The notes below the pieces were generated by a model. It was not told where the DNA came from. It searched no databases and worked only from the letters and a program-made list of their open reading frames with translations. This document shows, piece by piece, positions 1 to 64,000 of a stretch of DNA of 64,000 nt (position 1 is its first letter; every line of letters starts with the position of its first letter). A program made the position numbers and the translations under genes. This DNA comes from Pegea sp. RAD2-039 (taxonomy: Eukaryota; Chordata; Thaliacea; Salpida; Salpidae): positions 1-64,000 of the forward strand of contig JAQGEQ010000297.1 in assembly GCA_034620365.1 (NCBI GenBank), read 5' to 3'.

Positions 1-4
1 GTAG

Positions 5-1085
5 AAATCCTATGCTTATTAGATATCAAATTTTCGTGCATAAGTTTTGGAAGTTTCACGCACCATTAGAAATACTTCTGATCGCTTTCTTTACTATTCT
101 AATCATCACTCCCAATGATTTTGCTTACGATTTTGGTCCTTTCATTAATTGTTCGGAAAATATTTCTGATTATTCAATTGTTACATCTGTAGCTGGTAAG
201 ATTTGATTTTATAATGTTTTTTTATCTTAACATTTATTTTACTTATAATGCTTTCATTTAGCTTACTAAAAAGTAGAGAGGTTACGACTATAATTGCTGA
301 AGCATGAAAAATATCTTTATAGCTTTGTAACAAATTACTGAAATTTCATCTTACTAAACATTTTGAATTTAATCTAGGTAAAAGCAGTGATTACTTTGCC
401 TTAATGGTATTCTGCAATTATCTAACGTTTGTTCTGTTTGCAATGTTTGGTACATTTTATATTGCTTGCAATATAATGCGAGTATTCTTATTCCAAACAC
501 AGTTTATAATTAACAGTGCGTACATTTCATCAGGTAAGTTTTGACAAACAACAAAAATTTATACTTTCTTAAGCTCTGTTGAATAAAAATTTTATTTTTA
601 GCATATTGTGGTTGATTGCTAAAATTTACTAGAAACTATATAATTCAATTAAAGTGTATTGAATATTTAATTGTAATAGTTTTACAAATTACCTTTAAAA
701 TTTTTCTTTAAAAGTTTGCATCAAAATTTAGAATTATCCTTTAATTATCCAGTAATTATCCCAACAAACTACAACTGGAAAATGTTTACAGTCACTTTAT
801 TGTTTTAAAGGAACCGCTTTATTTCTTGCATTCTCGTATAGCCGTGAAATTTCAATCTGTGATCTGGAAGAAAACGAAGTATCTAAATATGCTTGGGCGT
901 TGGCTTCTGCAATTCTCTTTTTTGGTTTTTCTCGTCTGGTTATAACATCTTTCTTTTTTATCAAATATTTGATATTGAAAAGGTTTTACAATAATTCTAG
1001 AAAATACCTCGTTGAGTATCTTGACTTTACTGTTCATACACCTCCAAAACTTTCACCTTCATCAAGTAAAACCACTAGTGTGTAA
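5..1085 (+). CDS. Tetraspan membrane-protein module, 5'-truncated by window edge
   Basis: Three coding exons at 5-195, 378-533 and 811-1085, each after an AG acceptor; the first two end at GT donors and the third at the stop. The phases join without a break and end at TAA 1083-1085. The first acceptor lies at bases 3-4, so upstream exons are outside the window. The product has four hydrophobic segments, a short loop with ITPNDFAYDFGPF after TM1, and a polar serine/threonine-rich tail. Exon lengths (191, 156, 275) equal those of the downstream module of the gene at 30342-32881, so the two are paralogues and this is probably also the second half of a two-module gene. The topology recalls MARVEL/synaptogyrin-type proteins, but I recognise no family motif. 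A poly(A) signal AATAAA is at 1369-1374. Confidence 0.75.
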
Positions 1086-2529
1086 TTAAATACTATTTCT
1101 ATTTCTGTTTATAAGCTTAGAAATTTGCATTTAATCCTCACATTTTAAAATAGTGACTATTTTACCAACAAAAGGTCTTTCTATTCTCTCTTCCTCATCT
1201 GTTCTATATGTATCAGTATATATTTCGGTATTCTGTATCTCCATTATGTTTTTTTTCAAGTTGGTTTCTTATCTAAGTGCTTCAAACTATATCTTAATGG
1301 TCTGTTTAGTTTCTAAAAAAGGTTTTTTTTAACTTTTGAATATTTTGTATAACATATTAATACTTGATAATAAAGATTTTCTTTATCAATTTTACTCGTT
1401 TGACATGGGATTAAATAGTTCCTGTAGGGAATAATCAAATAATAAAATTAGAGTTTTAAAGGTTTTAAACGATTTTTAAATTTTCTCGAAGCTATTTTTT
1501 AAGATGAGTTAAGAATCATAAGAGGGATGTTAGTCAGTTATCAATGCTTAGTGCAACGTTTCCATATTTGGATTTACTATCAGAAGTTTATCATGTGCTT
1601 GTTTAATGTACTTGACAATAATAATTAATTTCCTAATGAAAATCAAGTAATCCAGAGTAAGCAGTTTAAAATAAACTGAAAAATAAAAATTACTTTTATT
1701 TTAAAATTTCAAATGACATTTATTGATTAAAAAAAAAGTAATCATCGTTCTTTGCAATAATCATAAATCACAAATGATATAGCAAATTAAAACTTGATAG
1801 CAGTTTGAATCTTGATGCTTTAAACTAAATATAAAGATTTTGTTTTCTTCTCTTGAGGAAAAATTTGTATATACTAGTTATTGCTGCTATTAGCTGAAGT
1901 TTTGTATTTATTAAATATTTTCAGTCACTTTTGTGAACTAATTAATATGGTTATTCTTCTTTCACCAAATCACAAACTGATATTAGAAAAATCCATCACT
2001 TAAAGAAACCACAATAATATTTTACTAGCTAAATTTCCATCTACAAGTATATTTTATGGTTTGTTTAAAACTCGCTTTTTAAGTTGAAGTATTCAATTCT
2101 ATAATATAGCTAGAACAGAGTTAAATCTTAAACTTCAAATATTTTAAAAATGTTAAACAATCGTAAACGATTTTATCGAAAAGTTGTTTTGAATTCCTAA
2201 AATATCGTGTAATATCACAAAAATGAAAAAAATTAAACTTTCTGTTTGATTTTGGATAGTGTTTTCTAAGCTTTTCAACTGTCGGAAAATTTAAAAAAAT
2301 TGTTTAGGAAGTTTCCGGTTAAACTACTTTCTTAGATAATATTGGTAAAGGTACCGAATTTCATTTAGTTTGAACATCGTGAGTCATTTTTAATTAAATC
2401 ATTTTTTGCAAAACAGTAAATGAAAAATTATTTTCAGCTGCAAATAACAAAAATTAGTTTATTACTTTGAAATCAAAAGTAATAGCTGCAATAAGATTTC
2501 AAAATTATTATCAACCTTATTTAATCAAC
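1086..2529. other. 3' UTR and intergenic DNA, paralogous to 32882-33640
   Basis: No coding exon seen. Short patches, for example ATATTTCGGTATTCT near 1220, recur after the paralogous gene near 33000. The duplication of the tetraspan gene therefore included part of its 3' flank. Confidence 0.5.
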
Positions 2530-4084
2530 TTATATAATTAACGTCACATTAGTAGTAATTTAATAATCTTAATTGAAGTAGTTTTTCAGCACTAGAATCA
2601 ATTTCTAAAATATTATTAATTATTTTAAAGAGGGCGAAACAGTCTTAAGTTAGAAGTTTTAAACATATAAGAATATTAAGCACAAAAAACTTGTTTGATT
2701 TTCAACTTGCAAAATTAAAAAGTTACGCTTATCTTAAAGGATTAAGGGTGAAAATATTTATACTTACCTTTTACAACTAAATGCTTGCCTTGCACTTTTA
2801 CTATAAGGAACGAAAAAATCTATACATATCAAAAGTCAGTAGATTTTATTATATACGGGATTTGAGAACAGTAACTATTACCAAATTTTATTTCAAGAAA
2901 CATTGATAAATTAGAACAGAAATTCAAAATACTCACTGTTAACATATATTTGTATAATCCAGGACATATTTTTAATACCTTCTTTCAATTCAGTCACCTC
3001 ACATTTATTTTCTTATCTACATACAAAAGTCTAACTTTTAGCCTAACATATTGGTAAAATCAACAAATTCCTACAACAACGCAGATTGGAACTCTGATGC
3101 TAAGCACCAGCAAAATCTCACAAATTCATGCTACGGTATATTTCTACATGACTTGCGTATGTATGACTTTTCCGGGCCAAGGTAGGCTAAACTATACGTG
3201 TTACCACTCCAATAGACATGTACAAGCCATATCGCATTTAATTTATTTAAAGAAAAAAGATGCTCAAATGTAAATTTTTACTTTTCAAAGAAAACTTTTA
3301 AAATTTATTTTGCTTAATTGATGAAGATGATTTCCTGCAGAATTATTTAAAAAGTAAAATGACTAAAGTAATTAATATAAAAAAATGATTCAAAATGTTC
3401 AAAATTCACTTTAGAACATTGTTAACCTCAACTTCAAGTTGCTTTATTTTGTTTAGTCTAAGTTTGATTTATTTTCATACCAAATCTCTGATCTTCTGTC
3501 AAACCTTATATATATTTCTTTTTGAAATTATAATATAATTTTTGAATTATATAAATTATTTTGATATCTATTTAGCATGATTTTGATCCTTTAAGTTACC
3601 TGATAAACTTAGAAATTAGTTTATACCTTTTTATTGTTTAATTAAAAAATTATATACCAAAGGCAGTTTGATCATAATAAAAAAGTTCAGCAGGCTTTTT
3701 CAAATAACAATTTTTGTAAAAAGTTGTTCTTTTTTACTTTTTAAAATTAACTTCTAGGTTTTTATGTTTTTTTCAATTACTATTATTTTAATAGTATATT
3801 TTTGTGAAATTGATAGTGAGTTTTTAGAATCTCGGCGATTTAAATGTTATTTTGCAAATGAGTCTCTTGGTATATCTTTAATTATAAATTAATTCTAAAC
3901 TAAACAATCAATTTTTTTTGTTTTTATAATTTTAATGTAAGATTTGTATTTCTCAGTAAATTTCTCTTTTATAATTACCTGTAAAAGTTATTTTAATAAA
4001 ACTTATTTTAATAGCTTGTTAGGTAAACATAAATATATCAAGTCTATTTTACAAGTTTTATTTAAATATCTAGTCTTTAGTTCA

Positions 4085-4143
4085 GGTATTAAGTAGTGCC
4101 CCAATAGAATATCCAGGAAACATCAATCAAGATTACAACCAAG
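4085..4143 (+). repeat. Extra diverged copy of the SxAPIECP exon
   Basis: The sequence reads SSAPIEYPGNINQDYNQ and ends CAAG|GTAATT, aligning with exon 2 of the relics at 5591 and 9880. The conserved cysteine is lost to tyrosine, so it is a dead copy. Confidence 0.45.
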
Positions 4144-5408
4144 GTAATTCATGTAAAAATCAACTAATTACCTAGTAAGTGTTCTGGCTATTATATTTTA
4201 ATGATACATTAAAGAATTTTGTTATCAGATAGAAGATTAACAAAAGTAAGCAGCTGACATGACGGTGTGACGATGAATATTAAAGTGGAAGAATTATTGC
4301 CTAGGTAATAATTTCCATGAGATGAAATTTGATCAAAACTTATAAGCAAAATGAATTAGCAAACAACCTAATTACCCATTCATCAAATTTTGGACTAATA
4401 AAATAGGTATTACTTAGTTTAAAAGAGAAACAATCAATATAACTTTTTTAATTAGCTTTTTATGTAAACATCAGTATAAATATATTTTTTAATATGTCTT
4501 ACTGTTCTTTAGTTTATTTTTAACTTATTTGATTTATAACAACTTCTTAGTTGTTAAATAATTGTTAAATATTCTTTACACATAATTCTACTTTTGTGAA
4601 TATTCATCTTAATTTAGATACTATGTTTTAAACTTCTCATGCAACAAATTGTTAGATAGTAAATATTTATTTGTATTCATTTAGAAGAAATCTATTGAAT
4701 AGTTCTATGTTGCATATATTCTACCTATAGTATCAAATCAGGATTGTTTAAAAATTTTTTAACATATTCTTAAAATGGTCTACTTTATTCTAAAATAAAT
4801 GAAAATCACTAATCTGGTACTTTTAAATTGATTTTTATTAGGATAACTTTTAAAGTAGACCTGTAGTACTGTTCATAATAGTGTTTTCATTTTTCACTCT
4901 ATAGTAAATGTCTTACAAAAATAAATAGAATACTTCTTACTATAAATTTACTAAACATTCAATAATGTTGATTACTTTATTAACCAATTAGTTATCTATT
5001 TTGATAAAGTTTAAACAACTTTTAACTCCTTCTATATCTATATGTTTTCACTTAAGATAAAGCATTTTTCCTAAAAATATGTTTTAGTTTTTAGGTAGTG
5101 ATGATAAATCAGTACATTCTAATTATGAGAATAGAGTTTTAATGATATATAGATAAAAATAAAAGATTGGTTTTTATAATTTTACATGTTTCAGCATTTT
5201 GTATACTTTCAGGAAATTGTTGAATTGAACTAGTTGAAATAAATATGGAGAAGTATCATTTGTCACAACAACCTGAAACATGAATGTTTTGTTTGTCAAG
5301 AGATGGCCTTTATTGATTAAATCTGGACTACATTCTTCATCATTCATCAACTTAAATTGTGAGAGAACAAACTTTTAACTGATATTTTTAATGAATTTCT
5401 TTCTATAG

Positions 5409-5644
5409 ATTCCACTATCTAAATAATTTGGAACTCTTCAAACAATGTACAAAAGGTCTTCCTGGTGAAATCTGTGAGGACTTTAAGACATATTGTGTGG
5501 TTGAACAGGTATTGATTGTTTAAAGTTTTGAATTTTGAATTATTATTTTTCTCTTTTCACATGTCCGACAACTGCTGATATAATTACAGCAAGTGGTGTC
5601 CTAATAGATTGTCCAGCAAGCACCATTCAAGATGTAAAACAAGG
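5409..5644 (+). pseudogene. Relic exons of a cysteine-rich protein (duplication copy 1)
   Basis: Exon 1, after TTTCTATAG at about 5400-5408, is open and includes CTKGLPGEICEDFKTYC, an EGF-like spacing of cysteines; it ends at a GT donor near 5508. Exon 2, after ATTACAG near 5590, reads SGVLIDCPASTIQDVKQ and ends at CAAG|GTATTT near 5642. Relative to the copy at 9709 one base is missing near TATTGTGTGG, so the splice phase of exon 1 no longer matches exon 2. No start codon or further domain was found. I read this as the decayed remains of an extracellular protein gene, not a working one. Confidence 0.45.
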
Positions 5645-8600
5645 TATTTGATGTTAAAATGAACTCAACAACCCTTAGGTGTCTTGAATAGTATTTGATA
5701 ATGATAGAGTAAGCGATTACGTCATCAGTAAGAAGATTAACAAATTGTATTCGATTGGCAGATAGATGATGGGGGTAAATTCCAATGTGGAAGGTTCATT
5801 CGCAGCTTCATTACAGTTTTGTTTTCGCTTCACATTTCTAAATTTGTTAGATACGAAATTATGGACAGCAATGGAGTACTTGTGAAGGCTTGATCTAATA
5901 GTCATGGGCTAACCAGGATGTTGCTGAAATTTCGTCGAAAATAGTTTCCGATATCTTCTAATTATATCTCCTAAAAATCAGGAGCTGATTTCTTTCTACA
6001 TAAAAAGTCAAATTTGTGATTCTGCAATCTATCTCATCTTCATCACTTCAGTTTTTCATTTTCATCAAACTCTATTTATTTTCTTAGTGTTTATTGTACT
6101 TTGATCTGCCAAATATTTGTGATCTTAGATTTTTATTTTGTAATGTTTTGTTATATTGCTATTCTGAGCTTCAATTTTTTTATTATTATATTACCTTCAT
6201 ATGGAGTGAACATTTACTTTTAGCTTCTGTCTTTGTATGAACAGATTCATTCATTGATAATTTTTAAATTAAACTAGCTGATTTCAAATAGGATCTGATA
6301 AACAAGAATTTTGTTAGATAAAATTATTTTCGGTTTGATTTGTTTGAAAGTTTTAAATTCAGTGTTTATATTTGACCAAACTAACATCTCAATTGTTTCT
6401 GACATTTTTGTAAGTTGTTATCATCAACTAATTTTATAACTTTATCAACTTAGGGCTTTAAGCTTTGTATTTTGATGAAACTGTTGAAATAAAATTTTAT
6501 TTGGAATTGCTTCGACATAAATCCAACATTCAAAGTTTATGTTGTACTTCATTTGATTTACTCAATGACATAATAAACTGAACATCAGTTAATACATCAC
6601 TTATTGAAGTTGCTTAGTAAAAATGAAAAGAAGTATTTTAGTTGTGTTGTAATTGTTATGCTATCTTGTACAGCTTGCAACTTACAATCAAATTATTGTT
6701 GTCTATCAAAATTTATATCCAAATACAAATGAAAGAATAATTATTATTTCAAATCTAAGAGGTTTTTCTAATTAAAATTATAATTTGGTAGTAAACAATC
6801 CAAAATCTTAAAAACATATGTCTTAGTACAAACTACAGAGGTAACCTCTAAAGACACTTAAGACAGTCGTAGTTTTCACAGAATACAACATAAATTTCAG
6901 ATGTGTAACTATTTAGTTTTGGTCGGCTTTTTAATCATAATTATTTATTGACATCTGTAAAATTTAAAAAACTGACTTGTAATCTATTTTTCTAAACAAA
7001 TCTATTAAATTAAACAATAAAACACCAGGATTCCTTTTCGATTCAAAGCTTTATTTTGGGCAAAGAACTGTAAAATGGATATTACAAACTACTTAATATT
7101 CGATTTAAAACAGTCCAAACTTTAACAGCTGCATTATTTTTTGTCAAACCTTCCAAAAAATTAATCATTTGATTGGTGTAGGCGAAACTTTAATTAAGAT
7201 TACGTGAAAGACTTGACCTTTGAATGTAGATTGGTTATAATATATTTCTTACCGGTTTACCATTTAAAAAACTCTACCTTTATAATTAACATCACATGGG
7301 TAGTAATGTCGTAATCTTGATTGAGGTATTATTTTACCACTAGAATCTACATCTAAAATATTATTATTTATTTTAAGGAGAGCGAAAAAGTTTTAAGTTA
7401 AAAGTCTCAAACATATATGTTAATTAAGCATGAAAAGATTGTTTGATTTTCAACCAAGAAAGTTAAAAAGTTACGCTTGTCTCAAAGGACTTACCTTTTA
7501 CAACTAAATGCTCGCCTAGCACTTTGACTATAAAAAACAAAAAATCAACCTAACATCTTAAATGTTATTTTGAAAATTGCATTGCTTTTTTTAAAGAGAT
7601 TTATCATTGAAACCACCTAGGACCTTTTTTAACTTCAGAAAATCTTTTAAAAGATTTTAAGGTTTATACCTATTGGTTTCATATCAGTTAAGTTTGTTGA
7701 TCTATTTTATATCTACTTTTTCACTACTTCTCATTTAAGAAAGCCTAATTTATAAACTTTTTAATATATAAAATGGCTATATTTTATTAATTCAGTATAT
7801 AATAAGACAGTATTGTAATTAAAGTAGACTAAAGTTATTTTGAAAAATGGAGTTTGTTTCAAAGATTAAATGACTTAGTGGTTTATCACAAACATATCAA
7901 AAGTCAGATAAATTTATAATATACGTTATTTGAGAAGACTAACTTTTAGCAAATTTTATTTCAAGACAAACAGATTTATAAATTAGAACAGGAATTCAAA
8001 ATACTAACTTTTAACATTTTTTTGTATAATCCAGTTCATATTTTTAATATCTTCTTTCAATTTAGTCATCTTACATTTATTTTCTTATCTACATACAAAA
8101 ATCTAACTTTTTACCTAACATATAGGTAAAATCTAACAAACTCCTACAACAACGCAGAGTGGAACCCTGATGCTAAGCACCAGCAGATACTCACAAATTT
8201 ATGCCGCTGTATATTTCTACATGACTTGTGTATGTATGACCTTTCGCGGCCGAAGCAGGCTAAACTATACATGTTACCACACCAATTGACTTGTGCAAAC
8301 CATATCGCATTTAATTTATTTAAAGAAAAAATATCCTGAGATGTCGATTTGTACTTTTTGAAAAAACTTTTAAAATTTATTTTGCTTTTATGTGGATCAT
8401 GGTTTCCTGCAAAATTTAAAAAAAATTATAATAAATAAATAAAAGAAAGAAAGAAAGAAAAAATACATGTTTCAAAATGTTTAAAAGTAATTTTAGAACA
8501 TTGTTTACCATAATTTCAAGTTGTTTTTATTTTATTTAGGCTAAGTTTGATTTATTTTCATACCAAATCTCTGATTTTCTGTCAAACTGTATATAATATT

Positions 8601-9162
8601 CTCGTAATTATAATGTAATTTGTATTATATACCAGAAACATTTTAATCTCCATAAGTTAGTTCATCAGAATTTTTTTCTAATTATAAGTTCTTGTGAACA
8701 TTTGATCTTGTTTACTTTTTATGGTTAATTTCTAAGTTTTTAGGTTTCTGTATTTAATGTTATTTAATAATATTTTTTTCTGAAATTCATTCTTGGTTTT
8801 GACAAATTTGACAATCTAATAGTTAGTTTGCACATGAGTATCTTGAATTATAATTAACTATTAATTAATACTAAATTCATGAACTATTTTTTTTTCTGAT
8901 ATATTGTTAATGTAAGCTTGGTATTTCATTATTTGCAGACATCAATTTCTCTCTTATAAATACTTGTAAATGTTATTTGTTTTAAAAAATAGAAGCTCAA
9001 CTATTAATAGATTACTCCATTTTAATAATTTGGAATTCATCAAATAATAACTTATTGATCTTGGTAAAGTAACGGAATATTATCAATTCAAACTTAATTT
9101 AAACTGATTAGCTGACCATATTATACTCCCTTCACTTGTTTGACAATTGCTGATCTTATTAC

Positions 9163-9222
9163 AGCAAGTGGTGCCCCAATAGAATGTCTAGCAAGCACCA
9201 TTCAAGATAAAAAATAAGGTAA
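9163..9222 (+). repeat. Extra diverged copy of the SGAPIECL exon
   Basis: After TATTACAG the reading is SGAPIECLASTIQDKK followed by TAA just before the GTAATT donor. It matches the exon at 5591 and 9880 but carries a stop, so it is a relic. Confidence 0.45.
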
Positions 9223-9708
9223 TTCATATGAAAATCAACTTACTAATTACTCTTTAAAGTTGATTAGTTAAATAACCAATTAGTTATTATCTATTTTGAT
9301 AAAGTGTAAGTATCTTCTAACTCCTTAATTATCTTTATCTTTTGACTGTATAATTAACCAAAAATTTTAAAAAGATGTATTATTTTTTAAGTAGTGATAA
9401 TGAATGTTTTCTTTCTTAATAAAAGAATATACTTTTAATGATATATAGTTTAAAATAAATGTTTAGTTTATATAATATTAAATGTCTTAGTAGCTTTTAT
9501 ACTTTCAGGAAATTGTTGATACTACCTAGTTGAAATAAATATTGAGAAGTATCATTTTTCACAATCAGCTGAATTATAAATGTTAAGCTTGTCAAGTGGT
9601 CGTGTCTTTATTGATTATAACTGGACTACATTCTTCTTCCTTCATCAACTTAAATTGTGAGAGAATAAAATCTTTATCTGATATTTTAAATAAATTTCTT
9701 TCTATAGA

Positions 9709-9930
9709 TTCCACTATCTAAATAGTTTGAAACTCTTCAAACAATGTAAAAAAGGTCTTGGTGAAATCTGGGGGGATTTTAAGACATATTGCTGTGGTAA
9801 GACAGGTATTGTATTTTTAAAGTTTCGAATTTTAAAGATTTATTTTTCTCTTTCCAGATGCTGATATAATTACAGCAAGTAGTGCTCTAATAGAATGTCC
9901 AGTGCCCACCATTAAATACAAAAAACAAGG
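9709..9930 (+). pseudogene. Relic exons of a cysteine-rich protein (duplication copy 2)
   Basis: This matches 5409-5644. Exon 1 keeps FHYLNSLKLFKQCKKGLGE and ends TATTGCTGTGGTAAGACAG|GT in phase 1. Exon 2 can start at CCAG|ATGCTGAT in matching phase, giving a continuous frame through SSALIECPVPTIKYKKQ to a GT donor near 9930. This copy is thus still open across both exons, but one cysteine of the first copy is replaced by tryptophan and no flanking exons are recognisable. Loose similarity to HYR-type repeats (P-x-x-C-P) is only a guess. Confidence 0.4.
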
Positions 9931-11228
9931 TATTTCATGTGAAAATGAACTACATCAGGAGCTGATTCCTCTCGACTTAAAAAGTTATATTTATGATCTT
10001 GTAATCTCTGCTTTTTTCATCTTCATCACTTCATTGTTTCCTTTTCATCAAATCTATTTCTTACTGTACTTTGATCTGTCAAATATTTGTGATATCAGCT
10101 TTTTATTTTGTAATGTTTTGTTATATTGGTAGTGTGAGCTTCAATTTTTGTATAATTATATTACCTTCATATGAGTGAACATTTACTTTTAGCTTCAATT
10201 TTTGTATAATCAGATTCATTCATTGATGTTTCTTATATTAAACTAGCTGATTTCAAATAGGATCTGATAAACAAGAATGTTGTTGGATTTAATTATTTTC
10301 GGTTTGATTTGTTTGAAAGTTTTAAATTCAGTATTTATATTTGAGCAAACTAACATCTCAATTGTTTCTGACATTTTTGTAGGTTGTTATCATCAACTAA
10401 TTTTATAACTTCATCAATTTAAGGTTTTAAGCTTTGTATTTTGATGAAATTGTTGAAATAAAATTTTATTTGGAATTGTTTCAACATAAATCCAACATTC
10501 AAATTTTATGTTGTACTTCATTTGATTTACTCAATAACATAATAAACTGAACATTAGTTAATACATCACTCATTGCAAATGTTTAGTACCAACAAAAGGA
10601 AATGTGTTAAAGGTGTTTTACTTGCTATCTTGTACAACTTGCAACATACAATCAAGTTATTGTCGTCTATCAAAAGTTTATTCAAAGAAATATGAAAAGT
10701 CTAACTGCTATTCCAAATTTAAGAGGTTTTCAAATAAAAATATGACTAGATAGTAAATAACTCGAAATTGCAAAAACATTTTAGTACAAACTACATAAGT
10801 AGCCTAAAAAGACACTTAAGATAGTCGTAATTTTCACAGCAATAATACATTAGTTTCAGATGTAGAAATATTTGGTTTTGTTCGGCTTTTTATTCAAGAT
10901 TATTCATTGACATCTCTAATAGTTAAAGAGCTGATTTTTTGTCTATTTTTTTCCAAACAAATATATTTAGATAAACAAAAAACCATCACCATTGCTTTTC
11001 GATTCAAAGCTTTATTTCGGTCAAAGAACTGCAAAATTCCTGTTACAAACTACTTAATACTCCAAACAAGAAATTAAAACAGTCCAAATGTTAACAGCTG
11101 CATTATTTATTGTCGTATCGTCCAAAAAATTATTTATTTGATTGCTGAAACGAAAATTTATTTACGTTTAATTGAAAGATATGCTCTTTGAATATATGTT
11201 TTTAAATAATTATAATTTTTCTATTTTG

Positions 11229-11740
11229 AATAGATGGTTTATAATGTTTAGTTTATATAAGGCTGTGAGAAAAAAAAGCAATTACTCTCAAAGATGATTT
11301 GAAACAGTTTCTTTATACAAATATAGTTCACTTCAAAATTGAACTGTAATAATCAGTATACGATTAAACAGATAGTTATTAAGAAGTTTAATTCAGTAAA
11401 AGATATTCTTAAAGATTAAAGATACTTCTTAGAGAAGTATAGTTTGAACCTAAATTATTGAGAAGTCAAAAACGGTCTATTCGAAAGTTAACATTAGTGT
11501 ATCTCAAATAACATTACATGCAAAATTGTTTTAATTAACCAATTAACTAACTTATTTTACTTATAAACCATTTTGAAAAAATATACCTATATAATTTTAT
11601 GCTCGTATTGTGTGTACTTAATATGAAAGTAGATTACTAATTAGTTTTTGTTCGTTTGTGATAATAAGTATTCAAAAATTGCTGTGAAGCTAAAGGCTTT
11701 GTCCTACTATTTTTACCCACTAAAATGTTAATAAAGTTTA
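11229..11740 (+). repeat. Dispersed ~0.5 kb repeat, copy A
   Basis: GGCTGTGAG, an A-run, and GCAATTACTCTCAAAGATGA followed by several hundred bases recur in the same order at 18471-19031, ending at ACTAAAATGTTAATAAAGTTTA in both. Similarity is high for the first 250 bases. Neither copy has a long open frame, and the nature of the repeat is unknown. Confidence 0.8.
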
Positions 11741-13890
11741 GTTTAAGTCAGATATATTAAAAATGAATTTATGTATATTTTTTAGTTGTTTGACTGTAAA
11801 AATGTTTTAATTTCTTAATCTGGGAAAAAATGTTTATTAATCTCACGGATTTTACAAGTTTACTAATTCTATAAAAAGCAATTTTGGTTGTTAAAAAGCT
11901 ATACAAAACCGGATTTTTTTCTTTTACTACTTTAAGAGTGAAATGTTAGGAATTCCGAATTTTGGCATGTGACTAGGAAACCTTTTGTCAGTGGATAATA
12001 AGTCTCAATGTTGACTCGTTTCAACTTTTTTTTTATTCGTTAAAAATTTCACTTAATGTATTCAATTTTCCATTTGTTTTTATTTAGACAACGATTATAA
12101 ATTAGCATTGATTGATGTAGTATCTTGATTAAAGTCTCAAATCTCATCTCATGAAGTCTTTTGTGAAATTTAACTCACGTATATAAATTTATCTTTGCTA
12201 TTGCTTAAATCAGTAGGAACTCTGCTTTTGTTTATTTTAAACACTCTATTCCTGCTTGATTCATTAGTCTTGTAAAAAGTTTACAATGTATTTCATTTTA
12301 AACAATAACAACAGAAATGTTCTATATAAAAAGTCTTCTTTATTTTATGTTTAGTTTTGTTTGAAAGCTTAACTGAGCTTCAACTTTATCTTTCTTTAAC
12401 GAAAACAGTCAGCATCATTATACATTTCCGTCTATTTTTTGCATTTTAAGTTGGATCTTTACGCAATTAAATTTTATATGTTCATTTTTGCATTTTAATT
12501 AATGTACCTATTTTGCAATTAATTCATTGGCTAGATTTTATTTTCAAAATCAATGTCTTAAGCTTTTAATTTAATTTTTATCTACTACTCATTTACTGAC
12601 AAATATTCATTTAGAATGTTAATTCTTTTCAATATTACCTTATTTGATACTCAGCTATTGGTATTATCTGTTTTCACAATTTTAACCAGAAGAGTTTGAT
12701 GAAAAGAAAACTGATAACTGTTTATAAATAACTATAGCAAAATCAAGGCTTTTCTTTATTTTTTGATAATTTCTTAACCATATTATTTATAGAAAAGATT
12801 TAAGCTATGATAATTAATCTTTTTGTTAATATACATCTATATATGTTATACGATTGTATGTAATACTATCTTATTTCTTAGTTTCGGAATAATTAGTTTT
12901 GTTTTAAACTTGGCTGATGATAATTCAAACATTTCCAGCCTTAAAGAATATATTTCGAAGTTAAGCCTTATTTCTAAATAAATTATTAACACTTGTTTCT
13001 AAATATAACTGACAGAACTAAAACTTATTTTTCAGAATATCACATATCATTTATTAACGCCATCTACAAGTTATCTATATACATTTATATATACTCTTAT
13101 GTGAAATGGAGTTTTCATTGATCAATTATAATTATAATAAGATGGCGACATCATCACATAGCTGGCAGCGAGTCTACATTCAAAGATTACTTTTCGTAGA
13201 TCTTCGTTTTCTGGGGGACTACAAGATAGGAGAGGAAAGTTGCCCCTAAAATTATCAAATATTGATAGAAATCATTTTAGAGTTGATTGAATTAATTAAA
13301 GTTACTGCTGTCGTTGTGACATTAAAAATATTTTATCCGTCTTGACAGCATTTTTAAGCACTATCTCCATGTTTTGGAAAATAAATTAGAAGCATTTATC
13401 AGTAGTACCTTTTAGGAACATTTGATTAAAGTAATTAACCACAAATTGGATTATTTTACTCTTTCATACATAAATTAAAATTTAATTTTGGAAATTTTTG
13501 TATTTAAAACTAAAATTAAAAAAAAACAGTCAATTAAACAAAACTACAATTATTTTTTGTTCTTCAAAAATTACAAAAATTAGCAACAAATGAGTCAATT
13601 TCAATTAAACAAAGAGAAATATAAATAGACTTTTTAAATCAAAATAAGAAGATAAGATTGATATTGAAAGATGGTCATGAAAAAAGTCACAAAAATAGTC
13701 CCACCTCATAGCATCTTTCAATCTTCACCACTCATCATGTTTGTGTCACTAGTGAAGTCACTATCGCAAGATTATGCAAGCGAGTAAAGACACTTGTCGA
13801 AAGATTTGGGCTGATGACGATGAATAATAATCCAGAGATGACCTGAAGGCATTACTTCAATATTAAAGAGTCTCTATTTTTCAAAGAGAG
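11741..13890. other. Non-coding AT-rich stretch
   Basis: No open frame, splice-supported exon or repeat structure was identified. Base composition rises in GC from about 13140 on, leading into the TGACGTCA-rich island. Confidence 0.5.
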
Positions 13891-15460
13891 AAGATGACGT
13901 CACCGGTGACGTCAACAAAATAGGTCGATTTGCATTTCTAATAATCGCCCTGGTAACACAAAGGATCAAGAGAAGATCGTTTTAAAAGACGTCGTTGAAC
14001 AGAGATTGCCTAAACTGAGTAGTTGCTGATTGTCATTCGACCAAGAGGAGATCCTAGAAAGATTAAGGTAGGATCAAGAGCAATAAAGTGAGATATATGT
14101 GGGACCTTTGCTAACATCCAATTTTTACCTAAATTTTCTTCTACATTAGGTCGCACATAAGTCTTGCCCTGTCGGTCCATAATCGATAGATATCCACGCG
14201 GTGATCATGACGTCACAATCAGACAGATTAAACACAAAATTGTGAACTCTTATAAAGACCAGTTGCCGACTGTCATAGTCTCATACACATTGTGAGCTGG
14301 AACTAACGAACTTCATCGTGACGTCACTTACTACAGTAATGATGTCATTGCTGAGAATTCTGACTTAATCGGTGACAAAACTGCTGAGAAAAGTCAAGCT
14401 TGAGCCAATGCCGACCAAGGGGTTGAGCTGAGCAGACTCGTATCAGCACCAACAACTTGTATCTGCACGATGATATGCAAATAGGGCGGCAAGAATCTAG
14501 AGGGGAATAAGACAGGAACAACTTGTTGCATCACCTCTACACCTCCAACTAGTGGTTGGTTGTGCAGTTTCTGACAAAGAAATTCACCGTTGCAACTACC
14601 CAACCAGATGAACTCAGTGTGAAGCGCATGTTGTAAGACAGGTAGACATGCTGTGATGAAGTGATGAGTCCACATCTACAACAAGGTGACATACCTTCAA
14701 TATTATGACTAATCCAATTAGAACCAGTCAAAGGTGTCTAATTATAAACAGTAGTTACTGGATGACACTTATCAACAATTAATCGTGTCATATATCGTAA
14801 GTTTGCATCCCCAGTTGCGATCCATACTACGAAATCACAGCTAAGTCATCTACTGCAATGATGTCATTACAGGATTGTTAACTCTTCCCTACAGAATTCC
14901 TCTTACCGAATGCTGACGTCATCAACACGCGAAGCAGTTTCGTTGCCTTGACTAAATCGATTTCGAAACCGGTTACATCAACCTATAGCGGAAATAAACG
15001 CGCTATAGCTTTAGTGACGTCATCACCCACCACCAGCTTCATGATTCTCGTTGATAATGATGAAACCAAATCAAACGCTCACAGTCTACGATAAAGATTG
15101 CGGATCGAAGATCTGAGGTAATCTTTATGCTGGTGCTGTATCCAATCAATTCTTCTGGAGTAGCAACTGTGAAGAGATGACGTCATTATACAATTTACCA
15201 TTTTTCTCTATTTACAACGACTGCATCTAATCTATCTTCTGACATGCTTCAGTGATTTCGTCATTAACACCGCGTTGTCGGATAACCGCCTTAAGATATC
15301 GCTTGTGAACGCGATTTGAAGTAAAGATTCATGTCATGAAAATTACATCCGGGAAAGTGATGCAGAAACTTACAATTAGTTATTCTTCTAATGCTGTGAT
15401 GTCAACACGCTCAAGTTGCGAGCAGTCAAGTGTTGTTGTTTCAGTGACGTCAGTAGCGCG
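13891..15460. promoter_or_regulatory. GC-richer island with eight TGACGTCA palindromes
   Basis: Perfect TGACGTCA octamers lie at 13895, 13907, 14208, 14319, 14914, 15015, 15178 and 15445, with near matches (GATGTCATT) between them. TGACGTCA is the canonical CRE/ATF-CREB site. At this base composition roughly one is expected by chance in the whole window, so eight in 1.6 kb is a real enrichment. Parts of the island resemble each other, for example ACTACAGTAATGATGTCAT at 14331 and CTACTGCAATGATGTCAT at 14850. It may therefore be a degenerate repeat or old mobile element instead of a designed enhancer. Overlapping minus-strand open frames near 14394-14731 resemble nothing I know. Confidence 0.4.
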
Positions 15461-18400
15461 ATAAAGATCACCATTAATGGTAAAATCAATGCAAAATTTC
15501 TTGAAGAATTCAGTTGACTCAATTCAGATCTCTGAATTTACTTAAAACTCTCTCACCTTGAGTCGTAAATTGCTTTTGTTAATCAGTCACTTAATGGCAG
15601 CAGAGCAAATTTAAGTTTTCTATTTGTATAAAAATTCCACAAAAAATTCCATATAAGGAAACTAGTTAGGAAAACTGATATTTAGTTGAATAATATCATT
15701 CAAGTAAAAGAGCAAATTTCTATTTTCCAGAAGAGAATAACATCAAGCTCACTTTTAAAGCATCGGACACAAATTACCTTTTCTTTTTAGCTAGTACGCA
15801 AATCACTTGCTATAAGATAATTTAATCGTAAAAGCCATCAGCTAGCAAACTACCAACTGACTACAAATTTTTAACTACCAACGAAATTAGTGAGATTTAC
15901 TTGCTAGGATTTAATCACAGCGACTAAAGATTTTCATTCTTAAACAGGTAAGAAAAATTGAAGGTAGTAAAGCCCTGAAAAAACAGTGAGAAAACAGATA
16001 AGTAACCAGCAAATCGGCAATCAACTAATTAAAGGGTTAAAATGAAAGTATTTGTTCAAAATGTATAAGCTTAACTTGCAATTGAAAATTTCACTTTATT
16101 TAAGTAAACTAGGATGTGGAAATCTTAAAACATTTAAGTTCATTATCAAACACTGCAAACTCTTTAAGGTATTAATTTAAGGTATGAAGCATTTGTGTCT
16201 AGTTTTAATTAAGTTAAAGCTTAATGAACTTATTATTAAGGATAATGAGCATTTTGATTCCAAAGCCTCGCATTTAAAACATGTAAGAATTTTAAGTTTA
16301 TTAATTACACGCATGAATGATTATTCAAACTTTTTCAGCAATTTATCTGCTACCTGCAGTGTTTAAATTCTATTTTTTTTAAATGCATCTAATAAAAATT
16401 TTAGCTCCAAAATTGCTTTCAATACCTTTTTTAAATAAGTATTTTGCATTTGCAAACCAAAAAATAAAAAATAGAATACAACCAACACTGATTTTGTTCA
16501 AATTTTGCTTTAATGCATTTTTTTAAATTGAATATTTCTGAAAGTTTGAAAAAGCCTTACTTTAAAGGTTTTCCGATTTCATAAATTAGCTTATCTATTT
16601 AAAGAATAAGTCATGTCGACATATAAGATTTTTTTTTCAAATTTTCTTTCTAAACTTTTTTTATTTTCAAATTTCTATCTATTTTTATTTCTACCTCCTT
16701 AAAACCTGATAGAAGGGCAAATCAGAAGTTTAATTAGTAAACTCAGTCAACAAATCAAACAATACTTTGGTGTTTTCTGTTACCTTTGAATCTTTGAAGC
16801 AGTAACTTTAGAGATTAGACTTGAAAATCAATAAAATACTTCAGTAGAGTTACAATAAGCCTATTAACAAAATTTAAGATTTGAAAGGTTTGTATGTAAC
16901 CCGGAAATTAGTTTAACCTTTATAAGTTAGGAGTATAAAAGTATATAACAACTGGTATTTGTGACGGATCATTTTTAGCATTTTTAATAATTATCAAAGT
17001 CAACATACGAAAGAAATGAAAGATTTGTTAGTAATTAGTAGTTTAAAAAAATAACAGAAAATTTTACAATAGAATGGAAAAGTTTGGAAAATTTAAAATC
17101 TTCGGGATTTCAATCTGTTATCTCTTCTTTTTGTATAAATAATACAAATATTTGTATAAATAATAAGATATATTGAGAACAAGAATAGCAATAGTATATA
17201 AACAATATTTATTTGGTTGTCGTTCTTAGAATAAATAATTTCAAAACTTTACTTTAAAAATCGCAATTGATTAAATTATTCAAACTCTGAAAACCTAATT
17301 TGCAATAAAAGTAATTTTATTCGAAAAACCTAAAATTCTAAGAAAAAACTTGAAACAATAAAACGGAATATGTTACAGTTTATGATGAAATTTTAATAAA
17401 AAATGTTTTCTCTAATTTATAATCGCCTCATCACCTGGTTTCATTTGAAAGTATTAAGCTAAAGATATTAATTAAACAATTGAAAAACCTCTGCTTAAAT
17501 AAACATGACATAAATTTATTAATATTATTAACGTAACCACAACATCGCCAGCTAATATCTACTTAATATCAAAAAAGGTAAACATTTCTTTTTATTAAGC
17601 AAAAATTTATATTATACATTGACACAAAAAAGAACTCTCAATTATCAATAAGATCTTTCGTTATCTGCAAACTATTTGACAACTAATTTAACTCTTTTTC
17701 TCAAATTGAACACTTTTATCTAAATTACTCTGGGAAAAAATGAACAGTTTTATTTTTACGACGTTTCTAGTGTGACTTAAAGATGTTTGCAATGATAAGG
17801 AAAAATGAATAAGGTAGCTCTCATGCTGCATTTTTTAAATCTATGACTGTACTTACTAAAAAAGAAATTCAAGTTTTATTCTGAAGCAGCAAAATGCTGT
17901 GAAATTTATTCAATATTTAGGATGAAGACTTTCAGAAACTGTAGTTTAAATAGAACACAGGTAAATTGAATTAACGAGTGTATATGATCAAAGTGAAATA
18001 TTTAAACTTATATTTATATTTAGTGTTCAAAACATAAAATAAACAGCTCATTAATAAATTTTTAAATTAGAGAAGTTTTGAAACACAACAGCTTAAGTTT
18101 TCAAATGAAAACTGATTTTAAAAAACCCTCAAATATATGTATTTCTATAAATTTATCTTATAATACCACCAATGATTTTATATTATCTCTTATATTTAGT
18201 TTTGCAAGCAATGAAAATACTGTATTTGTCATACATCAGTTTTTAGTAGAAATATTGTATTTTTTGTATAAAATAATACTAGTTAGGGCTTTTCAATATT
18301 TGTTTATTTATATTTATTTAAATAAAACTAACATTAAACGAGAAAATGCTTTTAGTGTAAACATTGTTAAATGTACAAAAATGATTGATTTTCCGATTCA

Positions 18401-18470
18401 ATCAAGTCTTGAATAGCTCATTTGACTTATAAATTAAAGAAACATAGTTTTACAGAATACTTTTTTTAAT
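15461..18470. other. Non-coding AT-rich stretch
   Basis: No gene supported. A 112-codon frame at 18078-18416 begins with TTG and has low-complexity composition typical of chance frames in AT-rich DNA. Confidence 0.5.
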
Positions 18471-19031
18471 TTAAATAGATAATTTATGATGTTAAGTTTA
18501 TACAAGGCTGTGAGAAAAAAAAAGCAATTACTCTCAAAGATGATTTCATACAGTTTGTTTATACAAATATAGTTAACTTTAAAATTGAACTGATATAATC
18601 AGTAAACAGTTAAGCACATAGTGTTTAAGAAGTTTAATTCAGTAAAAGATATGGTTAATGATTAATGATACTTCTAAGAGAAGTATAGTTTGAATCTAAA
18701 TCATTGAGAAGTCAAAAACGGTCTATTCGAAAATCTATCTCAAATAGCAATTCTTGCGAATAAGTTTTAATTAATAAAGTAACTAAGTTGTTTCACTTAT
18801 AGACAATTTTGAAAAAATATACCTATACAAACTTATGCTATTATAGTGTGTACTTAATATCAAAGTAGATTACTAATTTCATTTTGTTCATTTGTGATAA
18901 CAAGTATTCAATAATTGCTGAGAAGCTTTGTCCTTAGCAGTAAAAAGATTCAAGTTTACACTGTTATAATAAATTACAATTAAAGCTTGAAAAACAACGT
19001 TTACCTACTAAAATGTTAATAAAGTTTATTG
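18471..19031 (+). repeat. Dispersed ~0.5 kb repeat, copy B
   Basis: Second copy of the repeat at 11229-11740, about 7.2 kb away in the same orientation. A small insertion around 18940-19000 separates the last matching block. Confidence 0.8.
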
Positions 19032-20274
19032 AGAAAATGTCAACAATGTTTGTGTTTTATTAAAATCAGACTTAACAGAAAATATTTAAACTCTTTATAA
19101 AAAAATAATAAACCTAAAAAAATAAAAATAAAATTATATTCTAGCTTTTTAAATAACTTTAGTCTTAAAATACTTTAAGTTACTCAAGTCATTATTTGTA
19201 ACATATTTTTACGTAATGCAAAAAATATAGTTTAAAGCTTTTTATGTACTTTCCTCAGAATTTTTTCATTAACTGATTTTCAAGATCATTTTTTTGTAAG
19301 GTTTATTCTATAAGAAAATGTTTTTTAGATAGAAAGATATCATAACATTTCATGAAGCTAACATAGTTTTAACTATGAATAAACTGTTGATAAGTGTCCT
19401 TATCTTTGATTTTTCAGAAAATATCTGATAAGAGTTTATTTCACATGGTATAAGTACAGCCAGTTATAACTTTTATTAGTTACTATTGAGTGCTTGAGCA
19501 GTCCAGTGTCTGTTTGAAGTATATTAAACTTTTTCTAACTTTGTCTCAAATCTATTTCAAATTAGTAAAAGAACGAGGATTTTTAAAAAAGTTGAGGTTT
19601 TGAGCCTTTTTTATAAAGTTACACCTGATTGGCTTAATATTGTCTTACTGTTGATGGTTGCTTGAGAGTTGCTTTTTGATTGAAACAATTATATAATTAT
19701 CTTTAAACCTATTTTTTTATAAAGTTATACCATTTTTTAGCTGGCATGCGAAAATGTTCTCTATTGGTTAGATTTTTTAAAATTTTTAATTACAATTTTA
19801 AAAGGGCATTAATTGATTGAAAACCTTAATAATTTTTGTGCTTGTTTGTATTGCATTAACTATTTTAGCTTGTATTATTGTGGTTTTCCAACGTAAAACA
19901 AGTCATAAAATGAACTAATGTCTTATCTGAATGAGTATGCATTTTGAAACCATTAAAAGCTAGTATCTATCTACAGCTATGAAAGAATCAAGTTTTGTGC
20001 TTGACAGCTGAAAGCTCTTATCAAATTTACAGCTGAGTCAAAAATGAGTTCAATTAATTTATTCATTAAACACTTTTATAAACAGACTTTTTGCCAATTT
20101 GTTTATATACTACAACATTATTTATAGAATTTTATTATGTTTAGATAGCTTTTATAGAAAGAAATTTGATTTTATAAAAATAATTTACCAACATCTTCTT
20201 TAGCATTTTGAAGATATATAATTTTCAGTGCTTTCACATATCCAACTGTAAAAATATTTACTTATTTATTGCAG
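19032..20274. other. Upstream region of the kinase gene
   Basis: No open frame. A pyrimidine-rich tract ending TTATTGCAG at 20274 looks like a splice acceptor 24 bases before the kinase ATG, so a non-coding 5' exon probably lies in or beyond this stretch. Confidence 0.45.
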
Positions 20275-20298
20275 ATTTGAAACTTATCAAAGCAAGAA

Positions 20299-21510
20299 AT
20301 GAACTGTTGTAAAAAACAAGAACAAAATAGCTGGGGTCTTCTTTGGGACCACCATAGAGGAAAACTTCTCAGTCTATTGTCAAAAGATGAGGAATCATTT
20401 ATTTGTTTTCAAAATGCTAATGAAGAAATTATTTTAAAAAAGATTAAATCTTCATCAATAGTAAAATACTCCAGTAAACCCACTTTCAAGCTGGAATGGT
20501 GTCGCAAAGAAATGGAATTTACAATGGAAACGAAAAAACCTATTGACCCGAAATTAGAAGATTTTCATCAATACCAACCTGGATTTCTTCAGCTTTCTTT
20601 TGAAGTTGCTGAATATAAATTTCATCGTCTTCCAGTTAGTATCTTCATATTTCAAGAAAATCTAGACAACAAACTGAGAAAGCGAAGCAAGGGAAAATTG
20701 TTTACTCTATCAAAACTTGGCAAAGGAAGCTTTGGGGTTGTATTTAAATGCTATTCAACTGTAAGCTGTCAGTTGGTGGCTGCCAAAACCCTAAAAAAAA
20801 CATCTAATATGGATCAGTGGAAGTCTCGGTTGGAATGCTTGAAATATGAGAAGAATTTCTTACTCTCAATCAATCATAAGAACATTATTGGGATAATTGC
20901 TAAAGAATCAAGTATAAGTGACAAAATAGTATGTCTTGATTTATCAACAATTGGAGCTCTTACGACGTTCATGGACGACAAACCGATTGCTGAAAATCTG
21001 GCCAAACTATTTGTTAAAGATATTATCTCAGGTCTTGGTGAGCTGCACCTTAATAACTTCCTTCATCGTGATTTGAAACCAGAAAACATGTTAGTGTTTA
21101 ACCAGGATGGCCACTATTCAATCAAAATTTCAGACTTTGGATCAGTTACCAAGAGTTACAACGATCCAAGATTGTTAGAAATACATGGTACTGCAGTTTA
21201 CTCAGCACCTGAGATTGCCAAGTACATTATATTCAGCAAATTACCTGAATACAAGAAATCATCCGACATTTTTACTGTCGGTTCGACTTTGTATAGAATA
21301 ATTTACAACCGGCATGCTTTTTACATACAGTATACCTGTCCAGATTTCAGGAAAAAGCTAAAAAATGGAACCTATTCACAGTCAGATCTCAAACCTTCCT
21401 TTGAAAACTCATCTCCAGAGCTTATGAGCTTCTTTTACTCGTGCTGCTGTATCGATGAGCAGGAACGACTGACTGTAGATGAGCTTGCAAGCCATCCTTG
21501 GCTCAAATGA
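20299..21510 (+). CDS. Single-exon protein kinase with N-terminal extension
   Basis: A 403-residue frame whose C-terminal two thirds is a complete protein kinase domain. Visible elements are the glycine loop GKGSFG (141-146), the ATP lysine in VAAK (K163), a candidate helix-C glutamate (E184), HRDLKPEN (256-263, catalytic D258), DFG (279-281), APE (303-305), the helix-F aspartate in SSDIFTVGS (D323) and R390 before the terminal HPWLK. All catalytic residues are present, so an active Ser/Thr-type kinase is likely. About 15 extra residues lie between APE and helix F, as in IKK-related kinases, but I cannot assign a subfamily. Residues 1-135 match no domain I know. The start is the ATG 24 bases after a likely acceptor at 20274; a poly(A) signal is at 21691. 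Part of the gene was duplicated and decayed at 25769-26210. Confidence 0.9.
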   Translation: MNCCKKQEQNSWGLLWDHHRGKLLSLLSKDEESFICFQNANEEIILKKIKSSSIVKYSSKPTFKLEWCRKEMEFTMETKKPIDPKLEDFHQYQPGFLQLSFEVAEYKFHRLPVSIFIFQENLDNKLRKRSKGKLFTLSKLGKGSFGVVFKCYSTVSCQLVAAKTLKKTSNMDQWKSRLECLKYEKNFLLSINHKNIIGIIAKESSISDKIVCLDLSTIGALTTFMDDKPIAENLAKLFVKDIISGLGELHLNNFLHRDLKPENMLVFNQDGHYSIKISDFGSVTKSYNDPRLLEIHGTAVYSAPEIAKYIIFSKLPEYKKSSDIFTVGSTLYRIIYNRHAFYIQYTCPDFRKKLKNGTYSQSDLKPSFENSSPELMSFFYSCCCIDEQERLTVDELASHPWLK

Positions 21511-24360
21511 AACAACTTCCTTAGAAGGAAACTATCTTTTTAATTATTGTTTAAAAAATAATTAAAGATAACAATTTTCTGAAAATATATTTTTTAAATG
21601 ATCAAGAAATATTATGTTTGAAGATAACTATCATTTTAAAATCATTTACGTTGTGCTTTGTCTGTAAAAAAACTTTCAACACTTTAATTCAATAAAATTG
21701 TTTGTGGTGAATAGGTCGTCAAATAAAAATTTGGAAGTCTATTATTTGTATTGTAGATTGTCGTACTTAAATAACTATTTCTAAATCAATTATTGGTGTT
21801 TCAAGCAGTTAATGGTGTTACCTGATAGGCCGCAAAGTCAACTAGGTAACCTATTTTTATTAAAGGTCAAACAATTGAAGAAAAATCACCTTTAACTGTT
21901 AGTCGGCGTTCATACAGAAGTCATCAATATGCTTTCAAATACTTTAATTAATGATTCCAAGAAAGTTTAATTAACTTATAATAAAAGCATAAAGGTTAAA
22001 AGTAAAAGTTGCAGTGTCAGACTTATGAAGATGACGTCAGCATTAAGAAAGTTTAAATAAAGCAAGTGATAATATACATTGAAAGCTTTCCAAAACAGAC
22101 TGAAGCAGTCATAGAAAAGTAAGAAAGTTTTACTCTTGAAAATATATTGAAGATAATGATTTTTTTACGCAATCTAGTCGGTAAAAAATAAATTTATTCT
22201 GAAAAAATAGATTTCAATATTTACACCTGATAGTAAATGTAGATATTGATTCCCACCCAAAAAAAATTGATATTTTTACAAGTTTCATTGATTATAATCT
22301 AATAAAGGTAATTGATGGCCTCAGGCAAAAACTTCAATGGAAAAAGATTTTCTTAATCTTTTTTTCAAAGAAGTTTAGAAAGCAAAAATAACTTATGGTA
22401 CATTATTAGTTCTTTCTAATGCAATTTTAAAAACAGCTTTTAGAACAAAATGTGTTTGAAACTAAAAATGCTTCATTAATGAAAAATTTGAACACTCTTT
22501 ATTTTTTTAACTCTGCAATAGAACTTACACAACACAAATATATTTTAAAAACAAGTCATAACTTATCAACTTGTTTAAAATATTAAACTATCGACCTTTC
22601 AGACTTTTTTACACATGGCTGATTTACACTATGAATACTAAAGATGTTAATATGTATTATACAAATCTTATTTAAAACACAAGAGCATGTTGCCACTTTT
22701 CTTAATATTTTTGCTTCAAAGCTTTTTAATGCAAGCAAATTGTTTAAAGGAAGATATGTAAAAGACTTAGAAATGAAGTATGATTTTATATGACAACAAA
22801 CAGAATCAAATAACTGTTAGTCAAATCAATTTTATACTTTAAAACAAGTAAAGATTAGTGCTCACGAATTTATTACAGAATAATAATTAATAAGGCTACT
22901 AAGAATCTGGTCTCAAATTATAACTTCTGAAATATTTACGTAATACTAGGAATTAAAAACTTTTAAAGAATTTTTTTTGCACAAACTGGATTGAATTACA
23001 CCAGAAAAAAAGAATATTTTTAACTGTTGATGCATAAAAATTGTAGAAATGTTGAAGTATAGAAAGATTTGATTAATTATATAAATAAAAAAAAGGAATT
23101 CAAATAAAAAAGCTTCTTAGGGATATGAGTTTCTGTGTAAGTATGAGTAGTAATTATGATTTAAATCAGTTTCCTCTGAACATTATATAAAATTACACTT
23201 CATAGATTACGTACAAATTTATCAACAAAATCAGATTTTGAACAGACTTTATTCAATTTGGTAAATTGATTGAATATAAAGCTTAACGAAACAAGTGAAT
23301 TAAAAATTTACGTTTTGTTAAATCTACAAATAAAAAAAACCTACAAAATATTGAAAAAGATAAAAAATGCAGCAAAGAAAACAGCAAATTACGACAGCTC
23401 ACGTGATCTAGCCATTACAAAAAAACTAACAACGAACAACAAAAAACACAGCAAATATGCATTTGCACAGAGATCTAGTTGATTTTCAGAAAAGAAAGTT
23501 GAAAATATGTATATGGATTATTTAGATCCAGTACTATACATTACTTGTAACTCATTCTATGCCTTCGATTTCGGCTGTCTCCAATTGACTCTCTCATCAA
23601 AATGACATAACTTCCAGACAGAAAAAGTAAAAATCGTTTATATAATTTCTTGGTTTTATTGCGAAATAAATTATAATAATATTTATTCAAAAGAAAATAA
23701 TTTTTCACTAAGGAACTTTTAGTTATCCAAAACTCTAGGTTTGTTCGTAGAAGTGAGGATATTTGAACAGCTTTTTAATTAAGCTAGCTCACTTATATTT
23801 CGTGCGAGTCTCAAGTAAAAATCAGTACTAAAGCATCTTGGCTGAGTTCTGATGGATAAACATGTAGATTGAACAAGTATGCCGCCTGCCATATATATTC
23901 ACTGTCAGTAGATCAATTTAGTTATGGTCAAGAAAATATTAAACTAAACTACTTCTACTCACTGGATGTGTTGTTCAGGGACATAGATCGTTGATCTATG
24001 AAGGAGGTTCTGCATACTTTTACTTTAGAGGATACCATCTGCAATCAATAAATGACGTTATACAAAGTATAAAAGTGTGTTTTTAATGACGTTGTTAAAT
24101 TATAAAAAATGTAAAGGACAATCAAAGAGCAGTTAATAATCTTAGTAACTCTCACCAATGTTTTTGCCATTTTATTGTTAAATAAAAAGCAATTTCATTT
24201 GTTTGCAGAATGGGTGGGAATATTCCTGAAATTAACAATTGTTTCATTATTATAACCTTCAAAAATTTTAGGAAAAATTTAATGTTTACAATTTTCAAAC
24301 AAAATAGTGTTAAAAGATGTTTAAGTAAAAAACAAACTTTTAACAAATATCTCGAATATA
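21069..24360 (+). repeat. Kinase-containing segmental duplication, copy 1
   Basis: From the HRDLKPEN-coding part of the kinase to about 24360, the sequence matches 25769-28260 in order. Shared landmarks include AATCAATTATTGGTGTTTCA (21785 versus 26403), the ATTCTATGCCTT region (23553 versus 27379) and GAGCAGTTAATAATCTT (24127 versus 28025). No other gene is seen after the kinase; small frames at 23270 and 24152 are low-complexity. Confidence 0.8.
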
Positions 24361-24384
24361 AAATGATTCGTTGACCGTATAACA

Positions 24385-24550
24385 GTAGAATGGTGTGGTG
24401 AGTGTGGCTATTATAACACTTCTAGGAAACACAAGATTCCAAATTCAAAGCTGGACTTGGAGCCTCGTTGGTAGTTCGTTAATGCATTCAATGCTGTTCT
24501 GGCAGCTCCAGCGACCAAAGCCAGCCACATTCACACTATTCTGTTTGTTC
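24385..24550 (+). repeat. SINE-family fragment with terminal inverted repeat
   Basis: GAATGGTGTGGTGAGTGTGG near 24390 pairs with the complement of a stretch near 24525-24545. The interior (TTCTAGGAAAC through CTGGCAGCTCC) matches the minus-strand repeat at 45380-45480. It sits just past the end of the kinase duplication. Confidence 0.45.
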
Positions 24551-25768
24551 TGCTACAGAATTTTGATTGCTTGAGAAAGTATAATTCTATTCTGGACACG
24601 GAAATTGTTAATCATATTTTATTTCTGTTGGTACAAAGTAATCAATTATGGAGAAAAGTACCTTTCAATGAATTATTCTCACTCTTAAGATCTTGTATCC
24701 AGTGACACGGCCAATAGATCTAAAACAGTTAATTCGATGTGTGGTACAGCAGTAAAGTATTTTGTCGCTGAAGTAATTGTGTTGATAATCAGTAATCATT
24801 GATTTAATCTCATTTTCAAGTTTATTCGGATCTAATAATTTAAGATTACTTTATTTCAAGCAAGTCAACAACTATAAACTCTTCCCAAAAACATCTAACA
24901 AATCACATTTCAAGTAGTTGAAGATATCATAAAAGATTTTTATTCATAAAAATAATTTTATAATGATTTATATATAGATAAACATATTTTGGACAAGATA
25001 TTTTTATGTATCATTTTATGTAAACTATCAAAAGTTATGAACAGGTAGGGGAGGCCAAACAGCCACTATGATTAAAATTTTATGCTGCTAAGGCGATTCT
25101 ATGCAAAGTATCGGTTTTGGTGATTTTTTCTTCTTTTTTCGTTTGATAATTTTAGTGTGGTCTTAAATATTGGAAAAAATCTAGACGTTTTCATACAATC
25201 ATGAAAAATAATAATTCATAAATCTGGCTACACTATTTATAACAGTTTATTAATTCCATAAGAAATAAAAATTGTATAATATATTATATAAATTATATAA
25301 AAATAAATAAAAAATATTTCACCACTTTAGGCAATAAGATGACTGTGTTTTGCTGTTATTTCTCCGAAAAGGGAAATAATCTTTACTAAAATGTCTAAAT
25401 ATTCATAAAAAGATAAAATTTTTATTATGTATATTGTTTGCCAAAACATTTTGAAAGTAAACATGATTAATTATCACATTAAATATATTGTAGTCTCGTT
25501 TTTTAAATGCTTCCAGAACATATTTGGAACACTACACTTAATTTCAAACTTTTTATTCAATCAAAGTCAGTTTAAGTTTTTGATTTCTAAAAAGGATCTT
25601 TCTTAGAACTACTTCTGGTTTTACATTTGATTAAGTTCTTGTTTTGACACAAAAATAATGTGGTAACTTTACTTTCCACCAAGATTTTATCAAAAATTTA
25701 GCGATAATTGTCACATATTCTTAATTAAATCACAAAAAAATTATTAATATACAAACTTTTGCGTAATA

Positions 25769-26210
25769 TTAAATTAAAACCGGAAAACATATTAGTGTTT
25801 AATGATCATTTGATTTTATGATGGCAGTTCTCAGCTAAAGCTTTCTGGTGCTGGTTAAATTTGTAGGTCTTAGAACAATCTAATGTTGTCTGAAATACAC
25901 TATAGTATAATTTACTAAGCACCTGAGATCGCCAAGTACTGTTTATTCAAGCAAATATCTGTATACGAAAAATTACCGGACATGTTAGGTGTCAGTTTGA
26001 AAGGATATTTTAAAACATTTAATTCAATTTTGAAAAGTATACCTGGTAGCATTTCAAGAAGTTTTCAAAAGATGGTACCTACACTATAGCAGATATACTT
26101 TTTTCCTCTTAAAACCCTTCTGCTAATCTTTAACAAAATTTATTGTATGATTGTTTCTTATTGATGAGCAGAAAAGATTTTTTCTATTAACTTGCAAACC
26201 ATTGGCAAAT
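25769..26210 (+). pseudogene. Decayed copy of the kinase C-terminal half
   Basis: Matches 21069-21507 of the kinase gene. Recognisable remnants are AAACCGGAAAACATATTAGT (the KPENML motif), GCACCTGAGATCGCCAAGTA (APEIAK) and GATGAGCAGAAAAGATT (DEQER). Frameshifts and stops separate them, and the sequence for the glycine loop and ATP lysine is absent because the duplication started downstream of it. It cannot encode a kinase. Confidence 0.8.
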
Positions 26211-28260
26211 TTTTATGCTTTCTCTGTAGAAGTCCTTTCAAAATTGTGATGAATTGTTCGTCAAACAAAATTTAAGAAACCTTACTCTTGTAATTAAAAT
26301 TTTAGTGGGAATTGACAATTAAAGGAGATATTTTGGCTAACAGATATGCACTAATTTGAATTTGTACAGCTTAAAATAATTTTACTTAAATAACTACTTT
26401 TAAAATCAATTATTGATATTTCAAGCAGTTAATGATGTTACTTGTGAAGCCTCAAAGCGTAACTAACTAATTTTCATAAAAAGTCAAATAATTAAGAAAA
26501 GATAGAGTTAACGAGGTTAATTACCCTTGCTCTTAATGTCATCATGATGCTTTTGCATTTTGCAAATTTTCTGAATACTTTTGCGTCAACACGTTTTAAT
26601 GCAAAACATGTTTTAAACGAAATTCTGTAAAATACTTTAAAATTAATCATTATCTTTTATAAGACAAACAAAGTGGAAGAGCTTATTGTGAAATAAAATT
26701 TGGATTTTAAAACAAGTAAAGATTAGCTTTCACACATTAATCACAGAGTAAGAATTACTAAAGCTAATGAGAAACTTGTCTTAGTTCATAACTTAAGAAA
26801 AACTTACACTATACAAGAAATTAAAGGCTTTGAAGGAATTTATGTTAAACAAACTGAAGTTTAATTTCACCATATTTCAACGCTTTGTAAATTAAATTAA
26901 ACTATTTTTATTCAAAAGTTGTAGAAATAAAAACAAATTTGATTTATTATATAAATTGAAAAAAGAGAGTATAATTAAAAACTTTTTTAGAGATATAGTT
27001 TTCTGTATAAATTTGAAAAATATTTTTGTTAAATACTAAGAGATTCCTCATAGATAAAACAGAAATTACTAAAACATTAAACAGATTGTTTTTAATTTTA
27101 TAAATTGGTTGAACTTCTTAAAATCACTAAAAGGACACTATGCATTATATCATCTTTAGAAACAAGAAAACATGAACAAATAAGAAACTATAAAAATAAA
27201 CTAAGAGAAATTAAGAAAAGTACAAATTATGACGGTTTACGTGATCCAGACATAACGAGTTAACTATGAAAAAGAAAAAGCACAAAAAATTTGAATTTGA
27301 ATACTTTTGTTACATACCATTCATGTAACTATTTTAGATGATTTTGATCAAGTACAACATATATCTTGTACCATATTCTATGCTTTTGTATTCCGGTCAG
27401 CTCCAATTTAATTTATCATCAAAATAACAAAAAGTGAACAAAGAAAAGTAAAAAAGTATATGATCAAACGTTTGCATTGTAAAATATTTTATAAGAATAC
27501 TTATTCAAAACAGTTCAATTTGTCACTAAGACACTTGTAGTTATCCACAACCACTCTATGCTTGTATCCAGAAGTGAGGAGATTTGAAATGCTTTTTAAT
27601 TAGAGTATCTGACTTACATTTACTGAATTCTATTTAATTATCGGCTTTGCAGTTTTATAGCTGAGCTTTGTTGGATAGGGCTTTAAATTGAAAAAAAAAT
27701 TGACAGCCATGATTCTGTCCTGTCAGTGGATGGATTTAATTATGGTCAAGAAAACATAAACTAAACTATTTCTACTCATTCATTTCTATAGACCATTAAT
27801 CTATGTAAATAACATCAACAAATTGAAAAGTTGTTAAGAACAGAAACATCAAGAAATTACTAATTAAATAATGTTTACTTTTTTCAAAGTAACGAGATGA
27901 GATTGGTTCTGTTAACTTTTAGTTTGGAAGATACCATCTAAGTTTATGAATGGCATTATACAAAGAATGAAAGTGCGTTTTTAATGACGTTATCGGATAC
28001 AAAAAATGTAAAGAACAGCCAAGGAGCAGTTAATAATCTTGACACCTCTCACATTCTAACCAATATTTTTTGCTATTTTTTGTTAAATAAGAAGCAACTT
28101 CACTTTCGTAATATAAGTTGAGGTATTCCTGAAATTAAGAATTTTTTTTATATATTTTTTGTTTATATAACCTGAAAAATTGTAGAAAAACTTCGATGGA
28201 TGCAATTTTCAAACAAAGTAGTGCTGAAAAGGGATTAACCAAAATTTTAATTAAAATATA
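25769..28260 (+). repeat. Kinase-containing segmental duplication, copy 2
   Basis: Diverged copy of 21069-24360, about 4.7 kb downstream in the same orientation. It starts inside the kinase coding region and runs through the former 3' flank. It is shorter than copy 1 by internal deletions. Confidence 0.8.
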
Positions 28261-30341
28261 AATTACAAACGTTAACCAGATGTCTCAAATATTTCTTGAT
28301 TATATAAATGCGATGCCTGTATAAATTGTTGATGTCCATAACGTAAATCGAATGGCTTCTAATTTAATGGTAAAACGTGAGGTTTCCTTATTACATCAAT
28401 CCCTCATCACATAATCTAAAGGAAACCATTTAGTCTTACATGTGATCACAAAATGATTATATCTGTTGTTAATCAAAAATTTTCTTTAAATTATAAGACT
28501 CAATAAAACAGAATTCTTATCGTAGAAACTATGCATATATTAATAAATTCTGTCAGGTTTTGCCTAGAGTTATGCTTTGAACTCTACTGATGTCATCAAT
28601 TTATTTGTTCACGGCCTTATTCACATCAGGGAAGAATAAATTGAAAAATTTGGTTATTACATTTCAACAAAAAACCACATTTTTCCAATTATTAAATAAA
28701 TTTACAACATTTAAAAGGCCTCCTATGCAAACTAAAACAGACCCATATATCAATTTTATGTACACTGATTATTCTATAGCTTATAAGAAATGAATTTTTA
28801 ATTTTTACTTAGATATAAAAAGCGCAGTTTTATCTTCAACCAGTAAAAAAAACTTTGTTGCTTCTTAAAGTTAAGAGCTTAAGGCGGGATTTGAGTATAA
28901 TAAAGTAATAGTTAATTTAAAGCATTTATAAGATCCACATATCTTAAAACTTACAAAAAAACAAAACAAAAACTTTTTAAAATCATTGTTACTACTTTAT
29001 AAATAAACTAAAACAATTACATCATACCTTTAAATTAAAATAAATAATAATACCTTCAATATGAAACTAGAATAGCTAGTGAAAGTCATACAAAAACTAC
29101 AAACTTCTTTTTATATTAGAAGTCAAATTCTGCTTTAATGTTTTTATTAGATAATAATAAAGCATGAAATTTTATTCTTGCAAATTATCAATTGGTGTAA
29201 ACCAATTAAGCAAACAGTCTGATGTTATTTTTTAAATGCGTTGTTATTTCAAAAATATATATATTTAGAAAGTGTAAGCTAAGTAAGTATGCAATAAATT
29301 TTAAGCATTTACTTGTGAAATGTAAACGAATAAGGCAAAAAACCAACATTAAGTAAAATTAAACAGAATGTTTTTTTAAAGACAGAAAAAGACTAAAATA
29401 TAAATGAAAGTTGTTGTGATGTTATCGATAGAGTTATGTTTGTATGATAAATGTATTTTAAAATAAATAATTATTATTAAGATAAATATATTCAAGATCT
29501 GTTTACTTGAAAACTAAATATGAGAGAGTAAAATAATACGTTTTCAAACAAAGTTGTCTCGTATAACTAACGTTAAACAATTTATACTGGTGAACTTTTG
29601 GAGGTTAAACAGTTTTCTAAAGATAGAATTGTTAAATTTCTTTTTAGCTAGTGCTGAACTTTATTTCATTTCATAGCTTGAATTTTTTACTGGTAGCTGT
29701 AAGTTTTGATTTTTGTTTCCTTTTTTGAACAATCTTTTACAAGAAAGTCAACTTAACTTTATAAGTTTTGATTTTATAAATTTTAGTGTAAAATATATTA
29801 CTAATATAATACCAGATGAGTCACTATTTGGACGACTAACACCTTTATAAAATTTTATGATAGTTGTGATAGCAATTTTGCTATGATACTTTAGGAACAA
29901 AAAGTTGTTAATGCGTTAGTATTTACTTTCGATGATTCATTATATTTCAATGATTAAATTTCCAAAAAACTTTCATAAAGATTGACTAAAAAAATGTTAA
30001 AAACTGTGATGAATAAAAATAAAATTATTTTGTGGTAGTTCCTGATAGAGCTGTTTTCAAAGCATAATTCGATTATTAGACTTGTAGACATAGAGCTTAC
30101 TCAAATTTAGTGAGCAACCCAGTTTTAAAGTAGATTAAAGCTATATTATTTATTCAAAATGTTGTATTTAAATTTAGATAGATTCGATTTTATCCAACTT
30201 AAGTTTTTGATGAATTTGTGAAAAAACTAAGCGAGAAAAAAATATTATAATTTTTAATATAACAAGTACCTTATATAGCTCTGCTTGTGTTATATTTTAA
30301 TAATCTTTAATATTTAAAATATTTTCAGAAGAAAATTCCAA
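28261..30341. other. Non-coding AT-rich stretch
   Basis: No supported gene. A 67-codon frame at 28590 begins with TTG and has no recognisable features. The last part should contain the promoter of the tetraspan gene that starts at 30342, but no convincing element was picked out. Confidence 0.5.
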
Positions 30342-32881
30342 ATGCCGTCTGAAGTTTCAGTAAACTCGTAAGTTAATACTTTCATCTCTGAGAAATATTA
30401 CATTTCATATCTTTTCTAGTGCAAATTATAAACTTTGTAGTCTAAAATATTTCAACACTTTAAGAAACAAGACATAGTCTTACATCGTTTCAAATTAAAA
30501 TGTTTTTTTTTTCAGAAATCTGGTGCCTGTCACTTACAACAGCTTTGTTTCGAAGTTTTTGAAGTATCATTTGATCTTCAGAGTAGCTGTGGTTGTGCTC
30601 TTCACCTTTCATATTTTGGCTCCAAATGATAATCCTTATGGATTTAGTCCTCTAAGAGAATGGGGAAGAAATAATTCACATTGGTCCGTTGCATCATCTG
30701 TATTTTGTGAGTAAAAAATCTGTTTAGTTTTGTTTATTTTACTATTATTTATTTATATTTATTCTACTCTCTACCATTTATTATGTATTGAACTATTTAT
30801 GTCTTGATTTATAGGAGAAGTAAATGTAAGGAGTTTGTTTGTAAATCAATTTTTCATCATATACTTTATTATTCAATTTTTTAGAACTAGATAGTAATAT
30901 CCATTATCAATAAAGACATAAAAATAGGATATCAAACCTTAAAATTATCTGCAAAAAAAATTAAATTAGCCTGTTTTATTATTTAATATACTAATTATTC
31001 ATCTTTTAAACAAGATGAGGACTCCGATTCGTTTGCATGGACCATCTTCTTTAGTTATCTAATATTTGCAGCATGTACATCTTGGAGCCTGTTATTTTCA
31101 TGCTTGAGACTTCAGAAACGTATTGTGCTCATAGAGCAGTTTGTGATTAATAGTGGACTAATTGTTTCAGGTGATTATAACTACAACAATATTTATATAA
31201 TATTAAACCTTTTTATTATTAATTGCATAAATGTTGTTTACTTAAATTTCTAGATGACAGTTGTCAATTTTCTTAAGAATCAAGTACGCAAACTTAATCA
31301 ATCGATTTTGATTATTTTATAGGCTCAGCATATTTTATTGGAATTATTTATGAGCGACAGAATATAAATACTTATTCCAATAATAGCCAAATAACAGCTC
31401 TAGCTTGGACGTTAGCTTCTCTAATCGTACTTTCTGGATATACTTGTTTAATTACAACATCTGTCTACTACATCAAGTACAAAGTTTTAGTATTTCATTT
31501 AAAACAGTGTCATCATAAAATTTTTTTGAAACTAATTTCTTTTTTGTATTGGATAATGTTCGCAGAACTTTGTAAATCATAAATATTTCAGCAAATTTGT
31601 TTTAGATAAGCTAATTTCTAATTGACACATTTTTGATTTACAGAGAAAAAATCAATACTGCCGTTCATGATCCTGAAAATGAGTTAGTCTTTCTAACTTG
31701 TATTTAACATTTTTTCCAAAAGAATTTTTCTTTTTAACTAAAATACCATTAGTTTATTTCAGTATTCTCGAATTTATTTTTAGCTGTAGATTTGGCCTAA
31801 GCTAATTACTAGTGTTGTCAAACTAAAACAATAATTTCACATTTTGTAGAAATCCGATACTTGTTTGTTTCCACATTTTCGTGCGAAAGTTTTGGAAATA
31901 TCATGCACCATTGGAGCTTTTATTAATAATGTTTCAAACAATATTAATAATAACTCCTAATGATTTTGCGTATGGAGTTAATCCCTTCAATTATTGTTTG
32001 GGAAATAACTCTGATTGGTCAATTGTGACATCTGTAGCTGGTAAAATTTGCTTTTGTAATCTTTATTTTTAGCAGTAATAACCTAAAATATAATAATTTT
32101 CAATTAAAAAAAATATCATTATGGCTTTGAACAAATTTCTTAGATGTTATATCAATGAATGCTTTTACTTTAATTTAGGCAAAAATAACGATTACTTTTC
32201 CATGATTGTGTTTTTCAACTATATTGGATTTGTTGTATGTACAATTTTTGGTGCAGTGTATGTTGCTTTCAAGATACTGAGAATATTTGTATTCGAAATA
32301 CAGTTTATTATTAATATTTTAATTATCAGTTCAGGTGAGCTTATACATATAAAACCTTAAGATTTTATTATTTAGCACTTTTACCGTTGAATGTTCAATG
32401 TTAATACTTTAATTATTGGTTAGTTAAACTTGCTACAAGCTATGTAATTAGTTAATGTGTGCTAATGTTTAATATAAATATTAACAGAATTAAAATTTCA
32501 AAATTATAAGATAATATCCTAAATTTTGAGATTCTTTTATTTTTATCAAACAACTATCATAAAAAATAATCATACAGAAAATTTTACAATTTGTAATGTT
32601 TTATAGGAACTGCATTATTCGTAGTATTCTCGCATACCCGAAAACTGTCTTTGTGTAATCCAGACAAAAGTGAAATATCAACCTTTGCCTGGTTTTTGGC
32701 TTCTACAATCTTCGTGTATGGAATCTGTCGGTTATGTGTAACATCTTACTTTTTTATTAAGTATATGTTGTTAAATAAGTTTCTCAATAGTATTATAAAC
32801 TCGCCTGTCGAATATAATAATCTTACTGCTAACACGCCTTCAAGACTAAGATCCACTGCTTATATAACGTCTACTGTTTGA
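30342..32881 (+). CDS. Two-module (eight-TM) tetraspan membrane protein
   Basis: Inferred exons: 30342-30367 (MPSEVSVN), 30516-30706, 31015-31170, 31323-31476, 31644-31682, 31850-32040, 32179-32334, 32607-32881 (TGA). All junctions have GT and AG and the phases match, giving about 395 residues. Each module has four hydrophobic segments and, after TM1, a conserved PND-x-x-YG loop (LAPNDNPYGFSPL, ITPNDFAYGVNPF). The first two exons of each module have identical lengths (191 and 156), so the modules arose by internal tandem duplication. The link uses donor GA|GTTAGT at 31683; if it is not used, module A ends at TAA 31705-31707 and module B needs its own or a shared first exon. No ATG exon for module B was found between 31707 and 31850. 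The topology suggests MARVEL/synaptogyrin-like proteins; the family is unassigned. Poly(A) signal at 33113. Confidence 0.75.
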
Positions 32882-35103
32882 CGTCTACTGCTTAGCGTCT
32901 ATTGTCACTTTATAAATTTCAAAGTATATTCTTCAAGATTATAATTATAAAATATTTACCACCATTAGAGTTTCTCTTCTTTTCGGAAACACATAATAAT
33001 ATATTTCGGTATTCTCCAGTTTCGTTGTGCTTCTTTCCAAGTTTTTTATCTAACTAGTTTAAAGTGTTTCTTAGTGTCCTTTTAAGTTTGTGTTAAACTG
33101 ATATCTTAAATTAATAAAAACTTTGTATGAGCTGTGAGCAAGGATGTTCTTTATCAATTTTGATTCTTTGACTACTGACTACAAGAATTATTTGGTGGAT
33201 AATCAAACAAAGTCATCTGAGTTTTAAGAATCTTAGAATTTTTAAAGTTAAGCTGTAACTGGAATAGAAATAAACTCAAGATTAAAATATTTAGAAAAAG
33301 ATAACCAATCTTAAACATCTCTATTGAAATTTGGTTTTGATTTCTTAAAATATCGTTTGAAAAGCTAAAAATAGAAGACTATTTTTTTTGATTTTGCAGA
33401 AAGTTCTTACGCTTTGTTGACTCTGGTAATTTATTAAAAAAATTTTCTTGAAGAAATTTTTGGCAAAAGTAATTTTTTATGATATGGAAATACGACAAGA
33501 AAAACTAATTTCAGTTGACAAAAAACAAATTAATTGCACAATTTCAAATTGAACCTCACTTAAAGTAATGTTTGAGCTGTTTTTTCAAACTTAACAAAAA
33601 AATATAAATTTGAGATAAGAAATAATTAAATCAATACAACTTTTAATTTTATCTCATCAACCATTAACAATTTTTTGGCATGTAATGTGATCATTTAATT
33701 AGTTGTTACATAAAAGCTTCCAATATTAAAATAATTTCTAAGGTAATTCAGTTGATTAAATCTTACATTCCACATGTTAAACTTGCTTATTTCTAAAACA
33801 AAAGTCCCTACGTTGTCTTATCTCTCCTTGCATTATCTCCAAACAAAAAATGAAGTTCTATTAATTACAAGATCTGACAAACCTCTTTAACGAATGTTGT
33901 TGAAACTGTGAATAAAAATTTTCTTGAATTATTTCGATGTAATTGCAACAAAATATTCAAGCTTTGGTCTAACTTTGTAATCTTCAAAAGGTAATAAAAA
34001 TATCACTAGATATGATAATCGAAAAATTTCAAAGATTATATCTGAACAGGTTAGTTTATCCAATAATATTAATGTCAATGTCAATCTTGTCCAGCAAAGT
34101 CAATTTTAAATTTTAAAAGGATTAAACAATCGAAATGTATGTGGCTGAAACTGAAGCGTGAAATCAATGAATTTTCAAACTAAGATAACTAAAGTATTTA
34201 TTAATAAAAACTTCTTCTACCAACATTAAAGCAAAAATATCAAATAAAATTTTTTAATTATTTTGAAAAATAAAACTAGTAAATTATGGTCATTCTGCGT
34301 TGTTAAAAAATCTAATGCTAAAGAAAAAAATTACAAGTCAAGGTTTTTATAACTGTTTGTAACAAACATCATGAATGAATTAAAGAAATATACAAAATCC
34401 TTAACTTTCAAAAATATGGTTTGGTTTTAATGCACTCTTAGGCATGCTGGGTGATATTAGTCACTGAAAGTTCACAAAGATGTTAATATTTTGTATTAAA
34501 ATTAATTTCATAATATTCTTAGTATTTGATTATAGTCAATGAAACCGACTACTGTTTTTTAGCAGTGGTGTGAACTTTACCGTTATCGAAGAAACTATAA
34601 TTATTTAATACATCGGTTATCGAGCGCTGAAAGTATTCTTTCTAATAATAGTATACCAAATGTCTTCTTGTCGCATTGAGAAAAGCAGAGGTTACAGTAG
34701 TAGGTCAAAACTATAAATCTGAAATCCATTTAATTTAATTTTATTTTCTTTAATGTATTGGCAGTGAATGCAAATATTAAGGATGGCTCAGCGAACGCAA
34801 CTCTCCCAAATAATTAAGGCTCATGCAATAGAAGGTGCCTTGGCCAGTCTTATAGCGAAAAAGACAGAAAATAACTTCAAAATAATCACAGTCATGATTC
34901 TGCTTAGCGATCAAGGATATGAGACACCTTCTATATTTAACGAATACTGACAGCAAAGACACACGTGAGGCAGTTGATCTAAGATTTGAAAACTTTAATA
35001 AGTTTTGTGTAAATGCAAACTTTGAAAAAACACTTAAAATAAAACAATTAGAATAAAAACATTTGTATTGATTTAATTAGCAATTTTTGTTAAAGTCTTT
35101 TTG
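32882..35103. other. 3' UTR and intergenic stretch
   Basis: The first ~750 bases share patches with 1086-2420 (old duplication). After that nothing is recognised. A 60-codon frame at 34768-34950 lies in slightly GC-richer DNA but has no homologue I recognise and starts with a non-ATG codon. Confidence 0.5.
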
Positions 35104-35269
35104 GGTATTTATTTATTTATTTATTACAATAAATGTGAAGGAGGGTGCCTAAAGAGAGCACCTCTCGCTAACACACATTCTCACAAATTAGATCTATTTG
35201 ACGTGTAAACGAAAAAGTATATGACAATGAAGAATTGCACAGAATCATAGTATTGTAAAAGAGAAAAAT

Positions 35270-38200
35270 TCACAGTTTAGAAATGGCAATGTTGGCGATA
35301 TTATAACAATTCAGCTTTTTCTTGAACAGCATAAGTGATTTTGACATGACAATCTCTGATGGCAGATTGTTCCATGTACTGATTGTGCGGTATGAGAAAA
35401 AACTTAATCTGGTTAACGTAGCTGGTGGAGTGGGCTTATTAAGATGTAATTTATGTCTTCTAAGTTGATATAACTTGAGGGAGGGACTAATGGAGAAAAA
35501 GTCATCAAACTGAAGATCAATTAGGTTGTGAATAATTTTAAAAATCAGAATAAGGTCGTATTTAATTCTTCGGATTTCCAAAGTATCTAGATTGAAGAAG
35601 CTGAGACGATGCTTATAACTCTCGTATTTAATATTAAGTTTCCTGCAAACCAATCTCGTAAATTTTGCCTGAACAGATTCGATTTTTCTGATATCACCAA
35701 CTTGATATGGCATCCATGCACTGACATTGTATTCAAGAATAGGGCGTATGTACAGTTTGAAAAGGTTCACGTAAAACCATGGATTTTTAGAATTAAAAGT
35801 CTTTATGATGAGGTGGACAAGCCTGATAGATTTTCCAAAGATTCTGGAAACATAACTGTGCCATTTGAAGTCAGATGTCAGAGTAATGCCGAGGTCTATG
35901 ACTGAGGATACTCGTTCAAGAATAGATCAATTGATGTAGTTACGGGAGAATGTTATAACTTCAGACTTTGTTGGCTGGATTTTAAGTTGCCAATTCGCAG
36001 ACCAGTTTTCTACAATATTAAGTGCAGTTTGGAGTTTTGAGTGAGAACCAGATAATAGCTTGATGTCGTCTGCATACACAAACACACTGACATTGTCTAC
36101 TGTTATTAGTCTTCTGATGAGGTCTTCAATGAAAATCAAAAAGAGAAGTGGACCCAGGACGGAACCTTGAGGAACGCCGCTGGTGACTTTACTAGGAGTA
36201 GATAAAGATCTTTCTACACGGGTTCGTTGGGTTCTACCTGATAAGAAATCTTCAATCCATTTTAAGATAGAGTTGCTGATTTTTATGTTTTTCAATACAG
36301 TAATGAGCTTGTTGTGTGGAACAGAATCAAAAGCTTTAGCAAAATCAAGGTATATGATGTCACATGGAGTATTACTTTCGTAATGAGCTGTAAGCTCATT
36401 GAAAAAATTGAGATGTTGAGTCAAAGAAGATCTTTGCTTAACAAAGCCATGCTGGACATCAGATATTAGATGATGCTCCGTCAAATGGCTAGTTATATGG
36501 TTGTGAATGATGTGCTCTTGAGTTCTGCAGATAACCGACGTCAGCGAAACTGGTCTGTAGTTAAGTGCAGTGTTTCTGGGACCCTTCTTATAAATTGGAG
36601 TAATAATAGCATTCTTCCAAATTTGTGGAAGTCTTCCCCGCTTAAGAGTCATGTTAAAGAGTAGCGATAAGGGTAGCGCTAAAGAAGAAGTACTTTTTCT
36701 TAAAAACAAAGCTGGGATTTGATCTGGGGTGTTGGAAACTGTTGATTTTAGAGAAGAAATAGCCTTAGATACTATATCAGCTGTTATGTCTAGATCTACC
36801 ATCTCAGAGATATTTGAAAGGATATTGGAGTAGGAAATAGTAGGAGTATTGCCATCATCGGTTATAAAAACCTTTTCAAATTGTTTGTTTAGCAATTCAG
36901 CTTTATTCTTTGGTTCCATCACCAGCTGATTAGCGTTATCAAGCAAGGGAGGTAGATGAGATCTCGCCTTAAGCTTGTGATTAATGAAGCCAAAAAACGT
37001 TTTCTTGCTAGGTGAAGATAAGATTGCACTTTCTTTTCCTAAATAGAAGCTATAAACTGATTTCTTGTAGACTAGACAAAGATCTTTGTATAGAGGTTTG
37101 ATGGAAGAATCTGCTTTAGTTTGTTTGTATAAGAGGTTTTTCAAATGCTGTAAATTCCTTAAATATCTTGGCAAGTGTGGTTTTTTGTTGACTCTATATA
37201 AAGGTATGAACTTTTTAATTGACTCATTAACAATGTTAGTAAACCTCGAGTAGATATCATTGATGTCTTCGGAAGAGTTGAAAACAGAAATCCAGTCAAC
37301 ACCTGATAAAAACTTGTTTATACTGTTATAATTTCCACGATAAAAGTTCCGTATGCTTGGAGTTTTAACGTTCGTAGAAAAAGTTTGATGGAGCTTGAAT
37401 TCAATCATGTTGTGATCGCATGTCAGAGCAAAAGGTTCATTTTGATCAACGTAGATAACGTTCTCAGGTTTTGATGTGATGAGAAGATCCAAAGTATTAC
37501 CACTAACTTGGGTTGGAAAAGTAACCATCTGAGATAGATTATTGGCATCAAGGAAGTTTACAAAGACATGACTCAGATTGGCTGAATTAGTTTTGTCTCC
37601 ATTCAAATTAAACAATTTTCCATTGAATGCTAAATTTGGGTTATTCCAATCAATTCTACTAAAATTAAAATCCCCAAGAATATAGATCTCAGGACAAACT
37701 AGGCTTTTCAGAACCTTCAATAAGGCCTTAATAGTAACCTCATCGTTAACTTTAGACGGTGGTAGGTAGGTACATATAAAGCGGGAAAACTTAGACTTTG
37801 AGTAATGAAAATTGAAAGCAATAATCTCAAATCCTGGGCAATCAATGGTATTTATCTTAATTCTTGAAATCATGGGTGCCAGTGATGTTTTATAGATTAC
37901 ACAAACACCGCCGCCTCTATCAAACAGTCTATCACAGCGCAAAGCACGAAAAAGATCACTGTCATCCAGAAAGGAGTCAGGATAAAAGGGTTTAACCAAG
38001 TTTCGGTAATGAAAACAAATGTAAAATCTTGAGAAAGCAAAAGAGCTTTCAATTCGAAAATTTTGTTGACAATTGACCGTGCATTGAAAAACAGACCTAA
38101 TATAATAGAAAAATTGTCTTTTTGACACTTGTAAGATTTGGTGGTAGGCTTCTGTGTACTGGTATCTTGAGCTGGAAGCATAGTATTAATAATTTTGTGC

Positions 38201-38289
38201 GAAGAGAGGTTGAATAAGGATGATGTGGGTCCAGTGGTTATTTTGCACTTCCGTTTTTTGAAAAGACCTTCACAATCTTTAAAGCCCAT
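35270..38289 (-). pseudogene. LINE ORF2: endonuclease-reverse transcriptase with one frameshift and one stop
   Basis: The frame opens at the ATG at 38289 and covers the endonuclease start (NARSIVNK, ITETWLN). Near 37990 it shifts by one base in a T-run, then continues to 35929. Endonuclease motifs include ILGDFNFSRIDW and the terminal DHNMIEF. Reverse transcriptase motifs include LDFAKAFDSVPHNK, SGVPQGSVLGPLLFL and the catalytic VYADDIKLL. A TGA at 35927-35929 interrupts the frame; the same frame continues through a C-terminal region with LYIRPILEYNVSAW and NLPSEIV to the stop at 35270. Catalytic residues are kept. The homopolymer frameshift could be a sequence error, while the TGA looks like a true nonsense change. 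As it stands the copy cannot make full-length ORF2. Confidence 0.88.
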
Positions 38290-39233
38290 GGTGGACCTCG
38301 TACTTTGTATTTGAAATCAGTTGGTTGCTCTTTCTGATTTCGGCTGTACGCCTCTTTTAGAAGACGCTTATTTTCTGAGCGATCATCTTCACACATATCA
38401 TGTGCTACTCTGATGCCCTGGAATTTTTCGTCCTGCTTAAGCTTATACAGCTTAGCAAGAAACTTACGTTTGTCCCATCTTTCCTGAAAGGACACTTTTA
38501 ACGGTCTTTTATGATTTGATCTTTTTGCCCCGAGTCTGGTCATTGAAACCTTTGGAGCGTCCACAAAACCAAGGCTTTGAGTGCTCATTTGATTAAAAGT
38601 CTTGATGTCATCGTCTTTATCAGTCTCGGAGACACCAAAGATGATAACATTGTTTTCTCTATCCTCCCTGTCCAAAGTAAGTTTTTTGTGCGTGTCAGTA
38701 ACCTTCTTGGCAAGAAGTTGCACCACGCTAGTATTTTTTTCGGATCCAGAATTACCAACAACTGAGGCCCATGTGAGAGACTTCTTTGTGGAGGCATCCA
38801 GTTCATCCATAGATTTTGATAAGATAGAAATCTTTTCATTGATTTTGGCAACATCGTTGCCAATTTCGGATTTTAATTTGGCCAATTCAGTGGATATGGT
38901 GTTGCTGATGTCGGACAATAAGCTTTTGTTAGTGTTGGACGAGGTAGTTGTTTTGTCCATAGATCTACATTTAATGCAGAACCAACAAAATCCCACTTGC
39001 TGCATTTTATTATTTTCAAATATATCATATAATTTTTTATTCACATCACTACAAGTGAGGTGAAACCTAGAGAGGCATTTGATGCAATCTATTGCCATAT
39101 CTTCACCAGAGCAAGTTTTGTTACAAGCTTGGCAATTGCCATTGCAAGCTTGTTTTGAAGAACTTGGTTTGCTTGGGTTTTTTGGAGCTTTTGACCGCAA
39201 GGTCCTGCCATTTGTATCTACCATAGTTTCCAT
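38238..39233 (-). CDS. LINE ORF1: PHD-finger nucleic-acid-binding protein
   Basis: A 331-residue intact frame. The N-terminus is basic. At about 33-88 lies a C4HC3 pattern (CQACNKTCSGEDMAIDC ... HLTC ... CWFC) that fits a PHD-type zinc finger. A helical, coiled-coil-like stretch follows, then an RRM-like part starting NNVIIFGVSETDKDDD, with RLGAKRSNHKRPLKVSF downstream. This domain order is seen in ORF1 of CR1-like and related LINEs, where the protein binds the element RNA and forms the RNP. It overlaps the start of ORF2 by about 50 bases in another frame. Confidence 0.88.
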   Translation of the reverse strand: METMVDTNGRTLRSKAPKNPSKPSSSKQACNGNCQACNKTCSGEDMAIDCIKCLSRFHLTCSDVNKKLYDIFENNKMQQVGFCWFCIKCRSMDKTTTSSNTNKSLLSDISNTISTELAKLKSEIGNDVAKINEKISILSKSMDELDASTKKSLTWASVVGNSGSEKNTSVVQLLAKKVTDTHKKLTLDREDRENNVIIFGVSETDKDDDIKTFNQMSTQSLGFVDAPKVSMTRLGAKRSNHKRPLKVSFQERWDKRKFLAKLYKLKQDEKFQGIRVAHDMCEDDRSENKRLLKEAYSRNQKEQPTDFKYKVRGPPWALKIVKVFSKNGSAK

Positions 39234-39260
39234 GATAGATTTTTAGTAACTCCCACCAAA

Positions 39261-40812
39261 CTATGAAATTTATAAGTCAGATAAATGTATGTGATATGTA
39301 TATAAATAAATATATAAACAAATATACCAAGTTAATAAAATATAATAAATAATAATAAATAAATACACCACAAAACTTAATCACAGCTTATTAGCAGTTA
39401 TTCAAATAGAGTATATAGAAATTGAAGATGATAAAAAGTCCAAATTGATTTCTAATCCAGATATGATCACAAAAAATATACAAATCCTTTACTGAAAACA
39501 GTTTTATCAAAGCTTATAAGCAATATCAGAATAAACTTGTTATCCTAACAACCTTATTCAAATAGAATGATGAAGTATGTTTAATTAGTTTGCAAATCGA
39601 GGTTCATAACAAACAAATAGCTTTAAATGATATTAATTTTCAATTATTTTTTAAAACTAAGAAAATTTTTTTTGATTATTGTTGTTGTTATATTCTTGAT
39701 AAAAACAATAATAGAACAGTAACTCTAATAATAGTTTAAAACTACAAACAAACTACTAAACTGGCTTTTTAGTAAACTTCCTTTCAAGTTTTAATTTAGT
39801 AAAGTTTCACCAACTCTTGGTATTATCATTTCTTGGTGAAATTGTTATTTAATATTTATCAATAGTAAAAAGTATTGATTCCTTATTTTTAATATTAGGT
39901 TATATAATAATTGTATGTTAATATTATTCAAGTTCTTGCTTTGTTTCATAAAATACTTTATAATTTTTAGCTGAATTTATTTTTTTGTTTAGCTTATTAT
40001 TTTTATTACTATTATTATTAAGTATCACAATTAATTATGAAAATTTTAAGAAAAATATTTTACTTCATATAATTTCAACTATTCATATATTATAACAGTC
40101 TTTTTAATTAACCCTTTCTATAAGACTATCAATAAAGAGTTTTAATAGAAGTAAACACAGATTATATAACTAAAAACTATTTTCTTTTACCATTTAATTA
40201 ACTGATTTAAAATTATAAGAATTACGTCTTTAGAAGTTCAAGTAGGAAATATCAGTAAAGAATCAAATAAGTATTTTTATGATTTTTTTCTTATTGTTAA
40301 ATAATATTTTGAAATGTTTTAATAATAAACTAGTTTGTACCTTTAATTTCTCCTTGTATAATAATCTGCAATCTAGCATCTATTGATTTTTTCTGCATAT
40401 TCTATCTTACATAGTGTTTAAAATTGTTTACTACAACTGCAAGGAGCATAATTATTAAATAAATTTAATAACTTATAATAAGAGAACTTTTTAAGCATTT
40501 TAATTTTGGATATCAGTCAAAGGATGTACAAAATGCAGCAATCAATTGTTGTTCTTAATATTTATCCTTGGGCTTTTATATATAATTTAACATTTTATTT
40601 AACAAAAATTGATTATTGGTATCAGTTATACTTATAGAAAGATTTGTTATTTTAATTCATTAAAGTAAAGCTTAAATTATATCAATAAAAGTTATGAACT
40701 AATTAATAAGCTCATAAATTAGAAATTATAATAGTAATTTAATGCTTCTTAGATAAAAGTATTTTTAATGGTTTTCAGTATTTTCTCTAAAAAATTTTGA
40801 AGTTTGATAAAA
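39261..40812. other. Non-coding AT-rich stretch between LINE and Ubl gene
   Basis: No open frame or splice-supported exon seen. It should hold the promoter of the gene starting at 40813; nothing specific was identified. Confidence 0.5.
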
Positions 40813-43364
40813 ATGATTAAAATAAAAATTGATATTCTTGGAAAAGAATTTTTCTTAAAAGTCAATAGATCCACCCAAATAAAAGAGATTAAAGACTTAC
40901 TTGCTTCATTATTTAAGTCATCAAATGATAAGATAAAAATCTTTTATGGCGGAACTTCAATTTGTGATTCTTTAACTATCGAACAGATAGTTTTTACAAA
41001 AAAGAATTTTTTTGTTTGTTTTGATGAGACAATTAATTTACAACAAATTGAAGAGCTCTTCATCACTAAGGATTTTTTTTCTGTAAACTTGGCTGAATCA
41101 GCAGCAGAAGCAGTTATTCCAAGAAAAAGTCAAATTAATGTAAGTTTTATTTTATTTTTCTTAGATGTTTCCAGTGTCTTTATAAAGGTGTTTTTTGTTA
41201 TTCTTCGTTTGATGAGTCTGAAAATGTTTCAAATATTAAACTTGCTATTAAATTAGAATTATGAGCAAGAGTCCAGATTATGCAGCTTGCAGGACCACAA
41301 ATTCAGTGAACCTTCAAACAAGACTGAACATCAACAATTTGTGAAACAGGGAACGATTATGGACATAATTTTGAGACATAAAAAACTTGAAAAATCAAGA
41401 CTTCTACAAGAAGGTATCAGGAAATAAATTGATATGTATTTAATCAAATAAATTCAATAATATCTTTAATAAAAGTTGTTTTCAGTAAAATTAACACTAA
41501 TTTTCTTTGGTGCAGCTTCAACCAATAATCAAACTGTTGATTGCATTTTTCAAAATGATAGTGTGGAAAAGAATGAAAGTCCTGGAAAAACGCAAAAATA
41601 CTCATCAAATGATGTCAATGATTTAAAAATGATTCAGAAATCAGTACCAGATTTTCATGGTGAGTTTTTATTTGGTTTCAAATAAAAATTATGTTGTAAG
41701 TACAAAAAAAATAATGAATATTTTGTTGAATTTTATTTTTAAAATAGATCTAACCGCCAATGCTGGATGTTCCAAAGAGTCCAAATATCAAGTAGAAGTA
41801 GTTCTTGAAGATGATACAGCAAAACAAGCAGATTTTGCTGTCAAAACCCAAGCACAAGTGAAACCTTTTTATGAGGATATTCAAATGGAAGGAGATCATC
41901 AAGAAGAGACACTAGAAAAACAAAGTAATGCTAAGTTGTCTAAAAAGAGGATGTCGATAAAATCTAAAGATACTAGAGAGGTAATTGTTTTTAGATATCT
42001 AAACTTTTTCAGTACAGTAAATCATAAAATGATTAATTTAACAAGTTTACCAACTTTCTGTCGCAATAATACTCTAAAGTCATTTTTTTATACTAAATAA
42101 TCACAAAATTAAGTTATATCTAAGTGAATTAACGAAATATTTCCCCTTCATTTTATAATTATAGAAAATCATTATTAGGTTGAAAGCAATGGAGATGGTA
42201 TCCCAGCGATCTCAGTACAAACGAAGTTGCCAACCATCACCTCTCGAGTCACTAGGTCAACAACTCGTCGAGTAGTATATAATAAAGAGGAAGGTATAAA
42301 ATTAAGAAGAAGCTTGAGAGCGAAAGCTTTATTTATAGCGAAAAAGCTCTGTTTATATGGAAATTATTAAGCGTAAAAAATTAATTTTAAACTATTTTTA
42401 CAAAATCTATCAATATTTTTCATGTGCAGCTACAACAATCGCAGATTCCTTATGGACTGATCAGTACATTAATGGCAGTGATGAAGATAGTGATTACAGT
42501 CCTCCAAAAAAGCGAAGAAGCCTAAGCAACTATGCGTGTAAAATGGAAAATGATGAGATGTCAGTGCCCAAATATAAAAGTAAGTTCTGATTAAGATTTT
42601 AAACAAAATTATCTAAAAAATAGTTAAATTGCAATCGATTTTTTCATGAAATTTTGTAAACAGGTGTTACCGCTACTGCTGGATGTTCCATAGAGTCATA
42701 CTTCAGAGGGAATAGGAAACCAAGGGAGAACACAGCAAGAGAGCAAACATATGTTACCATTGAATCTCGAGGAGGTGTAAGGCTTTTAGACATAGTAGAG
42801 AAGCTTAAACAGGGAAAGAGCAACGAAAACACAGTGGAAGAAAAGCTCACAAAAAAACATAAAAGTGAACTTCTTCCGAATACCATCGAAAAAGGAAAAA
42901 GAAAAAGAAGAAAAATAATGAAGTTATCTAAAAAGGAATTCGATGACAAAATGAAAAATTTGGATTGTAATTTATATATAATAAATAACAACCTGGGAAA
43001 TGCTGTAAGGATTTCCCCCGAAATAATTGATTATGAACCGACAACTGATGGTTTAATTACTTTAAAACATAATGATTTTACATCTGTTTTAACGCTACAT
43101 GATGTTTATTTAGCAAGTATCTATGAAACTGATATACAAGTCTCAGAAGAAATTGTAACTGCATCTATAAGTTTGCTGGGAACTAATATTAATACTTATA
43201 TTTGCAAAATAATCAAAACAGAAGCGAGAAGAAAGCAAGATAAAATGGAAGCTAGTGTTCTATGTGGAAGTTCACGGATTATTGAACCCATATATATCCA
43301 CGAAAAAAGTCTTCAAGAACGAATAACATCTTCTTTGTTTGATTTTCTTTCTAGTGAAGATTGA
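40813..43364 (+). CDS. Seven-exon protein with N-terminal ubiquitin-like domain
   Basis: Exons 40813-41139, 41257-41413, 41516-41659, 41748-41980, 42179-42293, 42430-42579 and 42664-43364 join in frame at GT-AG sites to give about 608 residues. The start is the ATG at 40813. Residues 1-75 (MIKIKIDILGKEFFLKVN ... KIKIFYGGTSICDSLTIEQI) fit the ubiquitin-like fold: two strands, helix, then the I-x-Y/F-x-G-G turn. No C-terminal Gly-Gly processing site follows, so it is an integral domain, not a modifier. The middle is acidic and serine-rich. The segment beginning at exon 4 (LTANAGCSKES) is repeated at the start of exon 7 (VTATAGCSIES). A basic cluster (GKRKRRKIMKLSKK) suggests nuclear import. The final ~140 residues look globular but are unknown to me. 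Poly(A) signals lie at 43600 and 43743. The gene converges with the one at 45753-48472. Confidence 0.78.
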
Positions 43365-44099
43365 TGAATGTTTTTAAACAATTCAAACCTTTTGAGCTTC
43401 AAAATTGAAAGATTTTTCGACATTTTGCAAAGTTTTAGCCACTAATTTAGTCTTGTTTTGATATTTTCATGACAATCCAAAATTATATTTTAGTTACTTA
43501 ACAGTTAATTTTGTAAACTTAAGTTTTATTCTGCTGATACACAATTCTTACTAGTGTACTATTCTTAAACCTACTCAAATATATAGCCATGTCGTACGTA
43601 ATAAATGTATAATTTTTGTCTTTCATGACTGTTTTATCTTTTACATCTTTAATAATACTCTGTTGTTTGATAATATTTTTGAAAGCTATATTAAAATTTA
43701 TTTATTTAAAATTATAAGTGTTGCATTGTATTATTAGTTAAGAATAAAACATTTTCGCCATGTATTTATTATTATTTCAATATAAGCTTTACATAAAGCT
43801 TCTTCACTGACATAAAATAAGATGTGATACTATTAACCAGTGACGTCATCGACTAGTGACGTTTGAATGTACTCTTTTTTCGCCTATCAACGAAAAAAAT
43901 AATTTAGAATATTGACATCAAAATATGGTTTGACGTCATTAAAAGTTTTAAATAATTAAAATACAATGATTTGATAAAAGTGAATGCCATAAGATACTAC
44001 GAAGTCATAGGAAGTCATAGCTTAATTCTATTAAATTTACTGAAATTTTGTCATAATTCAGATTTAAAAAGAAAATTTTGTTAAATAAGAATATAAGTA
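43365..44099. other. 3' flank of the Ubl gene
   Basis: Holds AATAAA motifs at 43600 and 43743 and two TGACGTCA sites near 43841 and 43931. No coding sequence. Confidence 0.5.
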
Positions 44100-44455
44100 G
44101 TGATTTATTGTTTTGTTACAATGAACGCGAAGAGGAGCGCTTGAAGAAAGTACCTCTCGCTAACACAAACTCTCAAAAATTATAGATATCATCGTGTATG
44201 ATCACTAAACAAACAAGTAGAGGAAAAATTTAGCATATGGAATTTTAGAAGTCCCCGCAAAATATAACATTAAGAAATTACAAAGAATGTTAAGTATATA
44301 AAAAGTACAAGAAAATCACAGTTTACAATTTAAAGTTGGGGTAAATTTAAAACGGTTAAACTTCTGATTGATCACCAAGAAAAATTGTGACATGGCAGTG
44401 TCTGATGACAGCTGGTTCCGAGGATATTTTGTCCAGTATAGATAAACAAACCTGG
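44100..44455 (-). mobile_element. 5'-truncated LINE copy
   Basis: The plus-strand reading GCTTGAAGAAAGTACCTCTC, followed by GCTAACACAAACTCTC, matches the 3' end of the LINE at 35145-35190, and ATTGTGACATGGCAGTGTCT matches its C-terminal ORF2 region near 35345. It keeps only the last ~350 bases, the usual result of incomplete reverse transcription. Confidence 0.75.
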
Positions 44456-44489
44456 TCACCTAAACAATATTTCTTGTAATTTTTTAGCT

Positions 44490-45000
44490 CATAAAAAGTT
44501 ATAGGCTGCTAATTGGTAGGTTGATAGATGGTTGGTTGCTAAGGGATTACTTGGAAAATGATTTTTTTGTAAAATGATCTGCTACTACTAGATTGCTTAC
44601 TAAGTGAATGGTTGATAATTAAGTGGTTACAATATTTATTTAGTATTTAGTTGCTAAGTAATTCGATGTTAAGGAGGTTGATTTCTAAGTGTCTAGCTGT
44701 TAAGTAAATGGTTGTTAAGTTTTTGCCTAGTAAATCATGGTTGGTCAGTAGCTTTCTGTGAAGTAATTGGAAACTAACCTGTTAGTTGATAAATGATTGA
44801 TTGCCATATGATTGGTTGCTAATATAACTTGTTGCCAAGTGATTGGTCGCTAAGTGATTGGTTTCTTAGTGACTGGTTGCTAAGTGATAAATTGCAAAGC
44901 TTTTTGTTTCTACTTGGCTATTTGTTGAATGAATGCCTGCTAAATAATAGTGGCTAGATGATTGGTTGTCAGGTAATTGGTATCCAGGTGATTGCTACCT
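44490..45000 (+). repeat. Degenerate 15-bp minisatellite (ATTGGTTGCTAAGTG)
   Basis: Variants of ATTGGTTGCTAAGTG recur through about 500 bases. The cleanest run is near 44830-44890, where ATTGGTCGCTAAGTG, ATTGGTTTCTTAGTG and ACTGGTTGCTAAGTG follow each other directly. Outside it the units are interrupted and diverged. No gene is present. Confidence 0.8.
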
Positions 45001-45239
45001 TTTTGAATAATATTTTTTGCACTAAATAGTAATATTTAAATCATATAATTTCTGCACGTTTATCAGGCAAGTATTCTATTATTTTCCTAATCTTCTATAA
45101 AGACATATAACTAAAACAAGCAACTTTATGAATGAGTAAATAGTCATTTATTCAGCTTGATTGTAATATAAAGTAAAAGCCGTAAAATATATGATAGATA
45201 TGATTAAATATAAATATTGATATGCATGGAGAAGAAGAA

Positions 45240-45570
45240 AAAAATGCCAAGAACGGCCATTGCTGTACACCAGATCAGAAACTATAAAAATCGAGTTGAC
45301 CATACATCAGGATTCCAATCTCTACGTCACCACTGTTATTCCGTAGAACAAACGGACTAATGCAGCTACGCCCGGCTGTTGTAGAAGGAGCTGCCAGAAT
45401 GAAACTGGTTACAGTAAAAAACTGATTCCGAGGGTCCAACTGTGGATGTAGATTCGGAGCTCTGCGTTTCCTAGAATTGTTGATATTATTCAGACTAACA
45501 AAGCCTTTCTACCAGAGTTTTTTGGACTATTCCCTGTTGTATACTAATGTAGTCCAACATGTTTCAAGTA
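45240..45570 (-). mobile_element. SINE-like repeat, head missing
   Basis: Read on the minus strand, the sequence shares an ordered series of blocks with 49640-49920: GTTAGTCTG, TTCTAGGAAAC, GCGTAGCTGCATTAGT and a pyrimidine-rich end. The middle also matches 24400-24510. It lacks the tRNA-like head seen at 49570. It has no coding frame. Confidence 0.5.
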
Positions 45571-45752
45571 ATTGACAAAATAAAGATAAACGCAGCAATA
45601 CTTAATTTGCAAACTAGACATTCATAGTTATAAAAGAATAATTTACAAGATGAGATAATAACAAAAAAACCTTTAAAGGATGATTTATTAGGTACACAAA
45701 CATCAGAAACCAGATAGTCTTACAAGTTCAGTTGAAATTACTAACGTCATTA

Positions 45753-48472
45753 TTATTCATTTTGAGTATACTTAGAATTGTATAAAATATTTCTAACCTC
45801 TTGATCCATGGCACTAGCCCCTACTAGACTCAATTCTTGTTGCATTAAATGAGTTTTGTTTTCACGTTCACTCTTAAGTTTCAGTAACTCATTTTCCAAT
45901 TCTTCTAGTTCTTTTTCTTTCTGCAACAAAAAATTTCATCCAAATCACTTGTTTGTTTTATGAAAATCAGTCAGTTTTACTTACAGATTTTAATCGATAT
46001 TCATATGTATCCAAGATCACACGTTTATTTATCTCAGCTTCCTCCTTGCAAGCCTTTTCAAATCTTTTCCTTTTTCTTTTGCTAACAAATTTCCTCCAGC
46101 GTTGTACAGTGTTTATTTTCAACTTCTCCTTGTAATAACTATGAGCCATCCTGAGACAGAAGCTCTGAAATGAAGTTTTGACCACTGAAAATTCCAACTA
46201 AGTGTTTGATGAAACACTGTGATCACTTAAAGGGATTTTAAAATTGTTATTGATTTTTTTGAAAATTGAGAGATTAATTAATATTTAGAATTTTCAAAAA
46301 AAAGCGTTTTTACTGTTTTCTTTTTAAAAACTGAACTTATCCACCAGCTTTTAAATTTTTTGGTGAGATCCAATCTAGATTTAAGTATGTCCTTAGTGGT
46401 TAACAACTTTAGTATGTTAAAACTTCTTTTTACAAAAATCTCTCCGATGCCTTCTTTCAAATCTTCTACATGTTGTAATTCTTTCTTTAAAATATTTGAA
46501 GAGTATGACAACATAATATATAGATTCTTGTAATCATAATTAGAAAAAAATAGTTTATTTAAACAGACAATATAAATTGGCTAAACATTTTCTAAAGTCA
46601 CTGAGAGAATTGTAAGACTTTGCTAACTTGGAATTCTACTTCTCTTGCTTTGTATGTTTCATCGTTTTCTTCTAATAAATCCAAACATTTTTCGATAAGT
46701 TTAGTTTTGACAACTTCAACTTCTTCCTAGTTATACAAATACTTACATTATATGTTAGTATAGCCTATAAATGATATTAACTAATTTAAAATTGTGTTGT
46801 AACAAATCAAAAACAGGAGCAGATTTAAAGATTTAGACCTTACAAAATAGTCGGCATAATTATCTAGGCCAAGAATTTGTATGACATATAGTGTACTTTT
46901 ACACAAAATATAAACATAAAATGTCTAAGCGTTATAGCTGAACTCTAGAGTTAAACATTAAAAAATCAAATTAAAACTCATTTAGTCCAAATGATTAATG
47001 AAAAATTTATCATACAACAAAATTGTAACTTAAAAATAAACCAAATATTACCATTATTTTTTTGTTACAATCAATGCTATACTGCTTAAGAAGATTCATA
47101 CAATCTATTTTGAGATGGTCAAAATATTGATTTATAGATTTGATGACTGCAGAATTTGAAGCACATGGTATGATCTCAGAAGACTGTTGACCGAGAAAAG
47201 AAGTACTACTTCCAACTTCATTTTTAGCTTCAACTTCTTTGTTACTCACCAAATCTTCATTCTTAACTAAATTTTTATCATCTCTTAATATGTATTTATA
47301 ATATTTAATCACAAATATAAAGTGTTTTTTAAATAGCTTCTATAAAAAACCTGTGTCATTCATTTATAGTAGGATGAAAACAAAATATATCATTATGATA
47401 TAAACTAATACAAAATTAGAATTGTTTCAAAAAAAATATCATTATTATAAATTTTTGCATCGCCCCAAAAATGAATGAAATTACTTAAAAGTTATTTTAA
47501 CATTGAAATAATTAATAAAATTGTGTATTTATGAAATATAATGCTTTTTACTTTTCACTAACCTATAAAACTTTGAAAGTTGCTGGACTTTGATTCAAAG
47601 ATAGAATTTTTGGCAGTATCACTACTTTGTGGGAAACTGTCAACTTTGCTTCTTTTATTTTTTGCATCAACCTTATTGGCAGTTTCAACTTTTCTCTTAG
47701 TTATCTTTGGTTCATCAACATTAATTTCTTCAAAATTTCGTTTTCTTGACGTAACTACTTTTGACAGCTTAATATCTTCTTCCTATATAAGAAGTTATCT
47801 AGTCCTTATTACCATATGATAAAAATATTATCAGTGTAATTCAAAATTATTGTAGCAATGAAGTTATTAATGTTATAAGAGATTATTTCTTATACAAGTA
47901 AATTTTTCAGTATTCAAACTACTTATTTGCAGCAAGTTATTGTTTGTAATAATTTATATAAAAAATTTAAATTGATTACCTGCCACAACAAATTTAGCTT
48001 TACAAACTACATTTTAACTTTCAAAGTATTATAATCTCTACACAACTAAAGTTTTATTATTATGAGTTTCATTGAAATATGTAAATAAAATAATAAGAAA
48101 AACATTTTTATCTATAAAATATAATGTGAAAACGATTTTAGAAAAAAAACTACTTATCATTATAACCATAAAAATCAAAAACCAATTAATAAACAAATTC
48201 AATATTTTCTAAACAGGTTTACATTTTTATAATGATAATTTTTAAAGGATATATAATAATTTATACAAACATATAAAAAATGATGGCAACTTAATTTTAG
48301 AAAAGTTCAAATTAGGTTTTATATCTTTGTAAAAAGTAGAAACTTTTATTTTAAAGTTCAAATGATAATAACTTACTTTAACTGGTAAGCAATCATATTT
48401 TGGTCCTTTTGGCAAATTAGGGTGAATAACTGGCTCATCAGTTTCACTTACATAGGATGGCATCAAAGACAT
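45753..48472 (-). CDS. POC5: POC5-like centriolar coiled-coil protein
   Basis: Minus-strand exons 48472-48377, 47782-47563, 47266-47052, 46726-46628, 46526-46314, 46164-45985 and 45920-45753 join in phase (96, 220, 215, 99, 213, 180 and 168 bases) into about 396 residues. The start is the ATG at 48472. The best match is in the sixth exon: YYKEKLKINTVQRWRKFV then EKACKEEAEINKR, which follows the POC5 pattern YY-x-x-x-L-x-x-x-W-x-x-WR-x-x-V ... ERAC-x-x-x-AEE. POC5 is a centrin-binding protein needed for building the distal half of centrioles. Other exons are charged and helical; FKSWWISSVF resembles the W-containing repeat before that block. The C-terminus is uncertain: GTTAGA at 45797-45792 could be a donor to an exon I did not find; otherwise the frame ends at TAA 45753-45755. 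The conserved POC5 tail is not seen. Confidence 0.62.
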
Positions 48473-49559
48473 CTAGTAAAATGTGTTTATCTAAATAAAC
48501 AACAACTATATTATTACAAAGAACAGTAACAATAGTGTTTACATAGTAACTTCAAGTATTTTTAGATTGTCAAAAACAACCTTGTAAATACTAAGTATGA
48601 TATTTTAACAATATATTAACAACAAAACATTTAAAATTGTAGTAATTAAGAAGGTGATAGCATTAATAATGATTTTAAAATTAATTTATTTATGAATTAG
48701 CCAGAAAATAAATTTTATTTGAGCTTAGCTTTTTATAATTAAAAACTAATCTAGGAAAGAAGCATGTTTAAAACTTTTATAAACTAACATTTTGATGAAA
48801 TTAAAAGTTTTTTTTATATATATAGATTTTAAATAATAAACAGATATTAAAACTTCAATTAGTTTTATTTTATAAAAAAAAATTTTGCAGAAATTGTAAA
48901 AATGCTAAACACAACAATGAACAGAAAAAGCAATTTAAAATATGGTATAGAAATAAAACAAAACTTTTAACGCAATAAAAACTAAATAAATTTAAATCTT
49001 TTGTATTTTAATCAGTTCATATCATATATTTAAAACATTTCTGTCAGAATTTAAATTTTTAAATGAATAAAAGTTTTTAGTGAAATTGTTAGTTTACTTA
49101 AAAATTTTAATAAGGCTGAATATAGTATAAAAATAAATAAATAATGTTCCTCTCAAAGAAGACATAGTAATTACAAAAACAAATGGTCTGTACAAAGACC
49201 GAAGCCATTTTTGATTCATTTATTTTGAGTTTAAAAAAGACTACCTTTTACTTATAAGCCATAAAAAAAACTTTTTCACTGAATTTAATTGTAGGCCAGT
49301 GGTAAAGCTTTAAAAATTATACGTTACTTTTATAATCTACAGCAATTCTTTATAAAATATAAAATACATAACTTTTAAGTTCGATTTTTTTTCCACTAAT
49401 ACATTTTTTCTAAAAACACAAAGATTTGTACACAGTATGTAGTTTTGTGTATTACCTTTTAGTCATCGTTTCTAAAATAAGCATTTTTGAAACTAACTTA
49501 TATAATATACTATATAAGTTATTAGAATATATAATATAACTAGACTATATACCATTGTC
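48473..49559. other. Upstream region of the POC5-like gene
   Basis: No open frame. TTTTACTAG directly before the ATG at 48472 could be a splice acceptor, in which case a non-coding first exon lies in this stretch. Confidence 0.4.
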
Positions 49560-50045
49560 TATCTCCATAATGTAGCGGTGTTTACGCCCGTCTGACAAGT
49601 AGAAGATGTGCTTGCCCAAGGTGACTTGCGATCTGGCGGACACATGATAGTGAAAAAGAAAAACGATGAAAAACCTGGATAGAAGGTCCTTGTTAGTCTG
49701 GTTAACTACAATACTTCTAGAGTACGTACTTAATGTTAAAGCCTCTTAAGCAGTTTGTCACTGTACTCAGTATCCTATGACATCAGTTGAGCGTAGCTGC
49801 ATTAGTTCGTATGTTACGCTACATACCTTGTTAGCGTAGATAGTGGAGTCTACTGCTTGTATAGCACTGGGATATCCATAATTTTCATCCTGGCTTACAG
49901 AGTGGTTGTCTTAACAGAAGTACGCCATTTTTTTTCTTTGTACATCTTATTTGAGATGCTAACAATAATTTTCTTTGTGATAATGTGTGTTAGCAGAAGA
50001 TAATCTCTTTAGGCACCTTTGCATTTTTCGCAATAAAAATAAGTT
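49560..50045 (+). mobile_element. tRNA-derived SINE sharing the LINE 3' tail
   Basis: The first ~70 bases (TAGCGGTGTTTACGCCCGTC, then TGACAAGTAGAAG) resemble a tRNA D-arm and anticodon arm as found in SINE heads, including a box-A-like TAGCGGTGT; the box B is degraded. The body matches the minus-strand repeat at 45240-45570. The last ~90 bases (GATAATGTGTGTTAGC, then CTCTTTAGGCACC and an A-rich end) match the 3' end of the LINE at 35104-39260. This is the classic arrangement in which a SINE borrows the LINE 3' end for mobilisation. Confidence 0.55.
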
Positions 50046-53000
50046 CAATCATTTTAAATAAACAAGTCTTTAGTAGGAAATCAAAGTTATAAGCAAGCAA
50101 TTTAAGGAAATTAAGAGATACAATTGCTAGCTACTGAATAATATTTTTATTTGTAAAATGCTTATTTTACTTTTTCAAATCAAACGTAAAAATAAGACAT
50201 CTAAGCTTGATAATACTTGAAAATAAATAAAATAAAAACAGCAAAAATTATATTTTAAAATATAATCCTTTCTTAACTTTCAGCCTAATTTTGTTTTTGC
50301 TGTATCTGTTTGTATTTTAAATTTGGTTTATTTGAATGTGATTTTAATAATATTTATCAAACATCTTGAATGTTTGCTAATAATAAATGATAAACGGTTA
50401 ATTAATTTTCAGTAATGTCTATATCCAAATATATAACTATTTTATAATTTTAGCCAGATTTTATTTTTTAATTTATTCTGAAATTATATTTAGAAACAAT
50501 TTTTTTAATTACTCTCTATATTCGCTGTAACACGCCCTTTTTGTTTGTCTTGTCTACTACGGTAGCAGCTTACTGCTCCACCATCAAACTGATTCAGGTC
50601 TGTAGCTGATGACACTATTGGTAAAGCAGCCGAAGTAAAAAATTTGAGAAAATATTTTCATATTTTTTAATAAGTTTAGATTAAGCTAATCGTTTATTAC
50701 TTTTATATATAAAAGTCTTTATAATATATATCTTTTATTATTTAATAAAAGTTTTCTTTTAGTTTAAACTGATTGAAATTTATAACAAATTTAAGCTCTT
50801 AATAAAATGTAATAATAACTTTTATTTAAGACTTTACAATTATATTTACAAGCTTAACTTAATTTTGTAGCTTAATAATTTAGCTCTTTTGAATATGTTT
50901 ATCAGAAATTTGTAATTATATAAATTGTAAGATTTCTTTAGGAGCTATTAATTATTTCTTGGACTTATTCAAACTTATTTGAATAAGCCTTGTAAACTTA
51001 AATTTATAAAATTTTACTATTTAAAAATTTTGTTTTGATAATGTTTTTGCACAGAAGTGTTATGCTAACCTAACTGTATAAGATTGGATTCTGGCTTTTG
51101 AAAATATTTCAAAGGTCATATTCAATCTTTCCAGTAGCTATGGCACAAATTAGCACTTTGGTCTATAATTTCATACAAATTGTGTTATTTGTGAAACGTA
51201 TTTAATGAAAGGTGCTCTTTTGATGCACTCTCCTTCGCAATTATTCTAATAAAATAAAAAGAAAAACAAAGTGTAATGAATTTGAAAGTTAGAGTCGGTT
51301 AGGAAGTTAGAGTCGAATTAGAGCCATATGGTCACAGATGTCGTCATCGAAAAAAAGTTGGTCTGGCAGTAGTTACTTGTTAGAAAACAGCGCTGAATGT
51401 AAGGGGCAGAGACCATGATGATATTCCTTAAAAGTTTTAAAGTTCTCTAAATATTCTGTTATCACTAGATTGAATTACTTTTGGAAACTTAATTCTAGTG
51501 CAGTGGGTTGAGGTAGTCGTTAAAGAATTATAATTCATCACTTGTGTTAGCAGGTTTATAATTAAGTGTTAGATTACAATTAATCTAAGAAAGATTCGTC
51601 TGCAAGGTCATTGAAAGAAGATTTGAGATAAGTTTTTTTGAAAAGAGTAATAAAATTGCTTAACTCAATCTTTTTGGTATCAAATATTGACATAGCGTCA
51701 ACGGCGAAGACCACTGATAGCAGAAAATTCTGGAGAACATCGTTTACAGTGAGAGGAGCGTGCGTTTATCTACCCCTATTTTTATATCCACTGTTAGCTG
51801 ACACCAACCAGTGAACTAAAACAGTGACTTCAAGATTTGTAGACTTTAGGTTATACGTAGATATTTTATCTATTAGAAAAGTCACTTAGCTGGTCTGTTG
51901 AAACATATCTACTCTGATATTTTTGTCTCTGATTTTTGTTTTACTCTCAAAGTATTTCTCTCAAAGTAGTTTTAAGTATCTGGCACAACTTACCCATAGT
52001 TTAAGAAGATACTTTTTGATTTCATTATTTGGCGGTATACAAAGCAGCATACCACAACTTCGATGAAGTTAAATGAAGTTGATCTTACCCTAATGTGTAC
52101 AGAGAACAATAGATTTAAAAACAATCGGTTTAACCAATTGTGGACTTCGTCAACAACAAAAATTGAATAGTATATATTTAACCACAAAAGATATAAATCA
52201 GGGCTGCTTAAATGTCATATAGTATTAGAATAGTTAGATTGTAATATTTCCTATTTGTCCTCATAAGCTTCTAATAGTTGGTAATAATAAAATTTCTTGT
52301 TAATATTCTAGTATTTGTTGGTTTATTTTTCGTTATAACTGTGATATAAACAACACAAACATCATTATTAAACGCTTTTTTCGACTAATTATTCCAATTT
52401 ACTTTATTTATTTAATGCGTAGCTGCAGTTTGCACATTCAACACCAATAGTCAACATAATGAATTAGCTTAAAATACTTTACTGTTATACCATCATTACT
52501 TTATCTGAGACAGTTCAACATCAAGCTTAAAAAAACTCTTCATTTATGGAAAAACACCTTTCCTTACTTAGAACTAAAGTTTTTGTAATTTCAAAAACAA
52601 TTAAATGCCTTCTTGTTTGAGAAAATTTAAAATATTTTATTAATTTTCAACCAATATCAGCTCCACATTAGTTCGCAATCATATTTAAGTCTTCCTCAAA
52701 ATCAAAATAATCTTTTATATTGTCAAACGATGTCTTTAATAAAAATTGAGTAAATTGTCTAAACCATTGAAGAAAAGTAAACAGCATTTCTTATACATAA
52801 AAGTTTTTAATTTTCAATTAAAATACTTCAAACATTTTTGAAGAATTTGTTTTAATTTTTTATCTTTTAACATAAAATACAATGATATAATTTATATTTT
52901 CCAATTTGTAAAAATATTAAAAATTGAATATTTCATAAATCGGCTGATGTAAGATGTACAAAATAATAAGAATAGCGAAATAATCGAAATCCTTAAATGG

Positions 53001-53081
53001 CTAATTATAACAAAGTGATATAAACGAGCTGCGAGCTGAGGCTCACTGGTCGAGAGCTTATTCCCTCGCAAAACCTTCGGG
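50046..53081. other. Non-coding stretch with a LINE 3'-end remnant
   Basis: AAAGGTGCTCTTTTGATGCA and CTCTCCTTCGCAATTATT near 51207-51245 are a plus-strand remnant of the LINE 3' end. GC-richer patches at 50520-50640, 51300-51420 and 51690-51830 look like old repeats but match no structure I can name. No gene is seen. Confidence 0.45.
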
Positions 53082-54082
53082 CTAGTCATTCTCAGGCATG
53101 GGCTGGTATTCATCAACTTGTCGCTCATCAAACAAATATTTCCTGAAACAATAAAATATTTATCGTGTAATCATTACCAGATCTAAAATCTTACAAAATT
53201 TTGGGAGTTTTAAAAATCTTAAATCCTCTTTCCTGTTCAGGGAATACATCTTCTAAGAAATAGTAGATATGTCCGCATGTAAACCCTGAAATCAACTGTT
53301 AATTCAACACTGCAGGTCACATGCTGATGACGTCACCTAATAAGTCGACTACGACTAGGTTGTCCATCATCAGAGAAAGGCCAATCAGAACCAAGGGAAG
53401 GTAAGGTGCCTGTTACACATGAGTAATTTAAGTAGACAGTTGTTATGTAGTATGAGTTTACCCGAAATGTGGCCATGCCAAAGAAACTAAATTGAGAATG
53501 AGGGTTCCTCTGACACCAGATGTAAACCATCATAATACTAAAGGATTGTCCAAGGAACAGCAGATTCAGATAAATACCAATAATCTAGATATAAATTTTA
53601 AGTAAGATTGTACAAGTTACTTTGGAAACATACTGCCATGAGACCACCACCGATAAAAAACATGAAGACATAATCAGAAGTTCTGCCGCGAAATGATCCC
53701 TCCTCTAGCAACCGCGAATAATGATAACTAGTTATGTGTTAAGGAACAAATAAGTCAGGTGTTAATGAAGCAGTTAGTCAAGTTTTATAATAAATTTAAG
53801 GATACATAAAAAATAAATTAAATGCGAAATCATATCCAAGTGGCCCAAGGTAGAGGAAGCTGGTGACAAGCCTCCAAAGCTCAAATTCTCGAAATATCAG
53901 TTGAGGGTTGAAGTAGATTTGTAAAGGAGTTACTATTCCCAATTCCTTTAAAAATATTGATGATTAAATCAGCAACTAGTCACGTGAAAAAAACTTACAA
54001 CTGCAAGAGTTGTAATGACGCATGCTGTAGTGTAACCTTTTGTCACTGGAGGAATAAGCATATATTCAGCTTGTAAGGCCAT
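53082..54082 (-). CDS. DERL2: Derlin-2/3-type ER-associated degradation protein
   Basis: Seven minus-strand exons, 54082-53999, 53945-53806, 53727-53634, 53584-53462, 53409-53337, 53285-53195 and 53142-53082, join in perfect phase to a 221-residue protein. It aligns along its whole length with Derlins: [19 protein letters not shown] at the N-terminus, [26 protein letters not shown], the [17 protein letters not shown] block, VYIWCQRNP, and [12 protein letters not shown]. Derlins are rhomboid-like pseudoproteases of the ER membrane that help retrotranslocate misfolded proteins for p97-dependent degradation. The WR motif and the GxxxG-type segments fit. The tail ([19 protein letters not shown]) ends at TAG 53084-53082, shorter than the ~239 residues usual for Derlin-2, and the codons after the stop still resemble the family tail. 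Overlapping longer frames at 52892-53131 and 53333-53533 are partly intron read-through. Confidence 0.93.
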
Positions 54083-57000
54083 CTCTCAATCTGTGTTTAA
54101 ATTTTATATAAATCAAAAACTGTCATCATAATACACATGAATACAAATAACAATAACATGTTTGACAAAGAGCTTTTAAATAATTAATAATTCTAGTTTA
54201 GGATGAAAAGGATAGGAAATATGTCCCTAATCTTTATTTGAAAATATTATGAATGTGGGCATAAATAAATCGGTACAGCATTTAGAGATAAATTAAATTT
54301 AATTTTTCTATTTTTAGCAGTTGCAAAAAAATGTTTTTTTTCAATATATTTAGAAAACTTTAACATTAATTGTCAACAGTTTTATGTATAAGAAACATTA
54401 AAACATTCTTTTAATTACTAAATTTCAAAGTTTTCCAATAGCTTTAATTTATTTGTGATATTACAACATATTTTTTCAATAAACAATTTATATACCACTT
54501 TTGAAATAACAATAACATTAAACAAGAAAACTTAAACTTCAACAAATATAAACTTACCTTATTATTTTTGTGAAAATTTTCAAAAAAAATAAACAGAATA
54601 TATTCTACAATTCTAAAAATCTGATGAAAGCAAATAATTCTTAAAATTTTTTTAATAAGTAACTTATTATAGCTTGGAAATTTAAACTTGAAACAACAAA
54701 TTAGGAAAAGTATTTTTGAAAAAGTTCAAGATTTGGATAAAAGATTCCTGCTCTTAAATGTTATAGACATTAACTATAAAAAAACTTTTAATGAAATCAA
54801 TAAAAAAAGTTATTCTTTACTAAGAAATTATCATCTTCCTCTGAACCTTTAAAATACCTCTTTTAAAGTTTTGATTGTTTTGTATAATTTAGTTTTGTTA
54901 AGCAAGTGCATATAAATAATACTTCCATTAGGAAAGAAGAAAAACATAGAGTTTTGGAGAGAGCAAAGTATAAATCAAAATAAAACACTTTACACTATCA
55001 GTTTTAAACATAACATTAAATTGTTATTTCAAAACTTAATGATGAATTGGATAACTTCATACTATAAATGATTGTATATTAAAAGATATATTTATTGAAT
55101 ATCTACAAAAACAGTAATATAATGAGAAGGAGATTAGAATCAGTTACAAAAAATGATTTATTAGATCTTTGATTTTTAATTTAAATTAATTATTTCTAAA
55201 ATTTTTTTTGGAATTCTAAATATAAATATTTTTACAGCTAAAATGGAAATTGATGGGTATAAAACAAGGTTTTTGACTCCTATAAAAAGAAAAAAATCCA
55301 TTTTGAGATTTGACATTTGTGGATGCATATCATACCTCTATGATGAAACTAAGGCAAAGCTAAATAGACTTAAGGCACTAACCAACATCTGCTGAGGATT
55401 ATACTTAAAGATCCTCCCTTATCAAGGACAACAATACTAGATATCCAAATCTTATAAGTGCTATAAATTATTTAACTTGAACAAAATGAATGTATTAATA
55501 AAAAAAGTATGGAGAACAAGTTATAGAGTTTACAATTTTTTTATATACTAAGAAGCTTCAAAAAAGAAAAAATAACAACAAAGTTTATATATAGAGTAAA
55601 AGGAATTTCTTAATTCTATATAATTCTGATTATAAAAAAACATCAATTTTACTACAAATTAAGTTTTAGTCCAACAAAACTTTTGTAAGATCATCAAGTT
55701 ACAAAATATATTTTAACACTAAACATTAAAACTAATAACTTGTCTATCAAAGTTTTATTTAAAATTACTTAATAATGAGTTTTCTAAACGTTTACTAAAA
55801 GACACATCTTATACTTGTGAAAAAATTAATGTTTTTACTTCTCTGTTTTAAAATAAACAAATAGTTCGAATAGTTTTTGAAATGACAAAAAAATCTAAAG
55901 AAAAATTAAACATTAAAAAAACTAAAATATGAAATGTAGATAACGATAAAATAGATGAAATTTTTTAACAAAAAAATTGAAGGTCAACAATTCCAAAAAT
56001 TTTTTCTTAATTCTTTGGCAGATACCACATATTTAATGGCACCTAATTTGGTCAATAGACTTCATTATTTCAGAAATATGTCGATTAAATAAACGTACAA
56101 AAAGTTATATGTAAGAATAAACGGTATTTATATACATAACAAATTAAAATTAATAATTTCTTTGTTACTAAGCCTTATGAGGTATAATATAGTAACTGAA
56201 CCACTTAAACTAATTAAAAAAACAGAAGTGGTTTATCTTTGATAGAAATCCGGATTTCAACGCAAAAAAAAACGCAAAATTTATTTTAATTTTAAATCAG
56301 CTAAAGGCTTCACTTACAGAGCAATTTGATAAGGCCAATTTTCTTGATGACGTCATCAGCCATGTCTATAAATGGTGTAAAAACTTTCTGAAAGTTTAAA
56401 AGAAAGTGAGTTTAGTAAATATCAACAATCAATCTTAATTAAACTTAACATAATAAATTATTATGAATTAAATTATTCAATTGTTATGTATCAACATTAT
56501 GTTAAATTTCCTAATTAGTTTGTCAATCAGAGTAGTTAGATAATTCAGCATATGCAACTAGATGCTAAGAGTAATATTCTTACAAAATCCTCAACACTAC
56601 AAAATTCAATTTTGAGTGTTTGAAATGTATCTGCTGAGACTTATCAAAAATCAGAAGCAACATGTAGACTAAAAAATTTGTCTAGTAGAAAGTCTTCAGC
56701 AGTCATCATCTCGAGTAAAACTTAAACTTCAAGTTTAAAACAGGAGGTAATCTTCAAAAAAATGACAGAATTGTTTAACAGTAACTAATTTCAGTTAAAC
56801 AAAACACCACTAATTCAAAAAACATTTTATTGATACCTAATTTCTTATCAGTCAAAATCAAAATATTTTACTAACTAATATTTCGTATTTTATTAAAGAT
56901 TCTAATAAAACATTTTTTTAACTATTAGTCACTAAAAACATTTTAATCTTAATCAACGGAAAGCTGAAACACGTGAGTAACCACGTGGTTAGTTACCTGT

Positions 57001-57561
57001 TATAAGAAAATATATCATCTGTATACACTTAGTAAATGCAATTGAAGTTTCATTCATCCATTAACTACTGTGGAGTATCTTTGTCAAATCTTACTTATAT
57101 GGTAAGATGACAGCTATCTAAGGCGAGAAGGTCACGAGCCATCACAGGACACCATCACAACATTCAATTAATTTATCAAAATAACAAAAAACCAATAATT
57201 AGTTTGAAGTAAATCAACCACCTAGAATTTAACAAATTAAATGTAATTAAGATAATCAGATGCAGCAAAGTTTCTTACGAAACTGAAATGTTTACGTTTG
57301 AATTCTTCTAGATTAGTGTAGCTTTTTAAATAAAAACTTTAAAACCTGATGAAGCTTAATTAAACGTTCATTTCAAAAAGTTAAAAGCTTGCTTAATTAA
57401 AAATCTAATCAGAATTTAAAGCATTAATCCTGTATAATTACACTTTGAGTTGTTAAAATAAGAGAATAAAGTTTTAATTTCTGCGTAATAACTAAACCAA
57501 CCGTGTATAACCGATAAAACAGTGACAGTACACGCTTTTAAGTTAACGGTTATAGATCTGA
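54083..57561. other. Region between Derlin and RING-H2 genes, with possible non-coding exons
   Basis: No complete gene. Two minus-strand segments have good splice sites: 56388-56322 (after CTTTCAG, ending at GTAAGT) and about 54626-54559 (ending AAG|GTAAGT). Their phases do not join to each other or to Derlin as coding exons, so they may be 5' UTR exons of Derlin or chance. The Derlin ATG is preceded by AAACACAG, a possible acceptor. Confidence 0.35.
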
Positions 57562-58287
57562 TTACAAAAGTCCATCTTTTGTAACATACCAAGCTTCTTT
57601 TCGAGCGGGATAATTGCATGAGGGACAAGTAGAGTTGTTTTGTAGCCAAGCCATGCTGCAGTGATAATGGAAGCGATGTTGACAAGGTAAAATTGAAATC
57701 TCTTGACCATCCGTTCTCTCAACATAGCACAAGAAACAAGTTCCAAAGTCGTCTCCTTCATCTTGCTTATCATAACAAACAAACTCATGGAATCCAGTCT
57801 GCCCAGTGTTATAAAGCTCAATAGGTCTGTAGGATTTCAGCAACGCTTTTATCTTTTCCACAGTTTTGAAAACAGTGATGCTATACACTGTTCTCTGCAT
57901 TTCCATAGCTTGTGAATATAATGCTTCCAATCTACCGACCTTGTTAGGTATATAGGCATTAAAGCCACAGAACTTTGCTCTTTTCAAAAAAAATATGAAC
58001 TTTCCATCTCCACCGAAGTTCCAGTTCAGTTTTTCAAAGCCTGGTGTCCCAGAAGAAAAATCAAGTTCTGGGCCATAATCCATTGTGATTATCATCTTTC
58101 CCTCACTTTTACTTTCATCAATAATGAGGTCAGTGGTCATCTGAAATCCCTTTTCATCTGGTTCTTCTGTGTATTTAACTTGTCTCAAGTTGTCACATAC
58201 ATAGTAAACAATTTTATAATTAAAAACGTTTCGAAAAAAAGAATCCAGATCCACTTCTTCATTTTGACGACTTCCCGAATTCATCAT
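57562..58287 (-). CDS. RING-H2 finger protein, possible E3 ubiquitin ligase
   Basis: A single-exon frame of 241 residues from the ATG at 58287 to the stop at 57562. Residues 184-224 form a full RING-H2 finger: C184, C187, C202, H204, H207, C210, C221, C224, with FHYHCSMAWLQNNSTCPSC. Such fingers recruit E2 enzymes, so E3 ligase activity is likely. The preceding part (about 63-140) has weak similarity to the Deltex C-terminal domain: EGKM, then RAKFCGFNAYIPN, GRLEALYSQA and TVYSITVF, like the aYLPdn-eG-x-vL-x-L-x-x-Af pattern. In Deltex the RING comes before that domain, so the order would be swapped; I treat this as a suggestion only. No signal peptide or membrane segment. The acidic N-terminus is unique to me. 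Confidence 0.85.
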   Translation of the reverse strand: MMNSGSRQNEEVDLDSFFRNVFNYKIVYYVCDNLRQVKYTEEPDEKGFQMTTDLIIDESKSEGKMIITMDYGPELDFSSGTPGFEKLNWNFGGDGKFIFFLKRAKFCGFNAYIPNKVGRLEALYSQAMEMQRTVYSITVFKTVEKIKALLKSYRPIELYNTGQTGFHEFVCYDKQDEGDDFGTCFLCYVERTDGQEISILPCQHRFHYHCSMAWLQNNSTCPSCNYPARKEAWYVTKDGLL

Positions 58288-60756
58288 TTTATTTACAAAA
58301 TGTAATTCTTGTAAGTAACTGACAAATAAAAACGAAGTATTTGTTACTTTTCATATAAAGATAATAGTTTAATGAACTAAGTCATAATAGTCAGTATATA
58401 ACACGATAACGATTGATAAACGTTATTGCAACGTCTAGATACAAATATTCTTAAAAATTCTTTATTTGAATTTAAATTAAATACTGGAAATTACGTTTTT
58501 TAAAGGCATACAACATCCATACAACAAATCATTCATAATTTAACTGCTTGTAATCTTTCATGTATCAGTTAAAGTTTAAAATTATTGTAGCTAGCTTCGA
58601 TTCATCTTTTAATTTGAGTTTAATTGATAGGCGAAATTATTTTGTTTACATTTCAGTTCATCTGCAGAACTACAATCAAGCTAGGTAGCAACTATTGCTT
58701 AAAACAATTACATTTAACTCACTTGAGTAAGTAAGGAGTAACGAAGTAAGTCGCTAATGTAAATAAAAGATATTATTTTGTGTTATTATTGTTTTATTAT
58801 TAATTTAAGATATTGCTCTAAAGTGTTAATCTTGTCTAAAACCGTGGTGGCAGCTAATAAACACTTTTTCAGGTAAAATAAAATACACTAATAAGCATAC
58901 ATTTCTAAAATGTATTACATAAAAGAAACTTATCAATTATATAAAAAAAGATTATAATCGTTTTGCTAATAATAACTAGAAAGTTAATATATTATAACTA
59001 CAAGAAACGTATAAAATTAAGAACAGTTTGAAAATTGAAGTGGCTGCAATTACGTAAGAAAACGATTTTATCAAGATCAAGATTTGTGTGAAACATAAGA
59101 CTTTACCCGCTTAGAGATAAATCATCGAAGCATGATAAAAGCAAAAAATTACAGAATAGTTAAATCTTAAACCTATACAATAATTGGTTTTTATATTTCA
59201 TATCATAATATTTTAGGAATAACTTTTATTTATTCTTGTAGTTTTACTTGTACTTGTAGACTACTACTTTAGTTACATGTAGTTTACTGCTCAAAAAACG
59301 AATTTTTTTATGTATGTTTGATTTCTGTTTGTTCTAAAGAAAACGAATTGATAATCATTATGATGACTGCATGATGTATTTTACTACTGAAAAAAAAACA
59401 GATAAAGTAAACAAAAAAGCTTTTCTTAGAAGTAAGTATAATGTTTTACATGCTCCAATAATCTAAAAATTTATAAATATTTATAAAAGAATAAAAATCA
59501 AATCTATGAATTAAAATATTTAGCTCTAAGAAATTGCATGATTTTCTGAAAATGTTATATAAATGATAATTAATAAAAAAGTTTTCAAGTTAAAGTTAAA
59601 GTAACTAACTAGAAATCGTCATCGATTGTGTCACTATTTCTCAGTAACAGCCATGTTGTTTCAGTCTATGCTATGTACAAATAAATTCCTTAACAACAGA
59701 TAGTTCAGGCTAGTTCGCAGAATATTGTTCAAAATTATGTTTCAATAAGAGACCTATTTATACAGTTGAGTATAAACTTTTAGTTTTCAATTCATACAGC
59801 TAATAATCTACATAAAAACATTTAAACCACTAACGTATGTTTCAAGTCAACTCAAAGTAATAAAAATCAGGTGCATTAGAAGATCCGTATCGATTAGTTC
59901 GGCCAACATTTTTTGCATAATTAATTATTAGGCGTTTCAAGGAAACTACATAAAATGATGCTAAAATCATGGATAAGACTTAAAAACTAAACTATTTACT
60001 TTTTTTTTATTAATTGTACCACTATCTTAAACTAAACCGTGAAATTTAAACAACAAAAATAACAAATAATTTGAAATGATCGTGATTTCTATTGACCAAT
60101 CAATAATATGTAAATATTTCTGAACAAAATTATATTTTATTTTAGTTAAGTTAGTTTATTTAGTTTACCTAGATATAAGTTATAAAAAATATTTAGAAGT
60201 AAGAATAAAAAACAATTAACTATACTAAACCTAAATGATTGCCTTATGCCTACTAATGCCAATTGAATTGTTATGCCACTTTTTTCATTACAGATTACTT
60301 TCTGATCAATAAGTTCTATTCTAGAATACTTTTAGTTATATTGTTAAATAATTTAAAAAAATAATTGCTTAACAAAAATATTAACATACCTTGTTATTAC
60401 CTTTAATTTTGCAGGAGATATGATAATTAAAATAACGACTAAGAACATTTAATAAAAATTATTTACAAAAAGAAAATATTATAATTTTACAAGCGAATCG
60501 ATTCATTAATAGGAAATATAAAATCTTTATTTCTACTGAAAGAATGTTTTATCAACTAAATGACAGACAGAATATACGTTTTACCTTTTTTGTATTTTAT
60601 TTAAATCCTTTTAATCCTATAATTTAGGATAATTATTTTAGATTGGTTTAAAATTATCAAATAAACAATAAACCTTCACTTTTCTACTAAAAATTATGAG
60701 ATTAATGCAAACATTGATACTATAAGTCAAATGTATCCTACTCAGCAACTATTTTT
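58288..60756. other. Upstream non-coding stretch
   Basis: No open frame, exon or repeat was identified. The promoter of the RING-H2 gene should be in the first few hundred bases. Confidence 0.5.
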
Positions 60757-61626
60757 TTAATTTGCCTTTAAGCAATACAGTAAAGTTTTCAAATATTTTG
60801 AAAGAAGTTTGTTTACAAAAGAGTAATTTCAAACAAAGGAGTCTTTTCTTCTCAAACCTGTTCTCTATAGAATGATGTACAGTACTACGTGTAACTGTAA
60901 AGTGAATACAACTAATGAAGATTAAATCTGTATTATCTCTTATAAGACTCGACGTATAATTTTAAAAATCAGAAAATATCTTTATTTCATCAGCCGAAGT
61001 TTCGAAAAAGTATTTTTAAATTAAAACTAATAAAATATGTTATTTACAAATAGTTTAATTTTGTGTAATTTATTAATAGTAAAATTGAGTATTTTAAAAC
61101 CTGATAGTCTTAATCTTATTCCAACATTGAAAAATTATAATATTATGTTTAAAAAGGAAGAAAAAGGACAATTATTTGGAAACTACTAAACTTATTCTAG
61201 TTATGCCACGAAATGTAAGCCTTAAACATAAATATTTTGCATTTTTTTGTAAATAAGTTTGAATAAACAATTATTCTCTAGGTTTGGAAAACTCACTTAC
61301 AGTTTCCTTCAAGGCAAAGATTTACTATTTTTATTTTATCTTACAACTAAACAAAGTTTTATAACAAGAACAGTTTGAGACGGAATGTTTGTAACTTTTT
61401 CTCTATCTAGATGATAAATATTATATTTGTTTGACTTCAAAACTACCAAATACTTAAACTAGTACACTGAGAGAAACAAAAATGATCGATTCAACTCTAA
61501 GCATCATTCTTTTCATGCACTTTAAAACAATAATTTAAAAAAATAAATTTTGATAAATTTGAACCAACTGCCTGGCCATTTCCTTTTAACTTAACCTTTA
61601 GTTTCTAAAACTTTTAATTTATATTT
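60757..61626 (+). repeat. Tandem duplication, copy 1
   Basis: AATTTGCCTTTAAGCAATA at 60760 begins a block that repeats from 61629 in the same order: GTTTGTTTACA, TATGCCACGAAA (61203 versus TACGCCACGAAA near 62081), and CAACTGCC-x-GGCCATTT near 61565 versus GACTGCTTGTCCATTT near 62388. It is non-coding. Confidence 0.75.
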
Positions 61627-62450
61627 CAAATTTGCCTTTAAGCAATATAGTAAAAGTTTTCAAATATTTTGAAATAAGAAAAAAGTTTGTTTACATAAGA
61701 GTATTTTCAAAAAAAGGGGCCTTTTCTTTTAAAACACGTTTTCTATAAAATGATTAACAGTAACAGGTGTAACTATAAGGTGAAAACTTGACGGTAATTA
61801 GAGATTTCATCTGTAATTTCTTATTTATAATAAAATGTGTAAATTTAAAAATCTGACTTTATCTTATATCATCAGTAAAAGATTTATTGAAGTATTTCAA
61901 AGAAAAAATATTTAAATTATTTTTATAAACAGTTTAAATTTCTTCACTCTATTAATAAACAAAATGATTTTTTTATACTTGATAGGCTAAAATTAAATCA
62001 AAGATTCTGCTATTAAAATAGCAAATAATAACAGTCAATAATAGGTGAAAATTTTAAAAATTCTGAATTTATTCTTGGTTACGCCACGAAAAGTATATTT
62101 TGAACATAAATATTTAGCATTTTTTTATAAATGTTTTCTAATAATTATTATCTATTTTACTTTGTAACTGAAAATAAATTATATAATAAAATTAAATTGA
62201 AATGATTTTCTTTTTAATTTTTACCTTTCTAAATAATAATTAATACATCTGATGAAGTCCAAGGTTACTTACTGAAGAAAGTAAGATGAGAAAAAAATGA
62301 TGGACTCATCTCTAAACGATCTAGTTTTACGTTTCATCCGCATCAAAAAGAAGGACTAATATATTAAACTTTGGCAAAACTAAACCGACTGCTTGTCCAT
62401 TTCAAGTTACTAAAAGCTCTGGTTTCTAACATTTTTAATCTATATGAAGT
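61627..62450 (+). repeat. Tandem duplication, copy 2
   Basis: Diverged direct copy of 60757-61626, slightly shorter. No gene in either copy. Confidence 0.75.
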
Positions 62451-64000
62451 AGTAAAAGTTAGCTTGTCGACTAATTGAACCAACAATATTTCCTGTTGTT
62501 TAATGTTTTCTGTAAAATAGTGGTCACTAGATTAAACAAATTTTTAGTTCGGTTTCACATCATTTTTTAAGAAGTGAATGATTTGTTAGCTTAATAATCC
62601 ATTGTACCTTTATGTTAAAAGTTAGTTAAGTTAAAAATTTGAAAAATAATACTTATATACTGCTATAGCACTCTTTAACACCCATTGATCCAGCCATTTT
62701 TGCAGAAAATAATAAACTCAAATCTTTAGTATAACCTTTGCACCTTAACAAAATAAAAATAAAATAGTCTAAACAAATTAAAGTTGTTATATTGTTATCT
62801 ATCCACTTAACAGATTATTAAATTTAAGGTTTCTCTGTAAAGTTCCAATATTTTTTTGTGATCAAGCATAAACGTTATCAAAATAAAAGTTTGTAGGTCA
62901 GCAACGTTTTAAAAATCGAACTGATTTAAAAGAAAACAGAACCTTTAAACTATTCTTATAATGGTTTCTCAAGTGAAGTTTTTCCCCTTAATGTCAATTC
63001 TATCAGTTATTTTTAAGATATCCTGTAGATTCCTTTCTTTTGTTAACTAATCTAATGCTTTATAGAAGCAACAGTCAGTATTGTTTTAAATTAAAAAAAG
63101 CTTTTAGTTTGATGTCGTTACTATTTGTTCAATGAAAAGCAATAACTTAAGAAGTAATCGTGAGAAGAGTTATATTGTACACTTTTATCAAGCAAAAAAA
63201 ATCATTAATTTTCTAAACAATGATTTTTAACAATATTTCTGTGAGGTTAAAAACTGTAACCAACTTTAATAATTTATTAATGTATTTTAATTTCGAAAAT
63301 AACAAACAATTGAATCTTGAAATCCAAAATAAAAACACTCTGAATAACCAAGAAATAATATACAAAATTTCTGCTTAAAAAACAAAAATAGTAAAAAAAG
63401 TTCTGTTATTTACAAATGATGTGCGCAGTAATTCCGCAACTAGTGTTCTATCCTGCAATAAATTAATCATAAACTGTTTAAAGATGTTGTATAGACCTAA
63501 TTTGGTTTTTACAGGATAAAACACAGTTTAAACTAATTCTTTGATATTTGGGATTATGCAAAACGGCTCTATAATGGGAATAATAATTTTCAAAACTAAT
63601 TTTAAAAATTTTAATATCCAATTGGCTGCTTAGTTCAAAATTTACAAAGTTGGTGAAAAACGTGCAGAATTTAGCGTTCTAAATTTTTTGAATTACTTTT
63701 TCACTGAAACAAGCAGTCTATCAATTGAAATTTTGCTTCCAAAAAAGCAATCAGATATCAACGACTACGTATGATTTTCATTCCTTACTAAGATCTTTAT
63801 CTATTTCACTTATTTTTTGCAATGATTTCAAACATATAGCTATGTAAAACTCACATTTATTGGATCATTATGAAAAGACATCTTAAAGTTTTACAAAAAA
63901 ATCAGAGGTTAAAGTATAATAAACTTAACAGTTTAAAAAGAAGTGAAAGAAATCCAAATGTTAAAGTGATCATTACTATATAGTATTCTTTGTTTTCTAC
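62451..64000. other. Non-coding AT-rich stretch to window end
   Basis: I see no gene, RNA or repeat in this part. Confidence 0.5.

Follow-up and report, generated by a model that had tools for sequence, protein, structure and literature searches.

Does the gene copy at positions 30342-32881 of the window (the whole stretch of 64,000 nucleotides analysed here, with which contig C260 of a 105.7-Mb assembly begins) encode a single membrane protein with eight transmembrane (TM) segments or two proteins with four segments each? Larger proteins with internal repeats are known to arise through the fusion of tandem genes for membrane proteins, and such fusions are usually observed long after the event. 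In the present gene, the elements of such an event seem still to be legible: a splice donor that would lie in an old coding end, a leader that would now be codons, and a start codon that one group of copies has and the copy of the window lacks. The reading that we consider probable is one transcription unit, beginning upstream of exon E1 and encoding a 395-residue protein made of two homologous four-TM modules, A and B. With this locus comes, in addition, a membrane-protein family that none of the searched libraries recognises and that appears to have multiplied recently in one animal genome.

Gene structure and copies

The features of the gene, and of a second copy at the edge of the window, are the following.

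30255..30341 (+), putative promoter and likely 5' leader, with TATATAG at 30272-30278 and a CAG 13 nt before the ATG
30342..30367 (+), E1, start exon, 26 nt, ending in phase 2; ATG and GTAAGT donor common to six aligned copies
30516..30706 (+), E2, module A, TM1 and first outer loop, 191 nt
31015..31170 (+), E3, module A, TM2 and the first part of TM3, 156 nt
31323..31476 (+), E4, module A, TM3-TM4, 154 nt; weak donor AA/GTACAA
31644..31682 (+), E5, linker exon of 39 nt, which was probably once the start exon of module B (leader of 13 nt, then 26 nt)
31850..32040 (+), B1, module B, TM1 and first outer loop, 191 nt
32179..32334 (+), B2, module B, TM2 and the first part of TM3, 156 nt
32607..32881 (+), B3, module B, TM3-TM4 followed by the C-terminal tail and the stop, 275 nt; protein end S-T-V
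33113..33118 (+), AATAAA, likely poly(A) signal
5..1085 (+), module B of a second copy, exons of 191, 156 and 275 nt, belonging to the group of the other copies; its module A is lost at the contig start

When joined, the eight exons form a single frame of 395 residues without a stop. The sequence-only reading had proposed that A is joined to B in phase through a GTTAGT donor at 31683, and that donor is present after E5; the exons of 191 and 156 nt, claimed to be equal in A, B and the fragment at 5-1085, proved to be so in all three.

Nine loci are considered: the window copy, C257, C56a, C56b, C55, C256a, C256b, C256c and the fragment at 5-1085. A DNA search of the assembly with E2 found eight of them, the window copy included (a lower bound), and the genome holds at least seven A-module loci besides that of the window. 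A protein search gave at least 47 exon-level matches, all in known loci and the B fragment at 5-1085, and a second protein query (E up to 10) at least 53 matches on the same five contigs. Contig ends leave a single module visible in C256c and in the fragment, and cut C56b in its last exon. In the six uncut loci, counting that of the window, and in C56b as far as its contig goes, module B comes after A on the same strand; no lone module was found away from contig ends in these genome searches, whose counts are lower bounds.

The eight exon lengths and the open fused frame are identical in the window copy, C257, C56a, C55 and C256a, and C56b has the same lengths and an open frame up to its contig end. 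Because the copies apart from the window copy are 97.4-99.7% identical to one another (93.8-94.8% to C256b), the informative comparison is that of this group with the window copy, whose residues are 54% identical to those of each of C257, C56a, C55 and C256a, the other full-length copies. Between the window copy and C257 there are no gap runs in 1188 aligned exon nt, B3 being open and gap-free, and 29 in 1184 intron nt. For the fused gene dN is 0.29 and dS 0.77 (dN/dS about 0.38), for module A without E5 0.29 and 0.52, and for module B 0.30 and 1.11. Gap-free exons and such a ratio form the pattern expected of a frame constrained across both modules; the linker E5 alone is a weak gap test, as about one gap would be expected in its 39 nt at the intron rate.

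As to the surroundings of the copies, positions 1-11200 of the window match pieces of contigs C55, C56, C256 and C257 at 80-99% identity, and the gene copies follow one another at a spacing of 18 kb in C56 and of 16 kb in part of C256, where one copy is inverted. This match and this spacing read as a recent segmental amplification inside which the contigs end, and the copy number may be inflated by haplotypes. An open reading frame of 138-140 aa (TMTTPFPSFIPSTVSVSWFNHSGIRDPEEE, with small changes) lies upstream of the gene on the opposite strand (L009, 1696-2118) and is present in five of the six loci listed (L009, L010, L012, L013 and L014).

Homology and topology of the modules

That two four-TM modules lie in tandem, as first read from the letters, is borne out by their homology, by eight hydropathy peaks and by the repetition of the layout in other copies. 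In the window copy A and B are 32% identical by BLASTP (E 8e-26), and they align over about 170 residues without internal gaps, at 32-34% identity, across the four TM segments. Their local score is 268, where the best of 500 block shuffles reaches 84; in C257, where they are 41% identical, the score is 352 and the maximum of 500 block shuffles 79. The eight peaks of the window copy (1.53-2.19) were each sought within a region set from the module alignment, and an unguided scan resolved just seven; all eight expected regions hold a peak in the window copy, C257 and C55 (1.26-2.28). Two homologous modules in one open frame, common to diverged copies, as observed here, are what characterises a fused tandem duplicate.

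The even number of TM segments per module would place both ends of the protein inside the cell. The motif N61-x-S63 of the first outer loop occurs in all four modules of the window copy and C257. The loop cysteines (alignment columns 58 and 141, one per outer loop) are both found in three of these four modules, module A of the window copy having neither, and their joint presence or absence suggests a disulphide between the loops. The protein ends in S-T-V in the window copy and in T-S-V in the four other full-length copies, which we take to fit the PDZ-binding tail consensus S/T-x-V. The two four-TM units likely work as a covalently linked pair, the N- and C-terminus both lying in the cytoplasm; the fused product would measure about 45 kDa, and separate four-TM products 21-24 kDa. 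A role as membrane scaffold or adhesion protein is our guess.

The junction between the modules

How could such a gene have arisen? We propose that a whole four-TM gene was duplicated in tandem, and that the first copy would have come to use a donor just after TM4, within tail codons that are still coding in B (TCAA/GTACAAA), by which its tail and stop would be skipped. In the second copy the leader CAG would serve as splice acceptor, and the leader and 26-nt start exon would become 13 linker codons, the modules thus being joined by a short, charged cytoplasmic linker.

The donor of E4 is the first element of this proposal. The donor region TCAAGTACAAA is identical in all seven copies that reach it, and the matching position of B reads AAGTAT in the window copy and AAATAT, without GT, in the five other aligned copies. 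By the usual splice consensus AA/GTACAA is weak, and this is the soft point of the fusion model. Reading through the donor would give a tail of 34 residues in the window copy and of 8 in C257, C56a, C55 and C256a, unlike the tail of B. The 100 nt past the donor are gap-free between the window copy and C257, as a coding tail might be, and chance is the sole explanation that we offer for it.

The second element is E5, which reads CAG, 13 nt, ATG plus 23 nt and a donor in C257, C56a, C56b, C55 and C256a, with identical letters, these five copies being nearly one observation. E1 likewise reads CAG, leader, ATG plus 23 nt and a donor, the leader being 13 nt in the window copy and C257 and 12 nt in the five others read, which makes the match of its leader length to that of E5 only partial. 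Compared directly, E1 and E5 show only weak similarity: over a wider stretch it is matched by 29 of 500 shuffles in C257 and 316 of 500 in the window copy, and for the exons alone by 172 and 47 of 500, respectively. It is therefore on the layout that the start-exon interpretation rests, by which E5 probably once served the second copy as start exon, with a leader that would now be translated; 13 and 26 nt add up to 39, so leader and start exon make whole codons. The ATG at offset 13 of E5 is in frame with B in five of the six other copies reaching E5. In the window copy ACT stands at its place and the two ATGs of the exon are out of frame with B; it would be the window copy that lost the ATG, as opposed to a gain in the others. 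E5 measures 39 nt in the window copy and five others and 40 nt in C256b. The earlier statement that B lacks a start exon is not borne out, since E5 has the layout of one. The internally duplicated eight-TM protein remains the best-supported reading, with the amendment that module B probably did have a start exon.

A third line of evidence comes from the non-coding sequence. Positions 30255-30341 are 82-85% identical and gap-free between the window copy and C257, the highest value among the non-coding stretches measured, the introns between E4 and B1 being 63-71% identical; no stretch before E5 or B1 is kept as well as this block in that comparison. Downstream of B3, AATAAA is present in six of six aligned copies. 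Between E4 and B1, AATAAA and ATTAAA are absent from four of the six aligned copies (the window copy, C257, C55 and C256a) and occur once each in the gaps of C56a and C256b; since the introns of the window copy hold merely six poly(A)-like signals in 1352 nt, absence from the gap is weak evidence. One promoter and one poly(A) region would be the simplest reading. Remnants of the promoter or tail left by the duplication were sought in intron 4, where local alignments were mostly near shuffle level, and the introns of A and B gave no alignment beyond shuffles.

The fused eight-TM protein is preferred because its frame, exon lengths and splice sites are common to the window copy and to copies sharing 54% of its residues, and because gap-free exons, set against the 29 gap runs of introns, go together with a well-kept upstream region at E1 only.

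Alternative readings

Among the observations that count against the fusion are these: in the five copies with an in-frame E5 ATG module B could start there, and in C256b an open B persists beside a broken A and without that ATG, which would suit a B-only product. In C256b (L013; E2 at C256:39689) the beginning of E3 is spanned by a deletion, E4 contains a stop, and E5 has 40 nt and no in-frame ATG, while E1 and module B are open, B differing from that of C257 by 9 synonymous and 11 non-synonymous changes (dN 0.023, dS 0.063).

If the locus were two separate tandem four-TM genes, which we regard as unlikely, B would begin at the ATG of E5, from its own promoter or as a downstream cistron trans-spliced to a leader at the CAG, with A ending by read-through at the E4 donor. 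The repetition of the E1 layout in E5, the in-frame ATG, the shortness of the gap between A and B, and the gap of C56a, with one poly(A)-like match and one TATAAAG, would all agree with this. The window copy, in contrast, has no ATG of E5 in frame with B and still keeps module B open; nothing before E5 or B1 is conserved as the stretch before E1 is, and the read-through tail of A differs in length between the window copy and the others and resembles that of B in neither. An end of A at the TAA of 31705-31707, suggested as a possibility from the window, is not common to the other copies, five of which, aligned and read with the intron after E5 retained and E5 in frame, give an immediate GAG TAA. 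One bdelloid spliced leader has no exact match in the genome, which excludes that leader only. In PMC1925144 a trans-spliced leader is reported absent from B. plicatilis.

Lacking the in-frame ATG of E5, module B of the window copy seems reachable only by the fusion or by splicing of E1 directly to B1. By the latter, one promoter would serve two four-TM products, E1 joining E2 for A or B1 for B, and we hold this to be quite improbable. E1, E4 and E5 share their end phase, by which an E1-B1 transcript would be open and encode a normal four-TM protein, and C256b keeps E1 and B open despite its broken A. That state fits either an E1-B1 product or a break of A too recent for B to have decayed, and C256b could mark a B-only product. 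Against direct splicing, E4 would have to be a terminal exon, and its tail is not the same in the window copy and the others; the lack of AATAAA or ATTAAA in the gap of four of six copies points the same way, as a weak test. A decaying locus that makes no protein and whose open frame is a remnant is hardly credible in spite of the clearly broken C256b, given the absence of gap runs from the exons and the dN/dS found.

Within the fused reading, we put forward as a doubtful possibility that the fusion stands half-way: E5 would be a linker and possibly also the start of a four-TM protein in the amplified copies, and the window copy would make only the fused pseudo-dimer, without the cysteine pair of A.

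Family assignment and known systems

The description of the gene as tetraspan holds in the sense of four TM segments and not as the name of a family, as neither tetraspanin, claudin nor MARVEL gave a Pfam match at E up to 10. Tetraspanins carry a CCG motif in a large second outer loop; here the second loop is short, with one cysteine or none in the four modules compared, and tetraspanin was rejected. The family was held to be unrecognised, and searches of Pfam, NCBIfam and PDB sequences indeed name none above cut-off; the profile search of PDB sequences, which compares sequences and not folds, gave no match at E up to 10. In module A of C257, TM stretches gave scores with the profiles PF22954 (DUF7027, 15.8 bits) and PF20563 (DUF6773, 19 bits) that fall short of the 27 bits of the curated cut-off, and the window protein and both B modules alone were unmatched; these scores probably reflect shared TM composition. 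A search of the genome itself with the DUF7027 profile gave no match, its controls being equally silent, and no paper on DUF7027 was found in the literature. Weak matches to Lig_chan, SieB, DUF6773, DUF7027, Deltameth_res and FosA were taken as chance. No relative was confirmed in the viral and prokaryote contigs searched, and among the papers listed on internal duplication and TM counts none was, by its title, about this membrane-protein family.

Known four-TM families include tetraspanin, claudin/PMP22, MARVEL and connexin/innexin, and none of these gave a Pfam match. The modules described here resemble them in having four TM segments, two outer loops and, by the topology proposed, both ends inside, and differ in the PND-x-x-YG loop and in the single cysteine per outer loop of three modules out of four. 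Excerpts of two papers (PMC3041646, PMC6862657) describe how read-through transcription and intergenic splicing fuse adjacent genes, and, as far as these go, the likeness lies in an upstream gene that is spliced beyond its end into a downstream one. In our case, however, the partners are homologous tandem copies, the acceptor is apparently the leader of an old start exon, and the fused frame is common to diverged copies, so it looks fixed.

Other features of the window

The GC content of the window is 27%. Low GC, an assembly of 105.7 Mb and the presence of introns pointed to a monogonont rotifer, but two guide targets of B. manjavacas (up to 1 mismatch) and two primers of B. plicatilis (up to 2 mismatches) found no match, and neither of these two species is supported. 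Chitin_bind_4 and TTR-52 were sought with no match, in searches whose controls were equally silent. A LINE-type element at 35270-39242 (-) has an endonuclease and reverse transcriptase open reading frame of 752 aa and a second one of 334 aa with a cysteine-rich, PHD-like stretch (recognised by eye; no Pfam match), and is perhaps young, given its long open frames. A protein kinase domain occupies one long open frame at 20281-21510 (+) (Pkinase, E 1e-47). Exons encoding ubiquitin-like (40801-41256, +), RING-finger (57562-58350, -) and Der1-like (53799-53963, -) sequences lie within 18 kb, perhaps a chance cluster of genes for protein quality control.
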